A DNA stretch of 64,000 bases, taken from positions 1-64,000 of the forward strand of contig JAAWRC010000014.1 in the NCBI GenBank assembly GCA_022800815.1, in the 5' to 3' direction. Below, in pieces: positions 1 through 64,000 of this stretch; position 1 is the stretch's first letter, and each line of letters starts with the position of its first letter. The translations under genes were made by a program, and so were the position numbers. Origin of the DNA: Lachnospiraceae bacterium (GTDB lineage: Bacteria; Bacillota; Clostridia; Lachnospirales; Lachnospiraceae). The notes under the pieces were generated by a model. It saw only the letters and a list, made by a program, of their open reading frames with translations. It had not been told where the DNA came from and made no database searches.

Positions 1-18
1 AATAAAAACGTTTTTATT
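1..18. promoter_or_regulatory. Palindromic candidate operator upstream of the LacI-type gene
   Basis: Positions 1-18 form a perfect 18-bp palindrome (AATAAAAACGTTTTTATT) with a central CG, the arrangement typical of LacI-family operators. It ends about 50 bp before the regulator start codon, so autoregulation is a reasonable inference. The window begins here, so a longer site or a divergent target gene cannot be seen. Confidence 0.5.
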
Positions 19-70
19 TTTCTGCATATTATTTTACCACAGATTACCGCAGGTTGGCAAGGAGGGATTT

Positions 71-1102
71 ATGGAACGGGAAAAAATCCGCAGGGACGTG
101 ACCATCAAGGACGTGGCGAGACGGGCCGGCGTGGCCATTTCCACCGTGTCGAGGGTGTTAAACGGGCTGGACAAGGTCAGCGAGAAGACGGAGAAAAAGG
201 TGCGGGAGGCCGTGGCGGAGCTTGGCTACGTGCAGAACGCCCTGGCCGTCTCCATGGTGACGGGACAGACGAGGACGATTTTGATGGTGGTGCCGGATTT
301 TACCAACGACTTCAACGGCTCGGTGATCCAGGGGGCGGAGGAACACCTGAAGGCCTGCGGCTATACCATGCTGATCTCCTCTACCAAGGATTTTAAGAAG
401 GAGGACTTTGAGAACCTGTACCGGAGATTTGCCGGGCTGGCCGACGGGATTCTGGTGGTGCAGGGGAGCCCCGACCGGATGGATTACGCCCGCTGGGAGA
501 AGCCCCTGGTGCTGGTGGACGCTTACCGGCCCCAGGAGGATTATTACACCATCGAGATTGACAATGAGAGGGGAACCTTCCTTCTGACGGAAGAGCTGAT
601 TCGGAACGGCCACAGGCGGATCGGCCTTGTCGGCGGCATTCCCGGAGAGTCCGCCAGCGGCAGACGGGTGGCGGGGTATCTCTCGGCCATGGAGCGCTAT
701 GACATCGAGGCGGACCGACGCCTGATGGCCTTTGGAAGTCATTTCGAGGAGACGGGGAGCCGGGCGATGACGGCCTTCCTGTCTCTGCCGGAGGGGGCCC
801 GTCCCACGGGGGTGGTAGCCGTCAACAACCTGACCTGCATCGGCTGCATGAAGGTTCTCGCCGAGCGGGGGATGCGGGCCGGCCGGGAAATCTCCCTGGC
901 GGCCTTCGACGACCACCTGCTGGCCCGCTATTCCGTACCGGGGATCACGGTGCTCGAACGCCCCACCATGGAGATGGGACGGGAGGGGGCGAAAGTGCTG
1001 CTCGCCCTTCTCTCCGGGGAGAAACCGAAAGAAAAGCGGATGATCATGGACAGCCGACTCATCCGGAGGGGCTCCGTGGTAAATAAATTTGTGGAAGCCT
1101 AA
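71..1102 (+). CDS. LacI-family transcriptional regulator
   Basis: The 343-residue protein has the LacI layout. The N-terminal helix-turn-helix and hinge (about residues 9-60) include VTIKDVARRAGVAISTVSRV. A periplasmic-binding-protein-like effector domain follows from about residue 65 and begins TRTILMVVPDFTNDF. The start is preceded by AAGGAGG at a good distance. The effector is presumably a small sugar-like molecule, but no target gene is visible because the window starts just upstream. The outward promoter inside the neighbouring inverted segment points into the 3' end of this gene, so antisense transcription is possible in the present orientation. Family assignment is secure; specificity is unknown. 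Confidence 0.93.
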   Translation: MEREKIRRDVTIKDVARRAGVAISTVSRVLNGLDKVSEKTEKKVREAVAELGYVQNALAVSMVTGQTRTILMVVPDFTNDFNGSVIQGAEEHLKACGYTMLISSTKDFKKEDFENLYRRFAGLADGILVVQGSPDRMDYARWEKPLVLVDAYRPQEDYYTIEIDNERGTFLLTEELIRNGHRRIGLVGGIPGESASGRRVAGYLSAMERYDIEADRRLMAFGSHFEETGSRAMTAFLSLPEGARPTGVVAVNNLTCIGCMKVLAERGMRAGREISLAAFDDHLLARYSVPGITVLERPTMEMGREGAKVLLALLSGEKPKEKRMIMDSRLIRRGSVVNKFVEA

Positions 1103-1122
1103 GTTCTATTTTCTGTATAAAA

Positions 1123-1148
1123 TGTCATAAAGTGGCGTAATTTCAGAC
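1123..1148 (+). repeat. Left inverted repeat of the recombinase-containing segment
   Basis: This 26-bp element starts TGTCATAAAGTGGCGTA and reappears in reverse complement at 2686-2711 with one mismatch. The single difference (A here, C there) is the 18th of the 26 bases, read in this direction. Each copy has a weak internal dyad (GTC..AAA against TTT..GAC), as in tyrosine recombinase core sites. The similarity stops sharply at both ends of the 26 bp. Confidence 0.85.
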
Positions 1149-1186
1149 AAAAAAGACTTATAAATCAAATCAAGCATACATCTATC

Positions 1187-1215
1187 ATTCTATTCCAGTC
1201 ACTTCAAAAAGTCAA
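1187..1215 (-). promoter_or_regulatory. Outward-facing promoter inside the invertible segment
   Basis: On the minus strand there is TTGACT, a 17-base spacer, then TAGAAT: five of six matches to each sigma-A hexamer at optimal spacing. The -35 is at 1210-1215 and the -10 at 1187-1192. Transcription would start near 1180, cross the left repeat and run antisense into the LacI-type gene. After inversion the same promoter would read across the right repeat into the gene at 2763, with a leader of roughly 110 nt. Confidence 0.72.
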
Positions 1216-1471
1216 TCATTCCCAAAAAATCAGGGATTTTAAGGAGGATTCCGCAAAAATCCCAAAGATTCCTAAGGGGTACATCGTCAGCCTATGCCCA
1301 AATATAACGATTCAGAACGAAAAGTCCGGATTGTTTTTGCGTTTCCCTAAAATTTATGGTCATGGTTCTGGTCACCGGGCGGAGCGTTCGTTTTCCACTA
1401 TTTTTATGGCGGAGCTGCATAAAAAGAGGGTCATCTGGTATTGTTAGATGAAAACGAAAGGAGATCTTTTT

Positions 1472-2650
1472 ATGGCAAGGCATGGCGAAAACATCAGAAA
1501 ACGAAAGGACGGGCGCTGGGAAGCCCGGATGATCTGCGGATACCGGGAGGATGGACGGGCAAGATATAAATCCATTTACAGGAAAACCTATGCGGAAGTA
1601 AAGGCAGTGCGGAATCAGATGATGCTGCAGATGCCGTCCGGCGGGGCCCCGGACGCAGAAGGACGCCCGCAGAAGACGAGCGTTGCCGAACTGCTTGCGG
1701 AATGGTTGTCTTCCGTCCGGCAGAATGTCAAGGAATCCACCTATTCCCGTTATCAGGCCATGATCGAAAAGCATATCCGGCCGGAGCTGGGAGCGCTGCC
1801 CCTCGGAGAGCTCTCGGAGGAACTGGTCGACCGCTTCGTGCTGAAAAAACTGAGGCAGGGAAATCTGAAAAGCGGGGGAGGGCTGTCGCCCAAGACGGTG
1901 ACAGGGCTCCTGTCCGTGATCCGCCTGGCCCTGGAATATGGGACCAGAAGGGGGTATGGATGCCTTTCCCCCGTCATGGTCCGCAATCCGAGACAGAGTG
2001 CGCCGAAGATACAGGTTTTCACCCCGGACGAGCAGAGGAAGCTGGAGGCCGTCCTGCTGGACGAGGATACCGCCGTGAGCTTCGGGATTCTGGTAAGCCT
2101 TTACATGGGACTTCGGATCGGGGAGGTCTGCGGTCTGCGCTGGGGGGATTTTGACGGGGAGAACGGCATTTTGTACGTGGGGCGGTCCGTTCAGCGGATT
2201 CCAAATCTTGAATTTGGGACGAGCCCTTCCTTTCGGGCAAAGACGAAGCTCATGATCGACGTTCCCAAGACGGACAGTTCTCTGCGGCAGATTCCGGTCC
2301 CTTCCTTTTTGCTTCCGATATTTAAGCGGCATCAGACGGAATCCGGCTTTTACATACTGACGGCGGGGCCCGTCTGCCCGGAACCGAGGGCCTATTACCG
2401 GAAGTACAAGAAGCTTTTGGAGAAATGCGGGCTGGAGCGCTTCAATTACCATGCGCTTCGCCATACTTTCGCCACCCGCTGTGTCGAAAATGACTTCGAC
2501 GTCAAATCCCTGTCTGAAATTTTGGGACATGCGAACATATCGACGACGCTTCAAAGGTACGTCCATCCGTCCCTCGGACTGAAACGCCGGCACATGGACC
2601 GGCTGGAAACCATTGCGGTTTGTGGTCAGAAATCTGGTCAGGAGGACTGA
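1472..2650 (+). CDS. Tyrosine site-specific recombinase (putative DNA invertase)
   Basis: This integrase-family protein has about 392 residues. An N-terminal arm-binding-type segment (MARHGENIRKRKDGRW) is followed by a SAM-like core-binding domain and a C-terminal catalytic domain. All catalytic landmarks are visible: Arg in GLRIGEVCGLRW, His-x-x-Arg in YHALRHTFATRC, a second His in LGHANISTT and Tyr in LQRYVHPS. The start at 1472 is preferred over 1448 because AAGGAG (1458-1463) sits 8 nt before it. No strong promoter was found upstream, suggesting low or conditional expression. No terminator separates it from the gene at 2763, so read-through is possible. Because it lies between inverted repeats, its likely substrate is its own segment. 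Confidence 0.9.
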   Translation: MARHGENIRKRKDGRWEARMICGYREDGRARYKSIYRKTYAEVKAVRNQMMLQMPSGGAPDAEGRPQKTSVAELLAEWLSSVRQNVKESTYSRYQAMIEKHIRPELGALPLGELSEELVDRFVLKKLRQGNLKSGGGLSPKTVTGLLSVIRLALEYGTRRGYGCLSPVMVRNPRQSAPKIQVFTPDEQRKLEAVLLDEDTAVSFGILVSLYMGLRIGEVCGLRWGDFDGENGILYVGRSVQRIPNLEFGTSPSFRAKTKLMIDVPKTDSSLRQIPVPSFLLPIFKRHQTESGFYILTAGPVCPEPRAYYRKYKKLLEKCGLERFNYHALRHTFATRCVENDFDVKSLSEILGHANISTTLQRYVHPSLGLKRRHMDRLETIAVCGQKSGQED

Positions 2651-2685
2651 CGGAAGGGCCGACCACGGGAAAAGAGGGAGGCCCC

Positions 2686-2711
2686 GTCTGAAAGTACGCC
2701 ACTTTATGACA
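2686..2711 (-). repeat. Right inverted repeat of the recombinase-containing segment
   Basis: Reverse-complement partner of 1123-1148, matching at 25 of 26 positions. It lies 36 bp after the recombinase stop codon and 51 bp before the start of the next gene. The downstream gene is therefore intact in either orientation and only its upstream signals would change. Confidence 0.85.
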
Positions 2712-2762
2712 GGGGAGACCGGCGCATGAGGACGATGGAAAACGGGGGAGGAGGAATGATGC

Positions 2763-3293
2763 ATGGCGGATTATGCAGCTCTTTATTCGGAACCGATGCT
2801 GCTGCGTTTTGATTCTTACGAGGGCAGGATTGCGAGGGGAAGGCTGAAAACCCTTCGCCGTCAGGCACCGTTTCGGTTCGACAGCATGGACCAGATGTTT
2901 ATGATTATGGATGACCTGCTGGATGCGGAAGCGTTTCCGCGGGGGATGGGGGAATACCGGCATCTGAAGCCGGAAGCAGGAGACGGGGGGCCTGCGGGAA
3001 AAGAGGACGGCGCAGCCGGGAAGCCGGTGCAAAAACCTTTCTGCGGGGATATCCTTTTCCGGGAGGCTTCCGGCGAAGGCATCCCGGACGGGGGAAGTCC
3101 CGGGGAGGAGAGGGGACGGATGGCGCCGGGCGGCTTCAAGGGGCAGATGGCGGTCACGGTGCGCAGACGCGAGTACGGCAGTATGCAGGGCACGGTCAAC
3201 GTGAGGGGAGAGAAAACGAACTTTCGGAGTGCGCTTGAGCTCATGCACATGCTCCATGAATATTTGGAGACAAATTTTCAGGCGCATTTCTGA
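2763..3293 (+). CDS. Conserved-looking protein of unknown function, first gene after the invertible segment
   Basis: No named family was recognised. The 176-residue protein has two similar halves separated by a Gly/Pro/Glu-rich linker (about residues 65-125). The N-half pattern is G-x-I-x-x-GR followed by PFRFDSMDQMFMIMDDLL. The C-half pattern is QG-x-V then NFRSALELMHMLHEYL. The product of 4728-5195 shows the same arrangement, so the two are paralogues. GGAGGAGG lies 9 nt before the ATG. There is no signal peptide or membrane segment, so it is probably cytoplasmic. It directly precedes the SARP regulator and would be the first gene read by the flipped promoter, suggesting a regulatory or accessory role. 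Confidence 0.7.
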   Translation: MADYAALYSEPMLLRFDSYEGRIARGRLKTLRRQAPFRFDSMDQMFMIMDDLLDAEAFPRGMGEYRHLKPEAGDGGPAGKEDGAAGKPVQKPFCGDILFREASGEGIPDGGSPGEERGRMAPGGFKGQMAVTVRRREYGSMQGTVNVRGEKTNFRSALELMHMLHEYLETNFQAHF

Positions 3294-3330
3294 GGGGATG
3301 CGGGGAAAAAGCGGAGGGAAGAGGAGAGAG

Positions 3331-4524
3331 ATGGAAAAGCCGGAGGTACTGTACGCCCGGATGTTCGGGAATTTTCAGCTGTTGTACGGCGGACGACCGC
3401 TGACCGGTGAAAAAATGAGAGACACTCATTTTACGGGCCTGATGCAGCTCCTGCTTCACCATGTGGCGGACGGCGTGAGCCGGGATGACCTGGAGGACGT
3501 GCTGCTCGGGGACCGGGACGTGGAGAACCGTCACCAGGCGCTGCAGACCATCGTCTACAAGGCGAAGAGGAAGTTGAAAAACATGGGGCTTCCGGACGTG
3601 AACTACATATTTTTGGAAAAGGGGGTCTATTACTGGACCCGTCAGATACCGGTCAGGGAGGATGCGGCGGAGTTTGACTGCCTGTACCGGCGGGCGTCGG
3701 AGTGCGGGGACGAGGAAAGGCGGCTGGAGCTTTATCTGGAGTCCTGTTATCTGTACAAGGGGGAATTTCTTTCTACCTACACGGCGGTCCTCTGGGCGGG
3801 GACGGAGGCGAGGCGCTACCGCAGGCAGTTCTGCGAGTGCGTGGAGCATGCCGCCTCCATCATAAGGAAGAAAGAGGACTGGGGGCGCCTGGAGAAGCTT
3901 GGAAGATATGCGGCGGAGACGCTTCCGTTTTCCAACTGGGAGAGCCTTGTCATGGAGGCGCTCATGGGACGGGGAAGGTATGAGGCGGCCGAAAAGCTGT
4001 ACGCCGACACGGTGGAGCATTACCTGAGAGAGCAGGGAGTTTATCCTTCGGCGAGGTTTATGGACATGATGGAGAAGCTGGGCGGGCTGATGCAGCACTC
4101 CTGTGCGGTGCTCGACCAGATTCAGAGACGGTTGGAAGAAGTGCCGGAAGGGGAGTCGGGAGGATATGTCTGCACCTATCCGGTATTCTGCGGCATTTAT
4201 CATGCGCTTCTCAGGCAGATGGAGCGGGGCGGGCAGAGCGTCTACCTCATGCTGTGCACCCTGGTGGACGGCAAGGGGAATCCCGTCAGGGAGGGGGAGC
4301 GGAAGGAGGAGATGACCGCAAGGCTGCAGGAGGCGGTCAGGGCCTCCGTGCGGCACGGGGACGTCATCAATCCCTATGGCAGCGGGCAGTTCCTGATCCT
4401 TCTGATCAACATTACCAGGGAGGACTGCCGGATCATAGAAAATCGGATCAATCAAAAATTCATCGTCGGAAGACAGCGCGCAGGCGTGCAGTATCATGTG
4501 AGCAGCGTGATCTGCGAAGCGTGA
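3331..4524 (+). CDS. SARP/BTAD-type transcriptional activator
   Basis: Residues 1-95 resemble the OmpR-like winged-helix domain of SARP regulators (ARMFGNFQLLYGGRPLTG, with NRHQALQTIVYKAKRKL as the recognition region). About residues 105-240 form an alpha-helical BTAD region (LYLESCYLYKGEFL; AEKLYADTVEHYLREQG). The C-terminal ~130 residues (PVFCGIYHALLRQM to VINPYGSGQFLILL) recall a degenerate nucleotide-cyclase/GGDEF-like fold without a GGDEF motif. The start at 3331 is chosen because it follows GAGGAGAGAG and begins at the domain; an upstream in-frame extension overlaps the previous gene. A strong terminator follows, so this is a separate regulatory unit whose likely target is the pilus promoter near 4671. 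Confidence 0.82.
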   Translation: MEKPEVLYARMFGNFQLLYGGRPLTGEKMRDTHFTGLMQLLLHHVADGVSRDDLEDVLLGDRDVENRHQALQTIVYKAKRKLKNMGLPDVNYIFLEKGVYYWTRQIPVREDAAEFDCLYRRASECGDEERRLELYLESCYLYKGEFLSTYTAVLWAGTEARRYRRQFCECVEHAASIIRKKEDWGRLEKLGRYAAETLPFSNWESLVMEALMGRGRYEAAEKLYADTVEHYLREQGVYPSARFMDMMEKLGGLMQHSCAVLDQIQRRLEEVPEGESGGYVCTYPVFCGIYHALLRQMERGGQSVYLMLCTLVDGKGNPVREGERKEEMTARLQEAVRASVRHGDVINPYGSGQFLILLINITREDCRIIENRINQKFIVGRQRAGVQYHVSSVICEA

Positions 4525-4555
4525 TTAGTTACTGTTTGCTCATGAAAGGCCGGAG

Positions 4556-4595
4556 GCCGGGATTCAGAAACATGCTGATTCCCGGCTTCTTTTTT
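4556..4595 (+). terminator. Intrinsic terminator after the SARP gene
   Basis: A 12-bp stem with one mismatch (GCCGGGATTCAG at 4556-4567 against CTGATTCCCGGC at 4575-4586) has a 7-nt loop and is followed by TTCTTTTTT. It separates the regulatory pair from the structural operon. Confidence 0.9.
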
Positions 4596-4641
4596 ACGGA
4601 AAATACCAAAAACATGAAAAAAACGCATTTTTGATTCAAAC

Positions 4642-4676
4642 GGATAGGGGTGGGGATAGTGGCGGACTGCTAAAAT
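4642..4676 (+). promoter_or_regulatory. Candidate SARP-dependent promoter of the pilus operon
   Basis: Two tandem 12-bp direct repeats (GGATAGGGGTGG at 4642-4653, GGATAGTGGCGG at 4654-4665, 10 of 12 identical) end 5 nt before a -10-like TAAAAT (4671-4676). The -35 position carries no TTGACA-like hexamer and is covered by the repeats. SARP proteins bind direct repeats in this position, although their usual repeat step is 11 bp rather than the 12 seen here. Confidence 0.5.
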
Positions 4677-4727
4677 ACCAATAACAACGGGAAATGGAGA
4701 GCCGCAGACTGGAAAGGGGCGTGGGCC

Positions 4728-5195
4728 ATGGAGACATCCGGACGCTATATCGGGACGCCGAACGGGATCGTGTTGTGCGTCGACCGGAACGATGGCGGGA
4801 TCGTCGAGGGCCGCATGTTTCACGGATACAGTGAGACGGGGATTCCCTTCCGGGGATGTGAAAACATCGTAAAAGAGGCCGAGGGGCTTTTCAACGCACT
4901 GGGGTTCCCCCACGTGGGGACCGGCGACAGGGATATAGATGGAAACGTGCACAGATTCCGGAAGAAGGAGGGGATGGCAAGGGTCATGGGAGACGAGAAA
5001 TTGTTGGAACAGCATGGGGACCTGGGGACGTTTGTCATTCGGGTGCAGCACAGACAGCACAGCAGCTGGCAGGGCAGGGTCACCGACTTGGATAAGGACC
5101 AAACCGTGTATTTCCGGTCGGCGCTGGAACTGATCAAGATCATAGACGGGGCCCTGGACCGGGCGGAGCGGACAGAGGACGGGGAAGGAAAGTAA
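4728..5195 (+). CDS. Unknown protein, paralogue of the 2763-3293 product
   Basis: The 155-residue protein has no recognised family. Like the product of 2763-3293 it has two halves: GGIVEGR followed by IPFRGCENIVKEAEGLF, and QGRV followed by YFRSALELIKIIDGAL. The shared FRSALEL ending is the clearest link. It lacks a signal peptide or membrane segment and is charged, so it is likely cytoplasmic. It is the first gene of the pilus structural operon, 5 nt before the next gene. Each transcription unit of this island therefore begins with one paralogue, which suggests a role in regulation or assembly rather than a structural subunit. Confidence 0.68.
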   Translation: METSGRYIGTPNGIVLCVDRNDGGIVEGRMFHGYSETGIPFRGCENIVKEAEGLFNALGFPHVGTGDRDIDGNVHRFRKKEGMARVMGDEKLLEQHGDLGTFVIRVQHRQHSSWQGRVTDLDKDQTVYFRSALELIKIIDGALDRAERTEDGEGK

Positions 5196-5200
5196 AGAGT

Positions 5201-5806
5201 ATGGCGGAGAAGGAATTAAGGAAATTGAATCGAAGAGAGCTTCTGCAGATGCTCCTCGTACAGTGCGAAGAATCGGAACGGCTGCAGCGGGAACTGGACG
5301 AGATTCAGGAGCAGTTTGACACCATGTCGGAGAGTTACGGGCGCCTGAAGTGCAAGCTGGACGTGAAGGACGAACGGCTGAACCAGAAGGATCGGCGGAT
5401 CGGGGAGCTTGCGGCGGAGGCGGAAGCCCTGAGGAGCGAGATCGAAGAACTGAAGCGGACCGGGCTGGCGGGGACTGCGGCGGAGGCGGCGGACCGGATC
5501 GGGGCCATCTTCCGGGAGGCCCAGAGGGCGGCGGAGGAATATCTGGCGGGCGTCCGGAGAGGAACCGCGGAGGGAAAGCCGAAGGTTCCGCTGGCGCTGC
5601 CGGATAAAGGGGAGAGGAAGCGGATTCCCTTCGAACAGGCGGGGAGGCTTGCCGGGCTTCGAAAAAAGCAGCCGGTGCTTCGCCGGGGACAGACCGCTCT
5701 GACGGATTTTTCGAAAGCGGGGGTCTCGGAGCGGGCGGGGGAGGCCGTGACGGTGGAAACGGAGTTTGCGTCCCTTGAATTGGTATCCGGTGACCTTTAT
5801 GGATAA
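5201..5806 (+). CDS. Coiled-coil cytoplasmic protein of the pilus operon
   Basis: The 201-residue protein has an N-terminal helix (LRKLNRRELLQMLLVQ) and a long heptad-rich coiled coil over about residues 20-90. Its C-terminal third is basic and Gly/Pro-rich. There is no signal peptide or transmembrane segment. The stop codon overlaps the start region of the next gene (ATGGATAA), implying translational coupling to the signal peptidase. Similar coiled-coil proteins accompany sortase/signal-peptidase clusters in Lachnospiraceae, in my recollection, but have no established function. A scaffold or regulatory role is only a guess. Confidence 0.65.
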   Translation: MAEKELRKLNRRELLQMLLVQCEESERLQRELDEIQEQFDTMSESYGRLKCKLDVKDERLNQKDRRIGELAAEAEALRSEIEELKRTGLAGTAAEAADRIGAIFREAQRAAEEYLAGVRRGTAEGKPKVPLALPDKGERKRIPFEQAGRLAGLRKKQPVLRRGQTALTDFSKAGVSERAGEAVTVETEFASLELVSGDLYG

Positions 5807-6392
5807 AGAGGAACAGACGGAAGCAATAAAGGTACCGCCGATCGAGCAAATACGGGAGGAGCTTGCCAGGGAAGAGGCAAAGCACGGATTTCGGAAAACC
5901 ATCGGAAACATCGCCGTGGCCCTTCTGGTGGCGGCGGCCGTCACCGCACTGGTGGCGACCAGGCTCTTCGTGCTGATCCGGATCAACGGAGGCAGCATGG
6001 AGCCGACGCTGGCGGACGGCGAGATCATATTTCTCCGCCAGACGAAGGAGATCAAAACGGGGGACCTGGTGGGCTTTTATTACGGCGGCCGGGTGCTCAT
6101 AAAGAGGGTCATCGCAAGCGCCGGGGACAGCGTCGACATGGGGCAGGACGGAAGCGTGTACGTCAACGGAAAAAAGCTTGACGAACCTTATGTGAAGGAA
6201 AAAAGCCTGGGGAAGTGCGAGCTGGAGTTCCCCTACGAGGTGCCGGAGGGGATGAGCTTCGTGCTGGGAGACAACCGAGCCATATCCATAGACAGCCGGA
6301 TCAGGTCGATCGGGTCCGTGGAGAGGGACCAGATCGTCGGCAAGGTGGTATTCAGGGCGTGGCCATTATCACGCATGGGAATTATGCGCTAG
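5799..6392 (+). CDS. lepB: Signal peptidase I
   Basis: A type I signal peptidase of 197 residues with one N-terminal transmembrane helix (about residues 39-57). The family boxes are present: nucleophile Ser66 in GGSMEPTL, general base Lys102 in VLIKRVIAS, and the downstream box FVLGDNRAISIDSR. The start at 5799 is preferred over 5766 because it lies at the coupled ATGGATAA overlap and avoids a long unnatural N-terminus. It sits immediately upstream of the large tip protein and is probably dedicated to processing pilus subunits. A second peptidase, of the SipW type, closes the same operon. Confidence 0.9.
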   Translation: MDKEEQTEAIKVPPIEQIREELAREEAKHGFRKTIGNIAVALLVAAAVTALVATRLFVLIRINGGSMEPTLADGEIIFLRQTKEIKTGDLVGFYYGGRVLIKRVIASAGDSVDMGQDGSVYVNGKKLDEPYVKEKSLGKCELEFPYEVPEGMSFVLGDNRAISIDSRIRSIGSVERDQIVGKVVFRAWPLSRMGIMR

Positions 6393-6409
6393 GAAGGTGA
6401 GAAGAGAAG

Positions 6410-9400
6410 ATGCAGAAACTTTTAAGAGAGTACTTGGATGACCTGAACAAAAAGCAGAAAAAGAGCAGGAAAGCCGCAGTCGCTGCCCTTCTTCTGGTCG
6501 TGCTGGTGGTCGGGAGCGTGGCGGGCATTCTGGCACGGCACGGCGTGGCCATGACCGGGACGGCGAAATGCGGACTGGAAGAGCATGCGCACGGTGCGGA
6601 ATGTTACACGAAGACATTATTCTGCGGGATTTCCGAGAGCGAGGGCCATACCCATACGGATGCCTGTCTTTATCCGGAGGAACTGGTTTGCGGGCTGGAG
6701 GAAAATGAGGAGCACGCCCACACGGACGCCTGCTACGCAAGGCCGGAAGGGTTCGCCTGCGGTCTGGAGGAGGGCGGGGGGCACGTCCACACGGATGCAT
6801 GCTACACCGAGGAGCTGACCTGCGGAAAAGAAGAGCATGTCCATACGGACGCCTGCTACATTGATGTGGAAGCGGACGTGGAGGAGCAGACGACCTGGGA
6901 TAACCAGTATGCGGGCACGGAATGGAAGGGCGTCTGGGGCGAAGACCTGGTGACGGCGGCCAGGGCGCAGCTTGGCTATAAAGAAAGTGTCAACAACTAT
7001 GCCGTGGCGGAGGACGGAAGCCACAAAGGCTATACCCGTTACGGCCAGTTCGTCGGCGATGTCTATGCGGACTGGGATGCGGCGTTCGTGAATTTCTGTC
7101 TCCACTATGCGGGTCTTCGGGACTCCGGCCTCTTCCCGGCGGCGACCGATGCCGCCGCATGGCAGGAAGAGTTCCGGAATGCGGGCGGGGCCAACGGGGC
7201 CTACCTGGCGGAGGCGGGCTATGCGCCGGCGGCCGGGGACCTGGTGTTTTTCCGAAGGGAAGGCGAAGAGACGGAGACCCAGATGGGAATCGTTTCTTCC
7301 TGTGAAGAAGCGGGAGGCGTCATCCACGTCATCGAGGGCAACAGCCAGAACGAGGTCAGGGAGAACGTCTACGACGCAAATGACGGCCGGGTCACCGGGT
7401 TCTTAAAGATCACGGAGCTGGAAACGGCATACAAGGCGGCGGGAGAAAACCCCGGGGAGACGACGGAATCGGTTCCGGCCGGGGAAACGGAGAATGACGG
7501 AAACGATGCGGTCGGAGAAGACGGAGAAATCCCGGCCGACGTGCTGGAGGAGCTGGAGAACTCCCCGGCGTACGAGGCTTCTTACGAGGACGACATGGGA
7601 ACCATCCACGTGGCGGCCGGCGAGGGAACCGTTCCGGAAGGGGCGGAGCTGTCCGTCAGGAAGATCGAGCTGGTCATGACGACGGCGGACATGGATGACG
7701 ACGAGGCGGCCGAAGCGCAGGAGATCAACGACCAGTACGAGCTCACGGCCAGGAAACTGTCGGAGGAAAGCGAAAAAAATAACACGACGCTGGAGGGATT
7801 TCTGGCGTACGACATCTGCTTCTTGGTGGACGGCGTGGAGGTGGAGCCCAACGGTCCGGTGAAGGTGACCATGGACTTCCGCGAGGCCGTGAAGCCGGAG
7901 GGCGTGTCCGAAAACGCCGCCGTGGCCGTGAACCATCTGAAGGAGGACGAGGCGGCCGAGGATGGGATCGTGGTGGAGGACCTGACCGAAAAGACGGCGA
8001 CCACGATTACGACGGTTGAAGAGGACGCCACGGTGGAGAAGGTCGAGCTGGTGACGGAGACGTTCTCGGTGTTTACGGTGAGCTGGATGTTTTCGGGAGA
8101 GCCATATGGTGTACCGATGAACATCATCTGCGTGGACGGGAAGGGGAACCTTCTCGATCCATCACAAAGTTTCCATCTGGAACGAACTGTGGAATATGGA
8201 ATAATGTATGACCTTGAGAGTACGCTCGCCTTGGGGACCATTACCAAGCAGGTCACGTCGGAAGGAAAGACGGAAGAGGTCATTTATGCGCCGGGGTCAA
8301 TGACGTTATGCGTCGGGGAATCAGGTCAGATCAATGGCCAGTGGTACTATGATCCCCGGGGAGGAGAAAAAGGAGAGGTTAAAAAAGTTCAATTCAGCAG
8401 GGATGGAGGGGTTACGTTTTATTCTGCCGACGGAAAAGCGTCGGGAACCTGCACAAAAATCGATCTGATGTTGGGATCCTGGTTTTTAAAAGTGGTTTAT
8501 AACCCAGCGAGCCTGTCCATAGAGGATCAAATTGAAGAAAGCGGCCAGCTTGTGCCGGTATATTCGGGAACCATAGCAGAAGGGGCAAAGGTCCAATATG
8601 TATGGGAAAAAAGCGTAAATGGCGGGGCGTATGAGCCGGTCGAGCGGGATCAGTACAGCAACGGACATTATAACGTGGCGGAGGATGGGACGTGGCTCAA
8701 TGTCGCACTGGACGGCGGGGCGCTCAATGATGAGCGGAAAAGCGTGGCATACACAGTCGAATTGCTGGTTGACGGCGTGTCAAAAGGAAAGTCGGCACCC
8801 CGCCCTATCCCGTATTACAATGAGGTGCGGAACGGAGGCTTTGAGAATCCGGTCACGGCGAATTATGAGCAAGTTGGCGTTGAGGGTGTTGAAGGGTGGA
8901 ACACAACGTCAAAAGACGAAGACCGAAAGTATTATGCGATTGAGATAGCCAGAGTTACCGATTATAAGATAGATCCGCATTATGAATATCCCATACCTGA
9001 TTTTGTGGCAGCGGAGGGAGACCAGTTTGCGGAACTGAATGCTGGAACTGTAGGCTCTCTTTACCAGGACATTCTTGTGGAGAGAGGGACGTTACTGCAC
9101 TATTCCTTTGCCCACAGGGCGCGCTCCGCAGGTCGGAATATCAATGCGGAAGACAAGATGTATTTGCTTATTGTCCCCACGTTCGTTGCTGAAAATGGAA
9201 TAAAACATCAGTGCGAACATACGGACCATAGCGATGGCAAGGGTGGAGTAATCGATACCCAGGCGGAAGTGGATTGCCTGATAGCACATAGGAATGAGAC
9301 GAATGCTGATGGCGAGCCGCTTTATCCGGGAATATTTTTGAGGGAGTGCACATCCAGGGCTGACGGATGGACGACGTACAGCGGCGACTACATGCCGACT

Positions 9401-10537
9401 TACAACCTGAACAGGTTCTTCTTTGTATCGGCTAAATCGTCTCCGACCATGGGAAATTTCCTGGACAACGTTCATTTCAGCCAGTATTTGCCAAAGCCGG
9501 TAGAAGGGAAATTTAGCTTTTACATCGACAAGGCGATTGTGGGGATTGAGGATTTTGATAATCTTGCTGAAGAACAGCTGAAAGCGGAGCTTGGGAAACT
9601 GAACCTTGAGTTTGCTGTCGAAATTAAGGATCAGGATGGAGAATCCGTTGATCCGTCGAAATTGATAACGGCAAATGGGAGATCTATACCGTCCACGTTG
9701 AGTGCGGCGGATATGACCTGGACGCAGAATTCTGACAAAAGCTGGGTCGGCGCAGCGGCCTTTGACAATGTTACACTACCGAATCCTGACGATAAGTATA
9801 CGATTTCCGTAACTGAAAGCTGTACGGAGCCTGCCGGTTACACACGCAATACGAGTGTGAAAATAACGGAGTCGAAAACGATGTCGGCAAGTGATGTACC
9901 TGCTGACAGCTCGAACGCCATGACGGGAAGCGTTACGGTTCAGAAAAACGCCAGCCGAGGACTGTATTTCACGAACACCTATACGAAGCGGCCGGCTGAG
10001 CCTGAGTACTCCTACACTTGGCAAGTGGTAAAGTGCAGTTCCAGCGACAATGGCTTAATGCTTCCAGAAGCGAAATTTACACTGAAAGACTCAAGCGGTA
10101 CGGAAGTGGCGACCGGCGTGTCGGAGGAGGATGGCACGGTCAGGTGGACTGCGAAGGACGTGGACTCCGCCGTAGATCTCTCCGGGTTGAGCGGAAGCTA
10201 TACCTTGGAAGAAACGAAAGCGCCGGATGGATACAGGCTCAGCGATAATCCCGACGGGAACAGCTGGAGCCTGATGTTTAAGGAGAACGGGGAATTGGAT
10301 ACGGCCTCATCCTCCCAACCGAACCAGAACAATTTGGTGAGTATTGATGGTAACACAGATGAATCCGCAAAAACGAAAGATTATGTAATACTCATTCAAA
10401 ATGACGTTGTATTGTACGAACTGCCCAGCACGGGCGGCATCGGAACAACTTGGTATCTGATCGGCGGCACGCTGCTGATGCTTGCCGCGGCGCTGATCTT
10501 ATATAAAAACAAGTGCGGGGAGGTGTTGGGGAGTTAA
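6410..10537 (+). CDS. Giant LPXTG-anchored pilus tip/adhesin protein
   Basis: At 1375 residues this is the largest protein of the island. It has an N-terminal signal-anchor (about residues 20-42). Five Cys/His repeats follow (residues 54-150, pattern CG-x(5-9)-H-x-H-x(3)-C). A CHAP/NlpC-like domain comes next (about residues 180-335), then acidic linkers, Ig/lectin-like regions, an SpaA/Cna-B-type domain near the C-terminus (YTLEETKAPDGYRLSD) and an LPSTG sorting signal with hydrophobic tail. In the CHAP-like domain the usual Trp-Cys is Trp-Asp (Asp223) and the usual His-Val-Gly-Ile-Val is Gln-Met-Gly-Ile-Val (Gln291), so catalysis looks lost. Position before the major pilin and its size suggest the tip adhesin. 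Confidence 0.85.
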   Translation: MQKLLREYLDDLNKKQKKSRKAAVAALLLVVLVVGSVAGILARHGVAMTGTAKCGLEEHAHGAECYTKTLFCGISESEGHTHTDACLYPEELVCGLEENEEHAHTDACYARPEGFACGLEEGGGHVHTDACYTEELTCGKEEHVHTDACYIDVEADVEEQTTWDNQYAGTEWKGVWGEDLVTAARAQLGYKESVNNYAVAEDGSHKGYTRYGQFVGDVYADWDAAFVNFCLHYAGLRDSGLFPAATDAAAWQEEFRNAGGANGAYLAEAGYAPAAGDLVFFRREGEETETQMGIVSSCEEAGGVIHVIEGNSQNEVRENVYDANDGRVTGFLKITELETAYKAAGENPGETTESVPAGETENDGNDAVGEDGEIPADVLEELENSPAYEASYEDDMGTIHVAAGEGTVPEGAELSVRKIELVMTTADMDDDEAAEAQEINDQYELTARKLSEESEKNNTTLEGFLAYDICFLVDGVEVEPNGPVKVTMDFREAVKPEGVSENAAVAVNHLKEDEAAEDGIVVEDLTEKTATTITTVEEDATVEKVELVTETFSVFTVSWMFSGEPYGVPMNIICVDGKGNLLDPSQSFHLERTVEYGIMYDLESTLALGTITKQVTSEGKTEEVIYAPGSMTLCVGESGQINGQWYYDPRGGEKGEVKKVQFSRDGGVTFYSADGKASGTCTKIDLMLGSWFLKVVYNPASLSIEDQIEESGQLVPVYSGTIAEGAKVQYVWEKSVNGGAYEPVERDQYSNGHYNVAEDGTWLNVALDGGALNDERKSVAYTVELLVDGVSKGKSAPRPIPYYNEVRNGGFENPVTANYEQVGVEGVEGWNTTSKDEDRKYYAIEIARVTDYKIDPHYEYPIPDFVAAEGDQFAELNAGTVGSLYQDILVERGTLLHYSFAHRARSAGRNINAEDKMYLLIVPTFVAENGIKHQCEHTDHSDGKGGVIDTQAEVDCLIAHRNETNADGEPLYPGIFLRECTSRADGWTTYSGDYMPTYNLNRFFFVSAKSSPTMGNFLDNVHFSQYLPKPVEGKFSFYIDKAIVGIEDFDNLAEEQLKAELGKLNLEFAVEIKDQDGESVDPSKLITANGRSIPSTLSAADMTWTQNSDKSWVGAAAFDNVTLPNPDDKYTISVTESCTEPAGYTRNTSVKITESKTMSASDVPADSSNAMTGSVTVQKNASRGLYFTNTYTKRPAEPEYSYTWQVVKCSSSDNGLMLPEAKFTLKDSSGTEVATGVSEEDGTVRWTAKDVDSAVDLSGLSGSYTLEETKAPDGYRLSDNPDGNSWSLMFKENGELDTASSSQPNQNNLVSIDGNTDESAKTKDYVILIQNDVVLYELPSTGGIGTTWYLIGGTLLMLAAALILYKNKCGEVLGS

Positions 10538-10715
10538 GGGATGAGAAAGCTTTTGGCGGCCCTTGCACCGCAAAGCGAATGCGCAAAAGGCGCATCAGGG
10601 AAACTGTGAGTTCTGTGTGAGGCCCCCCGCAGATGTCCGGCATTCGTCCGGCGTCCTTGGGAGGGCGCACATGCAACTAAAAAGGCAAAGTCTATCAAAG
10701 AAAAGGAGAAGAGAC

Positions 10716-12374
10716 ATGAAAAAAATGAAAAAAGTGTTTGCCATGTTGTTAGCATTGGCAATGGTACTGGGAATGTCCATGACGGCATTCGCAGCGGATG
10801 AACCGCTTTCGACAACAAACACGGCGACGGCATCCGTGTCAAACGTGGAAACGGGAGCTACCGTATATGCGTACAGGATCGTAGAACCTGATTATAAGAC
10901 AGAGAGCGGCACAATTACGGGCGTTAAGGGATACAAAGCGGCTGCTGACATTCCGGAAACGATTACTAATCCCGCATCCGTAACCGGCGATGAGGTAATG
11001 AACATCGTGAAGGCAGAGGGTTGGAATGCTTGGAAGGAGACCGCTGAGAAAGCGGAGCTTAGGGATCCGGACAATGACGGCACCTATACCGCTGACCTTA
11101 AAGCGGGCAGCTGGATCGTAATTGTTGTCCCTGGCGAGAAGAGCCAGAAGATGTACAATCCCATACTGGTCAGCAATTACTATACGACGGCCAATTCGAA
11201 TGGAGCCGTTGTAGAGGGTGGAGAGATAAGCGCAAATAATGAGTGGGAACTGGCTGGCGGAACCTCGGTTGCGAAATCACAGGCAGTCAGCATTGGAAAG
11301 ACAATTGTGGGCACGACTCCCGTTGTTGATGGAGAGAAAGGCCAGACAGAAGAGCTGGGTGACGATCAGAAATTCAACGATGTGGCGGTTGGCGATATCG
11401 TGACATTCCGGCTCAAGACCAATATCCCTCCCTACAGCCCGGCCTACACCGATGTGAAGGTAAACGTCAAAGATACCTTGACCCAGGGCCTGAAACTGGC
11501 GGATGACCCGAATGTTGTGGTGAAGCTCAATGGCACGGAGATCGAGGCAGTCGGCACGGAAGGCGATGACAATGGTGTAAAGCACTATACGCTCACGGCA
11601 GCGGCGGGCAGCCAGACGCTTACGCTTGAGCTTGACTCTGCTTATGCTCTTGCGCATCCGGGCGCAGAGGTGACCGTGACCTATGATGCGGTGTTAACTG
11701 AGAGTGCATTCAACTATGACGCAAATGAGAACAAGGCCGAGCTGGAGTACACGAAAGATACCACCGGCGGCACCGAGACAACGGAGGGTTCCACGACGAA
11801 GACCTATACCTTTGCATTTGGCGTTGGAGTTGGCGGATCATCGAAGGAAAATGTAGAAATCCTGAAAAAGACCGGTACGGAGACCGTGAACGGAGTGACC
11901 GAGGCAGTCGACCTTGACGGTGCAAAGTTTACTTTGACAAATGATGATACCGAAAGAGTGTACAATGGAGAGTCCGCTGATGGCGGTAAGCTGAATTTCA
12001 GTGGTTTGGATGCGGGAACTTATACCCTCAAAGAAGTAGAGGCACCGGAGGGATATACGTTAAGTGATAAGACGTACAAGGTAGTGATTACGCCCACCTA
12101 TGTCGGGGATGAACTGGTAGAATATAAGGTAGAGGTTGGGGAAACGGAAGACACTCTTGAAGTGATTGCTGATTTTAGGTTGAATGCTGCAGATAAAACC
12201 ATTACGAATCAGGTGACGGATCCCGAGCCTTGGGATATTCCGAACACCAAGCTCACCTCCCTTCCTTCCACCGGCGGCATCGGCACGACGATCTTTACCA
12301 TCGCCGGCTGCCTGATCATGGTGGTCGCCGCAGGCCTGTTCTTCGCAAGCCGCAGGAAGAGCGCAGCGAAATAA
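10716..12374 (+). CDS. Major pilin, SpaH/EbpB-type isopeptide-forming LPXTG protein
   Basis: The 552-residue precursor starts at 10716 after AAAGGAG; the longer upstream frame has no suitable ribosome site. A signal peptide (MKKMKKVFAMLLALAMVLG, cleavage after AFA) leads into an N-terminal pilin domain. A fimbrial isopeptide domain (about residues 195-350) follows, then an SpaA-type domain whose conserved E-box is YTLKEVEAPEGYTLSD. The C-terminus carries LPSTG, a hydrophobic helix and RRKSAAK. The length and repeated Ig-like domains fit a polymerised backbone pilin and substrate of the sortases downstream. A hairpin follows the gene and may set its excess over the sortases. Confidence 0.9.
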   Translation: MKKMKKVFAMLLALAMVLGMSMTAFAADEPLSTTNTATASVSNVETGATVYAYRIVEPDYKTESGTITGVKGYKAAADIPETITNPASVTGDEVMNIVKAEGWNAWKETAEKAELRDPDNDGTYTADLKAGSWIVIVVPGEKSQKMYNPILVSNYYTTANSNGAVVEGGEISANNEWELAGGTSVAKSQAVSIGKTIVGTTPVVDGEKGQTEELGDDQKFNDVAVGDIVTFRLKTNIPPYSPAYTDVKVNVKDTLTQGLKLADDPNVVVKLNGTEIEAVGTEGDDNGVKHYTLTAAAGSQTLTLELDSAYALAHPGAEVTVTYDAVLTESAFNYDANENKAELEYTKDTTGGTETTEGSTTKTYTFAFGVGVGGSSKENVEILKKTGTETVNGVTEAVDLDGAKFTLTNDDTERVYNGESADGGKLNFSGLDAGTYTLKEVEAPEGYTLSDKTYKVVITPTYVGDELVEYKVEVGETEDTLEVIADFRLNAADKTITNQVTDPEPWDIPNTKLTSLPSTGGIGTTIFTIAGCLIMVVAAGLFFASRRKSAAK

Positions 12375-12440
12375 CAAAATCGGTTTCACAAGTACATCGC
12401 TATGACGAAGTGCGCCGCTACACGTGCTTATGTTCATAGA

Positions 12441-12479
12441 GGGATTTCCCGGGGCCAGGAGGCCCTGGGAAGAAATCCC
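12441..12479 (+). terminator. Strong hairpin between the major pilin and sortase genes (attenuator-like)
   Basis: GGGATTTC (12441-12448) pairs with GAAATCCC (12472-12479), and CCGGGGCC (12449-12456) pairs with GGCCCTGG (12461-12468) through one G-U pair. A three-base bulge and AGGA loop complete the hairpin. No T-tract follows, so partial termination or 3'-end protection of pilin mRNA is more likely than full termination. Confidence 0.6.
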
Positions 12480-12538
12480 CAAATCAGGAATGAGAATTAA
12501 CGGATCTGTTCGAAGATACAACTGCAAGGAGAGTCCGG

Positions 12539-13519
12539 ATGAAGAAAAAAGCAGGAGTCATTTTCATAACACTTTTATTTTTAGCCGGCCTCTCCCTGCT
12601 GCTGTATCCGTTCGTTGCGAACCAGTGGAACAACTACAGGCAGAGACAGTTAATCAGCAGCTACGACCACACCGTGTCCGACCTGGAGGCGGCGGGCGGG
12701 GTCGATTACGACGGGGAGTGGGAGAGGGCGCACGCCTACAACCGGGCGCTGCTCCCCAGCATCCTGCCGGATTCCTTCGCCGTGGCGGAGGCGTCGGGGC
12801 GGGGAGAGGAATACATGTCCTGCCTGAACATTGTCGGAAACGGCGTCATGGGGACGGTTGAGATCCCGAAGATCGACATCACCCTTCCCGTCTTCCACAC
12901 CACGGAGGAGGAGCTTTTACAGATGGCGGCGGGCCATCTGGAGGGAAGCTCCCTTCCCGTGGGAGGGGAGGACACCCATGCGGTCATCTCCGCCCACCGG
13001 GGGCTGCCCAGTGCGGCGCTGTTCACGGACCTCGACAAGATGGAGGAGGGGGACCACTTCCTTCTGCACGTTCTGGACGACACCCTCTGCTACGAGGTGG
13101 ACCAGATCACCGTCATCGAGCCGGAGGACACCGGCGCCCTGGCGGTGGAGAAGGGGAAGGACCTGGTGACGCTCCTGACCTGCACCCCGTACGGGATCAA
13201 CAGCGAGAGACTTCTGGTGCGGGGCCATCGGGTGCCCTATGTGCCGGAGGAGGTGGCGGAAGAGAAAGTGCCTTTCGGCAACATGAGCCTCCATACCAAT
13301 TACCTTCTGTGGGTGGTCGTGGGACTCCTGATCACCGGGCTGTTCAGCCTCCTTCTGTACGGGAGGGAGAGAAGACGGCGACGGAAGGAAAAAGCCGGGA
13401 AGCAGGGGGCGCCGGAGGAAAACCCGGAGCGGGAAAATAGTCCGGAAAATAAAACCCCTTCGGAACCGGATGAGACTCCGGAATCAGAAGAAGTTCCGGA
13501 ATCGGAGGAGCGGCCATGA
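12539..13519 (+). CDS. Class C sortase (first copy)
   Basis: This 326-residue pilus sortase has an N-terminal transmembrane helix, the sortase barrel and a C-terminal transmembrane helix (LWVVVGLLITGLFSLLLYG), the two-helix topology of class C enzymes. Catalytic residues are His153 (ISAHRG), Cys215 (LLTCTPYG) and Arg224 (ERLLVRGHR). A long Glu/Pro-rich cytoplasmic tail follows the second helix and is unusual. The gene overlaps the second sortase by four bases, implying coupled translation. It should polymerise the LPSTG pilins encoded just upstream. Confidence 0.95.
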   Translation: MKKKAGVIFITLLFLAGLSLLLYPFVANQWNNYRQRQLISSYDHTVSDLEAAGGVDYDGEWERAHAYNRALLPSILPDSFAVAEASGRGEEYMSCLNIVGNGVMGTVEIPKIDITLPVFHTTEEELLQMAAGHLEGSSLPVGGEDTHAVISAHRGLPSAALFTDLDKMEEGDHFLLHVLDDTLCYEVDQITVIEPEDTGALAVEKGKDLVTLLTCTPYGINSERLLVRGHRVPYVPEEVAEEKVPFGNMSLHTNYLLWVVVGLLITGLFSLLLYGRERRRRRKEKAGKQGAPEENPERENSPENKTPSEPDETPESEEVPESEERP

Positions 13520-14409
13520 AACGGAAGCTTTCAACCATCCTCTTCGCCCTGTTGTTCCTTGCGGGGCTTGGGACACTCACCTACCCGACCATTTCCGACC
13601 AGTGGAATACCTACCGGCAGTCCAAACTCATTTCCACCTATGACCGGGCGGTGAGCGAGATGAAGGAGGAGGATTTTGCCGAGGCCTGGGAGACGGCGAG
13701 GGCCTACAACCAGGCCATGGGCGCCAATCAGATCGGTGCGGACGTGTTCGGCGTCGACGGGGAGGGGGACATCCGGGACACGGAATACTGGAAGGTGCTC
13801 AACGTCACCGGGGACGGGATCATGGGCTACCTGACCATCCCCAAGATCAACATCAAGCTGTCCATTTATCATGGAACGGCGGAGGACGTCCTGGACACGG
13901 GCGTCGGCCACATGAACGGGACGAAGCTTCCGATCGGGGGCGAGGACAATCACAGCGTCATGTCGGCCCACCGGGGCCTGCCCAGTGCGAAGCTGTTCAC
14001 GGACATCGACCAGCTGGGGCGGGGCGACCGATTCTACCTCCACATTTTAAACGAGGACCTTGCCTACGAGGTGGACCAGGTGCATCCCATGGTGGATAAG
14101 GACGACTTGGACACCCTGGAGGAGGCCATGAAGGTGGAGGCGGGACGGGATTACGTGACATTATTCACCTGCACCCCCTACGGGGTCAACAGCCACCGGC
14201 TTCTGGTGCGGGGCCACCGGGTCCCCTACGACGGGGAACTGGAATCCACGCCGGTGGAATCCATGGTGCAGGCGATTCAGAACTATTACATGCTGTATCT
14301 GCTGATCGGCCTTGGCGTGACGGTCCTGCTGATTCTGATTCTGCGCCGGGTCATGAGAAGGAAAGGGAAGCGGACAGACAAAGAGAACTGTGAGGAGGGA
14401 AAGAGTTGA
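13516..14409 (+). CDS. Class C sortase (second copy)
   Basis: A 297-residue class C sortase similar to its neighbour, with N- and C-terminal membrane helices, His152 (MSAHRG), Cys219 (LFTCTPYG) and Arg228 (HRLLVRGHR). It lacks the acidic tail of the first copy. Tandem class C sortases commonly divide labour between backbone polymerisation and addition of tip or base subunits; which does what cannot be read from sequence. Its end overlaps the TTG start of the next gene by four bases. Confidence 0.95.
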   Translation: MKRKLSTILFALLFLAGLGTLTYPTISDQWNTYRQSKLISTYDRAVSEMKEEDFAEAWETARAYNQAMGANQIGADVFGVDGEGDIRDTEYWKVLNVTGDGIMGYLTIPKINIKLSIYHGTAEDVLDTGVGHMNGTKLPIGGEDNHSVMSAHRGLPSAKLFTDIDQLGRGDRFYLHILNEDLAYEVDQVHPMVDKDDLDTLEEAMKVEAGRDYVTLFTCTPYGVNSHRLLVRGHRVPYDGELESTPVESMVQAIQNYYMLYLLIGLGVTVLLILILRRVMRRKGKRTDKENCEEGKS

Positions 14410-15482
14410 AGATCAGTAAGAGAATGAGGAAATGGTGCGTGCCGGTCCTGGCGGGACTCCTGGCGCTCCCCTGCCTGAACCTGTTGAGGAGCGAGGCGGC
14501 GGGCGGGATCGATCTTGATGAGCCCTGCAGCCTCACGGTTTCCGTGAACATCGGTGCGGCGGGGACGGCGGACGGCAACCAGGCCTACCTGGAGGATTTC
14601 AACCGGATGGAGATCCCGGTGGCAGCGTACCGGGTGGCGGACGTGGACGTGACCGGACAGAAGTTCACCCCCGTGGAAGGCTTCGAGGGCATGGATTTCG
14701 ACGGCCTGAGCCCGGAGCGGGACGTGACGGCGGCTCGCTGGGCGGAATTGGCAAAGGAGGCGGACGGTCTGCGGACGGAAAACGGGGTCAGAACGGACCG
14801 GGTTGCGACTGTCAAAAAGGAGGAGGGGGATGTGGTGAACGCCCAGGCGAAGATCACCGGCCTGACACCCGGCCTGTACCTGGTGGTCCCGGAGACTGTG
14901 TATAATCCGGAATATACCGTTCAGTACCAGTTCACTCCCTACCTGACGGCCCTGCCCTCCAGTCTCTACACCCTGACGGGGGAGGGGTCCGACGAGTGGG
15001 TTTATGAGACGGAGATCGGCCTGAAACCGGAGGCCGTGCAGCAATACGGGAACCTGAACATCGTGAAACACCTCTCCACCTACAATCCGGCCCTGGGCCA
15101 GACGACGTTCGTGTTCGAGCTCGTGGGCAGGGACGCTTCCGGCACGGTGCGGTATGAGGACTACGTGGCCATGGATTACCGGACGGGCGGGGATCAGACG
15201 CTCACCGTCACCGGGATTCCGGCCGGCTGCGAGGTGACGGTCACGGAGGTGTATTCCGGAGCCAGCTACGAGATTGTCGGTTCGGACACGGATGCGGCGC
15301 ATGTCTGGTCGGAGCAGGCGATCGCAGCCGGGGTGCCCGGCGCACAGACGGCGGCGGTGGACTTTACCAATGAGTACAATGGCGGAAACCGGGGCGGTTA
15401 CGGAGTGACGAACCATTTTGAAGCGGACGGCGAGGACGGCTGGACCTGGGAGAATCCCACGACTCCGTTGCCCTCAGAATAG
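14406..15482 (+). CDS. Secreted pilin-like minor subunit without sorting signal
   Basis: The 358-residue protein begins at TTG (14406) after GGAGGGAAAG. It has a signal peptide (cleavage near SEAAGG), an N-terminal pilin-like domain ending GLYLVVPETVYNPEY and a second beta-domain (TTFVFELVGRDASG to CEVTVTEVYSG) resembling DUF5979/DUF7601-type pilin domains. No LPXTG motif or C-terminal membrane helix is present; the protein ends in PLPSE. It may be a pilus-associated or base component, or the sorting signal may have been lost. Translational coupling to the sortases supports a pilus role. Confidence 0.75.
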   Translation: MKISKRMRKWCVPVLAGLLALPCLNLLRSEAAGGIDLDEPCSLTVSVNIGAAGTADGNQAYLEDFNRMEIPVAAYRVADVDVTGQKFTPVEGFEGMDFDGLSPERDVTAARWAELAKEADGLRTENGVRTDRVATVKKEEGDVVNAQAKITGLTPGLYLVVPETVYNPEYTVQYQFTPYLTALPSSLYTLTGEGSDEWVYETEIGLKPEAVQQYGNLNIVKHLSTYNPALGQTTFVFELVGRDASGTVRYEDYVAMDYRTGGDQTLTVTGIPAGCEVTVTEVYSGASYEIVGSDTDAAHVWSEQAIAAGVPGAQTAAVDFTNEYNGGNRGGYGVTNHFEADGEDGWTWENPTTPLPSE

Positions 15483-15497
15483 AAAGGAGCTGCAACA

Positions 15498-16022
15498 GTG
15501 ATGAAGGGAAAAAAGAGTGACAAGAAGCTGTTCGCGGCAGCGGCCGTAGCCCTTGGAATGACGCTTTTTGCAGGGCTCAGGGACGTCTCGGCGTATTTTA
15601 CCACCTACGTGTCGGCGGGCGGCAGCCAGGTGGTGCGTCTGGGAGCGCAGACGGAGATCCACGAGGAAGTGAGCCAGATGACGAAGCACATTTCCATCAC
15701 CAACACCTCCGAAACCGGTGCGTGCTTCGTGCGGGTGAAGGCGTTCCATGACAGCCGGTTCACGGTGGATTACGACGGTGCGGGCTGGACTGCGGGTGAG
15801 AAAGGGTACTGGTATTACGGCGAGGCCCTTGCGCCGGGGGAGAGCACCGGCGTCCTGGATGCGAAGATAGGCGTGCCGGAAGGCTTTGACCGGGAGGAAT
15901 TCAACGTCGTCGTCATTCAGGAGTGCGCACCCCTGGTTTATGACGCAGACGGCAATCCGACGGCGGACTGGGATGCGGTTTATACGGATACCGACTATCG
16001 GGGAGAGGAGGTCCGTGACTGA
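15498..16022 (+). CDS. TasA/camelysin-like secreted protein (first)
   Basis: The 174-residue protein has an N-terminal hydrophobic signal ending DVSAYFTTYVSAGG, similar to SipW-dependent signal peptides in which an Ala-x-Phe stretch follows the cleavage site. A beta-rich domain with the motif ISITNTSETGACFVRVKAF follows. It may start at GTG 15498 or ATG 15501; the GTG has the better spacing from AAGGAG. It is the first of three adjacent SipW-type substrates, and sipW closes the operon. By analogy with TasA/TapA/CalY it could form or decorate extracellular fibres. Confidence 0.72.
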   Translation: MMKGKKSDKKLFAAAAVALGMTLFAGLRDVSAYFTTYVSAGGSQVVRLGAQTEIHEEVSQMTKHISITNTSETGACFVRVKAFHDSRFTVDYDGAGWTAGEKGYWYYGEALAPGESTGVLDAKIGVPEGFDREEFNVVVIQECAPLVYDADGNPTADWDAVYTDTDYRGEEVRD

Positions 16023-16759
16023 TGGCGAAGAAGAGAGTCACTTACGCACTTCTGGTCCTGGCGGTCATTCTCCTTGCGGGGAGCGCCATCGGGAGCACCA
16101 GGGCGGCGATCACCTATTACAGCGACAACTACACGGCCGAGATTACGGTCTCCCAGATCGGTGTCAGCCTCCTGGAAAACGGGGAAGTGGTCAGCAGCCG
16201 GAATTATGACGACAACGAATGGAAAATGAACTCCAACAACGGGAGCACCGTGGGCGGTGCGTTGCTTCAAAACATGCTGGATGCGGAAAATGGGGAGAAG
16301 CTGGCCCTCAACAGGAAGTACGATGAGAAGCTGACCGTGAGAAACAGCGGCTCCATCGACGAGTACGTGCGGGTCCGGGTTTACCGGTACTGGATGAAGG
16401 ACGGCAAAAAGGTGACGAGCCTGTCCCCCGACCTGATCGACCTGAATCTGGTCAACCAAGGTGTTTGGGTAGAGGGGCCCGCAGCGAGCGCGGAGTGCGT
16501 GGAGCTCTTCCACAAGGGCATTTTGTCCTCCGGCGAGGAGTCGGCGGCCTTTGCGGACACCATCCGCATCGACGGGAAGGTCGCCTCCGAGGCCCGGACC
16601 GAGGTTGACGAGTCGGCGGGAACGGTGACGACGGTTTATAAATACGACGGCGTGGAATTCCACGTGGACGTCGAGGTGGACGCGGTGCAGACCCACAATG
16701 CCCGGGATGCGATTAAGAGCGCCTGGGGCGTGGATGCGGAAAGCCTCGGGATTCTGTGA
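16022..16759 (+). CDS. TasA/camelysin-like secreted protein (second)
   Basis: A 245-residue protein whose start overlaps the preceding stop by one base (TGATG). The signal segment ends GSTRAAITYYSDNY, again like SipW substrates. The body is beta-rich with the TasA/CalY-like stretch LTVRNSGSIDEYVRVRVYRYW. There is no C-terminal anchor, so it should be released or assembled outside the cell. Together with its neighbours it forms a three-gene set resembling the tapA-sipW-tasA system, here joined to a sortase pilus operon. Confidence 0.75.
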   Translation: MAKKRVTYALLVLAVILLAGSAIGSTRAAITYYSDNYTAEITVSQIGVSLLENGEVVSSRNYDDNEWKMNSNNGSTVGGALLQNMLDAENGEKLALNRKYDEKLTVRNSGSIDEYVRVRVYRYWMKDGKKVTSLSPDLIDLNLVNQGVWVEGPAASAECVELFHKGILSSGEESAAFADTIRIDGKVASEARTEVDESAGTVTTVYKYDGVEFHVDVEVDAVQTHNARDAIKSAWGVDAESLGIL

Positions 16760-16773
16760 AGGAGGCGGGAGAG

Positions 16774-17613
16774 ATGAGAAAACGATGGAAAAGCGTGACG
16801 CTGGCGGCGTCCCTGGCCCTGCTCCTGGCGGTTCCCATGACGGCGTCCGCAGAGGACCGGCAGGGCGCCTCCGGGTGGCAGGTGTCCTTCGACGGAAAGA
16901 AGATGGAGAGCAACTTTACCTCCGGCGGAATGAACGACGAGGTGAACGCCATGCAGCCGGGGGACTCCGTGGAGCTGACGGTGACGCTAAAAAACGATTT
17001 TAACGGCAGTGCCAACTGGTACATGAAGAACGAAGTGTTACAGTCTCTGGAGGATGCGGGGGACGCCGCAGGAGGTGCCTACGACTACCTGCTGACCTAC
17101 ACGGATGCGGCGGGGGAGACCTCGACCCTCTATTCCAGTGAGAAGTTCGGCGGGGAGGGAAGGATCGGCGGCGTGGGCCTCCACGGGGCCACCACCACCC
17201 TGGAAGACTACTTCTTCCTGGAGCAGATGGAGGGAGGTGTCTCCGGAGTTGTGAAGCTGAAGGTCGCCCTGGACGGCGAGACCCTGGTCAACGACTACCA
17301 GAACACCCTCGCCAGGCTGCAGATGGATTTTGCGACGGAGCTGGTGGTGGCCGGCGGTTCCGGCACGCCGGGGACCTCCGGCGGAAGCGGTAGAAACGGG
17401 AATGGTTCCGGCACGTCCGGAGGCTCCGGGAAGGTCATAAAGACCGGAGACGAGGCGGAGGTCATGAAAAATCTCATAATCCTGTTCAGTTCCGGGCTGG
17501 TGCTTCTTGTCGGCGGGCTCCTTCTGCTGCGCCGCCAGAGGGAGGAAGAGATTTCGTCGGCGGCGGGAAACGAGGCGGCGGAAGCGACGGCTGTGAGGAG
17601 AAGGAGGAGATAG
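16774..17613 (+). CDS. Membrane-anchored fibre-associated surface protein with atypical sorting motif
   Basis: About 279 residues from ATG 16774, chosen over 16756 because AAGGAGG lies 8 nt before it. A signal peptide ends TASAEDR. A TasA/camelysin-like domain follows (VELTVTLKNDFNGSANWYMKN), then a Gly/Ser-rich linker, VIKTGD, a membrane helix and a positively charged tail. VIKTGD occupies the place of an LPXTG motif but lacks Leu-Pro. It may be a variant sorting signal or simply a membrane anchor for the soluble TasA-like proteins. Confidence 0.72.
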   Translation: MRKRWKSVTLAASLALLLAVPMTASAEDRQGASGWQVSFDGKKMESNFTSGGMNDEVNAMQPGDSVELTVTLKNDFNGSANWYMKNEVLQSLEDAGDAAGGAYDYLLTYTDAAGETSTLYSSEKFGGEGRIGGVGLHGATTTLEDYFFLEQMEGGVSGVVKLKVALDGETLVNDYQNTLARLQMDFATELVVAGGSGTPGTSGGSGRNGNGSGTSGGSGKVIKTGDEAEVMKNLIILFSSGLVLLVGGLLLLRRQREEEISSAAGNEAAEATAVRRRRR

Positions 17614-17614
17614 G

Positions 17615-18691
17615 ATGAAGAAGCAGTTTGGGAAAAACCTGAAGAAGCGTCTGAAATGCTTATCGGTCGGCCTCCTGGCCCTGTCGGCGGCGGCCCTGGC
17701 CCTCGGAACGACGGCTTTTGCGGAGGAGGAGTACACCTACACGGTCCGGCTCCACGCCGGAAACCTGGGGGAGATCACCGGCGGTGGCATCGAGGTGAGT
17801 TCCGGCTCGGCGGCCATCGTCTCCGACGGGGAGCAGGTGGTGATCAGCGGCCTGAAATACGGGGACCTGGTCTCCATAAGGCCCCAGGATGCGGCGGCCT
17901 CCACCGATGCGAGATATTACGTGAGGGGCGTCCGGAGATCAGGAAGGGATAATTCGGAGGCGGAGGCCCCGGCCTTCTACGTGGGCAGCGACCGGGATTT
18001 CGTGGTGGCCTACGGGGTCAGCGGCGACATGGCGGCCTACACGGTGAACTACGTGGACGAGGCCGGGAACCAGGTCATGGCCAGCGACACCTATTACGGA
18101 AACATCGGGGAGAGGCAGTACGTGTCCTCCCGCTACGTGGAGGGGTATCAGCCCCAGGCCCTGAACATGGTGCGGACCCTCTCCGCCAACGAGGCGGAGA
18201 ACGTGTTCGACTTTGTCTACGCACCACTGCCCGCACCGACAGAGCCGGCCCCCGCCACTCCTGCGCCGACGCCCGTAGCGCCTGCACCGGCCCCTGCGGC
18301 GCCGGAAGCCCCGGCCCCCGCACCGGAGGAACCTGCGGGAGCGGAGATTCCCGACGAGCCGGTACCCCTGGGCGGCGACACCAATGCGGGCCCGGAGGAC
18401 AACGAGGAGCAGGGCGGGCAGACGCAGCAGATCGGCGACGAGCAGACCCCCCTGTCGAACGGACAGGAGTTCCTGCAGGATAAGGACATCGAGGACGAGA
18501 ACGTGCCCCTGGGGACCTTCAAGGACGAGAAGAAGAACACGGTGATGGGATACCTCCCCGTCTATATCGGGATCGGCTTTGCGGCCGTGGCGGCCCTGAT
18601 CGTATCGGCGGTTCTGCTTAAGAAAAAGAGAAAAACGGTGAAATCGGGTCCGGAGACAGGAAGCGGGCGGTCCGGATGCCGCAGGAAATAG
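17615..18691 (+). CDS. MucBP-like surface protein with Pro/Ala stalk and C-terminal membrane helix
   Basis: The 358-residue protein has a signal peptide (cleavage after TAFA), an N-terminal beta domain and a MucBP-type repeat (about residues 146-204, YTVNYVDEAGNQVMASDTYY). A Pro/Ala-rich stalk (about residues 205-245) and an acidic segment precede a transmembrane helix and basic tail. No LPXTG motif is visible, so it is probably membrane-anchored. The MucBP similarity suggests binding to mucin or other glycoproteins, but this is family-level inference. It lies between the fibre genes and sipW. Confidence 0.72.
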   Translation: MKKQFGKNLKKRLKCLSVGLLALSAAALALGTTAFAEEEYTYTVRLHAGNLGEITGGGIEVSSGSAAIVSDGEQVVISGLKYGDLVSIRPQDAAASTDARYYVRGVRRSGRDNSEAEAPAFYVGSDRDFVVAYGVSGDMAAYTVNYVDEAGNQVMASDTYYGNIGERQYVSSRYVEGYQPQALNMVRTLSANEAENVFDFVYAPLPAPTEPAPATPAPTPVAPAPAPAAPEAPAPAPEEPAGAEIPDEPVPLGGDTNAGPEDNEEQGGQTQQIGDEQTPLSNGQEFLQDKDIEDENVPLGTFKDEKKNTVMGYLPVYIGIGFAAVAALIVSAVLLKKKRKTVKSGPETGSGRSGCRRK

Positions 18692-18694
18692 TCC

Positions 18695-19210
18695 ATGGGA
18701 AAAAAGAAAGGAAAAACACGGAGGATCGCCGGCAGGATCTGCGGCATTTTGGGCATTCTTCTGATCGTGCTGGTGATCCTGCTCTGTTCCACGCTGGTTC
18801 TGCCGAGATTCTTCGGTTATCACATGTACCACGTCTTGAGCGGCAGCATGGAGCCGGAGCTTCCGGTGGGGAGTCTGATCTACGTCTGCGGGGGCGCACC
18901 GGAGAATGCAGAACCGGACGACGTCATCGCCTTCTACGGCTCCCTGGAGGATTCCGGCATCATCACCCACCGGGTGGTGAAGAACAACGTGGTGTCCGGC
19001 ACCTTCCGGACGAAGGGGGACGCCAATGCGGAGGAGGACCCGCTTCCGGTTCCCTACGAAAACTATATCGGCAGCGTGGCGTTCCATGTCCCGTACATGG
19101 GGAAACTTCTGACCGGTATGACTTCCCTTTATGGGAAGCTGGCGGCGGTCTGCATCGTCCTTTTGGGCGTGATCTTGAACATGGCGGGTTCTCACCTATC
19201 CAAAGGGTGA
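18695..19210 (+). CDS. sipW: SipW-type (ER-type) signal peptidase I
   Basis: The 171-residue enzyme has an N-terminal and a C-terminal transmembrane helix. It carries nucleophile Ser51 in LSGSMEPEL and His92 in IITHRVV in place of the bacterial Lys, the hallmark of the ER/SipW subtype. The substrates should be the three TasA/camelysin-like precursors encoded between 15.5 and 17.6 kb. It closes the operon; the terminator stem overlaps its last codons. Confidence 0.92.
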   Translation: MGKKKGKTRRIAGRICGILGILLIVLVILLCSTLVLPRFFGYHMYHVLSGSMEPELPVGSLIYVCGGAPENAEPDDVIAFYGSLEDSGIITHRVVKNNVVSGTFRTKGDANAEEDPLPVPYENYIGSVAFHVPYMGKLLTGMTSLYGKLAAVCIVLLGVILNMAGSHLSKG

Positions 19211-19222
19211 GAACCCGTTTTT
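19186..19222 (+). terminator. Intrinsic terminator of the pilus/fibre operon
   Basis: A perfect 11-bp stem (GGGTTCTCACC at 19186-19196 with GGTGAGAACCC at 19206-19216) has a 9-nt loop and is followed by GTTTTT. The left arm lies inside the last codons of sipW. Confidence 0.92.
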
Positions 19223-19252
19223 GGCATTCTCTGAGGGTTTTTATACAAAATC

Positions 19253-19281
19253 TTGACACGGAAGGGAAAAACAGATAGAAT
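19253..19281 (+). promoter_or_regulatory. Sigma-A promoter before the Rpn-like gene
   Basis: TTGACA (19253-19258), 17-base spacer, TAGAAT (19276-19281). It directly follows the operon terminator and faces the gene at 19336. Confidence 0.8.
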
Positions 19282-19335
19282 AAAATTAACATATCCGGGA
19301 GCATATCTGAACCGTTCGGTTACTGATTCCCCTGT

Positions 19336-20361
19336 ATGAAAAATATTAAAATAAGGCGGAACAGGAACGAGCGGGAAGACCTCGTTTGCATAATGGAAAT
19401 AAGAACTTCGCAGGCAGTTCCGTTCCGCAGGCGGGAAAGGCGGAGCATGTCTGGAAAAAGACGGAGGGACACAAGACGGACCAAAAGCGTTCCGGAGGAG
19501 GCCGGCATTCGATGGCATCCGGGCTTTTGCGGAGCGGCGGAGATTGAATTTCTGTCAAACAAAAGAGACCTGGAGTTTCTTCAGGAATATCATCTGAGCA
19601 GGGAGCCTGTCCGGATGGATCTGCTGGTGATCAAAAGGCTCACGGACGTCCCGGTGGAAAATGAGATCGGACATCTCATATCGTTTTTCAGGGAAGGATA
19701 TCCGAGAGAATTGTTCAAAAAACTGCAATCCATGGGGCTTGAGGTCCGCAGATGTTATCCTGGCATATACTATATCTGCGGAAAGCAGATGCTGTTTGAC
19801 ACGCAGGTGGTAGTGACCGGACAGCTGAACCCTGAGATTCATTGCGCTCTCCGCATTCTTTCCAGACGGGCACGCATCAACGAGGCAAAAACATTCATAG
19901 AGCGGGCAGCCAGACTGACGGAGCCGGGGGACAGGAACAATGCGGATGCGGTTCTTCAGGTCAGCGTTTCGGCAAATCCGGAATTGTACAGGGCGATCAG
20001 AAGGGGGGATGACAAAATGTGTGACGCTTTGAGGGAATTGATGAAAGACGATTTTGAGAAAATGAATCTGGAGTTTGAAAAGAAGATGGAGGCCGAGACT
20101 AAGAAGATGAAAGCCGAGACTAAGAAGATGAAAGCCGAGACCAAAAAAGCGAAAGCGGAGATTAGAAAGATAAACGGCGAGCTGAAAACGGCGAAGGTCA
20201 AAGCCGAGAAGATGAAACGGGAAACGCTGCTTGTAGCGGTGAAGAATTTGATGGAGACGATGAAGTGGACGGCGGACCAGGCGATGGACGCCATAAAGGT
20301 CCCGGAGACGGAAAGACACATTCTTATGGCTGGGGGAGAAATCGCAGAGGGGAAGGCTTGA
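19336..20361 (+). CDS. Rpn/PD-(D/E)XK nuclease-like protein with internal deletion
   Basis: The 341-residue protein resembles Rpn-family putative transposase/nucleases of Lachnospiraceae: WHPGFCGAAEIEF, then LLVIKR and NEIGHL, and later YPRELFKKLQSMGLEV with GIYYICGKQMLFDTQVVV. From recollection of the family, about 50 residues carrying the core EYK catalytic motif and the FYKVxGYACLYK region should lie between NEIG and REGYPRELF. Here these join directly. The C-terminal coil contains three 21-bp repeats (ETKKMKA). The protein is therefore probably nuclease-dead. The start is uncertain: ATG 19447 has a better ribosome site. A near-consensus promoter precedes it. Confidence 0.65.
   Translation: MKNIKIRRNRNEREDLVCIMEIRTSQAVPFRRRERRSMSGKRRRDTRRTKSVPEEAGIRWHPGFCGAAEIEFLSNKRDLEFLQEYHLSREPVRMDLLVIKRLTDVPVENEIGHLISFFREGYPRELFKKLQSMGLEVRRCYPGIYYICGKQMLFDTQVVVTGQLNPEIHCALRILSRRARINEAKTFIERAARLTEPGDRNNADAVLQVSVSANPELYRAIRRGDDKMCDALRELMKDDFEKMNLEFEKKMEAETKKMKAETKKMKAETKKAKAEIRKINGELKTAKVKAEKMKRETLLVAVKNLMETMKWTADQAMDAIKVPETERHILMAGGEIAEGKA
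20092..20154 (+). repeat. Three tandem 21-bp repeats in the coiled-coil region
   Basis: Units at 20092-20112, 20113-20133 and 20134-20154. The first two are identical and the third has a few substitutions. Each encodes AETKK(M/A)KA-like heptads, lengthening the coil without shifting frame. Confidence 0.85.
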
Positions 20362-20414
20362 GGGCTCCGACGGCGACCTCTGAGAGAAATCTTTTTCCGG
20401 AACGGCATTTCCCC

Positions 20415-20443
20415 TTGCCCCCGCTTTTCGTTTATTATATAAT
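20415..20443 (+). promoter_or_regulatory. Promoter of the phosphofructokinase gene
   Basis: TTGCCC (20415-20420), 17-base spacer, TATAAT (20438-20443), about 65 bp before the start codon. Confidence 0.7.
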
Positions 20444-20506
20444 AGAGATAATTCACAGGCGGAAATGCCAGGAGAAAAAATGTAGCAGAGGGAGGCGGTT
20501 TTATTT

Positions 20507-21628
20507 ATGTTGAGAGTAGGGATGTTGACAAGCGGCGGCGACTGTCAGAGCTTGAATGCGGTTATGCGGGGCGTGGCAAAGGCGCTGTACCAGATGTACG
20601 ATGACGTGGAGATCATCGGCTTCAAGGATGGCTACAAGGGTCTGATTTATATGAATTACCAGATCATGCAGCCCTGGGATTTCTCAGGGATCCTGACGCA
20701 GGGAGGCACGATCCTCGGCACCTCCAGGCAGCCCTTCAAGCTGATGCGGGTCCATGACGAGAATGATTTGGACAAGGTGGAGGCCATGAAGCACACCTAC
20801 AGGCAGCTGCGTCTGGAGTGTCTGGTGATACTGGGCGGAAACGGCAGCCAGAAGACGGCGAACCTGCTCAGGGAGGAGGGGCTGAACGTCATCGGCCTGC
20901 CCAAGACCATCGACAACGACCTCTGGGGCACGGACATGACCTTTGGCTTCCAGAGCGCAGTCGACATTGCCACCAATGCCATTGACTGCATCCACACCAC
21001 GGCGGCGTCCCACAGCCGGGTGTTCATGATTGAGATCATGGGTCACGGGGCCGGATGGCTGACGCTGAATGCGGGCATGGCCGGCGGCGCCGACATCATC
21101 CTGATTCCGGAGATTCCTTACGATATCAATTCGGTCATCGGTGCCCTCAAGAAAAGGGAGAAGGAGGGCAAGTTTTTCTCCATCATCGCAGTGGCGGAGG
21201 GAGCGATCTCCAAGGAGGATGCGAAGCTCACCAAGAAGGAGTTGAAGAAAAAGAAGGAGAAGGCGAAAAAGGACGGAAAGCCGGTTTATCCTTCCGTCGC
21301 CTACGAGATCGGCGCACAGATCGAGGAGGCCTGCGGCATCGAGGTTCGCGTGACGGTTCCCGGACACATGCAGAGGGGCGGCGTTCCCTGCGCATACGAC
21401 CGGGTGCTCTCCTCCCGCCTGGGTGCGGCGGCAGCCAGGATGATCAGCAAGAAACAGTACGGTTACATGGTGGCGGTCAAGAGCCGTGAGATTTCCAAGA
21501 CACCCTTGGAGGAGGTGGCCGGAAAGTTAAAGACCGTTCCCCCCGAATCGACCATTATCGGGGAGGCGCGTCTTCTGGGAATCAGCTTCGGCGACGAGCC
21601 TTACGAGGAAGAGAAAAAGCGGAAATAA
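20507..21628 (+). CDS. pfkA: 6-phosphofructokinase (PfkA family)
   Basis: This 373-residue protein catalyses phosphorylation of fructose 6-phosphate. The family blocks are clear: TSGGDCQSLNAVMRG, GGTILGTSR, LGGNGSQKTA, PKTIDND and IEIMGHGAGWL. At the two positions used to separate donors it has Gly in GGNGS (as in ATP enzymes) and Lys in PKTIDND (as in PPi enzymes). It therefore belongs to the mixed Gly/Lys group, for which ATP use is common but not certain. It has its own promoter and is followed by a hairpin terminator before dnaX. Confidence 0.9.
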   Translation: MLRVGMLTSGGDCQSLNAVMRGVAKALYQMYDDVEIIGFKDGYKGLIYMNYQIMQPWDFSGILTQGGTILGTSRQPFKLMRVHDENDLDKVEAMKHTYRQLRLECLVILGGNGSQKTANLLREEGLNVIGLPKTIDNDLWGTDMTFGFQSAVDIATNAIDCIHTTAASHSRVFMIEIMGHGAGWLTLNAGMAGGADIILIPEIPYDINSVIGALKKREKEGKFFSIIAVAEGAISKEDAKLTKKELKKKKEKAKKDGKPVYPSVAYEIGAQIEEACGIEVRVTVPGHMQRGGVPCAYDRVLSSRLGAAAARMISKKQYGYMVAVKSREISKTPLEEVAGKLKTVPPESTIIGEARLLGISFGDEPYEEEKKRK

Positions 21629-21642
21629 CAATGAGAAAGGCG

Positions 21643-21672
21643 GGGCGGGCCGAAAGGTCCGCCCACTCTTTG
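21643..21672 (+). terminator. Terminator between pfkA and dnaX
   Basis: GGGCGGGCC (21643-21651) and GGTCCGCCC (21656-21664) pair with one G-U pair around a GAAA tetraloop; a short T-rich stretch follows. Confidence 0.7.
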
Positions 21673-21703
21673 TCGTTCGGCGTACAGAGAAAGGGAATGA
21701 ATC

Positions 21704-23335
21704 ATGGCATACACGGCATTGTACAGAAAATGGAGGCCCCAGACCTTTGAGGATGTGAAAGGGCAGGATCATATTGTGACGACGCTTAAGAATCAGATCC
21801 GGACGGGGCGCATCGGCCATGCGTATCTGTTCTGCGGAACACGTGGAACGGGAAAAACCACGATTGCGAAAATTTTTGCGAGAGCGGTTAACTGCGAGCG
21901 GCCGGTGGATGGAAATCCATGCGGAGCATGCGCCGCCTGCCGTTCCATCGCCGGCGGAAATTCCGTCAACGTGGTAGAGATTGATGCGGCTTCCAACAAT
22001 GGCGTGGACAATATTCGGGAGATTCGGAGCGAGGTCCAGTATTCACCTGCGGAGGGCAAATACAGAGTCTATATCATTGACGAGGTTCATATGCTGTCCA
22101 CGGGAGCCTTTAATGCGCTTCTCAAGACTTTGGAGGAGCCGCCTTCCTACGTGATTTTTATTCTGGCTACCACGGAGGCACACAAAATTCCGGTGACCGT
22201 GCTGTCCCGCTGCCAGAGGTATGATTTTCGCCGGATTGGCGGGGAGACGATTATCGACAGACTGGCAGAAATGGCGGCTGCGGAGCGGATTGACGTGGAG
22301 GAAAAAGCGCTCCGGTACATTGCGAAGAAGGGGGATGGCTCCATGCGGGACGCCATCAGCCTTTTCGACCAGTGTATTGCGTTCCATTACGGGGAGCGGC
22401 TTACCTGTGAAAAGGTGCTGGAGGTGCTGGGAGCCGTGGACAACGAGGTGTTCAGCAGCCTTCTCCGGAATGTGGCCGGAGGAGACACGGTGGGAAGTCT
22501 GCGGATTGTCGAGGAGATCGTGCTTCAGGGGCGGGAGATCACCCAGTTCGTGCTGGACTTCACCTGGTATATGCGCAACCTCCTGTTGTTCGAAGCCACA
22601 GGTGATGCGGAGGGACTGGACGTGACGGCCGAGGACGTGGGCCGGCTTGGGGAAGAGGCGAAGCTGGTGGATGGCGGAACCCTGATGCGCTACATCCGCA
22701 TTTTTTCGGAGCTGTCGAACCAGATGCGTTATGCGGCCGGAAAACGGGTGCTTTTGGAATTGGCGGTCATTCGTCTCACAAAGCCTCAGATGGAAGAAAA
22801 CATGGATTCCATTGTGAAGCGGTTAAAAGAACTGGAGAGACGTCTGGACGAGGGGAACTTTGCCCTGCCGGAGAGGCCGGGCGGCTTTGAGCCGGGAACG
22901 GGAACCGGAGCCGGAGTCCCGGGGCAGGAACCAGGGAACGCATCCGGAGTGGATGAACGGGGAGCGGATTCGGAAGAGCGGCTGGTGGTTCTTCCAAAGG
23001 CGCAGTATGAGGATCTGCAGCTGGTGAAAGGGCAGTGGGGGCGGATTGTCCGGGATCTGGGCGCTGCCAGCAGGCCGGTGCTCTCGGGAGCCGAGGTGGA
23101 GCCCTTCGGGGAGGGCGGTTTGATGTTAAACTTCCGGGACGAAACCCTCTATTTAATAGGAAGCCGGGAGTCGGTACTCTCGGAACTTACGGATTATGTG
23201 CGGATGAATTTTCAGAGGGAGATCACTTTCAGAGCCCGTCTGCTTGCGGGAAGCGAGCGAAAAGACACCCGTTACGTCAGCGAGGAAGAGCTGAAAGAAA
23301 AAATTCATATGGACATTGTGACGGAAAATGATTAG
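21704..23335 (+). CDS. dnaX: DNA polymerase III gamma/tau subunit
   Basis: This 543-residue clamp-loader ATPase starts MAYTALYRKWRPQTF. It has Walker A (GTRGTGKTT), a zinc-binding cluster (CGACAACRSI region), Walker B-type DEVH, and the sensor region SRCQRYDF. The C-terminal ~170 residues, from a Gly/Pro-rich linker on, form the tau-like extension. It heads the usual Firmicute dnaX-ybaB-recR cluster, 39 nt before ybaB. No SRP RNA gene, often found upstream of dnaX, fits in the 75-nt gap. Confidence 0.97.
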   Translation: MAYTALYRKWRPQTFEDVKGQDHIVTTLKNQIRTGRIGHAYLFCGTRGTGKTTIAKIFARAVNCERPVDGNPCGACAACRSIAGGNSVNVVEIDAASNNGVDNIREIRSEVQYSPAEGKYRVYIIDEVHMLSTGAFNALLKTLEEPPSYVIFILATTEAHKIPVTVLSRCQRYDFRRIGGETIIDRLAEMAAAERIDVEEKALRYIAKKGDGSMRDAISLFDQCIAFHYGERLTCEKVLEVLGAVDNEVFSSLLRNVAGGDTVGSLRIVEEIVLQGREITQFVLDFTWYMRNLLLFEATGDAEGLDVTAEDVGRLGEEAKLVDGGTLMRYIRIFSELSNQMRYAAGKRVLLELAVIRLTKPQMEENMDSIVKRLKELERRLDEGNFALPERPGGFEPGTGTGAGVPGQEPGNASGVDERGADSEERLVVLPKAQYEDLQLVKGQWGRIVRDLGAASRPVLSGAEVEPFGEGGLMLNFRDETLYLIGSRESVLSELTDYVRMNFQREITFRARLLAGSERKDTRYVSEEELKEKIHMDIVTEND

Positions 23336-23374
23336 AATGATAGAAGATGCGAAACAGGAAGGAGAATGGACTTT

Positions 23375-23719
23375 ATGGCAAAGCGCGGCGGATTTCCGGG
23401 AGGAATGCCCGGTAATATGAATAATCTGATGAAGCAGGCCCAGAGGATGCAGAGACAGATGGAGGAAGCCCAGAAGGAATTTGAGACGAAGGTGTTTACG
23501 GCGGCGGCGGGCGGCGGCGCCGTGGAGGTGACGGTTTCCGGAAAGAAGGAGATCACCTCGGTGAAACTGGCGGAGGAGGTCGTGGACCCGGATGACGTCG
23601 AGATGCTTGAGGATCTCATCATGGCGGCGGCCAACGAGGCGCTTCGGCAGATGGAGGAGGCTTCCGCCGCCAACATGTCCGGTCTGACCGGCGGCCTCGG
23701 CGGAGGGTTTCCGTTCTGA
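23375..23719 (+). CDS. ybaB: YbaB/EbfC nucleoid-associated protein
   Basis: A 114-residue DNA-binding protein of the YbaB/EbfC family with a Gly/Met-rich N-terminus, the helix MKQAQRMQRQMEEAQKEF, and the conserved EVTVSGKKEITSVKL strand pair. ATG 23375 is preferred to 23366: GGAG at 23361-23364 is 10 nt from the former and only 1 nt from the latter. It overlaps recR by one base and sits in the canonical position. Confidence 0.95.
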   Translation: MAKRGGFPGGMPGNMNNLMKQAQRMQRQMEEAQKEFETKVFTAAAGGGAVEVTVSGKKEITSVKLAEEVVDPDDVEMLEDLIMAAANEALRQMEEASAANMSGLTGGLGGGFPF

Positions 23720-24315
23720 TGGATTACTACAGCAGTAAGATCACGGCGCTGATTGATGAATTTTCCAGGCTTCCGGGCATTGGCGCCAAGTCTGCCCAGA
23801 GACTTGCCTTTCATGTGATCAGTATGCCGGAGGAGAGGGTAAACGGCCTGGCCCAGGCTCTCGTGGAGGCCAGGAGGGGCGTCCGCTATTGCAGGGAGTG
23901 CTGTACGCTGACCGACGACGAGCTCTGTCCCATCTGTGCCAGCGAGAAGCGGGACCACGGAACCATCATGGTGGTGGAAAATACCAGAGACCTGGCGGCC
24001 TACGAAAAGACGGGCCGTTACGGCGGGGTCTATCACGTGCTTCACGGGGCCATCTCCCCGGCCCTGGGCATCGGCCCGACGGATATCCGTTTAAAGGAAC
24101 TGATGGCCAGGCTGGCCGGCGACGTGAAGGAGGTCATCATCGCCACCAACTCAAGTCTCGAGGGGGAGACCACGGCCATGTATCTGAGCAAGCTGATCAA
24201 GCCCGCCGGCATCCTCGTCACCAGGATCGCCAGCGGCGTGCCCGTGGGCGGAGATCTGGAGTATATCGACGAGGTGACGCTCCTGCGCGCCCTGGAGGGG
24301 CGGACCGAGCTGTGA
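23719..24315 (+). CDS. recR: Recombination mediator RecR
   Basis: The 198-residue RecR is of normal length. It has a helix-hairpin-helix segment (LPGIGAKSAQRLAFH), a C4 zinc finger (CRECCTLTDDELCPIC), a Toprim domain (MVVENTRDLAAYEKTG) and a C-terminal Walker-like tail. It acts with RecF/RecO in gap repair. The start overlaps the ybaB stop. It is convergent with azlD, with only 9 bp between the stops and no terminator visible. Confidence 0.97.
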   Translation: MDYYSSKITALIDEFSRLPGIGAKSAQRLAFHVISMPEERVNGLAQALVEARRGVRYCRECCTLTDDELCPICASEKRDHGTIMVVENTRDLAAYEKTGRYGGVYHVLHGAISPALGIGPTDIRLKELMARLAGDVKEVIIATNSSLEGETTAMYLSKLIKPAGILVTRIASGVPVGGDLEYIDEVTLLRALEGRTEL

Positions 24316-24324
24316 GAAGACGGG

Positions 24325-24645
24325 CTAGCGGAACACGGCCTGCACCAGCACCATGTAGAGGACGGTCCCGCCGCCGATGCTTAGGAGCAGGCTGTGCTTC
24401 CATTTGTGGGCCAGTACCACGAAGAGGCCGGCCAGAAGCTCCGGGAGGCCGAAGGGCCAGGCGAAGAAGTCCACGTCTTTAAAACAGTATATGATCAGCA
24501 TCCCCATGATGGCGTAGGGGAGGACACGCCCGAGATAGAGCACGAAATCGGGCGTTTTTTTGTTGGCCGGGAACAGGAGAAAGGGCAGGAGCCTTGTGAA
24601 AAAGGTGGCGGCGGCAACGGTGAGGATCGTAAATACCACGGACAT
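24325..24645 (-). CDS. azlD: Branched-chain amino acid transport protein AzlD
   Basis: About 106 residues with three or four hydrophobic helices, beginning MSVVFTILTVAAATFFTRLLP, a characteristic AzlD N-terminus. The start at 24645 is chosen because it overlaps the azlC stop (TAATG) and lies near the azlC ribosome context; a longer frame gives a non-membrane extension. It is the small partner of AzlC in an exporter of branched-chain amino acids. Confidence 0.92.
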   Translation of the reverse strand: MSVVFTILTVAAATFFTRLLPFLLFPANKKTPDFVLYLGRVLPYAIMGMLIIYCFKDVDFFAWPFGLPELLAGLFVVLAHKWKHSLLLSIGGGTVLYMVLVQAVFR

Positions 24646-25325
24646 TACAGAGTCTCCTTTCTTCTCAGCAGGGTCAGGGACAGGAGCAGGCAGCCCATGG
24701 CCACGGGGATGAACCAGTCCACGCCGAAGAGCAGCCGGCAGAGGACGGTGACGGAAAGCCCCAGGAGGGCCGGCAGATGATTCTTGCTGCTTTCCCATTG
24801 CTCCACAAAAATAACCAGGAACAGGGCCGTCATGGCAAAGTCAATCCCCGTGGAATCAAAGGGGATCAGGTGGCCGGCCAGACAGCCGACGATGCCGCCG
24901 AGGATCCAGTAGCCGTGGTTTAAGAGGGCGATGAAAAAGAAAAACCATTTCCGGTCCACTCCCTCCGGCGGTTTTACGGAGCAGAGCAGGGAATAGGTTT
25001 CGTCCGTCAGGGAAAAGATCATATAAGGCTTCAGGGGGCCGCTTTCCCGAAACTTTTCCAGCATGGAGAGCCCGTAAAACAGATGCCTGGCGTTGACTGT
25101 CAGGGTGATGAAGACGGTGGAGACCAGGTTAAAGGGGGCGGTCAGGAGCGGAATGGCGACAAACTGCATGGCGCCGGCATAGATGGTCACGCTCATGAAG
25201 ACGGCCCATCCCACGTGGAAGCCCTCGCTGGCAAGGAGGACGCCGAAGGCGATCCCCAGGAACAGATAGCCCATAAAGACGGGAAGGGTCAGCGGAAAGG
25301 CTGCCCGGAATGCTTTTTTGCGCAT
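24645..25325 (-). CDS. azlC: Branched-chain amino acid exporter AzlC
   Basis: The 226-residue integral membrane protein has the AzlC signatures GIAFGVLLASEGFHVGWAV, MSVTIYAGAMQFVAIPLL and LTVNARHLFYGLSM. ATG 25325 follows AAAGGAGCT; an upstream in-frame extension is hydrophilic and unlikely. The pair azlC-azlD is translationally coupled. A TTGCAT-N17-TATAAT promoter (25381-25409, minus strand) precedes it. Confidence 0.93.
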   Translation of the reverse strand: MRKKAFRAAFPLTLPVFMGYLFLGIAFGVLLASEGFHVGWAVFMSVTIYAGAMQFVAIPLLTAPFNLVSTVFITLTVNARHLFYGLSMLEKFRESGPLKPYMIFSLTDETYSLLCSVKPPEGVDRKWFFFFIALLNHGYWILGGIVGCLAGHLIPFDSTGIDFAMTALFLVIFVEQWESSKNHLPALLGLSVTVLCRLLFGVDWFIPVAMGCLLLSLTLLRRKETL

Positions 25326-25380
25326 GGATAGCTCCTTTCGTGTTCTCTGCAAATCCTGAGACCTGCAATTGCCTGCCTCT

Positions 25381-25409
25381 ATTATAGCTATTGAGCGTTC
25401 TGTATGCAA
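25381..25409 (-). promoter_or_regulatory. Promoter of azlCD
   Basis: Minus strand: TTGCAT (25404-25409), 17-base spacer, TATAAT (25381-25386). It is divergent from the promoter at 25497. Confidence 0.75.
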
Positions 25410-25496
25410 CAGTTTGAAAAAAACAGATAATTTAGAAAAATTAAACTTTTATGTCAATTAACGAAAAAGAAATTTTTAAAAAATCAAAAAATAGTG

Positions 25497-25525
25497 TTGA
25501 CAAATGGTTTGAAGCGTGCTATCAT
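25497..25525 (+). promoter_or_regulatory. Promoter of the large non-coding unit
   Basis: TTGACA (25497-25502), 17-base spacer, TATCAT (25520-25525). It faces a ~0.9 kb region without credible genes that ends in an intrinsic terminator. Confidence 0.75.
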
Positions 25526-25531
25526 AAGGAC

Positions 25532-26443
25532 ATAACAAAAAACAAACAATCTTCAAGGCAAAAGAAACTTCAAAGAAATCTGACGAGAAAGGATTTCAGG
25601 AAAACAGACAGGTGTAAAGAAACCGGTTCTGGTAAAATCATTCCGAAAGAATAAAAAGTCGGTGGCGATTGTATAGGAATATCAATCAAGATCAGATAAG
25701 AAAATCGGTCGGGGTGATAAATAAGTTTTGTCCAACAAGAGAGACACAGAGCAGATATGCAGAGGTTGTCAATGGAAGCTTTGAACGATTGTACCAGGTA
25801 AGCATGGAAAGGAGGGGATTCCACTGGACACTGAATTTGCACAGCTGAAAACTCCATATGATTCTCGGTTGATGAAAGAGAAATCCTGTTGGAACCGCCT
25901 TCATCATATAGAGAGAAGATAAAAGCGTAAGAATCCGAATCGGTATATGTAAGTATACAAATCGAAGCAGAGAAATCGGATCAGATGTGATACATCGACG
26001 GGAATCAGGAGTTTTCAGTGGTGGATATTTAGAAACCTTTATCGGAAACAGAGCAAGCGCTTTCATAAAAGAATCCGTGTATGGCATCATCTGTTTTTGG
26101 GCGGACAACAAAGAATGGATGTTCATTTTGAGATAAGATCAGAGACGATCTTCATGGAGGAATGACAAAGATTCAGGAAGGTTCTTCGGCGAATACGGAT
26201 GCTGTGATACATTGAGGGAAGCAGGAAGAAGAGCAGATTGATCCAGGTAGGATTGATGGAAGAACTGCAAAACGGTTGCTTCAAAAAAGAAAGCGAATCT
26301 TCATCTAAAAAGGGAACCTGACAACAAGGCGGAAGGGATATCACATACAAACTCCTTCGATAAGAAAAGAAAATACAATTTCAAATAAAAACTTCATAGA
26401 AAATAAAAGAGGCTGCACGGAAAATGCGTTCAGTCTCTTTTTT
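25532..26443 (+). ncRNA. Candidate large structured non-coding RNA (about 0.9 kb)
   Basis: The region runs from a near-consensus promoter to an intrinsic terminator and is A+T- and purine-rich, unlike its G+C-rich neighbours. No ORF has a ribosome site or protein-like composition. Many local helices are visible. GAAATC/GATTTC (25575-25597), TGGAA/TTCCA near 25805, and a GTATA/TATAC hairpin enclosed by ATCCGA/TCGGAT (about 25933-25981). GATGT/ACATC near 25985, AAGATC/GATCTT (26135-26152), and GCAA/TTGC near 26267. The size and style recall GOLLD or ROOL giant RNAs, but I cannot assign it to a family by eye. Confidence 0.55.
26407..26443 (+). terminator. Terminator of the large non-coding unit
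   Basis: AAGAGGCTG (26407-26415) pairs with CAGTCTCTT (26431-26439) through one G-U pair, and is followed by a run of six T residues (26438-26443). Confidence 0.85.
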
Positions 26444-26456
26444 ATGCACACGCCCG

Positions 26457-26597
26457 TGCAGAGGAAGTATGCCACTGGGGTGGCGCACGGGCGGTGCGAC
26501 GAGTAGGGGAAAAGACTTCTCCCCTACTCGATTGCGTAGCCCTATGCAGAGGAAGTATGCCGCAGAAGCGGCGCATGGCGAGTAGGGAGAAAACCCT
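26457..26597. repeat. Tandem pair of hairpin repeats downstream of the HD-GYP gene
   Basis: A 17-bp sequence (TGCAGAGGAAGTATGCC) occurs at 26457-26473 and 26545-26561. Each copy is followed by a small hairpin: GCCAC/GTGGC in the first and GCCGC/GCGGC in the second, a compensated base-pair change. A larger GAGTAGGG hairpin comes next, perfect in the first copy at 26500-26530. They lie between converging transcripts and may act as terminators or be a dispersed structured repeat. Confidence 0.65.
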
Positions 26598-26599
26598 CC

Positions 26600-28066
26600 T
26601 TATGTTTCTTCCCAGCAGCGGCTTTCTTCGAACAGGCGGACCAGTTCCGCGTCCAGCTTTCCCTCCTTTTCCGCCATGATCTCCAGCACGGCCAGGGCCC
26701 GCTCTATGGGCATGCCCGGCTTGTAGGGGCGGTCGTCGGCGGTCAGGGCGTCGAAGATGTCCAGGATCGTGAGGATGCGGACCTCCACGGGAATCTCCTC
26801 CTCCGTGAGATGGGCGGGATAACCGCTGCCGTTCAGGAATTCGTGGTGGGAGGAGGCCCATTCCCGCACATGGGAGAAGTCCTGGGAAAACCGGATTTGG
26901 GACAGAAGCTTTCTGGTGGCGGACACATGGGACTCCATGACGATCCGCTCCTCCTGGGAGAGGGTGCCTTTGCGGATGGAGAGCATGGCGTATTCTTCCG
27001 GGGAAAGCCAGGGCTTCTCCCGTCCTTCCCGGTCGGTGAAGGTCCTGGCCGCCAGCTCCTCCAGGGCCGCCAGCGTTTCGTCGGAGAGAAAGCCGGCGGT
27101 GTTGGCGGCTTCGACCAGTTTTTCGGCCTGGCGGGTCCGGTCGGTCAGCTCCTCCTGCTCCTCGCCGGAAAGGTGGTCGGAGAGCCGGTCGATCTCCCCT
27201 TGCATCCGGAGAAGCTCCATGCGGTGGAGAAATGCCGTGCGCTGTTCCGGCAGAAGCCTGGCCGGTTTGTCCATAATCTCCAGGGGGATGACCAGCTTGC
27301 CGATGTCGTGGAGCCAGACGCTCATCAAAAGTTCCTCCCGCCTGGCGGCGGAGAAGGGCGCTTCCTCCCCGGAGGAGGAGGCTTTTTCGTTCAGATAATC
27401 CAGAAATCGGTTCCCGTAGGCGGCCATGTGCCTGGTGTGGCTGCCGTTGTAGGGGCTTCGCTCATCGATGGCGGAGGACATGACGCGGACAAAGGAGCGG
27501 AACAGCTCCTTGATGTCCTGGATGTAACGGACGTTCTGGATGGTGATGGCGGCCTGGGAGGCGACGGATTCCAATACCAGGGCCATGTCCTTCGGGAACG
27601 GGCATACATTTCCGGCATCATCCATGGCGTTGATGAGCTGGAGAACGCCCAGCTTTTCCCCCTCCCGGTTGCACATGGGGACGGCCAGCATGGATTTCGT
27701 GTGGTATCCGGTGAGGGAGTCGTAACGGATGGGGCCGGAGAAGTCGTATTCCCGGCATTCCTTCACGTCATCCACGCTGAGGGTCCGCCCCTCCAAAAGA
27801 GCCATGGCGCACATGTTTTCCCTCTTTAGGGGGACGGGCACTATGTCCGGGTCCCTGCCGTCACCGCCGGAATAGACCCGCATGGTGTGATTGCGCATGA
27901 TCTTAAACCGCAGGACGTCGCCGTCCAGCAGGTACAGGGTTCCCGCATCGCAGTGCGCCAGTTCCATGACGCAGGTTAAGAGCTGGTCCAGTAGGCGGTT
28001 CAGGTCCCGCTCGGCGGAGAGCTGCACACCGATCTTCAAAATGCGTTCCATGTCTTCCTGTTTCAT
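26600..28066 (-). CDS. GAF-HD-GYP domain protein (putative cyclic-di-GMP phosphodiesterase)
   Basis: A 488-residue protein with an N-terminal GAF sensor domain (about residues 10-185; CDAGTLYLLDG, MLAVPMCNREGEKLGVLQLIN) and a C-terminal HD-GYP domain. HD-GYP landmarks are HTRHMAAY, LHDIGKLVIP, the HH pair in HHEFLNGSGYP and DIFDALTADDRPYK. About 100 residues of charged helix are inserted between HDIGK and the later His motifs, a common variant. It overlaps the metallo-beta-lactamase gene by four bases. No GGDEF protein is encoded in the window. Confidence 0.9.
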   Translation of the reverse strand: MKQEDMERILKIGVQLSAERDLNRLLDQLLTCVMELAHCDAGTLYLLDGDVLRFKIMRNHTMRVYSGGDGRDPDIVPVPLKRENMCAMALLEGRTLSVDDVKECREYDFSGPIRYDSLTGYHTKSMLAVPMCNREGEKLGVLQLINAMDDAGNVCPFPKDMALVLESVASQAAITIQNVRYIQDIKELFRSFVRVMSSAIDERSPYNGSHTRHMAAYGNRFLDYLNEKASSSGEEAPFSAARREELLMSVWLHDIGKLVIPLEIMDKPARLLPEQRTAFLHRMELLRMQGEIDRLSDHLSGEEQEELTDRTRQAEKLVEAANTAGFLSDETLAALEELAARTFTDREGREKPWLSPEEYAMLSIRKGTLSQEERIVMESHVSATRKLLSQIRFSQDFSHVREWASSHHEFLNGSGYPAHLTEEEIPVEVRILTILDIFDALTADDRPYKPGMPIERALAVLEIMAEKEGKLDAELVRLFEESRCWEET

Positions 28067-28881
28067 AATGTGATCACCATACCTTCCCTCGCAAAACAGC
28101 AGGCGGCATCCATCCGGACGGCCCTTTTCTCCTGCGTCCTGAGAAACGAATCCGAATAGTTCGAGTCATAATGTGTCATCAGTATTTTTTTTGCTCCAGC
28201 CGCCTGTCGGAGGCGGATCCCCTGCTCCCAGGTGGAATGCCCCCAGCCCTTTTTCAGATCCTCCGGCGCAAAGCCTGCATCCCAGATCAACAGGTCGGCG
28301 TCACGGGAAAATTCCGTCAGGGCGGGGAGGATGGAAGCGTTCGTCTCGCAGTCCGGCGTATAGACCAGGCTTTTGACGGTTCCGTCCGGGGCGGCAGCCT
28401 CCAGCCGGTAGAGGAGACTTCCGCCAGGGTGGTTTCCGGCCATGGTATGTCCCTCCAGCCCGTTTAAGGAAAAACGTTCGTTTGTCCAGAGCTCGTGGAG
28501 CCAGACCCTGGCGGGAAAATCGGACAGGGCCACCGGCCAGAAGGGGGGACCGACCAAAGTTTCCAGCTTGTGGAAGGAGGCGGCCTTCGCATAGATATGG
28601 ATTTCGGCGGCCGGATCGAAAAAGGGCGAAAAGGAGGGCAGGCCCATCACGTGGTCCAGATGGAGGTGGCTGAGCAGGATGTGGATTTTTTCCCGGTTCC
28701 CGCCTGCATCCAGGGTTCGGCCGAGGGCCGACAGGCCGCTGCCGCCGTCCAAAACCACCAGGTCCCTTCCGCAGTCCGCACAGATGCAGGACGTATTTCC
28801 GCCGAAATCCAGAAATTCCCGTTCCGGCCTGGGGGCTGAGCCCCGCACCCCCCAGACCGTTATGTTCCATTCTTGTTGCAT
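28063..28881 (-). CDS. Metallo-beta-lactamase-fold hydrolase
   Basis: The 272-residue protein has the metal-binding motif SHLHLDHVMG, an Asp in DAGFAPEDL and later His residues in GHSTWEQG and MTHYD, as in MBL-fold hydrolases of the RNase Z/phosphodiesterase-like branch. The N-terminus (WGVRGSAPRP, FGGNTSC) is typical of a group associated with cyclic-nucleotide or signalling proteins. It lies between a class III cyclase and the HD-GYP gene, so cyclic-nucleotide hydrolysis is plausible, but the substrate is not shown by sequence. Confidence 0.85.
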   Translation of the reverse strand: MQQEWNITVWGVRGSAPRPEREFLDFGGNTSCICADCGRDLVVLDGGSGLSALGRTLDAGGNREKIHILLSHLHLDHVMGLPSFSPFFDPAAEIHIYAKAASFHKLETLVGPPFWPVALSDFPARVWLHELWTNERFSLNGLEGHTMAGNHPGGSLLYRLEAAAPDGTVKSLVYTPDCETNASILPALTEFSRDADLLIWDAGFAPEDLKKGWGHSTWEQGIRLRQAAGAKKILMTHYDSNYSDSFLRTQEKRAVRMDAACCFAREGMVITL

Positions 28882-28925
28882 ATCCTCACCTCCGCTTTTT
28901 ATCGAATCTTCTGGCGATATTTCCG

Positions 28926-28948
28926 GGAAAAGCCCTCTGCGCCGTGGA
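28926..28948 (+). repeat. Copy of a dispersed 23-bp repeat
   Basis: The core AAAAGCCCTCTGC lies within a 23-bp stretch that recurs at 62389-62411 with two G/A differences. Both copies are intergenic. Confidence 0.5.
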
Positions 28949-28976
28949 CGGACATATTGTCAGAAGGTTCCCGCGA

Positions 28977-30761
28977 TTATATTATCTCGTCCAGCGTCAA
29001 AACTTCAAAGCCCTCTTTTTTTCCCTTGAGCGGGATCGTGGCACCCAGGGAGGTGGTCCGGATGCGTCCCTCCAGGGCGTTGGCGACTGCCCTGGAGATA
29101 TAGATCGTGCCGCCGGGAGCGTTGGCCTCCAGCCGTGCCGCCGTGTTGACCGTGTCACCGATGGCGGTGTAATCCATCCGCCTGGGGGAGCCGATGTTGC
29201 CGACGACGGCCTCTCCCAGGTGGATGCCGATGCCGAAGGAGACAGTCTGGCCGTATGTTTTCAGAAGCTCCTCCGAGAGGGCTTTTGAGCCATCCACCAT
29301 GTCCATGGCCGCCCTGGCGGCCCGCATGACGGAATCCGCCTGGGGAAGCGGGGCGCCCCAGAAGGCCATGGCGGCATCGCCCACGAACTTGTCCAGGGTT
29401 CCGCCGTTTTTCAGGATGCAGTCGGAGATCAGGGTCAGGTAGCGGTTCAGGATTTTCACCACCTTTTTCGGCTCCAGATGCTCTGACATGGACGTGAAGC
29501 CCCGCACGTCCACGAACAGCACGGCGATTTCGGTCTGTCTCCCGCCAAGTTCCAGGGCGTCCGTCCCGTCCTTTAGAATCTCCGTCACGATCTCCGGCGC
29601 CACGTAGCGGCGGAAGGTGTTGGTGACTTTTTGCCGTTCCAGGGTGGCCTGGACGTAGTTGACGGCCAGGCAGACGGCGTAGAGAACGGTCAGGCCCGCC
29701 GGAATCCAGAGAACGTGGAGGATGTGGCCGGTCCGGTACATGCCCAGGCAGAGGAGGAACCAGCCGCCGGAAAGGAGGATCCAGAGCAGGGCGGAGATGC
29801 GGACCCGGCATCGCCTGAACAGGAGGAAGCCGAGCGTCAGAAGGAGGAACAAAAGGAAAAGCTGGAGACCGTCGGAGACTTCTGTCTTATAGTCGCCCCA
29901 CAGGAGGGCCTGGATGGCGTTGGCCTGATATTCCACGCCGTACATGGGACTTGCGTGGTCGGCGGAAGTTACGTAGCTGTCCTGGAGTCCGGCCGCATAG
30001 GGGCCGATCAGGACGATCTTTCCATCGAAGTAATCCGGGGACACGGTCCCGGAGAGAACGTCGGAGATGGAGATCATGGCGAAGTCGCCGGGCGTTCCGC
30101 AAAAGGGCAGATACCAAAAACCGTGGCCGTCGGTGGGCGGCTCCGTGACGCTGCCGCCGTAAGCCCTGGCGGCGGCCAGGGCGAGGGAGGGAATCCGGAT
30201 TCCGCTTGGCAGGGTCAGATACAGCATGTGGTGGCGCAAGATGCCGTCGGAGTCCATCATGGCGTTGATATGCCCCTGCGTGGATGCCGCCTTCAGGGCT
30301 TTGTAAGGCTCGCTGTAGGCGGTGACGGAATGGGGGGAGAGGGCGTAGTCGCCGCCGCTTTCCACGAGGGCGCTGCCGAATTCCGCCGCACAGGCGGTGA
30401 TCACGTTCGGATATCGCCCCGCCGCCTCGGCGAGCCTCCGGTCTGCCGCCGGGTCCGATTCGCCGCTGTAGAGGACGTCGATCCCGATCACGGCGGGACG
30501 GCATTCCTCGGAAGCGTTTAAGATTTCCAGAGCCTCGGCGACGGGATTTCGGCCCCATTGCTGGTAAGGGCCGTAGACCTCCAGGGCCTTCTGGTCGATC
30601 CCCACCAGGACTATTTTTCCGTCGGAGGCGGCACGCTCCTGATAGAGGGCGTCGGAGAGGGCCAGGTCGGCCGATCGGAACAGGCCCAGCCCAAGGATCA
30701 GGGTCAGAAGCCCTGCCGCAGACAGGGCGAAAAGAAAGGTGCGGAATCGTCGGTTTTTCAT
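28977..30761 (-). CDS. CHASE2-domain class III adenylate/guanylate cyclase
   Basis: A 594-residue receptor cyclase. One N-terminal membrane helix precedes an extracytoplasmic CHASE2 sensor (about residues 30-300; KIVLVGIDQKALEVYGP, AVIGIDVLYSG), then three membrane helices and a C-terminal class III cyclase domain (about residues 410-580). Metal-binding Asp residues are in VLFVDVRGFTSMSEH and VGDAAMAFWG. The substrate/transition-state region is DYTAIGDTVNTAARLE. Base specificity (ATP or GTP) is not certain. The start overlaps the upstream FecR-like frame (ATGA), and the operon continues to the MBL hydrolase and HD-GYP genes. Confidence 0.9.
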   Translation of the reverse strand: MKNRRFRTFLFALSAAGLLTLILGLGLFRSADLALSDALYQERAASDGKIVLVGIDQKALEVYGPYQQWGRNPVAEALEILNASEECRPAVIGIDVLYSGESDPAADRRLAEAAGRYPNVITACAAEFGSALVESGGDYALSPHSVTAYSEPYKALKAASTQGHINAMMDSDGILRHHMLYLTLPSGIRIPSLALAAARAYGGSVTEPPTDGHGFWYLPFCGTPGDFAMISISDVLSGTVSPDYFDGKIVLIGPYAAGLQDSYVTSADHASPMYGVEYQANAIQALLWGDYKTEVSDGLQLFLLFLLLTLGFLLFRRCRVRISALLWILLSGGWFLLCLGMYRTGHILHVLWIPAGLTVLYAVCLAVNYVQATLERQKVTNTFRRYVAPEIVTEILKDGTDALELGGRQTEIAVLFVDVRGFTSMSEHLEPKKVVKILNRYLTLISDCILKNGGTLDKFVGDAAMAFWGAPLPQADSVMRAARAAMDMVDGSKALSEELLKTYGQTVSFGIGIHLGEAVVGNIGSPRRMDYTAIGDTVNTAARLEANAPGGTIYISRAVANALEGRIRTTSLGATIPLKGKKEGFEVLTLDEII

Positions 30762-31235
30762 GTGTTCTCCTTTTGGGCGGCAGCGGATTTATTGGAAAAA
30801 GCCGATGCCGCTTCTGAGAGCTGGCTTTTAAGCTCGCCGACGGTGGCAGCGAGAGATTCCTCCCGGTTATATAGTTCCTGATAGGAAACGGAATCTAAAA
30901 GCTCGAAGCGTTCGTCCGTCCGGGACTGGATTTCGGCGAAAATCTGCTCGAATGAACTCTGTCTTGTCGAAGGGGATCCGGTCGACGCCGTCCCCGTTCC
31001 AGACATAGCCGGTGAAGCCGTAGCCAGGCGCATCCCGGAACGTGTAGGCTCCCAGGATCAGCAGATTCTCCATGCTGTCGTCGGCTACCTCCACGGAGCC
31101 CTCGGATTTTGCAAGGTGTATGGTGGCGGCCCTTGCGGTTTCGCCGCCGCAGGAGGAGAGCCAGAAGCCGGAAAACAGGATGGAAAGGATTGCGAGTGCC
31201 GCAGCGATGCGCCGGATAGGGCTTTTTTGTCCCAT
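30758..31235 (-). pseudogene. Frameshifted FecR-like lipoprotein gene
   Basis: The first part (from ATG 31235) encodes a lipoprotein signal ending FWLSSC and a FecR-like opening, ATIHLAKSEGSVEVADDSMENL. That resembles TMHLVQTKGTVGVQD in the intact FecR protein at 41135-42541. The frame diverges near 30967; in another frame the helical tail EQIFAEIQSRTDERFELLD continues to a stop overlapping the cyclase start. Most of a FecR domain is also missing, so deletion and frameshift are both likely. A TTGCAA-N17-TACAAT promoter (31243-31271, minus strand) would start transcription almost at the ATG, with no ribosome site visible. Confidence 0.6.
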
Positions 31236-31419
31236 GCAGTTTATTGTATAACAGAACGGACGGGATTGCAAGAATTTGTGGCCGCCGGTCTCTTTTTCGG
31301 AGACGAATGTCTGTGAATGCCATTTCCCGCCGGGTCTTGCATTCGCCGGCCATCTGTGATAAAGTGATATCAAAGAAATCAATGTGTGGCATATAAGAAA
31401 AGGAAAAGGTAAGATGGAG

Positions 31420-31462
31420 CTGCTGCTTCAACGGTTGAACATCGTGGAGCGGCAGTTTTTTT
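31420..31462 (+). terminator. Orphan intrinsic terminator in the 31.24-31.59 kb spacer
   Basis: CTGCTGCT (31420-31427) pairs with AGCGGCAG (31448-31455) through one G-U pair, followed by seven T residues. No rightward gene lies upstream. The 358-bp spacer otherwise holds a 44-codon frame from ATG 31414 that overlaps the hairpin, the leftward FecR-like promoter and the promoter of the next operon. Confidence 0.6.
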
Positions 31463-31517
31463 GCGAAAATTTTGACAAAGACACAAAGATAAGTCAAGTT
31501 TTCCAAAAGACGTCCTA

Positions 31518-31546
31518 TTGTGTCGCCAATATTTATTTATTATACT
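31518..31546 (+). promoter_or_regulatory. Promoter of the aminotransferase/ABC transporter operon
   Basis: TTGTGT (31518-31523), 17-base spacer, TATACT (31541-31546). The inverted pair GACACAA (31478-31484) and TTGTGTC (31518-31524) overlaps the -35 and could be an operator. Confidence 0.6.
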
Positions 31547-31593
31547 AAAACCAACCTAATCGTACAGAAATTATTGGCAAAGGAGGAAGCAAT

Positions 31594-32826
31594 ATGCCGG
31601 GACCGGGAGCATTTTGGATTGGAGAGGAAGAGATCAACGAGGTGGTTGACGTGCTGAAAGGAGGACATCTGTCCCGCTATGGCAGCTATGACGATCCGAA
31701 TTTCAAGCACAAGGTGATTTCCTTTGAGGAGGAGTTTGCAAAGTTTTCAGAGGTGAAGCACTGTCTGGCCGTATCCGGAGGGACCAGTGCGCTGATCAAC
31801 TGCCTGGTGTCCATGGGCGTGGGGCCTGGCGACGAGGTCATCGTGCCGGGCTACACCTTCGTGGCCACCATGTCGGCGGTGCTGTTTGCGAAGGCGGTTC
31901 CCATTCTGGCGGAGATCGACGAATCCCTGACCATGGACCCGGATGACTTCGAGAGAAAGATCACGCCCCGGACGAAGGCCGTCATTCCCGTCCACATGCT
32001 GGGGAACCCCTGCGACATGGACCGGATCATGGAGATCGCCGACCGGCACGGGATCATGGTTCTGGAGGACAGCTGTCAGGCCTGCGGTGCCTCCTACAAG
32101 GGACGCCCCGTGGGCAGTTTTGGGAAGATGTCGGCCTTTTCCCTGAACATTTTCAAGACGATCACGGCGGGGGACGGCGGCATGCTCACCACCAATGACG
32201 ATGAACTGTTCAAACGGGCGTTCGCCTTCCACGACCAGGGGCATCTCCCCTACCGGGCGGGGGCGGAGATCGGCGGCAGGACCATCATCGGAATGAACCA
32301 GAGGGTCAACGAGGTGAGCGGTGCGGTGGCCCTGGCCCAGGTGAGGAAGCTGCCCAGGATCCTTGACGTTCTCAGAAAGAACAAGGCGCAGCTAAAGAGC
32401 AGACTGGGTGGGCTTCCCGGTTTTCGGTTCCGAAGGATCAACGACGAGGGCGAGTGCGGGACCATTCTGACACTGATTTTTGACACGGAGGAGTTGGCAG
32501 AGCGTTTCTGTAAAGAGGTGGGCACGAAGGTGGTCTACGAGTCCGGCTGGCACGTCTATGCCCATATGGAGCAGATCCTGAACAAATGCACCACCAGTTC
32601 GTTCAAATGTCCTTACGAGTGCCCCGTTTACGGACGGGATGTCCGGTACAGGAACGACATGCTTCCGCAGACGGACGCCATTTTAAAGAGGAGCGTCAAC
32701 ATCAGCGTCGGCGTGGTGGACGGTGCGCTGGCCGCCGGCTTCGGCATCAACATCAATTCCTTTGAGGAGGAGATCGACGAGGCGGCCGACCAGGTGGTCC
32801 GGGCCCTGAGAAAGATCATGGCTTGA
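31594..32826 (+). CDS. DegT/DnrJ/EryC1/StrS-family aminotransferase (first)
   Basis: The 410-residue fold-type I PLP enzyme has the family blocks LAVSGGTSALINCL, GDEVIVPGYTFVATMSAV, VLEDSCQACGASYKG and the PLP-binding Lys in SAFSLNIFKTITAGDGG. The family aminates keto-sugars and keto-cyclitols such as scyllo-inosose; the substrate here is unknown. AAAGGAGG precedes the start. It leads an operon with a paralogous aminotransferase 22 nt downstream and an RbsACB-type importer, so it may act on the imported compound. Confidence 0.88.
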   Translation: MPGPGAFWIGEEEINEVVDVLKGGHLSRYGSYDDPNFKHKVISFEEEFAKFSEVKHCLAVSGGTSALINCLVSMGVGPGDEVIVPGYTFVATMSAVLFAKAVPILAEIDESLTMDPDDFERKITPRTKAVIPVHMLGNPCDMDRIMEIADRHGIMVLEDSCQACGASYKGRPVGSFGKMSAFSLNIFKTITAGDGGMLTTNDDELFKRAFAFHDQGHLPYRAGAEIGGRTIIGMNQRVNEVSGAVALAQVRKLPRILDVLRKNKAQLKSRLGGLPGFRFRRINDEGECGTILTLIFDTEELAERFCKEVGTKVVYESGWHVYAHMEQILNKCTTSSFKCPYECPVYGRDVRYRNDMLPQTDAILKRSVNISVGVVDGALAAGFGININSFEEEIDEAADQVVRALRKIMA

Positions 32827-32848
32827 GAAAAAAGAAGGAGGAAAAGGT

Positions 32849-34099
32849 ATGAATTTTAACGTGGGGATTGATTTCCTGGTGAAGGAGAACCCGGTGGGGG
32901 CGATCTTCGGGGACGACGAGATTGATGCGGTGGCCCGAGTCATCCGCTCCGGAAAAACCCTGGCCTACGGGGAGAACAGGGACCGGTTCGAGGAGGCTTT
33001 TGCAAAGTACGTCGGTGCGAAGCACTGCATTACGACCTCGTCGGGGACGACGGCCCTGGATCTGGCCGTGACGATCCTCTGCCTGAAGGAGGGGGACGAG
33101 GTCATTGCGACGCCGCAGAGCTTTCGGGCGACCTACCTTAAGCTGGCATCCAAAAACATTACCATCAAATTTGCGGACGTGTTTCCCGACACGCTGAACA
33201 TGGATCCGTCGACCATCGAGGACAAGATCACGGAGCGGACGAAGGCCATCGTGATCATGGACTATGCCGGGAATCCCAACGACATGGATGCCATCATGGA
33301 GATTGCGAAAAGGCACAACCTGCGGATCATCGAGGATGCGGCCCATGCGCCCGGTGCATCTTACCGGGGGAGGAAGGTGGGATCCATGGCCGACCTGACC
33401 TGTTTCTCCTTCCAGTCCTTAAAAAACATGTCCCTGGGCGGGGAGGGCGGGGCCGTCACCACCGACGACGACGAGCTGGCTGCGGCGGCCGAGGAGATCC
33501 GCGCCTACGGGATTCTGGGGGAAAAGAAGGAGAGAAAGGAGGCGGCCATCGGGCCGTACAAGCCCTTGAGGCACATTTACGACCACGCCAGCTTTTCCTA
33601 CACCCACGACTGGACCCGCATCGACGAGATCGGCACCAACATGCGCATTACGGAGATGCAGGCGGCCATCGGCCTGGCGCAGCTTCCCAAGCTGGATTCC
33701 TTCAACGACATGCGTATCGCCATTGCGGAAAAGTACAATCAGGCGTTTAACCGGGTGGAGGGTCTCGGTACGCTGAAGGTGGACCCGAGGGACCGGTGCG
33801 TGTATCACCTGTATCCCGTGTTTATCGACCCGGAGGTGCTGGGGGTGGACCTGCAGGGCTTTATCGATTACCTGCAGTTTGAAAAACGGATCCAGATCAT
33901 CCTGCGGTTCTTCCCGGCGACGGTTGCGGACTACATGGTGTATCAGGGACACGGCCTGGGCGAATCGCCGGTCTGCGAGAAGATCTGGTTTGAGCGGCAG
34001 GTCAATCTCCCCATCAATCCCAAGATGACGGACGTGGAGGTGGCTTACGTCATAAACAGCGTCACGGAGGCGGCGGAACATTTTAAGAATCGGAAATGA
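32849..34099 (+). CDS. DegT/DnrJ/EryC1/StrS-family aminotransferase (second)
   Basis: A 416-residue paralogue of the preceding gene with matching blocks: CITTSSGTTALDLAV, GDEVIATPQSFRATYLK, IIEDAAHAPGASYRG and the PLP Lys in CFSFQSLKNMSLGGEGG. Sequence divergence between the two suggests different substrates or a heteromeric enzyme rather than a recent duplication. It lies 19 nt before the ABC ATPase gene. Confidence 0.88.
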   Translation: MNFNVGIDFLVKENPVGAIFGDDEIDAVARVIRSGKTLAYGENRDRFEEAFAKYVGAKHCITTSSGTTALDLAVTILCLKEGDEVIATPQSFRATYLKLASKNITIKFADVFPDTLNMDPSTIEDKITERTKAIVIMDYAGNPNDMDAIMEIAKRHNLRIIEDAAHAPGASYRGRKVGSMADLTCFSFQSLKNMSLGGEGGAVTTDDDELAAAAEEIRAYGILGEKKERKEAAIGPYKPLRHIYDHASFSYTHDWTRIDEIGTNMRITEMQAAIGLAQLPKLDSFNDMRIAIAEKYNQAFNRVEGLGTLKVDPRDRCVYHLYPVFIDPEVLGVDLQGFIDYLQFEKRIQIILRFFPATVADYMVYQGHGLGESPVCEKIWFERQVNLPINPKMTDVEVAYVINSVTEAAEHFKNRK

Positions 34100-34118
34100 C
34101 GGGAGGCGGTCTTAGAAG

Positions 34119-35621
34119 GTGGAGCAGGAATATGTTCTGAAGCTGGAGGGAATACGAAAAAGCTATTATGGAGTCTATGCGCTGGAGGGCGTCGATTTTG
34201 CCGTGAAAAAAGGAAGCGTCCATGCGCTGATGGGGGAGAACGGGGCGGGAAAATCCACCCTGGTGAAAATCATTGCCGGCGTCCACGGGGCGGACGAGGG
34301 GAAGCTCTTCTTCAAGGGGGAGGAGCTGGTCCTCTCGGAGCCGGGACAAGCGTTAAAGCGGGGGATCGCCATGATCCATCAGGAGCTGAACCCGATTCTG
34401 GACATGACCGTGGCAGAAAATCTTTATATAGGAAGGGAACCGGTCACAAAAGGTCTGAAGGTCGTGGACAGGCGGAAGATGGAGCAGGATGCGAGGGCTC
34501 TTTTGAAACGGGTTTCCCTGGACATCGACCCGAAGGCCGGCATGAGGAGCCTGTCGGTGGCCGGCTGGCAGCTGGTGGAGATCGCAAAGGCAATCGACCA
34601 CAATGCGGAGTTAATCATCATGGACGAGCCCACGTCGGCCCTCTCCGAGCGGGAGATTGAGCGTCTTTTTGAGATCATCCGCACCCTTAAGGAGCAGGGA
34701 CGCACGGTGATCTATATCAGCCACAAGCTGGACGAGGTTTTCCAGATTGCGGACGAGGTCACCGTGCTCCGGGACGGAAGCTACATCGGCACCTGGCCGA
34801 TCGGGGAGCTGAACAAGGACCTCCTGATCAAGCATATGGTGGACCGGGAGCTGACGGAGATTTTTCCGGCCAGGAAGGGGAAGCCGTCGGAGCGGGTCAA
34901 GCTGTCGGTGGAGCACCTTTCCAGGGAACGGGAGTTTTCGGACGTGAGCTTTGACGTCCGGGAGGGAGAGATTTTCGGGCTGGTGGGCCTCATGGGGGCC
35001 GGCAGGACGGAAATCGCCCAGGCCGTCTTCGGCTGCACGAGGCCGGACGGCGGTCTGGTGAAGATCGACGGCAGGGAGGTTCGCATTCGGACGCCGGAGG
35101 ACGCAGTCCGCCATAAAATGGGCTTTGTGACGGAGGACAGGAAATTTACCGGGCTGGTGCTCCCCATGGGGGTGAAGGAGAACGAGACCCTCGTCCATCT
35201 GGAGAAGCTCTGCCTGGGGAGGATCCTGATCAACCGGAAAAAGGAAAAAGAGAAGGCGGCCCAGTACGTGGAGAAGCTGCGGACAAAGGTGGCGGGCCTG
35301 GAGCAGCCGGTACAGAACCTAAGCGGCGGCAACCAGCAGAAGGTGGTCCTTGGGAAATGGCTCATGAACATGCCGGAAATCCTGATCCTGGACGAACCCA
35401 CCAGGGGCATCGACGTGGGGGCGAAATCCGAGATCTATCAGCTGATCACGGACCTGGCCGACGAGGGAATCACCGTGCTTTTGATCTCCTCGGAGATGGA
35501 GGAGATTCTGGGGCTCTGCGACCGGATGGCCGTATTCCACGAGGGAAGAAAAAGCGGGGAGGTCACCAGGGCCGAGGCGACCCAGGAGCGGCTTCTCAAG
35601 CTGGCGACGGGCAACGCATAA
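34119..35621 (+). CDS. RbsA/MglA-type sugar ABC transporter ATPase
   Basis: A 500-residue double-ATPase of the CUT2 family. The N-terminal half has Walker A GENGAGKST, a diverged signature LSVAGWQLVEI and Walker B LIIMDEPTSAL. The C-terminal half has the usual degenerate P-loop (GLMGAGRTE), signature LSGGNQQKV and Walker B ILILDEPTRGID. The start is GTG 34119. Family substrates include ribose, xylose, galactose and inositol; the two upstream aminotransferases hint at a cyclitol or amino sugar. Confidence 0.92.
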   Translation: MEQEYVLKLEGIRKSYYGVYALEGVDFAVKKGSVHALMGENGAGKSTLVKIIAGVHGADEGKLFFKGEELVLSEPGQALKRGIAMIHQELNPILDMTVAENLYIGREPVTKGLKVVDRRKMEQDARALLKRVSLDIDPKAGMRSLSVAGWQLVEIAKAIDHNAELIIMDEPTSALSEREIERLFEIIRTLKEQGRTVIYISHKLDEVFQIADEVTVLRDGSYIGTWPIGELNKDLLIKHMVDRELTEIFPARKGKPSERVKLSVEHLSREREFSDVSFDVREGEIFGLVGLMGAGRTEIAQAVFGCTRPDGGLVKIDGREVRIRTPEDAVRHKMGFVTEDRKFTGLVLPMGVKENETLVHLEKLCLGRILINRKKEKEKAAQYVEKLRTKVAGLEQPVQNLSGGNQQKVVLGKWLMNMPEILILDEPTRGIDVGAKSEIYQLITDLADEGITVLLISSEMEEILGLCDRMAVFHEGRKSGEVTRAEATQERLLKLATGNA

Positions 35622-35636
35622 GGGAGGGAAAATGAT

Positions 35637-36623
35637 ATGAGATCTGCAGATCAGAATTCGGAAGGCGGTTCCCGAAGCAAATACGGAAAAAGCCGCGCCT
35701 TTGTTTCAAAATACGGGATCGTGATAGCCTTTGTCATACTTTGCCTGATTCTGAGCATTTCCACAAAGGGAAGGTTCCTGGTGATCGACAACGTGTTGAA
35801 CGTCCTCAGGCAGGTGTCCATCAACGGCGTCCTTGCCATCGGCATGACCTTCGTGATCCTGACGGGGGGGATCGACCTCTCCGTGGGGGCGGTGGTGGCC
35901 CTGACCGGCTTTGTCTGTGCCAACGTGTACAAGGCGGGCTGGGGGCTTTTGGCGGTGTTCGTGCTGACGATCCTCTGCGGGGGGCTGATCGGGCTCGTCA
36001 ACGGGTATTTTGTCGCCAACCACTCCCTGGCTCCCTTCATCGTCACCCTGGGCGTGCAGACCATGGCGAGAGGCTTTACCTACATTTATTCTGACGGCAA
36101 GCCGGTTTCCAAGTTCGAGGGGAATTTCGTGGAGATCGGGAAGAGCAGCTTTCTGGGGGTGCCGGTCTTAGTCTGGATTCTGGTGATAACCTTCCTGGTC
36201 TCCTGCTTCATCCTGTATAAGACGAAGATGGGAAGATACGTGTTCGCCGTCGGCGGGAATCTGAACGCAGCCCTTTATTCCGGGGTGAAGACGAAGCGGG
36301 TGCTGCGGTTCGCCTATGTCTACTGCGGGCTCATGAGCGGCCTTGCCGCCGTCATGCTGACATCCAGGGTCTCTGCGGCCCTGCCCCAGGCGGGGCAGGC
36401 CTATGAGTCGGACGCCATTGCGGCGGTGGTCATCGGCGGGACGAGCCTTTCCGGCGGAAAGGGGCGGCTGTGGGGAACCATCGTCGGGGTACTGCTGATC
36501 GGCGTCATCACCAACGGGCTGGACCTCTTGTCGGTGTCGTCCTACATCCAGCAGGTCGTCAAGGGGGCCATCATCATCGGAGCCATTTTATTTGACAGGT
36601 TTACCAACCATGCAAACGGATAG
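35637..36623 (+). CDS. RbsC-type sugar ABC transporter permease
   Basis: A 328-residue multi-helix permease with family blocks GMTFVILTGGIDLSVGAVV and AVVIGGTSLSGGKGRLWGT. ATG 35637 is used; ATG 35632 is followed at once by a stop. It lies between the ATPase and binding-protein genes of a CUT2 importer. Confidence 0.93.
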   Translation: MRSADQNSEGGSRSKYGKSRAFVSKYGIVIAFVILCLILSISTKGRFLVIDNVLNVLRQVSINGVLAIGMTFVILTGGIDLSVGAVVALTGFVCANVYKAGWGLLAVFVLTILCGGLIGLVNGYFVANHSLAPFIVTLGVQTMARGFTYIYSDGKPVSKFEGNFVEIGKSSFLGVPVLVWILVITFLVSCFILYKTKMGRYVFAVGGNLNAALYSGVKTKRVLRFAYVYCGLMSGLAAVMLTSRVSAALPQAGQAYESDAIAAVVIGGTSLSGGKGRLWGTIVGVLLIGVITNGLDLLSVSSYIQQVVKGAIIIGAILFDRFTNHANG

Positions 36624-36635
36624 GAGGAGAAGTGT

Positions 36636-37691
36636 ATGAAGAAACTGAAAAAAACCGTATCGTTACTGATGTGTCTCGTTCTCTGCCTGGGGGCCCTGGC
36701 GGGCTGTTCCTCGGGTGAGAAAAAGACGGAGGAGAATACGGAGGCGAAAAAGACGGAGGCCGTCACCCAGGGAGAGTCCCTGGTGCAGGATGCGGTGGAA
36801 AATGCGGGGGAGAAGGACAAGATCGTCATCGGCGCCTCCATCTACTTTATGACGGAGTTCTGCGTGCTGATGGTGGAGGGCATGCAGGAGGAGGCGGAGA
36901 GGCAGAACGTGGAGCTGGTGGTGCTGGACGCCAAGAACGATGCGGCGCTCCAGATGAACCAGATTGAGAACCTGATCTCCCAGAAGGTGGACAGCATCAT
37001 CATTTCCCCCGTAAATTCCGATGCGGCGGAACCGGCCCTGGAGATGTGCGAGGCCGCCGGGATCCCGATCTCCGCAGTCAACATGACCATCACCACGGAC
37101 CAGGAATACTACTACGTGGGTCCCAACGAGATCCAGGCCGGGGAGCTGGCGGCACAGTGGTGCATCGACCACGTGGGCGAGGATGCGAAGGTGTGCATCA
37201 TCCAGGGCCCCATCGGCTGTTCGGCCCAGATCTTCCGGGACGAGGGGATCTTCAACGTGCTGGACGAGCACCCGGGGGTGGAGGTGCTTGCCATCAAGCC
37301 GGGAGACTGGAACCGGAACACGGCGGTCACCCTGACGGAGAACTGGCTGACCACCTACGGGGACGACATCGACGCCATCATTTCCCATGACGACGACATG
37401 GGTCTCGGGGTCGTGCAGGCGCTGCAGTCCGCGAACAAGCTGGACGACGTCAAGGTCATAGCCTGTGCCGACGCCATCGAGGAAGCCTGTGAGTCGGTGA
37501 AGGCGGAGGAGATGGCGGTGACGTTTTTCCAGGACGTGTTCCTGGAGGGGGAATTGTCCCTGGAGATGGCGGCGAAGCTGGCCAGGGGCGAGGAGGTGGA
37601 AGAAAAACAGGTGTTAATCGACATGATCACCACGGAAAAGGACTATGCGGCAGAACTTCTGGATAACTACTACGGTCCGAGGAAACACTAA
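36636..37691 (+). CDS. RbsB-type sugar-binding lipoprotein
   Basis: The 351-residue protein has a lipoprotein signal with lipobox LAGC (cleavage before the Cys near residue 24), a Lys/Glu-rich linker and a periplasmic-binding-protein type I fold (IVIGASIYFMTEFC, IIISPVNSDAAEP, IISHDDDMGLGVVQAL). It should deliver substrate to the RbsA/RbsC-type proteins encoded upstream. It ends 25 nt before the response regulator gene, linking transport with sensing. Confidence 0.92.
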   Translation: MKKLKKTVSLLMCLVLCLGALAGCSSGEKKTEENTEAKKTEAVTQGESLVQDAVENAGEKDKIVIGASIYFMTEFCVLMVEGMQEEAERQNVELVVLDAKNDAALQMNQIENLISQKVDSIIISPVNSDAAEPALEMCEAAGIPISAVNMTITTDQEYYYVGPNEIQAGELAAQWCIDHVGEDAKVCIIQGPIGCSAQIFRDEGIFNVLDEHPGVEVLAIKPGDWNRNTAVTLTENWLTTYGDDIDAIISHDDDMGLGVVQALQSANKLDDVKVIACADAIEEACESVKAEEMAVTFFQDVFLEGELSLEMAAKLARGEEVEEKQVLIDMITTEKDYAAELLDNYYGPRKH

Positions 37692-37716
37692 AAAGAATCC
37701 GGAAAGGAGGCTTTTT

Positions 37717-38505
37717 ATGTTCAAAGTGCTGATTGCCGATGATGAGCCGGACGTGTGCCGGCTCATCGGGCATCTGATTGAATGGGATTTGAACGGGCTC
37801 GTCTCTGCGGGAACCGCAGAGAACGGCAGCGTGTGTTTGAAGAGAATCCGGGAGGAACGTCCGGACATCGTGATCACGGATATCCGTATGCCGGGGATGG
37901 ACGGCCTGGAGCTGATCAGGCAGGTAAAGGAGGAAGGCTTTACCTGCCGTTTTGTGATTATCAGCGGGTATCAGCAGTTCGAATATGCCAGGAGGGCGCT
38001 CCGCTATGACGTGGAGGATTATCTGCTAAAACCCGTGGGAAAGAGGGAGCTGAACGATTGCCTGAAACGCATCGTGGAAAGGCTTGGGGCGGAGGATGCG
38101 GAGACCGAGGCGGCCGCCAGGGAGCGGGGCGGCTGGAAGGAGGGGGCGGAGGCGTCCGGATATGCGGTGGGAGAGCCGGGAAGGGAGAGCCGTCCGGTCC
38201 GGCTGGCGAAGCAGTATATCGGCAGGCATTACATGGAACAGATCCGTCTTTCGGAGATTTCGGAGATGGTGTACATGAATCCGTCGTATTTCAGCACCGT
38301 GTTCAAAAAGGAAACCGGGATCTCGTTCAGCGATTATGTCATAGAGCAGAGGATCGAGGCGGCGAAGAGGCTGCTTCGGGAGAGCGGCTGTTCCGTCAGG
38401 GAGATCGCCGAGCGGGTGGGATACACGGAGACGGCTTATTTCAGCAGGCTGTTCAAAAAGCAGGTGGGGATCAAGCCTTCCCAATACCGGAAGCTGCATT
38501 CCTAG
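37717..38505 (+). CDS. YesN-type response regulator with AraC HTH
   Basis: About 262 residues from ATG 37717 (after AAAGGAGG; the longer frame overlaps the previous gene). The receiver domain has acidic residues in IADDEPD, phospho-acceptor Asp in VITDIRMPGMDG and Lys in LLKPVGKRE. The C-terminal ~100 residues are an AraC-type double helix-turn-helix (LSEISEMVYMNPSYFSTVFKKE; VGYTETAYFSRLFKKQVG). It pairs with the histidine kinase 3 nt downstream and likely controls the sugar importer operon. Confidence 0.95.
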   Translation: MFKVLIADDEPDVCRLIGHLIEWDLNGLVSAGTAENGSVCLKRIREERPDIVITDIRMPGMDGLELIRQVKEEGFTCRFVIISGYQQFEYARRALRYDVEDYLLKPVGKRELNDCLKRIVERLGAEDAETEAAARERGGWKEGAEASGYAVGEPGRESRPVRLAKQYIGRHYMEQIRLSEISEMVYMNPSYFSTVFKKETGISFSDYVIEQRIEAAKRLLRESGCSVREIAERVGYTETAYFSRLFKKQVGIKPSQYRKLHS

Positions 38506-38508
38506 AGG

Positions 38509-39555
38509 ATGGAAGACAAGATGGGACGAAAACGCCGTAATTTTATGGAAGCGGAAAAATTGTACTGCAGATATCTTTTGTACGGGGCCCTGATGACGGG
38601 GGTCTGCGTGGTTCTGGAGGTCATCATGATGCGGGGAGCCGACTACGGATATCGGACGGTGCTTGTCACCATGGTCCTGGCCTCGGTTTTCATTTTTGCC
38701 GGTTTTATCCTGTTTGGTTATCGGCATGTCTATCGGGTCCGCACGCAGGTCGAATATACGCTGCGGGATGCGGCGGACATCACGGAGGGAATCGAGGGGG
38801 AGGACAGCGTGGAGCGGCTCTGCCGGGCACTGATTCGGATGAACGGCCTGGCGGGAAAGAAAAAGGCGCAGGAAATCCTGATCAAACAGGCGGAGTTCAG
38901 TGCGCTGCAGAATCAGATTAACCCGCACTTCCTCTACAATACGCTGGAGTGCATCCGGGGGAAGGCGTATGCGGAGGGGGTGGAACAGATTGCCAGTATG
39001 ACGGAGGCCCTCTCCGCCTTTTTCCGGTACAGCATCAACATACAGGAGAACCTGGTCACGCTGGGGAGAGAGCTGGAGAACACGAAAAACTATTTTCTGA
39101 TCCAGAAATACCGGTTTGGAAACCGGTTCAGCCTGGAGATCCGGTTCGAGGACGCAGGGTGCCTGGAGAAATACCTGATCCCGAAAATGACGTTGCAGCC
39201 CATCGTGGAAAACGCAATCTTTCATGGATTGGAGAAAAGCGTCTCGGAGGGCGTCATCCTGGTGGAGGTGGTGGAGACGGACCGGAGACTTCTCATCTCC
39301 GTGCAGGATAACGGGGTCGGAATGTCCCAGGAGACGCTGAAACGGGTCCGGGAATCCCTGAGCGGCGGCAGGCCCGGGGAGGGGGAAGGGGAGCATACGG
39401 GAATCGCCCTGTCCAACATCAATGAACGGATCCGGATGCATTTTGGCAGCAGGTACAGCCTTTCCGTGAACAGCGAGGAGGGGGTCGGGACGGAGGTGGT
39501 CCTGACGCTCCCCAAAATGGAGAGACAGAGGGAAAAGAAAGAGGAGGGGCCATGA
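38509..39555 (+). CDS. YesM/LytS-type sensor histidine kinase
   Basis: A 348-residue kinase with two N-terminal membrane helices (about residues 17-35 and 45-67), a short linker, a His_kinase domain (LQNQINPHFLYNTLECIRG, phospho-acceptor His in NPHFLYN) and a HATPase domain (PIVENAIFHGLEK, VQDNGVGMS). There is almost no extracellular domain, so it may sense through the membrane or via a partner such as the sugar-binding protein or the ATPase-like protein encoded next, whose gene overlaps it by four bases. Confidence 0.93.
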   Translation: MEDKMGRKRRNFMEAEKLYCRYLLYGALMTGVCVVLEVIMMRGADYGYRTVLVTMVLASVFIFAGFILFGYRHVYRVRTQVEYTLRDAADITEGIEGEDSVERLCRALIRMNGLAGKKKAQEILIKQAEFSALQNQINPHFLYNTLECIRGKAYAEGVEQIASMTEALSAFFRYSINIQENLVTLGRELENTKNYFLIQKYRFGNRFSLEIRFEDAGCLEKYLIPKMTLQPIVENAIFHGLEKSVSEGVILVEVVETDRRLLISVQDNGVGMSQETLKRVRESLSGGRPGEGEGEHTGIALSNINERIRMHFGSRYSLSVNSEEGVGTEVVLTLPKMERQREKKEEGP

Positions 39556-41018
39556 AGCAGGAGCTTTTACGGATGGAACACGTCACCAGGGTCCAGTCGG
39601 GAATCCGTATCCTGGATGACTTGTCCCTTCACATGTTCTGCGGGGAGATTTTGGGCCTTTTGGGGCAGACGGCTTCCGGGAAGACCCTGATCTCCCATAT
39701 TCTGGCGGGGCGGGAACAGGAGTTTTCGGGGGAGATCTATTACCACGGGATGCTGTCGGAGGATTTCTCCGGACCGCTCTGCCGGAAAGGCATATTCTGC
39801 ATTCTTTCCGTGGACGGCCTGATCCCGGATCTTTCCGTGGCGGAAAATATTTTCGTCATGCGGGCGTCCGGACGGATGTTTTCTTACATTCCTTCCAGAA
39901 AGATCAACCAGGGGGCGCAGGAGGCGCTTGATCGGCTGCAGGCGGGATATATCAATCCGAAGTGGAAGGCCAAACGACTTTCCCGGTATGAACAGTGCGT
40001 GATTCAGCTGGCAAGGGCTCTTGTGGCGGAAGCGGACCTGATCGTTATGGACACAATCTTTGAGATGCTTTCCAGGGAGGAACAGATCCGGCTGGAGAAG
40101 ACCGTCCGGCTGCTGGCGGACATGGGAATCGGTTTTTTGCTGACCAGCCGTCTGGCGGAATGCCTGACCCCGGTTGCGGACCGGATCAGCGTGATCCGGG
40201 AGGGGAGAAACATCCGGACCTTCGCCAGACGGGATTGTTCGCCGGAAAAACTGGTCCGGGCCATGTCGGGGGTCTATTATAACAGGAAGGCGCAGACCGG
40301 GGGCAGGAGGGGGCGGGACGAGACGGTCCTTGAGCTGGACCGGATTTTCCTGGAGGGCCTGGAGGGATTTTCCCTGGAACTGAAAAAGGGGGAGGCCGTG
40401 GGGCTGTGGGAGCCCCGGAACCGGAAGAACACGGCGCTCTGCACCATGCTTTTGGGAGAGCGGAGGGGACGGGGCGGGATTCTGCTTTCCGGCGTACCCT
40501 TCGTGCCGAGGGACATTCCCCATGCGGTGGGGAGGGGGATCGGCGCCATCCGGGGCGACCCGCTGAAAACGGGGCTGGTCCCTTTCATGAACGGGGCGGA
40601 CAACCTTCTTTTCCCGGCGGGAAACAAGCTTTCCGGGATTTTGGCGGGGAGGGGGCTTTACCGGTACCTGTACCAGAAGTGTCGGCGAATACAGAGGGAA
40701 GGCACGGTGAAATGTAAGGTGGAGGAGCTGGACGCCTACGAGCAGTACCGAATCCTCATGGAAAAATGGCTGCTGGCACAGCCGGCGGTGTTTTTGTGCA
40801 TTGATCCCTGCACGACCAGCGACATCGTGGCGAATCACATCGTCTATGGATACATGGAGCAGATGATGAAAAAGGGGACGGGGATCCTGATCGCCTCCTC
40901 CAATCTGAGCTACATGACGGCGGTGTGCAGCCGGATCTTCCTGTTTGGGAACGGGGGTTCCTGGCAGGAGGTTCCGTGGGAAGCCTTTGACTCCATCGAC
41001 ATCGAACGGTTTTTGTAG
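39552..41018 (+). CDS. Decayed RbsA-like double ABC ATPase, putative regulatory partner
   Basis: At 488 residues it has the length of a CUT2 double ATPase, but the motifs are largely lost. The N-terminal Walker A is intact (GQTASGKT). The signature reads LSRYEQCVIQL instead of LSGGQ, and Walker B reads LIVMDTIF without the catalytic Glu. In the C-terminal half the P-loop is LWEPRNRKNTAL and the signature and Walker B are unrecognisable. Its coupling to the kinase gene, rather than to a permease, suggests a signalling role. No frameshift is present, so it appears maintained. Confidence 0.75.
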   Translation: MKQELLRMEHVTRVQSGIRILDDLSLHMFCGEILGLLGQTASGKTLISHILAGREQEFSGEIYYHGMLSEDFSGPLCRKGIFCILSVDGLIPDLSVAENIFVMRASGRMFSYIPSRKINQGAQEALDRLQAGYINPKWKAKRLSRYEQCVIQLARALVAEADLIVMDTIFEMLSREEQIRLEKTVRLLADMGIGFLLTSRLAECLTPVADRISVIREGRNIRTFARRDCSPEKLVRAMSGVYYNRKAQTGGRRGRDETVLELDRIFLEGLEGFSLELKKGEAVGLWEPRNRKNTALCTMLLGERRGRGGILLSGVPFVPRDIPHAVGRGIGAIRGDPLKTGLVPFMNGADNLLFPAGNKLSGILAGRGLYRYLYQKCRRIQREGTVKCKVEELDAYEQYRILMEKWLLAQPAVFLCIDPCTTSDIVANHIVYGYMEQMMKKGTGILIASSNLSYMTAVCSRIFLFGNGGSWQEVPWEAFDSIDIERFL

Positions 41019-41134
41019 TCTTCTTTTTCTCCACCGGAAATTTTGTGCTTGTAAGCCGCCTGTTTCTGTAGTACAGTTGAGGTGTTATTCTTGTGAGTGT
41101 TTTTATGGAATGAAATTGGCGGAGGGGAAAGGCA

Positions 41135-42541
41135 ATGAGGAAGAAAGCGTTGAGGATGGCGGGCCTTATGGTGATGGCGCTTCTTGTGGGATGCGGAGAG
41201 AAGAAGACGGCGGCGACCATGCACCTGGTGCAGACCAAGGGGACGGTAGGCGTGCAGGACGAGAAGGAGAAGGCGGTTTCCCCGGTGGATAACCTGGGGC
41301 TTTACAGCGGCTATCAGGTGGGGACCGATGCGGAGAGCTACGCCTGGATCGACCTGGACCGGGCGAGGCTTGCCAAGATGGACCAGCGCAGCGGGATCGG
41401 AATCCGAAAGAGTGGGAGCAGAGAGGAGCTGGAGATCAGCGTGCAGTACGGCGGCCTGTTTTTCAACGTGACGGAACCGCTTTCGGAGGATGAGTCCATG
41501 GAGATCCAGACCTCCACGATGATCGCCGGAATCCGGGGCACCTGCGGCTGGACGGAGCGAGGGACGGATTACTCCCGGCTGGGTCTTCTGGAAGGGTCGG
41601 TGGAATGCCGGACTTTGGATGGGGACAACGTGACAATCGAAGCCGGACAGATGGCGGTGCTTGCGGACGGGGAGACGCAGATCCAGGTGCTCCCCCTCTC
41701 CGGGGAGGACGTTCCCGCTTTCGTTCTGGAGGAGGTTCCGGAGCTGGCGGCCGGTCTGCCCTCCGGCACGGACAAGGGGCCCGGCCCGGAGACGGCAGAT
41801 GCGGGAGAGGATGCGCAGGGAAATGAGTCCGTGCGGTATTATGACCCGGAAGCGGGGCTGGGGATGCCGGAAGTTCCGCAGGACGGGATCGAGAGGAGGA
41901 TTCTGGAGGTAGGGGACGGGGCGGAGCTCAAAGAGTTGGCCATGAATGAGGACCTTTCCAATACGGAAATCCACCTGGGGGACGGGACCTACGAAGTGCA
42001 GTATCTGGGTTTTCAAGGATTTGAAAATCTTTCTATAATCGGAACGGGAAAGACCAGGCTGGTGGCCACGGGGGGAGACGAGCTGATCCTTTCAGCATAT
42101 AACTGCAAAAATCTTCTGCTGTACGGTTTGGTCATGGGCCACGAGCTTCCCCCGGAGATATCGGAATGCACGGCCGGAGTGGTTCTCTTCCATGACTGCG
42201 AGGACGTGAAGCTGGGTGGATGTGACATTTACGGATGCGGCTTCACCGGGCTTTCCGGCAGTGACAGCAGCATCACGGCGTTAAGGACCGTGATTCGGGA
42301 CTGCAGCGGCGAGGCGCTGTACTGGCTGGGAGGCGAGGGGGAGATTCGGTTCGTGGAGTGCGCATTTGTCGGAAACGGCGAGTCTCCCCTGTTCGGAGGG
42401 ACTGCGGGCAGCACGGCGTTTACGCTGGAAAACTGTATTATGCAGGAAAATAAAAGCAGTGCAAAGTACAGGTTTTATGACAGGACGGATGCTCCGTGGG
42501 AGGAAAATGGCACGCAGGAGAGCGGAAACGGATGGCAGTGA
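41135..42541 (+). CDS. FecR-domain lipoprotein with right-handed beta-helix domain
   Basis: The 468-residue lipoprotein (lipobox LLVGC) has a FecR domain over about residues 28-180 (HLVQTKGTVGVQDEKEKAV, LGLYSGYQVGTDAESYAWI, TSTMIAGIRGTCGWT). A Pro/Gly linker leads to a C-terminal beta-helix/pectate-lyase-like region (about residues 265-450), with repeats such as NLSIIGTGKTRLVATGG and VKLGGCDIYGCGFTGLSG. No FecI sigma factor is nearby and the FecR domain is external, so this is not a classical FecIR pair. It may bind carbohydrate or the cell envelope. Confidence 0.8.
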   Translation: MRKKALRMAGLMVMALLVGCGEKKTAATMHLVQTKGTVGVQDEKEKAVSPVDNLGLYSGYQVGTDAESYAWIDLDRARLAKMDQRSGIGIRKSGSREELEISVQYGGLFFNVTEPLSEDESMEIQTSTMIAGIRGTCGWTERGTDYSRLGLLEGSVECRTLDGDNVTIEAGQMAVLADGETQIQVLPLSGEDVPAFVLEEVPELAAGLPSGTDKGPGPETADAGEDAQGNESVRYYDPEAGLGMPEVPQDGIERRILEVGDGAELKELAMNEDLSNTEIHLGDGTYEVQYLGFQGFENLSIIGTGKTRLVATGGDELILSAYNCKNLLLYGLVMGHELPPEISECTAGVVLFHDCEDVKLGGCDIYGCGFTGLSGSDSSITALRTVIRDCSGEALYWLGGEGEIRFVECAFVGNGESPLFGGTAGSTAFTLENCIMQENKSSAKYRFYDRTDAPWEENGTQESGNGWQ

Positions 42542-42553
42542 TTAAGATAGGAA

Positions 42554-42582
42554 TTGCAGGAAGAAACGAGGCGTGTTATACT
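42554..42582 (+). promoter_or_regulatory. Promoter of the PfkB-family kinase gene
   Basis: TTGCAG (42554-42559), 17-base spacer, TATACT (42577-42582), 56 bp before the start codon. Confidence 0.7.
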
Positions 42583-42638
42583 GATAGACAAGGTGCGGCG
42601 GGAAAGCCGTAAAAATAACGGAAGCAGGAGGGAATGTC

Positions 42639-43607
42639 ATGAAAAGACTGATTTCCATTGGGGAGGCATTGATCGATTTCGTGCCCCATCAGATCGGATG
42701 CGAGTTGAAAGAGGTTAAGGATTTCAAGGGCGTGGTGGGAGGGGCACCGGCCAACGTGGGAGGCGCCTACATCAAGCTTGGCGGCCCGGCGGCCATGGTC
42801 ACCCAGTTGGGGAATGACGCCTTTGGCGACCGGATCGTGGACGAGTTCGTGGGCCACGGCATCGACGTGAGCCATGTGCTGCGTACCGACGAGGCCAACA
42901 CCTGCCTGGCCTTCGTATCACTGAAAGAAGACGGAAACCGGGACTTCTCCTTCTACCGGAAGCCCAGTGCCGACATGCTCATGAGCGCCGACGTGGTGGA
43001 GAAGGCGTGGTTCGAGGACGCTTACGCCCTTCATTTCTGCTCGCTGTGCCTGGGGGATTTTCCGATGAAGGAGGCCCACAGAAAGGCCATCACCTATGCG
43101 CTGGAGTGCGGCGACATGATCAGCTTTGATCCCAACATCCGTCTGCCGCTGTGGAAGGATTACAATGAGCTTCGAAAAGCGATTTTGGAATTCATTCCTT
43201 ACGCCCACGTGTTGAAAATCTCCGACGAGGAGCTGGAATTCATCACCGGGAAGACGAAGGTGGAGGATGCGAAGGACGTTTTGTTCCAGGGGAACGTGCG
43301 GCTGGTGATTTACACCAAGGGGGCCGACGGGGCGGAAGCCTACACGAAGACGGCCTCGGCCGAGGCACCCTCCAGGAAGGTGAAGGCTATTGACACCACG
43401 GGAGCGGGCGACGCCTTCATTGGTTCCTTCCTCTATCAGCTTTCAGCCGACGGCGTGACGGTGGACACCCTTAAGGACCTGACGGCGGAGCGGCTGGAAA
43501 AGTACCTGCTGTTCTCCAACCGTTACTGCGAATACAGTGTTCTCGGAAACGGCGCCATCGCCTCCTATGCGACGGCCGCCCAGTTTGAAGAGTATCTGAA
43601 AAAGTAA
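42639..43607 (+). CDS. PfkB-family carbohydrate kinase (fructokinase-like)
   Basis: A 322-residue ribokinase-family enzyme with the N-terminal block GEALIDFVP, the substrate block GGAPANVGGAYIKLGGPAAM and the catalytic block DTTGAGDAFIGSFL (base Asp in GAGD). The overall pattern matches ScrK-type fructokinases, which phosphorylate fructose to fructose 6-phosphate; other hexoses cannot be excluded. GCGGCCC (43608-43614) pairs with GGGCCGC (43622-43628) just after the stop, without a T-tract. Confidence 0.88.
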   Translation: MKRLISIGEALIDFVPHQIGCELKEVKDFKGVVGGAPANVGGAYIKLGGPAAMVTQLGNDAFGDRIVDEFVGHGIDVSHVLRTDEANTCLAFVSLKEDGNRDFSFYRKPSADMLMSADVVEKAWFEDAYALHFCSLCLGDFPMKEAHRKAITYALECGDMISFDPNIRLPLWKDYNELRKAILEFIPYAHVLKISDEELEFITGKTKVEDAKDVLFQGNVRLVIYTKGADGAEAYTKTASAEAPSRKVKAIDTTGAGDAFIGSFLYQLSADGVTVDTLKDLTAERLEKYLLFSNRYCEYSVLGNGAIASYATAAQFEEYLKK

Positions 43608-43640
43608 GCGGCCCGGACCAGGGGCCGCCGGACAGGGAGC

Positions 43641-44621
43641 ATGAAAACATTAAACCAGGATATCAAAGACAGAGCCTTCCGCCCCGTATACTGCCTGTAC
43701 GGGGAGGAGGCCTTTTTAAAAAAGAGCTATAAAAACAGGCTGATCGAGGCCGTTCTTGGCGACGACCGGATGAATTTCCAGAGCTTTTATGAAAAAGAGA
43801 CGGATCTTGACGAGGTCATTAGCCTGGCGGACACCATGCCGTTTTTTTCGGAGAAACGGCTGATTCTCATTGAAAACAGCGGCCTGTTCAAAAAGGATGC
43901 GGAGCCGCTTCCTTCCTATCTGCCCCGGATGCCGGAGAGCACGGTGCTCCTTTTCGTGGAGGAGCAGGTGGACAAGCGCAACAAGCTCTACAAAAAAGTG
44001 AAGGAGCTGGGCTACGTGACGGAGCTTGGCAGACAGTCGGAGGGGGAGCTGAAAAAATGGATTGTCCGGAGCCTCAAGCAGGAGAACCGGCAGATCTCCC
44101 AGGCGGCCATGGGGCTTTTCTTAGACAGCGTGGGCGATGACATGGAGCACATCCGCACGGAGCTTGACAAGCTGGTCGCCTACACGGAGGGGAGGGAAGG
44201 GATCCTTCCGGAGGACGTGCGGGCGGTCTGTTCCGTGCAGATCACAGGCAAAATTTTTGACATGATCACGGACGTGGCCTTGGGCCGCCAGAAGGCCGCC
44301 ATGGGGAAATACTGTGACCTTCTGGCCCTCAGGGAGCCGCCCATGCGGATCCTGTTCCTCATTGCCAGGCAGTTCAATCAACTGCTGGTGGTGAAGGAGC
44401 TTGCCCTGACGGGGAAAGGGAAGGATGAGATTGCGAAAAAGGCGGGGATCCAGCCCTTCGTGGCCGCAAAGGCCATGAGCCAGGGAAAAAATTTCCGCAT
44501 GGGGGAGCTTCGAGGCTATCTGGAGAAGTGCGCCGAGGCGGAGGAGGCCGTGAAGACCGGGCGGCTCTCCGACAAGCTGGCGGTGGAGCTTTTGATCACG
44601 GAGTTTTCCGGGAGGAAATAG
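43641..44621 (+). CDS. holA: DNA polymerase III delta subunit
   Basis: A 326-residue clamp-loader subunit of normal length, with the HolA N-terminus (FRPVYCLYGEEAFLKKSYKN), the AAA-like middle region (LVAYTEG, FDMITDVALGRQKAAM) and the C-terminal collar domain (LIARQFNQLLVVKEL). It complements the DnaX protein encoded at 21.7 kb in loading the sliding clamp. sfsA follows immediately. Confidence 0.95.
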   Translation: MKTLNQDIKDRAFRPVYCLYGEEAFLKKSYKNRLIEAVLGDDRMNFQSFYEKETDLDEVISLADTMPFFSEKRLILIENSGLFKKDAEPLPSYLPRMPESTVLLFVEEQVDKRNKLYKKVKELGYVTELGRQSEGELKKWIVRSLKQENRQISQAAMGLFLDSVGDDMEHIRTELDKLVAYTEGREGILPEDVRAVCSVQITGKIFDMITDVALGRQKAAMGKYCDLLALREPPMRILFLIARQFNQLLVVKELALTGKGKDEIAKKAGIQPFVAAKAMSQGKNFRMGELRGYLEKCAEAEEAVKTGRLSDKLAVELLITEFSGRK

Positions 44622-44649
44622 TTTGGATAAACCGGAAAGGGGAGCCGAG

Positions 44650-45363
44650 ATGAGGGCGGACATGGTTTATAAAGATATGGAGCGGGGCGTCTTCCTTGGG
44701 CGCCCCAATCGTTTCGTGGCGGAGGTGGAGCTTCACGGGGAAACGGTCCGCTGCCACGTGAAAAACACGGGGCGGCTTAAGGAGCTTCTGGTTCCGGGGG
44801 CCGGAGTGTGGCTGCAGCACTGTGAGAAGGCGGAGAGGAAGACCAAATATTCCCTGATCGTGGTGGAAAAGCCGGGGCCGGAGGGAGTGCCGGTTCTTGT
44901 GAACGTGGATTCCCAGGCCCCCAACGAGGCGGCGGCGAGCTGGGTGAGGCGGGGCGGCGGCGGCCGCTTTCGGGACCTGACCCTCCTTAAGCGGGAAAAG
45001 AAGTTCGGGAATTCCAGGTTTGACCTGTATTTCGAGGCGGACGGTCGGAGATGCTTCATGGAGGTGAAGGGTGTGACCCTGGACGTGGGCGGGGTGGCGA
45101 AATTTCCCGACGCTCCCACCGAGCGGGGCGTAAAGCACGTGGAGGAGCTTGCGGCGGCCGCAGCCGCCGGGTACGAGGCGTACCTCCTTTTCGTGATTCA
45201 GATGAAAGGGGTCCGGGCCTTCGCCCCCAACGAGGCGACCCATCCGGCCTTCGGCGAGGCACTGCGGGCCGCCGCCCGGGCGGGGGTACATGTTCTGGCC
45301 TACGACTGTATCGTCACGGAGGATGCCATGACCGTCGACTGCGAGGTGCCGGTGTGGGTGTGA
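44650..45363 (+). CDS. sfsA: SfsA-family DNA/RNA nuclease-like protein
   Basis: About 237 residues with SfsA hallmarks: FLGRPNRFVAEVELHGE, CHVKNTGRLKELLVPG, FDLYFE and FMEVKGVTL (PD-(D/E)XK-like Glu-x-Lys) and FPDAPTERGVKHVEEL. ATG 44650 is chosen because AAAGGGGAG lies just upstream; a TTG at 44623 is possible. The family was named for sugar-fermentation stimulation in E. coli; its molecular role is not settled. It ends before a strong terminator. Confidence 0.93.
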   Translation: MRADMVYKDMERGVFLGRPNRFVAEVELHGETVRCHVKNTGRLKELLVPGAGVWLQHCEKAERKTKYSLIVVEKPGPEGVPVLVNVDSQAPNEAAASWVRRGGGGRFRDLTLLKREKKFGNSRFDLYFEADGRRCFMEVKGVTLDVGGVAKFPDAPTERGVKHVEELAAAAAAGYEAYLLFVIQMKGVRAFAPNEATHPAFGEALRAAARAGVHVLAYDCIVTEDAMTVDCEVPVWV

Positions 45364-45418
45364 TGTCCGAGGGGCAAGGCGGCAATCTCTCTCATGCGTG
45401 CCCGCCCGTCCGGAGACG

Positions 45419-45494
45419 GTATGTCACAGATGCGATGCTACGCACGAGCCGTGTGGTGAGCAGGGGAAAAACACTCCCCTGCTCAAGTGTTTTT
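45419..45494 (+). terminator. Terminator after sfsA, within a copy of the hairpin repeat
   Basis: GAGCAGGGGA (45458-45467) pairs with TCCCCTGCTC (45475-45484) around a 7-nt loop, followed by AAGTGTTTTT. The preceding bases align with the repeat at 26457-26530. The stem differs by a compensated T-A to C-G change. Confidence 0.75.
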
Positions 45495-46047
45495 ACGGGC
45501 TGTGCAAATTGTGTGGACCAATGAGGTTGGCGCATTGGCTTACAATGCGAGTACGTCATGGGGCGCAAAAAGCGGAGCAAGACGGCATTGGGTTGCCGGC
45601 CTTGCTTTTGCGTCCGGCACCATCAGAGGATCAGCGTGATTGTACAAAAGGGGGACTTGGATATGGGGACAAGAGGCATTAATTTAGAATTATAGAATTA
45701 AAACTAAAACATGAACGGAAAAGGATGACATTTCCATCTGGAAATGGTATAATTTGTCGAAAGGGGTGTTGTGGATAACTCCTGATTATCTTTTGGTTAT
45801 GTATCGACTTGGGGATTTTCGATTGTGGAGACCGGGGAGAAAAGAAGGAAAATACGGGAGTTGATAACTTTGGAAGATCTTTAGAATATGGACTTGCGCC
45901 AAACCGAGAAGGGAGCGGGCGGAAAATTTCCGTGAGCAGACGATAGACGTGTTTCAAGTCGTGTCTGCGATGGAAAGTTTTCTGCCCGCTCCCTCCGTGT
46001 TCCTGGGGAGATTTTCTGTCCGCTCCCTCCGCATTTCCGGGAAAATT
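45495..46047. other. Gene-free spacer between sfsA and the DeoR-type gene
   Basis: No credible ORF was found. The spacer holds a promoter-like ATGACA-N17-TATAAT (45725-45753, plus strand), a perfect DnaA box (TTATCCACA, minus strand, about 45769-45777) and a very long hairpin at 45911-45993. A short unstable or non-coding transcript from 45760 is possible but not demonstrated. Confidence 0.5.
45911..45993. terminator. Long hairpin downstream of the DeoR-type gene
   Basis: The arms at 45911-45941 and 45963-45993 pair over 31 positions with a few mismatches; the outer ten pairs are GGGAGCGGGC/GCCCGCTCCC. A second, imperfect copy of the right arm (TTTTCTGTCCGCTCCCTCC) lies at about 46012-46030, so the left arm has two possible partners. 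It lies 3' of the leftward DeoR-type gene and could terminate it, though no long T-tract follows. Confidence 0.6.
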
Positions 46048-46821
46048 TCACGGTTGTGCCAGGATCAGCTCGATTCCCATCTCCCGGATCCCGGAGGCAT
46101 ATTCCCGCGGGAGATTGGCGTCGGAGACGATCGTGTGGACACGGCTTAAGGGAAATCCGATGGACAGGGCGTTGGTGCCGAATTTCTCGCTCTGGGCCAC
46201 CAGGATGGTTTGGGTCGCATGCTTGGTGATCTCTTCCCGCAGGTTATTGTCGTGGATGCCGTAGTCGGAGACGCCGAACTCGAAGGTGATGCCGCCGGCA
46301 CCGACGATGGCCTTGTCCACGAACACGCTGCGGACCGCATTCAGGGCCATGTCCCCGTACATGTTTTTCTCGTTGACGTCCAGCTTTCCACCGAGGACAT
46401 AGATGTCAAAGTTCGTGTTGCTCATCTCGTTGGCCACCGCCAGGGAGTTGGTCAGGATCGTGAGGCTGTGGAGCCGTTTTAATTGGCGGGCCACCTGCAG
46501 GACGGTGGTTCCCGTGGCGAGGATGATGGTTTCCCCGTCGTGGACCAGGCCGGCGGCCGCCCTTCCGATCGCCACCCGGTCCGCCTGGCCGTGGATTTCT
46601 TCGGATTTCGGCAGAAGAAATTTCCGGTCGTCCTGGCGGTCGGTGAGGACGGCGCCCCCGTAAATCCGTTTGACGAGGTTTTTGTCCTGGAGGGTTTCCA
46701 GGTCCCGCCTGGCGGTCTCGTTTGATACGCCGAACTTGGTGACGATGTCTGTCATTTTGATGATGCCGCCGCATTGTCTGAGCATGTCTAAGATAATATC
46801 TTGGCGTTCTTGTGCCAACAT
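46048..46821 (-). CDS. DeoR-family transcriptional regulator
   Basis: The 257-residue regulator has an N-terminal DeoR helix-turn-helix (ERQDIILDMLRQCGGIIKM, FGVSNETARRDLETL) and a C-terminal DeoR sensor domain of the sugar-phosphate isomerase type (TIILATGTTVLQVARQL, FVDKAIVGAGGI). A TTGCCA-N17-TATAAT promoter lies at 46868-46896 on the minus strand. It is divergent from the class V aminotransferase/Dpp genes, which it probably regulates; the effector is likely a phosphorylated intermediate, possibly made by the FGGY kinase. Confidence 0.92.
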   Translation of the reverse strand: MLAQERQDIILDMLRQCGGIIKMTDIVTKFGVSNETARRDLETLQDKNLVKRIYGGAVLTDRQDDRKFLLPKSEEIHGQADRVAIGRAAAGLVHDGETIILATGTTVLQVARQLKRLHSLTILTNSLAVANEMSNTNFDIYVLGGKLDVNEKNMYGDMALNAVRSVFVDKAIVGAGGITFEFGVSDYGIHDNNLREEITKHATQTILVAQSEKFGTNALSIGFPLSRVHTIVSDANLPREYASGIREMGIELILAQP

Positions 46822-46867
46822 GGTTTTCGTTCCCCCTTATCTGTTTGGCCGGGCTTCTTTCTGAAAA

Positions 46868-46896
46868 ATTATACCCTATTTTTGACCGTTTGGCAA
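46868..46896 (-). promoter_or_regulatory. Promoter of the DeoR-type gene
   Basis: Minus strand: TTGCCA (46891-46896), 17-base spacer, TATAAT (46868-46873). Confidence 0.75.
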
Positions 46897-47071
46897 GGTC
46901 GCAAATAAAATATGACTGATATTCAACGTGATATATAGAAAATCGCATAAAAATATGTAATAAATACATAAAACAAGAGTGATAAACGAAAAATGACGGG
47001 TATTAACTTGGAGAAATACATGGAAAAACGTAAATACCACAAAAGATATTGTATAAAATACACATTTTATA

Positions 47072-47122
47072 TTGACAAACACACATAATAATAATATAAT
47101 ATCGTCATAATTCCAATATTGG
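47072..47122 (+). promoter_or_regulatory. Consensus promoter and candidate operator before the aminotransferase gene
   Basis: TTGACA (47072-47077), 17-base spacer, TATAAT (47095-47100) is a perfect sigma-A consensus. The 10-bp palindrome CCAATATTGG (47113-47122) sits just after the expected start site, where a repressor such as the divergent DeoR-type protein could block transcription. The rest of the 338-bp spacer is A+T-rich without other clear signals. Confidence 0.7.
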
Positions 47123-47159
47123 TTTGGAGAAACACAAATTAACAGGGGAGGTATGACTC

Positions 47160-48257
47160 ATGAGTGTCACAAAATTGTTTTCTCCCGGACCTGTCATGGT
47201 CAGGGACAATGTCCGCCGGGCCTGTCTGCACTATGATATCTGCCACAGGAGCAAGGAGTTTGAGCAGATGTTTGAGGACACCCAGAAAAAGATTTTGAAG
47301 CTGTTCCTTGCGGACGATTCATATTACAGCCTCATTGTTTCCGGCTCCGGCACCTCGGCCAACGAGACGGTCCTTTCTTCCATTTTCAAGGAGGGCGAGG
47401 CGGTCTTGCTGATCCGGAACGGCATGTTCGGGGAACGCCTTCTGGAGATCATTGAGAAATACCGGATTCCCCTGGTGGACTGTCCCTTTCCCTGGGCGGC
47501 TTATCCGGATCTTGATGTGATCGAGGGGATGTTGAAAGAGCACCCGGAGGTGAAGGTGGTTGCGATGGTGTTTCACGAGACCAGCACCGGCATGATCAAC
47601 CCGGTGGGGGAGGTGGGCGCCCTCTGTGAGAAATATCAGAAGCTTTTGTCGGTGGACTGTGTTTCTGCGGCCGGGGGAGAGCTGATCGACGTGGCTGACA
47701 AGAATATCGCCATTGCGACTTCGGTGGGGGGGAAATGCCTGGGCGCCTATCCGGGCTCGGCCTATATCTGTGCGAGGAGGGAACTGTTGGACGGTCTGAC
47801 GGCGGCGCAGTGCAGGAACGTGTACCTGAGCCTGTACAAGCATTACCACAGCGCCCTCTCCACCAGCCAGACGCCCAACACTCCCAACGTCAATCTGTTC
47901 TGGCCCTTAAACGTGGCCCTGACCAATGCGCTGGAGGAGGAGACGCTGGAGGGGCGGATCGCCCGGTATCGGCGATGTGCGGCCATCATCCGGGAGGGCG
48001 TGGTGAAGCTTGGCTGCCGCATCCTATTGAAGGAGCATATGTCGAACACGGTGACCTCCGTCTTTCTCCCGGAGGGAATCGATGCACAGGAATTTCTGGA
48101 TGAGATGGAGAAGCGGGGCTACACCTTCTATATCGGAAAAGGAGATTATGCGAAGCAGGGAATGATTCAGGTGGCGAACATGGGCGAGATCTACGAGCAG
48201 GACTGCGAAAATATGCTGGAGGTGTTCGGCCTGGTCCTTAAAATGCTGGCGGGATAG
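47160..48257 (+). CDS. Class V PLP-dependent aminotransferase (PhnW/alanine-glyoxylate type)
   Basis: A 365-residue PLP enzyme beginning KLFSPGPVMVRDNVR, with LIVSGSGTSANETVLSS, VFHETSTGMINPV, SVDCVSAAGGE and the PLP Lys in SVGGKCLGAYPGSAY. It resembles 2-aminoethylphosphonate-pyruvate and alanine-glyoxylate/serine-pyruvate aminotransferases. No phosphonatase or other phosphonate gene is nearby, so a role in glyoxylate or amino acid catabolism is at least as likely. It is first in a run leading into the peptide-type ABC importer. Confidence 0.85.
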   Translation: MSVTKLFSPGPVMVRDNVRRACLHYDICHRSKEFEQMFEDTQKKILKLFLADDSYYSLIVSGSGTSANETVLSSIFKEGEAVLLIRNGMFGERLLEIIEKYRIPLVDCPFPWAAYPDLDVIEGMLKEHPEVKVVAMVFHETSTGMINPVGEVGALCEKYQKLLSVDCVSAAGGELIDVADKNIAIATSVGGKCLGAYPGSAYICARRELLDGLTAAQCRNVYLSLYKHYHSALSTSQTPNTPNVNLFWPLNVALTNALEEETLEGRIARYRRCAAIIREGVVKLGCRILLKEHMSNTVTSVFLPEGIDAQEFLDEMEKRGYTFYIGKGDYAKQGMIQVANMGEIYEQDCENMLEVFGLVLKMLAG

Positions 48258-48335
48258 GACGGATTCCGTGGGTCATTGTCGGATGAATTTTGTGGGTCAC
48301 TATTAAATTTTACGTATACGTAAGGAGGATTGTGT

Positions 48336-49940
48336 ATGAAAAAAAGGTTGGCACTTATTTTGGCGTTGGCACTGTTTGTCATGTCGTTTGCGGGCTGCGG
48401 CGGCGGAAAGGACTCCGAAGGGGAGCAGGCGGAGACCGGGGGAGCGGGAGAAAGCAAGGCGGGAGAGACGGAGAAGGCGGAAGGGACGGCTTCCGGCGGG
48501 GGAGATACGCTGGTTATTCTCTCTTCCGGTGCCTTCCAGGGGGCTTGGGACCCTACCGGCAACACGATTCTTTCCAACAAGCATCTGGAATGGAACGTGT
48601 TTGACCGGGCCATTCACAAGGATGCGGAGGGGAATTATGTTCCCGGTTTGTGTGAGAAGTGGGAATATCAGGAGGACGGCTACACGCTGCGGCTGTATGT
48701 GAGGCGGGGGGTGAAATTCCACGACGGAAGTGATCTGACGGCGGAGGATGTGGCCGCTTCTGTGGAGTGGACGACCAGGCTGGACTCGGCCAGGGTGGGC
48801 GACTGGGGCGGGGCCTTCAAGACCAATGTGATTGACGACTACACGGTCGACATCTGGCCGGAGAGCGAAACTCCCAGCGCTAACTTGGTGGACATGCTGA
48901 CGGCAGATGCGATTTTGTCCTCGGACGACATTGCGAACGGGACGCTGGATACGACCCTCAACGGCTGTGGGGCTTACCGGTTCGTGAAGTACGAGAACGA
49001 GACCTGTTATCTGGAGGCTTTTGAGGATTACTGGGATCCGGAGAATGCGGCAAAGGTGAAATACTGTGAATACAAGTACGTCTCGGAGCCGGCCACCCGC
49101 CTGGCGGCCCTCCAGACCGGCGACGCCCATCTGATCGAGCGGGTCGACATCGAGCAGGTGGACCAGATCGAGGCGGACGACGCCATTGAATACGAGAAGG
49201 TCTATGTGGACGAGCAGAAGTACATGATTTTTAAATGTACCCAGGACGTCATGCAGGAGGAGCTTGTGCGGAAGGCCATCAGTTATGCCATCGACCGGGA
49301 GACCATTGTCAACGACATCATGGGCGGCTACGGTGTCCTTGCGGACTCTTATGTCTCTCATGTGAACAATATGTATGCGCCGGCGGAGGGGATACCCACC
49401 TATGCCCCGGAGAAGGCGAAGGAACTGTTGTCTCAGGCCGGCTATCCGGGGGGCGAGGGGCTTCCTGTCATCAAGTATATTACCTCCACGGGCTTCTATC
49501 CGAAGACGAAGGAGTATGCGGAGTATATTGTTTCGAACCTGAATGACGTGGGTATCCAGGTGGAATTGGTGGTCATGGAGTCGGCGGCATGGGAGGCTGC
49601 TCTCTATGAGGAGGATTCCTGCCTGATGGTAGATACGGGATGGATGAATGTGGGCGGCGATGCGAACTTTATTCTGGGCTCCCATTACAGGACCAGGGGG
49701 CGCTGTAATTTCTCCAGCTATGCGGAGGTGGATGCGGCTCTCGACAAGGAGAGTGCGATCACGGACCCGAAGGAGAGACTTGCCTGCATTGAGAAGGAGC
49801 TGTTCCCGCTGCTTGTGGAGACCAATACCAATATGCCGCTGTTTGATTCGGTTCAGGTTTACGGCTATGTGAAAAATCTGGAGGGTCTGGACATTCTTCC
49901 CACCTCCAACATCAATTTTGCAAAGCTTTCTCTGAAGTAA
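48336..49940 (+). CDS. Family 5 (Dpp/Opp-type) substrate-binding lipoprotein
   Basis: About 534 residues with lipobox FAGC, an acidic linker and the SBP_bac_5 fold (KWEYQEDGYTLRLYVRRGVKFHDG, LTAEDVAASVEW, VRKAISYAIDRETIV). ATG 48336 is used; AAGGAGG lies 7 nt before it. A perfect 12-bp palindrome, TACGTATACGTA (48311-48322), lies directly before the ribosome site. A hairpin after the gene probably allows excess of this protein over the membrane subunits. Substrates may be peptides or peptide-like compounds. Confidence 0.92.
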   Translation: MKKRLALILALALFVMSFAGCGGGKDSEGEQAETGGAGESKAGETEKAEGTASGGGDTLVILSSGAFQGAWDPTGNTILSNKHLEWNVFDRAIHKDAEGNYVPGLCEKWEYQEDGYTLRLYVRRGVKFHDGSDLTAEDVAASVEWTTRLDSARVGDWGGAFKTNVIDDYTVDIWPESETPSANLVDMLTADAILSSDDIANGTLDTTLNGCGAYRFVKYENETCYLEAFEDYWDPENAAKVKYCEYKYVSEPATRLAALQTGDAHLIERVDIEQVDQIEADDAIEYEKVYVDEQKYMIFKCTQDVMQEELVRKAISYAIDRETIVNDIMGGYGVLADSYVSHVNNMYAPAEGIPTYAPEKAKELLSQAGYPGGEGLPVIKYITSTGFYPKTKEYAEYIVSNLNDVGIQVELVVMESAAWEAALYEEDSCLMVDTGWMNVGGDANFILGSHYRTRGRCNFSSYAEVDAALDKESAITDPKERLACIEKELFPLLVETNTNMPLFDSVQVYGYVKNLEGLDILPTSNINFAKLSLK

Positions 49941-49972
49941 TGGTCCGGGAAGGATCCTGACGGCATAAGGAC

Positions 49973-50011
49973 TGCCCGGTATAATGGCACAGGGTTATAC
50001 CGGGCAATTTT
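49973..50011 (+). terminator. Hairpin between binding-protein and permease genes
   Basis: A perfect 12-bp stem (TGCCCGGTATAA at 49973-49984 with TTATACCGGGCA at 49995-50006) is followed by ATTTT. It is probably a partial terminator reducing permease expression. Confidence 0.75.
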
Positions 50012-50033
50012 GATAATGAGGGAGGCGGTATGC

Positions 50034-50963
50034 ATGCTTTCGACTGTGATCAAAAGGCTCCTCCAGGGACTGGTGGTCATTGTGGCTGTAATGGTAGTAA
50101 CATTTGTTTTGCTCAGGTTAATACCGGGAGACCCGGCCAGGACCATGGCGGGGAATGCCAGCCAGGAGGTGATCGACGCCCTTCACGAGGAGATGGGTCT
50201 CAATGACCCGATTCCCATCCAGTTTTTCAACTATGTGAAGAATATTTTCAAGGGCGATCTGGGCTATTCTTATTTTTGCAAAGACGATGTGTCTCAGGTG
50301 ATCGCCGGTTCCTACAAGGCGACGCTTATCATGGTGGGGCTGGCACTTCCGTCGGCTGTTTTTCTGGGGCTTTTGCTTGGACTTTTGGCGGCGGTGTTCC
50401 ATGACACGGTCGTGGACCGGCTGATCAGCTCAGTTTCTATTTTGTTCCAGTCCATGCCCAATTACTGGGTGGCCATCATGCTGATCCAGATCGTGGCCGT
50501 CCGCTATAAGCTTCTACCGGCGTCGGGCTACAAGGACGTGAAGAGCGCCATTTTGCCGGCCATCGTCCTGGGGCTTCCCCTGGCGGGGGTCTTTGCGAGG
50601 AATGTCCGGGTCAACATGCTCGGTGGCATGCAGCAGAATTTCTCCAAGGCGGCCAAGGCCAGGGGCGTGCCCGGCTTTAAGATTTTGATGGAATACTCGT
50701 TCCGGGACATTCTGGTGCCGTTCCTCACCCTGGTGGGATCTCAGCTTGGGTTCCTGGTGGGCAACTGTCTGCTGATCGAGAATCTCTTCGGCTATCCGGG
50801 CATCGGTCTCCAGACCCTGAATGCGATCCTCAGGCGGGATTATTTCCTGGTGCAGGGCCTCGTGGTCATGCTGTCCATTATTTTTATTCTGTTGAATACG
50901 GTGATCGACATTTCTTATCTGTATCTGGATCCCCGTATCCGCAAAGCGCAGGGAGGGCTGTGA
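50034..50963 (+). CDS. Dpp/Opp-type ABC permease, first subunit
   Basis: A 310-residue DppB/OppB-like permease beginning MLSTVIKRLLQGLVVIVAVM, with the family PGDPAR and MGLNDPIPIQF segments and the EAA-like loop AKARGVPGFKILMEYSFRD. ATG 50034 is preferred because GGAGG lies 8 nt before it; upstream TTG/ATG codons lack a ribosome site. It is followed 1 nt later by its partner. Confidence 0.93.
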   Translation: MLSTVIKRLLQGLVVIVAVMVVTFVLLRLIPGDPARTMAGNASQEVIDALHEEMGLNDPIPIQFFNYVKNIFKGDLGYSYFCKDDVSQVIAGSYKATLIMVGLALPSAVFLGLLLGLLAAVFHDTVVDRLISSVSILFQSMPNYWVAIMLIQIVAVRYKLLPASGYKDVKSAILPAIVLGLPLAGVFARNVRVNMLGGMQQNFSKAAKARGVPGFKILMEYSFRDILVPFLTLVGSQLGFLVGNCLLIENLFGYPGIGLQTLNAILRRDYFLVQGLVVMLSIIFILLNTVIDISYLYLDPRIRKAQGGL

Positions 50964-50964
50964 T

Positions 50965-51816
50965 ATGGCAGAGAGAGTCAGGCGTTTTTTCCGGTTCTGC
51001 AAAAAGAATCCGTCTTTTACGGTCGGGCTTGTGATCATGGTCCTCATTTTCGTTCTTGCGGTGTTTGCGGAATGGATCGCACCCAATGACCCGTATCTGA
51101 ACAATCCGAAGATTAAGCTGATGGCGCCTTTCACGGATGCGGCCTATCCGCTGGGGACGGATTATATCGGGCGGTGTCTGTTGTCACGTATGATCTACGG
51201 CATTCGGACTTCCATGGTCCTGTGTCTGACGGCGGTGGCCGGTGCGCTGGTCCTCGGTATCGGTGTCGGCATTGTCTCCGGCATGGCCTACCCGGGGCGG
51301 ATGGACAGTGTGCTGATGCGGATTGTGGACGTGCAGATGGGCTATCCGTTTATCGTCCTGGTCATCATTCTGATTTCTCTGTTCGGCCAGTCCATTCCCA
51401 GCCTGGCCCTGGTTCTGGCCCTCTCTTTTTGGGCACCCTATGCCAGAAATATCCGGGGCAGCACGATGATCCAGAAGGAGGCGGATTATATCTCGGCGGC
51501 GAAGCTGATGGGGGCAGGGAACCGGCGGATCGCCACCAAATATCTGGGGCGGAATGTCCTGCCCGGGATTCTTCCGGTGGTCCCCATGGATATTTCCAGC
51601 GCCATCGTGATTGAGTCTCTGCTCAGTTACATGGGTCTTGGCGTCCAGCCGCCCATCATCTCTCTGGGGAACGTCATGGGGGACGGCAAGAATTATATTT
51701 CCACCAACTGGTGGATTACGGCCATGCCGGGGTTTCTGATCGTGATTATGGCCATTGCGCTGACGCTGATTGGCGATGCCCTGCATAAGCAGTTCGACCC
51801 GAAGCTGCGGAATTAG
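50965..51816 (+). CDS. Dpp/Opp-type ABC permease, second subunit
   Basis: A 283-residue DppC/OppC-like permease with the N-terminal helix (FTVGLVIMVLIFVLAVFAEW), YPLGTDYIGRCLLSRMIYG, the EAA-like loop AAKLMGAGNRRIATKYLGRN and LLSYMGLGVQPP. It forms the channel with the preceding gene product. Confidence 0.93.
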   Translation: MAERVRRFFRFCKKNPSFTVGLVIMVLIFVLAVFAEWIAPNDPYLNNPKIKLMAPFTDAAYPLGTDYIGRCLLSRMIYGIRTSMVLCLTAVAGALVLGIGVGIVSGMAYPGRMDSVLMRIVDVQMGYPFIVLVIILISLFGQSIPSLALVLALSFWAPYARNIRGSTMIQKEADYISAAKLMGAGNRRIATKYLGRNVLPGILPVVPMDISSAIVIESLLSYMGLGVQPPIISLGNVMGDGKNYISTNWWITAMPGFLIVIMAIALTLIGDALHKQFDPKLRN

Positions 51817-51828
51817 GAGGCGTACAGA

Positions 51829-52881
51829 ATGGAAGAAAAGAGACGGGAAGAAAGGAAACCAGAAGAGCGGAAAGAGGATGTTTTGCTGGAGGTGAGGGAT
51901 CTGCGCACCTATTTCCATATGCCGGGCGGGAAGGTCATCAAGGCAGTGGAGGGCGTGAATTTCAGGCTGAAGAAGGGGCGGGTCCTGGGGATCATCGGGG
52001 AGTCCGGCTCCGGAAAAAGCGTGACTTCCCGGGCCATTATGCAGATCGTGGACCAGCCGGGGAGGATCGAGGGCGGGGAGGTCCTCTTTCGAGGGGAGGA
52101 CCTGTTAAAGAAGAGCGAACGGGAGATGTCCCGCCTGCGGGGGTCTAAAATTTCCCTGATTTTTCAGGACCCGAACACTTCGTTCAATCCGTATATGACC
52201 ATCGGGAGGCAGCTCAGGCAGGCGTTCCGGGTCCACAATAAAAAGGCGGGAAAGGAAGAGTGTGAGGCAGCGGTGCGGGATGCGCTAAAGCTGGTGGGCA
52301 TCAATAACTGGGAGGAAGTGACGAAGTGTTATCCCTGCCAGTTTTCCGCCGGCTTCCGCCAGCGGCTCTTCATCGCCATGGCGATGATCTTCAAGCCGGA
52401 TCTCCTGATCGCCGACGAGCCGACCACCAGCCTGGGCATCACCATCCAGGCGGAGATCATCCAGGCCCTCAATGAGATTCGGGAGAAGGTGGGGAATTCG
52501 GTGATCATGATCACCCATGATTTCGGTGTGGTCTCCCAGTTTGCGGACGATATTTTTGTCATGTATGCGGGACGGTGTGTGGAGTATTCGCCGAAGAAGG
52601 AGCTTCTCGTCGCACCTCGCCATCCCTACACGGTGGGACTCCTGCGCTCGGTGCCCCTTCTGGAGGCGAGGAAGACGAAGCGGTTGAAGTCGATCCCGGG
52701 GTTTCCGCCGGACATGGCGAACCCGCCGGAGGGCTGTCCCTTTGCGGAGCGCTGTGAATGGGCGAAGCCCAAATGTTTCAAGGAGCCGCCGAAGCTGGCT
52801 TCCGTGGGGGAGGGGCGCCTGGCGGCCTGCCACTATCCTTTGACGGAGTATCGGACGGCGGATGACACAAGACTGGAGTGA
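51829..52881 (+). CDS. Dpp/Opp-type ABC ATPase, first subunit
   Basis: A 350-residue DppD/OppD-like ATPase with Walker A GESGSGKSV, Q-loop FQDPNTSFNP, Walker B LLIADEPTTSLG, switch His in MITHDFGVV, and the C-terminal Cys-rich oligopeptide tail (EGCPFAERCEWAKPKC). The signature position reads FSAGFRQRLFIAMA instead of LSGGMRQR, a modest divergence. The gap to the next gene is only a few bases. Confidence 0.92.
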   Translation: MEEKRREERKPEERKEDVLLEVRDLRTYFHMPGGKVIKAVEGVNFRLKKGRVLGIIGESGSGKSVTSRAIMQIVDQPGRIEGGEVLFRGEDLLKKSEREMSRLRGSKISLIFQDPNTSFNPYMTIGRQLRQAFRVHNKKAGKEECEAAVRDALKLVGINNWEEVTKCYPCQFSAGFRQRLFIAMAMIFKPDLLIADEPTTSLGITIQAEIIQALNEIREKVGNSVIMITHDFGVVSQFADDIFVMYAGRCVEYSPKKELLVAPRHPYTVGLLRSVPLLEARKTKRLKSIPGFPPDMANPPEGCPFAERCEWAKPKCFKEPPKLASVGEGRLAACHYPLTEYRTADDTRLE

Positions 52882-52890
52882 GGTGTGAGC

Positions 52891-53910
52891 ATGGCAGAAC
52901 CGATTTTAAAGGTAACGAATCTGAAAAAGCATTACCCGGTCCGCAAGGGGCTTTTGAACCGACAGGTGGCCACCCGCTATGTGGTGGACGGAGTGGACAT
53001 TCAGATCAATCCGGGGGAGACGGTGGCCCTGGTGGGGGAGTCCGGCTGCGGGAAGACGGTGCTTCTCAGGGTGCTCCTCGGTATCGAGGAGGCCACGGAG
53101 GGGGAGATCTGTTATTATGGAAAAGACATTACGAAGTTAGGAAGGCAGGAGCGGAAGGAGATGCGCAAGAAGGTGCAGATGATCTTCCAGGATTCCATGT
53201 CGGCACTCCATCCCCGCTTTACCATCATGGAATCTTTGGCGGAGCCTCTGCTCTTAAACGGGATGAAGGACAGGACGCAGATCGAGAAGATCGTGGTCGA
53301 GATGCTGGAAAAGGTGGGGCTTGATGCCGGATACCGGTTCCGGAACCCGGAATCTTTGAGTGGGGGGCAGAGACAGAGGGTCATCATTGCCAGGGCGCTG
53401 GTGGAACGGCCGGAGCTCATTTTGGCGGACGAGCCGATCTCGGCCCTGGACGTGTCGCTGCAGGCGCAGGTGCTCAATCTGCTCATGGATCTCCAGGAGG
53501 AATTTAAGCTTTCGATGTTGTTTGTGGCCCATGACTTGGCGGTGGTGCGCCAGATTGCGGACTACATCCTGATCATGTATGCGGGCCATATCCTGGAGGC
53601 GGCGCCGGGCCGGGAGATCTATGCCAACGCCTGCCATCCCTATACGCAGGTGCTTTTGGAATCGGCACCCAGCATTTCCAAGGGCGTCCGGGGGGAAGCC
53701 TTTCATCTGAATTTGAAGATCGGGGATGCGCCGGATCCGATGAATCCTCCCTCCGGCTGTGTGTTCCACACCAGGTGCGTGTATGCGGACGAGGGATGCA
53801 GACGGAGGGTTCCAAAGGAGCGGAAGGTTTCCGACGGCCATTATGTGGCCTGCGACAAATATGAGGAGATCGGAAGAAATGTGAAGGCAGGGCAACGCGG
53901 TGAACAGTGA
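52891..53910 (+). CDS. Dpp/Opp-type ABC ATPase, second subunit
   Basis: About 339 residues with Walker A GESGCGKTV, Q-loop FQDSMSALHPRF, signature LSGGQRQRV, Walker B LILADEPISALD, His in VAHDLAVV and the C-terminal Cys cluster (SGCVFHTRCVYADEGC). It could start at GTG 52885 or ATG 52891; the latter matches the usual MAEPILKV start. It completes a five-gene importer and is followed 12 nt later by an FGGY kinase. Confidence 0.92.
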   Translation: MAEPILKVTNLKKHYPVRKGLLNRQVATRYVVDGVDIQINPGETVALVGESGCGKTVLLRVLLGIEEATEGEICYYGKDITKLGRQERKEMRKKVQMIFQDSMSALHPRFTIMESLAEPLLLNGMKDRTQIEKIVVEMLEKVGLDAGYRFRNPESLSGGQRQRVIIARALVERPELILADEPISALDVSLQAQVLNLLMDLQEEFKLSMLFVAHDLAVVRQIADYILIMYAGHILEAAPGREIYANACHPYTQVLLESAPSISKGVRGEAFHLNLKIGDAPDPMNPPSGCVFHTRCVYADEGCRRRVPKERKVSDGHYVACDKYEEIGRNVKAGQRGEQ

Positions 53911-53922
53911 GGGGGCGGGGAG

Positions 53923-55416
53923 ATGGCAAAGGACTATGTGATCGCATATGATCTGGGGACCAGCGGGGTCAAGGCGGCCCTGGTGGATTTGGACGGGAAT
54001 TTTATGGCGGCCCGGGTGGAAAGTTATCCGCTCTACACGGAGCGGCCGGGATGGGCGGAGCAGGAACCCTCGGATTACTGGGAGGGGGTTTTAAAGGCGA
54101 CGAGACGGGTGGCCCTGGAGTCCGGGATCGGACCGGAGGGGGCGAAGGGGATCGTGTTCGGCAGTCAGTGGAAGGGTATCATTCCTGTGGACGGGGGGGG
54201 AAAAGCCCTGCGCCGGAGCATGATCTGGCTGGACAGGCGGGCGGAGGAGGAGGCGGAAAGGCTCAACGCCCATTTCGGGAAGAGGCTCTTTTATGCGTCG
54301 GATTACTGGCCCAAGCTTTTGTGGTTCCGGGAACACTGCCCGGAGCTTTATGGGAGGACGAAGATGATCCTGGAGGTGAATTCGTTCCTCAAGTGGAAGG
54401 CGACGGGAAGGACGGCCATGGACGTGACGAACCATTTTGTGAAAAGTTTTGACGGGGAGCTTCAGGCGTTTTATGACCGGTTTCTGGAGGAGGCGGGAAT
54501 CTCTGGGGACAAGTTTCCGCCCATGGTGAAGCCGGAGGAGAAGGTGGGTGTCTTGACGGACGTGGCGGCGAAGGAGCTGGGCCTTGTGGCCGGGATTCCG
54601 GTGTTTGGCGGCTGCGGCGACATTCCGGCGATTGCGATCGGTTCCGGCTGCATGGCGCAGGGGGAGGTGCATGCCTATTTCGGCTCTTCCGGCTGGCTGG
54701 GCCTTGTGCGGGCCCATTCCCCGAAGGATCTGTATGTCTCTCCCTTTGACGGGGAGCGGGATATTTTCCTGTACCCGATCCAGGCCATCGGACTGGCCCT
54801 GAACTGGACCATCCGGCAGTTTTACCGCAGGGAGGCGGAGGAGCTCGGGGAGGGGATCTATGATTTGATCAACGAGGACCTTGCGGACCTTCCTCCGGGG
54901 AGCGGCGGCGTGCTGGCGGCTCCGTGGATGTTCGGGGAGCGTCCGCCGCTGTTTTCGGAGGCGGCCAGGGGGACGTTCCTCAACCTGAATTCCTGTCATG
55001 ACCGCAGGCACATGGTAAAGGCGGTCATGGAGGGGGTCTGTTACACGCTGAAAATGAACGTGGAGAATGACTGGGAGAGGGGCGGGATGCGCCCGACGAG
55101 AATCTGTGCCGTGGGAGGCGGAGCTGGCAGCGGCGTATGGATGCAGGCGCTGGCGGACATTCTGGAGGTGCCGGTCCAGGTTCCCGCAAACCCGAGGCAT
55201 GCCGGCGCCATCGGCACGGCCTGTTGTGCGAGGATCGGGCTTGGGCTGTGCGAAAGTTTTGAGGAAGCGGCCGGGCAGATCAAACCTTGGCGCAGTTTTC
55301 GGCCGAGGCCGGAGGCCGTGGCGATTTACCGGAAGGGGTATGAGACTTTCCGAGGGCTGTACCGTCTCCTGGAACCGGTCTTTGCGACAGCGGAGTACGG
55401 CGAAGGACGGCAATAA
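53923..55416 (+). CDS. FGGY-family carbohydrate kinase
   Basis: The 497-residue kinase has the N-terminal phosphate-binding block YDLGTSGVKAALVDLDG, the xylulokinase/gluconate-kinase-like WAEQEPSDYW and the C-terminal ADP-binding block AVGGGAGSGVWMQALAD. The catalytic Asp is probably the one in IWLDRRAEEEAE or near LINEDLADLPPG; I could not fix it by eye. The substrate is a sugar or polyol of unknown identity. Its place directly after a peptide-type importer suggests the importer may carry a sugar or glycoconjugate. Confidence 0.88.
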   Translation: MAKDYVIAYDLGTSGVKAALVDLDGNFMAARVESYPLYTERPGWAEQEPSDYWEGVLKATRRVALESGIGPEGAKGIVFGSQWKGIIPVDGGGKALRRSMIWLDRRAEEEAERLNAHFGKRLFYASDYWPKLLWFREHCPELYGRTKMILEVNSFLKWKATGRTAMDVTNHFVKSFDGELQAFYDRFLEEAGISGDKFPPMVKPEEKVGVLTDVAAKELGLVAGIPVFGGCGDIPAIAIGSGCMAQGEVHAYFGSSGWLGLVRAHSPKDLYVSPFDGERDIFLYPIQAIGLALNWTIRQFYRREAEELGEGIYDLINEDLADLPPGSGGVLAAPWMFGERPPLFSEAARGTFLNLNSCHDRRHMVKAVMEGVCYTLKMNVENDWERGGMRPTRICAVGGGAGSGVWMQALADILEVPVQVPANPRHAGAIGTACCARIGLGLCESFEEAAGQIKPWRSFRPRPEAVAIYRKGYETFRGLYRLLEPVFATAEYGEGRQ

Positions 55417-55439
55417 CATTATGAAAGAAGGAGTGAACC

Positions 55440-56951
55440 ATGGACCAAGTTTATCGTGTGCTTATTTGTGAATTTCATCAGGAGTCGAATACGTTTAACC
55501 CTCTGAACTGTTCTATCGAGCAATTTGAAGCGATCCGTTATCTGGAAGGGGAAGAATTTTTCTGTAAGTGCAGGAGTGTGGCCTGTGCCGTCCATGGGAT
55601 GATTGATGCGGTGGAGGAAGCGGGAGGGACTCCGGTGCCCACCATTGATCTGTTTGCCCAGTCCGGCGGAAGGGTGAAGGACGAGGTCATGGAGCTTCTG
55701 CTCTCCAGGCTGCAGGAGTATGTGGAGCGGGAGGAGTTTGACGCGGTCTTCACGTCTCTTCACGGGGCAACTTCCACGGAAAGCGAGGACGACGCCTGCG
55801 GCGTATTCATGGAGAAGCTTCGGGACATGGTGGGGGAGGAGAAGGTCATCGCCGCTTCTTTTGACCTCCACGCCAATATTACGGAGCGGATGCTTGCCAA
55901 TGTGGACGTGGTCTGTGGCTACCAGTCCTATCCCCACGTGGATTTTTATGAGACGGGATACCGGGCGGCAAGGCTCGGCATGCGCAAGCTGGAGCGGAAG
56001 AAGACTTTTGTAGCTTCGACGCTGATTCCCATGATGGTGCCGCCGGTGGGCTATACTTCTTTGCTGCCGCCTTTCAAGGACGTCATGGATTACGGGAAGG
56101 CTCTGGTGGAGGAGGGGAAGCTTCTGGATTTTACTTTGTTTCAGGTACAGCCCTGGCTGGACATCCCCGAGATCAAGAGCTGTGTGATCGCCATTGGAGA
56201 GGAAGAGGAGGCGGCGAGGGCTTATGCGGCGGAGCTTGGGAGACGGCTGTTTGAAAACCGGGAGAGCTACTGGCCGGAGCTTACAACCATCGACGCAGTC
56301 ATTGACCGGGCGGAAATGCCGGAGGCCCTTAAGCCGGTGATCCTGGTGGATTCGGCTGATTCTCCCAACGGGGGGGCCGTCGGCGACAGCATCGCCGTGG
56401 CCCTTCGGATCTATGAGCGGGGCTCGAAGATTCGGGCGGGCATGTTTGTCAAGGATCCGGAGGTGGTGGCGCAGGCATTTGCCGTCGGTGTCGGAAATGA
56501 GGCGGAGTTTTCCATCGGTGCAAAGTTCACGCCCGGCATGCCGGGGCCACTGTCGGCGGTGGGGCGGGTGCGCTCCCTGCACGACGGGATGTTTTATCAG
56601 GAGGGACCTGCCTGTCGGGGAGTCTGCAACAACATCGGGAAGACGGCGGTGGTCTCCATCGGAAACATGGATATCATGGTCTGCGAGGAACCGGCTTCCT
56701 CCGGGGACCCTCAGTTGTTCCGCCATTTCGGGATCGAGCCTACCTTTTATGATCTGGTGGTGGTGAAGGCAAACACCTCCTATCGGGTGCCCTACAGTAG
56801 TTTTGCCACGGAGTTTTATTCTACGGACACGCCGGGCGCCGGGGCCGCCAACCTCCAGTGGTTTGACTGGAAGCACATCCCGAAGGACATGTATCCCTTT
56901 GAGAAACTGGACGGGTATCAGGTGGAGGCGGCTAGGGTGCGGAGAGGATGA
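55440..56951 (+). CDS. M81-family (MlrC-like) metallopeptidase
   Basis: A 503-residue protein matching the MlrC/M81 pattern: CEFHQESNTFNPLNCS at the N-terminus, FTSLHGATSTESEDDACG, ASFDLHANITERM, GYQSYPHVDFYETGYRAAR and the C-terminal VDSADSPNGGAVGDS. His and Asp residues in these blocks are the likely zinc ligands. MlrC cleaves linear microcystin products; most relatives in gut bacteria are uncharacterised and may act on unusual peptide or amide bonds. Proximity to a peptide-type importer and to a hydantoinase-like gene supports amide catabolism. Confidence 0.88.
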   Translation: MDQVYRVLICEFHQESNTFNPLNCSIEQFEAIRYLEGEEFFCKCRSVACAVHGMIDAVEEAGGTPVPTIDLFAQSGGRVKDEVMELLLSRLQEYVEREEFDAVFTSLHGATSTESEDDACGVFMEKLRDMVGEEKVIAASFDLHANITERMLANVDVVCGYQSYPHVDFYETGYRAARLGMRKLERKKTFVASTLIPMMVPPVGYTSLLPPFKDVMDYGKALVEEGKLLDFTLFQVQPWLDIPEIKSCVIAIGEEEEAARAYAAELGRRLFENRESYWPELTTIDAVIDRAEMPEALKPVILVDSADSPNGGAVGDSIAVALRIYERGSKIRAGMFVKDPEVVAQAFAVGVGNEAEFSIGAKFTPGMPGPLSAVGRVRSLHDGMFYQEGPACRGVCNNIGKTAVVSIGNMDIMVCEEPASSGDPQLFRHFGIEPTFYDLVVVKANTSYRVPYSSFATEFYSTDTPGAGAANLQWFDWKHIPKDMYPFEKLDGYQVEAARVRRG

Positions 56952-57003
56952 TGGGGGAGGTCGGGAGATATGGCTTGAGAGTTGTCTATCGTCTGCGGCG
57001 TTA

Positions 57004-57032
57004 TTGATGTTTTGAGAAATTCTTGTTATACT
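57004..57032 (+). promoter_or_regulatory. Promoter-like sequence before the ATPase remnant
   Basis: TTGATG (57004-57009), 17-base spacer, TATACT (57027-57032), inside an inverted repeat CTTGT...ACAAG. Confidence 0.5.
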
Positions 57033-57076
57033 ATACAAGAAAGTAGTGACTAAAACGTCGCAAGTACGAGGTGACT

Positions 57077-57329
57077 ATGATGGTTAAACGAGATACCTGT
57101 TTGAACCGTATGATTCATGATATGTAGGAACGGCGAGGTCAAGGTAATTACCGGCATCCGTCGCTGTGGAAAATCGGTGCTGTTGTTTGAATTGTTCTAT
57201 GAGTATCTTCTTTCGCAAGGGGTTCAGGAAGACCACATCATAAAAATCGAATTGGATCAAAGACGTTGCAATAAATTCAGAAATCCCATCACGCTTTGTG
57301 AATATGTCGAGGATGTGGAATTATTTTAA
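57077..57329 (+). pseudogene. N-terminal remnant of a DUF4143-type AAA ATPase
   Basis: The first frame reads VKRDTCLNRMIHDM and stops at TAG. A shifted frame continues RNGEVKVITGIRRCGKSVLL, including the P-loop GIRRCGKS, and ends after YVEDVELF. The family is normally about 400 residues, so there is both a frameshift near 57120 and loss of the rest. A C-terminal fragment that looks like the same family is on the opposite strand at 63327-63518. The sequence is richer in A+T than its neighbours. Confidence 0.75.
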
Positions 57330-57411
57330 TCAATAGGCCCGCAGATACGGTAAATGCCCTTGAGGCGAGCTGCCGATAGCCCTGCTGACGGATGTGAGGT
57401 TTTACGTAGAC

Positions 57412-57882
57412 ATGGATTATAAAATTCGAGAAATTAGAATAAACGAATATCCAATATTATCTGATTTTCTGTATGAAGCAATTTTTATTCCGGATGGCAT
57501 GGACAGGCCGCCGAAATCCATTATCGAACGGCCGGAGCTGCAAGTATATATTGAAGATTTTGGAAAAGCGGATGATTGGTGTTTTGTTGTGGAAATAAAA
57601 GAAAGGATTGCGGGCGCAGTATGGGTTCGCATTATGAATGACTACGGACATATTGATGATGAAACTCCCTCATTTGCCATATCACTGCATGAGGAATACA
57701 GGAATTTAGGCATTGGTACGGCGCTTATGGAGTTTATGTTGCAATTCCTGAGGGAGAAAGGATATAAGCGGACGTCTCTTTCTGTGCAAAAGGCAAATTA
57801 TGCGGTTCGTATGTATCGGAAAGCGGGCTTTGAGGTTGTTGGCGAGAACGAAGAAGAATACATCATGGTTTGCCGGTTGTAA
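57412..57882 (+). CDS. GNAT-family N-acetyltransferase
   Basis: About 156 residues with the GNAT core: AGAVWVRIMNDYGHIDDE, acetyl-CoA loop HEEYRNLGIGTALMEFML and the C-terminal VQKANYAVRMYRKAGFEVVGENEEEYIM. ATG 57412 is chosen over GTG 57394 because it begins the conserved strand; no clear ribosome site is present for either. It is A+T-richer than its neighbours and lies next to the ATPase remnant, suggesting both came with an insertion. The acceptor substrate is unknown. Confidence 0.85.
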   Translation: MDYKIREIRINEYPILSDFLYEAIFIPDGMDRPPKSIIERPELQVYIEDFGKADDWCFVVEIKERIAGAVWVRIMNDYGHIDDETPSFAISLHEEYRNLGIGTALMEFMLQFLREKGYKRTSLSVQKANYAVRMYRKAGFEVVGENEEEYIMVCRL

Positions 57883-57905
57883 TGTGATGGGGAGGGAGTG
57901 CGGCC

Positions 57906-59522
57906 ATGAGCGTAACGGTCAGGGAGCTTTTAAAGCTTCCGTCTTTAAAGGGAGCGAAGGTACTTGGGGGACAGCGGGGACTGGAGAAGATCGTGTCCTC
58001 GATCTCCGTGCTGGAATCGGTCCAGCCGGAAAAGCTGGTGGACGGATTGTTTCCCCGGGGGGAATTTTACGGCAGTGAGATCGTGATCACAGGCTTCATG
58101 AACATGGTGGACGACGTGGACTGTCAGTGTGCGAATATCCGTCGTCTGGCCGAGGGCGGCGAGGTAGGGCTGATTCTTTTTTATGTGGGGGTCTACCTGC
58201 CCGGGGTGGACAGGCGGCTCGTCGAGCTGGCCGACGACCTGGATTTCGTTTTGATATGTATGCCGGAGGGACAGAGAAATCTTCGATACAGCGAGGTAAT
58301 CACGGACGTGATGGAATGCATTTGCCGGGATCGGGCCCGAAGTACGTCCTTTGTCTCTGATATTCTGGCCAGGGTTTCCGGACTGCCGGCGCATCAGCAG
58401 ACTGTGAACACGGTCATAAAAATGCTCAGCGACCATATTTCTGCCTCGGTGGTTCTGTGTGACCGGGAGTTTCATATTCTCAATCTGGCGGCCTGGCCCA
58501 GGGGGATCGCGGAGGCGGTTCGGGAAGAGATCGAATCTGTTCGGGTGTATCCGGAACCGGAGGATTTTAGGCTATGCTCCTTTCTTCCGGACGGCCGTCT
58601 TTACCGTATGAGGGTGAATGCCTCCCCGCAGTGGATGGAGCTTTTTCTGTTAAAGGAGGGAGAGCCTCTCGGCCATACGGTCCTGGAGCAGTCTCTGGAG
58701 GTGGTGCGGCTGGGAGTGAATATCTGGGGACAGAGGCACGAAGCCATTGCCGTTCATGAGCTGGTGCGGGCGATTTTGCAGGACGATCCCATCAAGATGC
58801 GCCGCCTGGCGGATATTTTTCATGTGGACGTGGCGTCCATCCATGAGATGTGGATCCTCTGCGGGGAACGGGAGGAGAGTATTTTAAGGCTGCGGGAACA
58901 GATGGGAGAGATTCGGGACGTTCTGTCAGGCTGTTCCGACACGGTGGTGGCCGACTGCTACGAGGATAAGCTGCTCTTGTTTCTTGGAAGCCCGGCTTCT
59001 CTGCGGGAGGCCGGAGGGCAGATTGAAACCATTCTTGCCATGGTCCGGGCCGGGGACGATACGGTGACGCTCACCCGATTTGGGGATCTGCAGGATACAA
59101 GTGAGGTCCGAAAAGCCTATTTCTGCCACCAGGCCTGTTTGTCGGATGCGAAGAAGCTTTTTGGGAGACGGCACAGCTTCTGCCAGGGAGAGGTGGAGTA
59201 CGCCGAGAGCTGCAGGAATCTGATCGATCAGGGGGAGCAGGAGGTCGGCCGTTGTCTTCTGGCTTTGCGGGCTCTTCAGAAGGACCGGGAAAATCAGGTG
59301 CTCTTGGAGACTCTGAAGGTTTATCTCCTGGACGGGGACGGCAGCATTACCCGGACGGCGGAGCTTTTGTATCTCCACAAGAATACGGTAAAGTACCGAA
59401 TCCGGCGCATCTGTGATCTGCTGGGGTATCATCCGGACAGGCAGCCAAAGGCGGCCGCATTGTACCGGGCGGCTGCGGTGCACAGGCTTTTAATGGGAAA
59501 TGGGAATAGAGATCCGAAGTGA
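57906..59522 (+). CDS. PucR-family transcriptional regulator
   Basis: The 538-residue regulator has an N-terminal PucR/purine-catabolism-like domain (VTVRELLKLPSLKGAKVLGG to about residue 130), a middle GGDEF-like/CdaR domain and a C-terminal PucR helix-turn-helix (GSITRTAELLYLHKNTVKYRIRRICDLLG). Such regulators control purine, hydantoin and amino acid breakdown. It lies just upstream of the DUF917-hyuA-racemase genes and is the best candidate to act on the motif shared by their leaders. Confidence 0.9.
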   Translation: MSVTVRELLKLPSLKGAKVLGGQRGLEKIVSSISVLESVQPEKLVDGLFPRGEFYGSEIVITGFMNMVDDVDCQCANIRRLAEGGEVGLILFYVGVYLPGVDRRLVELADDLDFVLICMPEGQRNLRYSEVITDVMECICRDRARSTSFVSDILARVSGLPAHQQTVNTVIKMLSDHISASVVLCDREFHILNLAAWPRGIAEAVREEIESVRVYPEPEDFRLCSFLPDGRLYRMRVNASPQWMELFLLKEGEPLGHTVLEQSLEVVRLGVNIWGQRHEAIAVHELVRAILQDDPIKMRRLADIFHVDVASIHEMWILCGEREESILRLREQMGEIRDVLSGCSDTVVADCYEDKLLLFLGSPASLREAGGQIETILAMVRAGDDTVTLTRFGDLQDTSEVRKAYFCHQACLSDAKKLFGRRHSFCQGEVEYAESCRNLIDQGEQEVGRCLLALRALQKDRENQVLLETLKVYLLDGDGSITRTAELLYLHKNTVKYRIRRICDLLGYHPDRQPKAAALYRAAAVHRLLMGNGNRDPK

Positions 59523-59608
59523 TCAGGGCGGGGTTCATTGTCCGAAGGGACAAAGGACCTCGTCTTTTTTCTGTTTTTGCGACAATTCCGCCCGATGCAT
59601 TCCCATGT

Positions 59609-59637
59609 TATAATCCGTTTTGAGTTTCGCAATTGCC
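59609..59637 (+). promoter_or_regulatory. Promoter -10 and shared leader motif before the DUF917 gene
   Basis: TATAAT (59609-59614) is followed by TTTTGAGTTTCGCAATTGCC (59618-59637). The same 20-mer with one change occurs at 62531-62550 before the racemase gene. It falls over the expected transcription start, a suitable place for an operator. Confidence 0.55.
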
Positions 59638-59670
59638 CGATAGCATAAAAGACGAAAAGGAGATGACAGA

Positions 59671-60771
59671 GTGCGAACGATAGGAGTTTCTGAAATTGAA
59701 GACATCGCTCTGGGCGCAGCCCTTCTGGGAGCCGGAGGTGGCGGGGACCCTTACGTGGGGAAGCTGGTGGCCCTGGGGGCGGTGAGGGAGTGCGGGCCCG
59801 TGACCCTGCTTGACCCGGAGGAGGTTCCGGACGACGCCCTGGTGGTTCCCATCGCCATGATGGGCGCCCCCACCATTCTTGGAGAAAAAGGGATTGGTGG
59901 AGAGGAGTACCAGAGGCTTTTTGACATGGTCTCCCGGTTTTTCGGGAAAAAGATTTTTGCGTTTCTTCCCATTGAAGCCGGCGGCGTCAATTCCATGCTG
60001 CCCATTGCCGCCTGTGCGAGGCTTGGGCTTCCGCTGGTGGATGCGGACGGCATGGGACGGGCGTTCCCGGAGCTGCAGATGGTCACCTTCACCATCGGGG
60101 GAATCAGCGCTTCGCCCATGGCCCTCACCGACGAGAAGGGGAACTCGGTGATCTTTGAGACCATCACCAACAAATGGACGGAGGAGCTGGCCAGGGCCGT
60201 GACCATGAGCTGCGGCGGCTCTGTTTCCGTGTCCCTCTATCCCCTCACGGGAGCCCAGATGAAGGCCTATGCGGTGAGGAATATCGTCACCCGCAGTGAA
60301 AGGCTGGGAGCGGCCATCCGCACGGTGAAGGACTGTGAAGGCCGGACGCCGGAGGAGCATTTTCTTGAATTCTCCGAGGGATACCGGCTGTTTAAGGGAA
60401 AGATCGTGGACGTGCTCAGAGAGACCAACGGTGCGTTCAACTTTGGGAAAGCGGTGCTGGAAGGAGTCGGTGAGTACAAGGGCCGCGCCGCTTTTGTGCG
60501 GTTCCAGAATGAGAATCTTGCCGCCGTGGTGGACGGGGAGATCGTGGCCACCACTCCGGACCTGATCTGCCTGGTGGATGCGGAGACCTTCAAGCCGGTC
60601 ACCACGGATGCCCTGAAATACGGAAAGCGGGTATTGATGGTGGGTTACCGGTGTTTTGACCTGTGGCGCACGCCGGCGGGGCTGGAGCTGGTGGGCCCCG
60701 GGTATTTCGGCATCGAGACGGATTACATTCCGCTGGAAGAACGCTGCAAAGGAGGGAAGGGACATGTATAA
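59671..60771 (+). CDS. DUF917-family protein (hydantoinase-associated)
   Basis: A 366-residue protein starting at GTG 59671, 8 nt after AAGGAG. Typical DUF917 features are ALGAALLGAGGGGDPYVGK, IEAGGVNSMLPIAACARLG and VDADGMGRAFPELQMVTF. The family usually accompanies HyuA-type hydantoinase/oxoprolinase genes; some members have been linked to thiohydantoin desulfuration. The gene overlaps the hyuA-like gene by 8 bases, so the two products probably work together in a cytoplasmic pathway. Confidence 0.87.
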   Translation: MRTIGVSEIEDIALGAALLGAGGGGDPYVGKLVALGAVRECGPVTLLDPEEVPDDALVVPIAMMGAPTILGEKGIGGEEYQRLFDMVSRFFGKKIFAFLPIEAGGVNSMLPIAACARLGLPLVDADGMGRAFPELQMVTFTIGGISASPMALTDEKGNSVIFETITNKWTEELARAVTMSCGGSVSVSLYPLTGAQMKAYAVRNIVTRSERLGAAIRTVKDCEGRTPEEHFLEFSEGYRLFKGKIVDVLRETNGAFNFGKAVLEGVGEYKGRAAFVRFQNENLAAVVDGEIVATTPDLICLVDAETFKPVTTDALKYGKRVLMVGYRCFDLWRTPAGLELVGPGYFGIETDYIPLEERCKGGKGHV

Positions 60772-62362
60772 GCTGGGAATTGACGTGGGCGGCACCAATA
60801 CGGACGCCGTGCTCATTGACGAGGAATTGAACGTGGCGGCAGAGGTAAAGTTCCCCACCTCTGAAGATATTTATGGGGGGATCCTGGGAGCGGTGCGGGC
60901 GGTCCTTGGGGAGTCCGGCGTGGACCGGAGCCAGATCCGTCAAGCCATGCTGGGAACCACCCAGTGCACCAATGCCATTGTGGAGCGGAAAAACCTGGCG
61001 CCTGTGGGGATCCTGCGGATCGGCGCCCCGGCGACCCTTGGCATCCGGCCCATGGCGGATTGGGCGGAGGATATCCGGAGGATTGCCGTGGGCACTGCCG
61101 TGGTGGGCGGCGGCTTTGAGTACGACGGCAGAGAGCTGGCTCCCTTTGACCGTGAGGCGGCGGCCGCTTTTTTTCTGGAGATGAAGGAGGCAGGCGTTCG
61201 GTCCATCGCCATTTCCTGCGTGTTTTCCACCGTGAGGAATGACCATGAGCTGGAGGCGGCGAAGTTGTGTCAGGAGATCATGGGAGAGGACGTCCATGTT
61301 TCCATTTCCAGCGAGATCGGCTCCATGGGGCTTATTGAACGGGAAAATGCTGCCATCCTCAATGCGGCCCTCTGGCAGGTGGCGGGGCGGTTTACGGACG
61401 GGTTTGCGGAGAGTCTTGAGGAGGAGGGCATCGCAGGTGCGGACGTCTATCTGAGCCAGAACGACGGCACGCTGATGACCATGGAGCATGCCAGACGGTA
61501 TCCGATCCTGACGGTCGCCTGCGGCCCCACCAATTCCATCAGGGGCGCAAGCTACCTGAGTCGCCTGAGGGATGCCATTGTCATCGACGTGGGGGGCACC
61601 ACCACCGACCTGGGCGTGATCCATAAGGGTTTTCCCAGGGAGTCCGGCGTGGCGGTCACCATCGGCGGGGTGCGCACTAATTTCCGGATGCCGGATGTGA
61701 TCTCCATCGGTCTGGGCGGCGGCTCCATTGTCAGGGGGCATGGGGACGGCTCCGTCACGGTCGGGCCGGACAGCGTGGGATATGAGATCACTAAGAAGGC
61801 GCTGGTCTTCGGCGGGGACGTGATGACGGCCACGGACATTGCGGTGCGTTTGGGAATGGCGGACCTGGGTGATCCGGCTCTTGTGGCGGATATTCCTCTG
61901 GAGCTTGCCGAGAAGGCCCTCGCCGCCGTGTGCGTGCTGCTGGAGGATTCCATCGACGCCATGAAGGTTTCCAACGGGGATATCGACGTCATTTTAGTGG
62001 GCGGCGGCTCCATCATCGTGCCGGAGCAGCTTGCGGGGGCGGCCCGGGTGGTGAAGCCGGAGCATTTCGGCTGCGCCAATGCCATCGGCTCCGCCATCTC
62101 CAAGGTGAGCGGGACTTATGAAAAGCTGATGGATTACGATGAGATTCCCAGGGAAAGGGCGCTGGAACAGGCCAGAGCGGAAGCGGTGGAGGCTGCGGTG
62201 AAGGCCGGCGCCGTCCGGGAGACCGTGGAGATCATCGAGGTGGAGGACGTGCCGCTGGCCTACTATCCCGGCAACACCAACCGGGTGAAGGTCAAGGCCG
62301 CCGGGGACTTGAGAATGGAGCGTAGAATGACAAAATCAGGTAATTGCGAAACCGACAAATAG
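60764..62362 (+). CDS. HyuA-type hydantoinase/oxoprolinase family protein
   Basis: About 532 residues from ATG 60764 (after GGAGGGAAGG; upstream codons in this frame are not protein-like). The actin-like ATPase blocks are LGIDVGGTNTDAVLIDEEL, GTTQCTNAIVERKNLAPVG, the central CGPTNSIRGASYL and DVGGTTTDLGVI. The length corresponds to the HyuA subunit alone, without a HyuB half. It should catalyse ATP-dependent opening of a lactam or hydantoin-type ring. The last codons run into a copy of the GGTAATTGCGAAAC motif. Confidence 0.9.
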   Translation: MYKLGIDVGGTNTDAVLIDEELNVAAEVKFPTSEDIYGGILGAVRAVLGESGVDRSQIRQAMLGTTQCTNAIVERKNLAPVGILRIGAPATLGIRPMADWAEDIRRIAVGTAVVGGGFEYDGRELAPFDREAAAAFFLEMKEAGVRSIAISCVFSTVRNDHELEAAKLCQEIMGEDVHVSISSEIGSMGLIERENAAILNAALWQVAGRFTDGFAESLEEEGIAGADVYLSQNDGTLMTMEHARRYPILTVACGPTNSIRGASYLSRLRDAIVIDVGGTTTDLGVIHKGFPRESGVAVTIGGVRTNFRMPDVISIGLGGGSIVRGHGDGSVTVGPDSVGYEITKKALVFGGDVMTATDIAVRLGMADLGDPALVADIPLELAEKALAAVCVLLEDSIDAMKVSNGDIDVILVGGGSIIVPEQLAGAARVVKPEHFGCANAIGSAISKVSGTYEKLMDYDEIPRERALEQARAEAVEAAVKAGAVRETVEIIEVEDVPLAYYPGNTNRVKVKAAGDLRMERRMTKSGNCETDK

Positions 62363-62550
62363 GGGAAAGATTCTGACGACTGCTTCCAGGAAAAGCCCTC
62401 TGCACCATGGAAATGAGACCATGGAAAGCAGGAGGGCCGCAGCTCCCCTGCTTTCTGCGCTTATGGGCTCATTGGAATGTTTGGTGCAGCAGGCTTTGGA
62501 TGGACGCAGTCGGCAGAATCTGTTCTACAATTTTGAGTTTCGCAATTACC
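62339..62550. repeat. Segment bounded by 14-bp inverted repeats between hyuA-like and racemase genes
   Basis: GGTAATTGCGAAAC (62339-62352) is inverted as GTTTCGCAATTACC (62537-62550). The 212-bp segment includes the end of the hyuA-like gene, a copy of the dispersed 23-bp repeat (62389-62411) and a GAAAGCAGG/CCTGCTTTC hairpin (about 62426-62457). No clear target-site duplication was found. It may be a small non-autonomous element or two operator sites. Confidence 0.5.
62526..62550 (+). promoter_or_regulatory. Shared leader motif before the racemase gene
   Basis: A -10-like TACAAT (62526-62531) adjoins TTTTGAGTTTCGCAATTACC (62531-62550), the second copy of the motif found upstream of the DUF917 gene. 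Confidence 0.5.
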
Positions 62551-62581
62551 GTGTAAAATTACAAAAAGGAGATAACAGATT

Positions 62582-63292
62582 ATGAAATTATTGGACATTG
62601 TTCCCGTGACGACGCCGGGACTGATCACGCCGGAGATGGAGGCGTACATCAACAAGTATCTGGGAAAGGACACGGTCATGGACATTACCCAGATCACAAG
62701 GGGGACAGCCAGCATTGAATGTGAGTACGACGAGGCCATGTGTGCCCCGGACATCATCGCTCGGTGTATCGAGGCGGAAAAAGCCGGCTACGAGGGTGTG
62801 TTCATCAACTGCTTTGGCGATCCCGGCGTCCGGGCGGCCAGGGAATGCGTCAGGATTCCTGTTTTCGGCGGATTTGAGCCGGTGATGCATCTGGCCCTGG
62901 GGCTGGCGGACCGGATCGGCATCGTCACAGTCCTGCCAAACGTCCTGCCCATGATCCGGGGAGCGGTCGCCAAGGCGCACCTGGGGGAACGGGTGGTCTG
63001 CGTCCGCAGTGTGGACATCCCGGTGCTGGAGCTTTCCAGCCATGAGAAGCTGTGCAACGCGCTCTATGAGGAGAGCCTGAAGGCGATCCGGGAGGACGGG
63101 GCGGAGGCCATCGTTCTGGGCTGCACGGCCATGATCGACGTGATGGAGACGGTGCAGGAAAGGCTCCATGAGGCGGGATACCGGATCCCTGTGCTGGAAG
63201 CCGCCCAGTCTGCGGTGATGTTTTTGGAACTGACGGTGAAGATGGGGCTTAAACAGAGCCGGATGACCTATATGCCGGTGCCGGAGAAATAA
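62582..63292 (+). CDS. Aspartate/glutamate/hydantoin racemase family protein
   Basis: A 236-residue racemase-family protein with the two catalytic-Cys regions FINCFGDPGVRAARE and IVLGCTAMIDVMETV, a PVTTPGLITPEME N-terminus and IPVLEAAQSAVMFLEL near the end. The pattern is closest to hydantoin racemase HyuE/AroM-like proteins. Together with the HyuA-type and DUF917 genes it suggests stereo-inversion and ring opening of a hydantoin or related cyclic amide. It has its own leader, sharing a motif with the DUF917 gene. Confidence 0.88.
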   Translation: MKLLDIVPVTTPGLITPEMEAYINKYLGKDTVMDITQITRGTASIECEYDEAMCAPDIIARCIEAEKAGYEGVFINCFGDPGVRAARECVRIPVFGGFEPVMHLALGLADRIGIVTVLPNVLPMIRGAVAKAHLGERVVCVRSVDIPVLELSSHEKLCNALYEESLKAIREDGAEAIVLGCTAMIDVMETVQERLHEAGYRIPVLEAAQSAVMFLELTVKMGLKQSRMTYMPVPEK

Positions 63293-63306
63293 GGCAACCG
63301 GAAACC

Positions 63307-63336
63307 CAAGGCTTTGGCTATAACAGTCAAAGCCTT
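63307..63336. terminator. Hairpin after the racemase gene
   Basis: CAAGGCTTTG (63307-63316) pairs perfectly with CAAAGCCTTG (63327-63336). A short T-containing stretch follows on each strand, so it could serve both the racemase gene and the leftward gene from the window edge. Confidence 0.6.
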
Positions 63337-63518
63337 GCCTTAAGCAGCCAATCCGTCACGTCAACAATTTTGACACCTTCATATTGATACTCAGGATTTC
63401 TTGTTCGTGCTATTATCATTTTGGGATAAGCATCCTTAATTTTAAGCAAAGGGTCTACTTCTCGTTTAAAGGTTTCGTGCAACGGCCCCCTGTTTGACTG
63501 CAGGTATAATTTTCTATC
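63327..63518 (-). pseudogene. C-terminal remnant resembling a DUF4143-type ATPase
   Basis: On the minus strand an open frame without a start codon reads LHETFKREVDPLLKIKDAYP, then KMIIARTRNPEYQYEGVKIV, and ends DWLLKARL. This looks like the tail of the ATPase family whose N-terminal fragment is at 57077-57329. It abuts and slightly overlaps the end of the acyltransferase gene, marking a deletion junction. The assignment is by eye. Confidence 0.55.
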
Positions 63519-64000
63519 TCATTTCCTCCGGGAGCATCTCCAAAATGCGCTCTCTCGTGTACGCCCCCAGGAATTTCTTCTGCTGCCTGTCCAGGGAGGC
63601 GACGTCGATGGGCTCGCCGAAGGTGACGGTCACATGGGAGCGCTTCACCCGGGGGACATGCTTCTCAAAGATTTCGGCGGTTCCGGTCATGGCCACGGGG
63701 ATGATGGGACAGCCGCTCTTCTCGGCGATCTTCATGCTGCCCTCCTTAAAGTCCATGAGGCCGGAGCCGGGATTGCGGGTGCCCTCCGGGAAGATCCAGA
63801 TGCTGACGCCGTTTTTCACGTAGTCGATCCCGGTCAGAATGGTCTTGAGCCCTTCTTTTAAATTGTCCCGGTCCAGAAACAGGCAGTGGAGGTTGGTCAT
63901 CCACCGCCTTAAGAAGAAAATCTTCTGCATCTCTTTTTTTGCCACGAAGCCGGCCTCGCCTTTGATCAGCCGGTATCCGATGACGATGTCAAAATAGCTC
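63514..64000 (-). CDS. PlsC-type lysophospholipid acyltransferase (partial, runs off window)
   Basis: The C-terminal ~162 residues of a 1-acyl-glycerol-3-phosphate acyltransferase-like protein; the N-terminal part, with the HX4D motif, lies beyond the right edge. Visible motifs are GVSIWIFPEGTRNPGSGL (the FPEGTR block binding the glycerol phosphate) and CPIIPVAMTGT. It probably makes phosphatidic acid at the membrane. Its end overlaps the ATPase-tail remnant by five bases. Confidence 0.9.
   Translation of the reverse strand, partial: SYFDIVIGYRLIKGEAGFVAKKEMQKIFFLRRWMTNLHCLFLDRDNLKEGLKTILTGIDYVKNGVSIWIFPEGTRNPGSGLMDFKEGSMKIAEKSGCPIIPVAMTGTAEIFEKHVPRVKRSHVTVTFGEPIDVASLDRQQKKFLGAYTRERILEMLPEEMR

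Follow-up and report, generated by a model that had tools for sequence, protein, structure and literature searches.

A tyrosine recombinase gene enclosed by its own inverted sites beside a putative sortase-pilus operon: a probable self-contained promoter inverton in a Lachnospiraceae bacterium

The window, by which we mean the whole stretch of 64,000 nucleotides that was analysed, opens with a gene for a LacI-family regulator, which is followed by a tyrosine recombinase gene enclosed by an inverted repeat and then by a long run of genes that includes a putative pilus operon (Table 1). The two arms of the repeat (1123-1148 and 2686-2711) are 26 nt long, complementary at 25 of 26 positions and spaced by 1537 nt, and the recombinase is the sole gene found between them, the conjugation genes of a conjugative transposon or ICE being absent. 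A chance repeat was ruled out: allowing up to three mismatches, the site has two copies in the window against a mean of 0.00 in 100 shuffles, and two in the whole of the window's own genome (G000; 3.4 Mb, 75 contigs, 97% complete), that is, nowhere besides the pair itself. A sequence-only reading of this DNA had described a 25/26 inverted repeat around a complete tyrosine recombinase that adjoins a pilus island, and both parts of that description are borne out, the first by an intact reading frame and a repeat unique in the genome, the second by the LPXTG/SpaA pilins and sortases encoded downstream. The co-directional genes from 2763 to about 19210 presumably form a single operon.

Table 1. 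Positions of the element, its sites and the flanking genes in the window
Feature	Position	Strand	Remarks
LacI-family regulator gene	71..1102	+	Opposite flank from the pilus genes
Whole invertible segment (putative)	1123..2711	.	1589 bp
Left recombination site (IRL)	1123..1149	+	11-bp arm, 5-nt centre GGCGT (1134-1138), 11-bp arm
Putative strong promoter of sigma-A type, directed outwards across the left site	1187..1215	-	-35 TTGACT 1215-1210, -10 TAGAAT 1192-1187
Putative arm-type site, GGTCA-N7-GGTCA direct repeat	1358..1374	+	In the leader
Tyrosine recombinase, Tn916/Tn1549 integrase type	ORF 1448-2650	+	Likely ATG 1472 (our reading); 392 aa
Putative arm-type site, GGTCA-N7-GGTCA	2624..2640	+	In the recombinase 3' end, about 62 bp ahead of the right site
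Right recombination site (IRR)	2685..2711	-	Same 5-nt centre (2696-2700), inverted; arm mismatch 2694 versus 1140
Putative target operon, first gene, no assigned function	2763..3293	+	
BTAD/SARP-like regulator gene, putative pilus operon	3331..4524	+	Start 3331 is our choice; the ORF opens at 3229
Remainder of the putative target operon	4728..19210	+	Two unknowns, then pilus genes; further proteins mostly without family
Signal peptidase, putative target operon	5766-6392	+	
LPXTG/SpaA pilins, putative target operon	6410-10537, 10563-12374	+	
Two sortases, putative target operon	12539-13519, 13516-14409	+	

The recombinase contains the domains PF14659 and PF00589 with no internal stops, and R215, K266, H327, R330, H353 and Y363 (numbered from the ATG at 1472), which we take to be its catalytic residues, are invariant in both of our family alignments. 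No serine recombinase as in a Hin-type switch was met with here, the window enzyme being a tyrosine recombinase by domain search. Its closest solved structure is the Tn1549 integrase, both by sequence (E 3e-30) and by fold (E 1.3e-12), and the predicted model (mean pLDDT 88.9) has an N-terminal domain of three strands (8-10, 16-24 and 30-37) and one helix (40-53), together with an additional strand (258-263) in the catalytic domain between the strands at 239-244 and 272-275, the strand numbering being our own reading. A three-strand-one-helix N-terminal domain that binds arm sites, and an additional beta strand that follows strand 2 and precedes strand 3 in the catalytic domain, are given as features of the IntTn916 subgroup in the accessible part of PMC8138268, and the Tn1549 integrase substrate is described, in the excerpt available of PMC5871717, as an 11-bp inverted repeat, a 5-bp crossover region and a second 11-bp inverted repeat, with crossovers of 5-7 nt also mentioned. 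Matches to AP2 are weak, occurring in 6 of 16 family members, with an E of 0.04 for the window member. Judged by sequence, predicted fold and site plan, the window enzyme is an integrase of the Tn916/Tn1549 type.

Of 299 genomes sampled from the host's family, 62 have a relative of this recombinase at E <= 1e-50; in the host genus 9 of 11 genomes have one at E <= 1e-30, and in the host phylum a profile finds one at E <= 1e-60 in 42 of 398 sampled genomes, each tally counting the window's own genome; a single-protein scan of genome contigs returned no relatives, while an alignment-based scan did find them. Two sets of loci, obtained with a common query and consisting of different loci, were searched for flanking inverted repeats scoring at least 17. 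Set 1 comprises the window and 47 fetched stretches, mostly the best-scoring relatives, and 37 of these 48 loci have such a repeat (10 shuffles each, maximum 14, although one shuffle, of L013, reached 17 in an earlier pass); the 11 loci without one include L099, left out of the count because its repeat is unrelated. Set 2 comes from a scan of named genomes with at least 591 stretches and at least 581 relatives, of which the best 80 were kept and five duplicates dropped, leaving 75 loci, 53 of them repeat-positive (5 shuffles each, maximum 15). Taken together, 90 of 123 loci are repeat-positive and 33 are not, so that not every relative is such a switch; since the relatives were picked by their similarity to the window recombinase these percentages are not population frequencies, and in all family counts related loci are not independent, with one assembly per species.

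As a control, integrases from viral contigs were found to have the repeat in 3 of 39 cases below 36% identity and in 3 of 6 at or above it (51 of 79 loci are given, loci with short flanks having been dropped). On three viral-collection contigs with more distant integrases (L212, L215 and L216), short stretches of some 290-330 bp downstream of the gene differ in direction from contig to contig, and these are possibly switches with the recombinase outside. Phage and plasmid records contained no match at 60% identity or more; among five plasmid loci inspected, one from Vescimonas fastidiosa MM35 (L275) has a clear 29-bp inverted repeat, one from Enterococcus has a doubtful repeat scoring 18, and three score below 17. 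One locus of a congener (L072, genome G306) is identical to L166 across 9000 bases, and in genome G114, where all four recombinase relatives have an internal stop, two of the loci (L105 and L107) have well-kept sites and similar right-hand DNA. Rfam at gathering scores gave no match in positions 1-20000 of the window or at loci L076-L079.

When the repeats of the family are aligned on their symmetry, they resolve into an 11-bp arm, a 5-nt centre and a second 11-bp arm. Among the 37 repeat-positive loci of set 1 there are 33 distinct centres and zero mismatches between the centres at the two ends of one locus: positions -2 to +3 have 0 mismatches each, against 13.5-26.3 expected if the ends were independent, and the outer arm positions often differ between the two ends. 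In set 2 the centre is identical at both ends in 51 of 52 loci, with 50 distinct centres (one row was dropped for length). The repeat search is itself biased toward matching centres; a matrix of the arms only, which is blind to the centre and was trained on the same 37 loci, recovers both sites in 34 of them (missing L091, L092 and L106), with identical centres in 34 of 34. Of the repeat-negative loci, L096 yields both sites with identical centres under this matrix, and L081, L085 and L109 yield a single site, L081 having in addition a weaker matching partner. A centre that is specific to the locus, yet the same at both of its ends, is to be expected if strands are exchanged there. In the window the two 5-nt centres, the presumed crossover, are the same at both ends, and the lone mismatch (1140 against 2694) falls in an arm, 4 nt off the middle of the site, at a position where related sites vary likewise; the earlier suggestion that this mismatch lies at or near the crossover is therefore not upheld.

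A second kind of repeat is found further inside the element. Without any matrix, a 5-letter tandem word common to both ends was found in 20 of 37 loci (shuffles: mean 0.62, maximum 3), with spacings of 10-13 and GGTCA at 12 as the commonest form. A matrix built on set 1 (xGTCA-N7-xGTCA) finds the repeat in the leader of 30 and in the tail of 29 of 39 loci, namely the 37 repeat-positive ones with L081 and L096 (shuffles 1.5% and 0.8%), and when it is applied to set 2, in the leader of 45 and the tail of 36 of 53 loci (shuffles 2.3% and 0.6%). The tail repeat lies 54-71 bp, mostly 62-69 bp, ahead of the right site. Thirty-five of the 90 loci have exact repeats at both ends, and in 51 of their 70 half-sites the letter in front of GTCA is the same at either end; 5000 permutations gave a mean of 29.6 and a maximum of 47, and shared descent contributes to this agreement. 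In the window, the two GGTCA-N7-GGTCA repeats would be bound by the N-terminal domain of the recombinase.

The putative promoter of the window (TTGACT-N17-TAGAAT, with a spacer of 17 nt) points in the direction opposite to the recombinase, and four genus orthologs have a counterpart at the matching place, 59-63 bp from the outer end. According to a promoter table that is our own approximation, the outward promoter has a mean excess of 6.3 bits over shuffles in the 37 loci of set 1, against 0.5 towards the recombinase, and outscores every one of 10 shuffles in 46 of 53 loci of set 2, against 6 of 53 recombinase-ward, so that a recombinase-ward promoter gives no general signal in either set. The -10 box lies at a median of 53 bp from the outer end in set 2 (quartiles 52-65), and an outward promoter above shuffles is found in 76 of 86 repeat-positive loci versus 12 of 27 repeat-negative ones; a convincing one is missing at L092 in set 1 and, among others, at L179, L180 (a pilus locus), L182 and L185 in set 2. 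Hairpin-plus-T terminators are found behind the recombinase at 32 of 90 loci on the sense strand and at 33 of 90 on the other, against 33 of 450 sense shuffles; this over-representation suggests that some members of the family are insulated, though not the window element, for which neither of two rules gave a clear terminator behind the recombinase and the OFF state may accordingly leak. As the promoter faces away from the recombinase, in the window it aims away from the pilus operon, and the assembled orientation is probably the OFF state of that operon, with promoter activity and ON/OFF polarity both predicted from the DNA. It may be added that transcription from the promoter would, in this orientation, cross the LacI-type gene in antisense.

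Both orientations are found among relatives. When 98 target proteins were clustered, 13 families had at least two members, and 7 of these 13 occur on either side of the element. A sister element in the window's own genome (L077) is flipped relative to L076 with both flanks exchanged, and relative to L078 and L079 as seen on one flank. At L121, with a recombinase 41% alike, homologues of the BTAD regulator (68%), the signal peptidase and the pilin lie on the promoter side, which is the flipped state with respect to the window, and the order there is promoter, site, GGAGG and BTAD start. At L180 and L094 the pilus genes are on the recombinase side, with a further outward gene on the other side of L180. 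Two candidate comparisons were set aside: L093 and the IMG/VR loci L196/L197 have a shared neighbour on opposite sides (80% over 554 bp), but L196/L197 are without a paired repeat (best score 12), and a flank match between L091 and L098 was not counted as a flip, the match being 1-4 kb away.

The same inverton with opposite polarity, the pilus operon being ON now through read-through from the recombinase gene and the outward promoter making an antisense RNA or serving the other flank, seems improbable to us. It has in its favour the place of the adjacent outward genes, which among the 90 repeat-positive loci are on the recombinase side only at 36 (and three more at contig edges) versus the promoter side only at 17 (two more at contig edges), with 20 loci having them on both sides and 10 (two more at contig edges) on neither, in counts from a simple gene caller that overlooks some outward genes, e.g., at L068 and L071, both OFF by neighbourhood reading; the want of a clear terminator after the window recombinase likewise fits it. 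Against it, the only consistent promoter signal in the family is the outward-left one, the terminators over-represented behind the recombinase would block read-through, and at L121 promoter, site, GGAGG and BTAD start stand in this order in the sequence.

It also appears unlikely that the window locus holds a once active switch that is now locked OFF. All five genus copies of the locus (the window and L068-L071) are in one orientation, OFF, so that the search for a flipped segment in related genomes, proposed in the sequence-only reading, succeeded among relatives at large but not among these copies, and the two window sites differ by one arm mismatch. Five out of five would, however, arise in about 6% of cases at even odds, and an orientation bias would suffice too; the recombinase is uninterrupted with its invariant residues kept, and the centres are identical, other loci varying more in their arms than by the single mismatch of the window.

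That the repeats are instead the transposon ends of an IS-like unit that jumps, rather than an invertible pair, is very unlikely: the enzyme is of conjugative-transposon type, G114 holds four relatives and one element lies within at least 8.4 kb that are 99.99-100% identical in Butyricicoccus, Blautia, Agathobaculum and G222, but each element end is a complete arm-centre-arm site and not a half site, target families occur on both sides, the genus orthologs retain the BTAD-pilus side in 4 of 4 cases and the LacI side in two (L069 and L071) at a recombinase identity of 63-67%, which looks vertical, and the identical stretch far exceeds the element in size, so that a larger carrier has moved. In that stretch (L093, L140, L141 and L143; L140 is from Butyricicoccus pullicaecorum DSM 23266 and L141 from Blautia glucerasea MSK.21.93, the others being from Agathobaculum massiliense and one further genome) the element and about 8.4 kb around it are all in one orientation, and to judge by this identity it is a recent transfer on a larger carrier.

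The window element, whose unique sites, centre rule, promoter-like and arm-like motifs and occurrence in both orientations among relatives can be read from the DNA directly, is thus very probably a self-contained phase-variation promoter inverton with the recombinase inside, as had been proposed from the sequence and as L077, L121 and the 7 of 13 target families found on either side make the best reading. In this promoter inverton, the integrase-type tyrosine recombinase would bind both 27-bp sites at their 11-bp arms, its N-terminal domain probably engaging the GGTCA-N7-GGTCA arm sites close to either end, and strand exchange would take place in the 5-nt centres. Given the inverted orientation of the sites, the outcome would be a flip of the 1.6-kb segment with the recombinase gene in it, as may be expected to happen in the window's strain. 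With the left end abutting the operon, the promoter would drive the BTAD regulator together with the pilus genes (ON), and in the assembled orientation it would run into the lacI side, leaving the pilus operon OFF or fed by read-through only. Random flipping would then lead to mixed populations of piliated and bare cells.

The targets of other loci are diverse: among 30 neighbours scanned were TadZ, FHA proteins, helicases, a sugar transferase and response regulators, some being without family, and with targets so diverse the cassette is not tied to pili. Where outward genes lie on both sides, as at 20 of the 90 repeat-positive loci (e.g., L087, L111, L158 and L174), the switch might choose between two operons. 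At eight loci (L077, at G000:C32:73000-87500, with L076, L078, L079, L073, L104, L111 and L112) a related cassette adjoins a TnpB/Cas12f-like protein of 447-479 aa, on the promoter side in four and on the other side in four. PF07282 was found in 5 of 5 of these proteins scanned with Pfam (two below the curated cut-off) and PADLOC assigned Cas12f to 4 of 4 scanned; at what we presume to be the three RuvC acidic positions, the residues are apparently replaced in 8 of 8, which resembles the nuclease-dead TldR type.

An enclosed recombinase had been regarded as a departure from most known invertons, and while it does lie inside here, this is not unprecedented, Hin and PsrA being earlier cases. The hin gene lies within its invertible segment. 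In Salmonella, Hin inverts a segment of about 1 kb between two 26-bp sites and thereby turns a promoter, much like the window element, so far as the accessible part of PMC3798978 describes it; Hin/hix nevertheless differs in having a serine recombinase and a Fis enhancer in place of a tyrosine integrase and putative arm sites, and the window promoter, unlike that of Hin/hix, faces away from the recombinase gene. The pneumococcal psrA gene encodes a tyrosine recombinase and lies, like that of the window, within the locus that it inverts, but according to the available text of PMC7096588 it is coding segments of hsdS that are shuffled and not a promoter. The RecV switches of C. difficile (flg and cwpV) are alike in their tyrosine recombinase, inverted repeats of about 21 bp, occurrence in Clostridia and link with surface structures; as far as the consulted portion of PMC5386303 goes, they differ in that the flg segment which inverts measures 154 bp and RecV serves more than one switch, whereas the window recombinase is inside its own segment.

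The integrases of Tn1549 and Tn916 are, within the parts of their descriptions at hand, the nearest to the window enzyme in sequence, fold, N-terminal domain, extra strand and 11-5-11 site plan, but they move conjugative elements between sites, whereas the two complete inverted sites of the window enclose the integrase gene alone, together with a putative promoter, and in elements of the window type the centre is fixed within a locus, unlike in Tn1549/Tn916. A 2025 survey, in the portion accessible to us (PMC11892184), gives a Clostridia inverton group 139 (33 invertons, 32 of them from Clostridia) linked to invertase group 35, whose tyrosine recombinases are described as nearby; some of these may be enclosed, and the groups may overlap the window recombinase family. 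Titles and abstracts, in which subscription journals are thinly covered, yielded no arm-binding integrase enclosed in its own inverton. On balance we favour the view that the Clostridia have domesticated an integrase lineage of the Tn916/Tn1549 type, turning it into portable promoter cassettes that invert themselves and that have core as well as arm sites. The private 5-nt crossover of each would allow several of them to coexist in a genome without cross-talk, and they would have been recruited in front of unrelated operons, such as those for sortase pili, Tad pili, helicases, response regulators and apparently nuclease-dead TnpB-like proteins.

Common inverton-search tools have a length limit, and with a segment of about 1.6 kb short-range searches could miss such switches. 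The present results suggest that many integrases now labelled as mobile-element genes may be local switches, and they provide a rule for reading assemblies, in which 11-5-11 sites, an outward promoter with its -10 box about 53 bp from the outer end and GTCA arm repeats together indicate such switches and their likely ON or OFF state. For the bacteria themselves, they point to phase-variable pili and other phase-variable surface systems in gut Clostridia.
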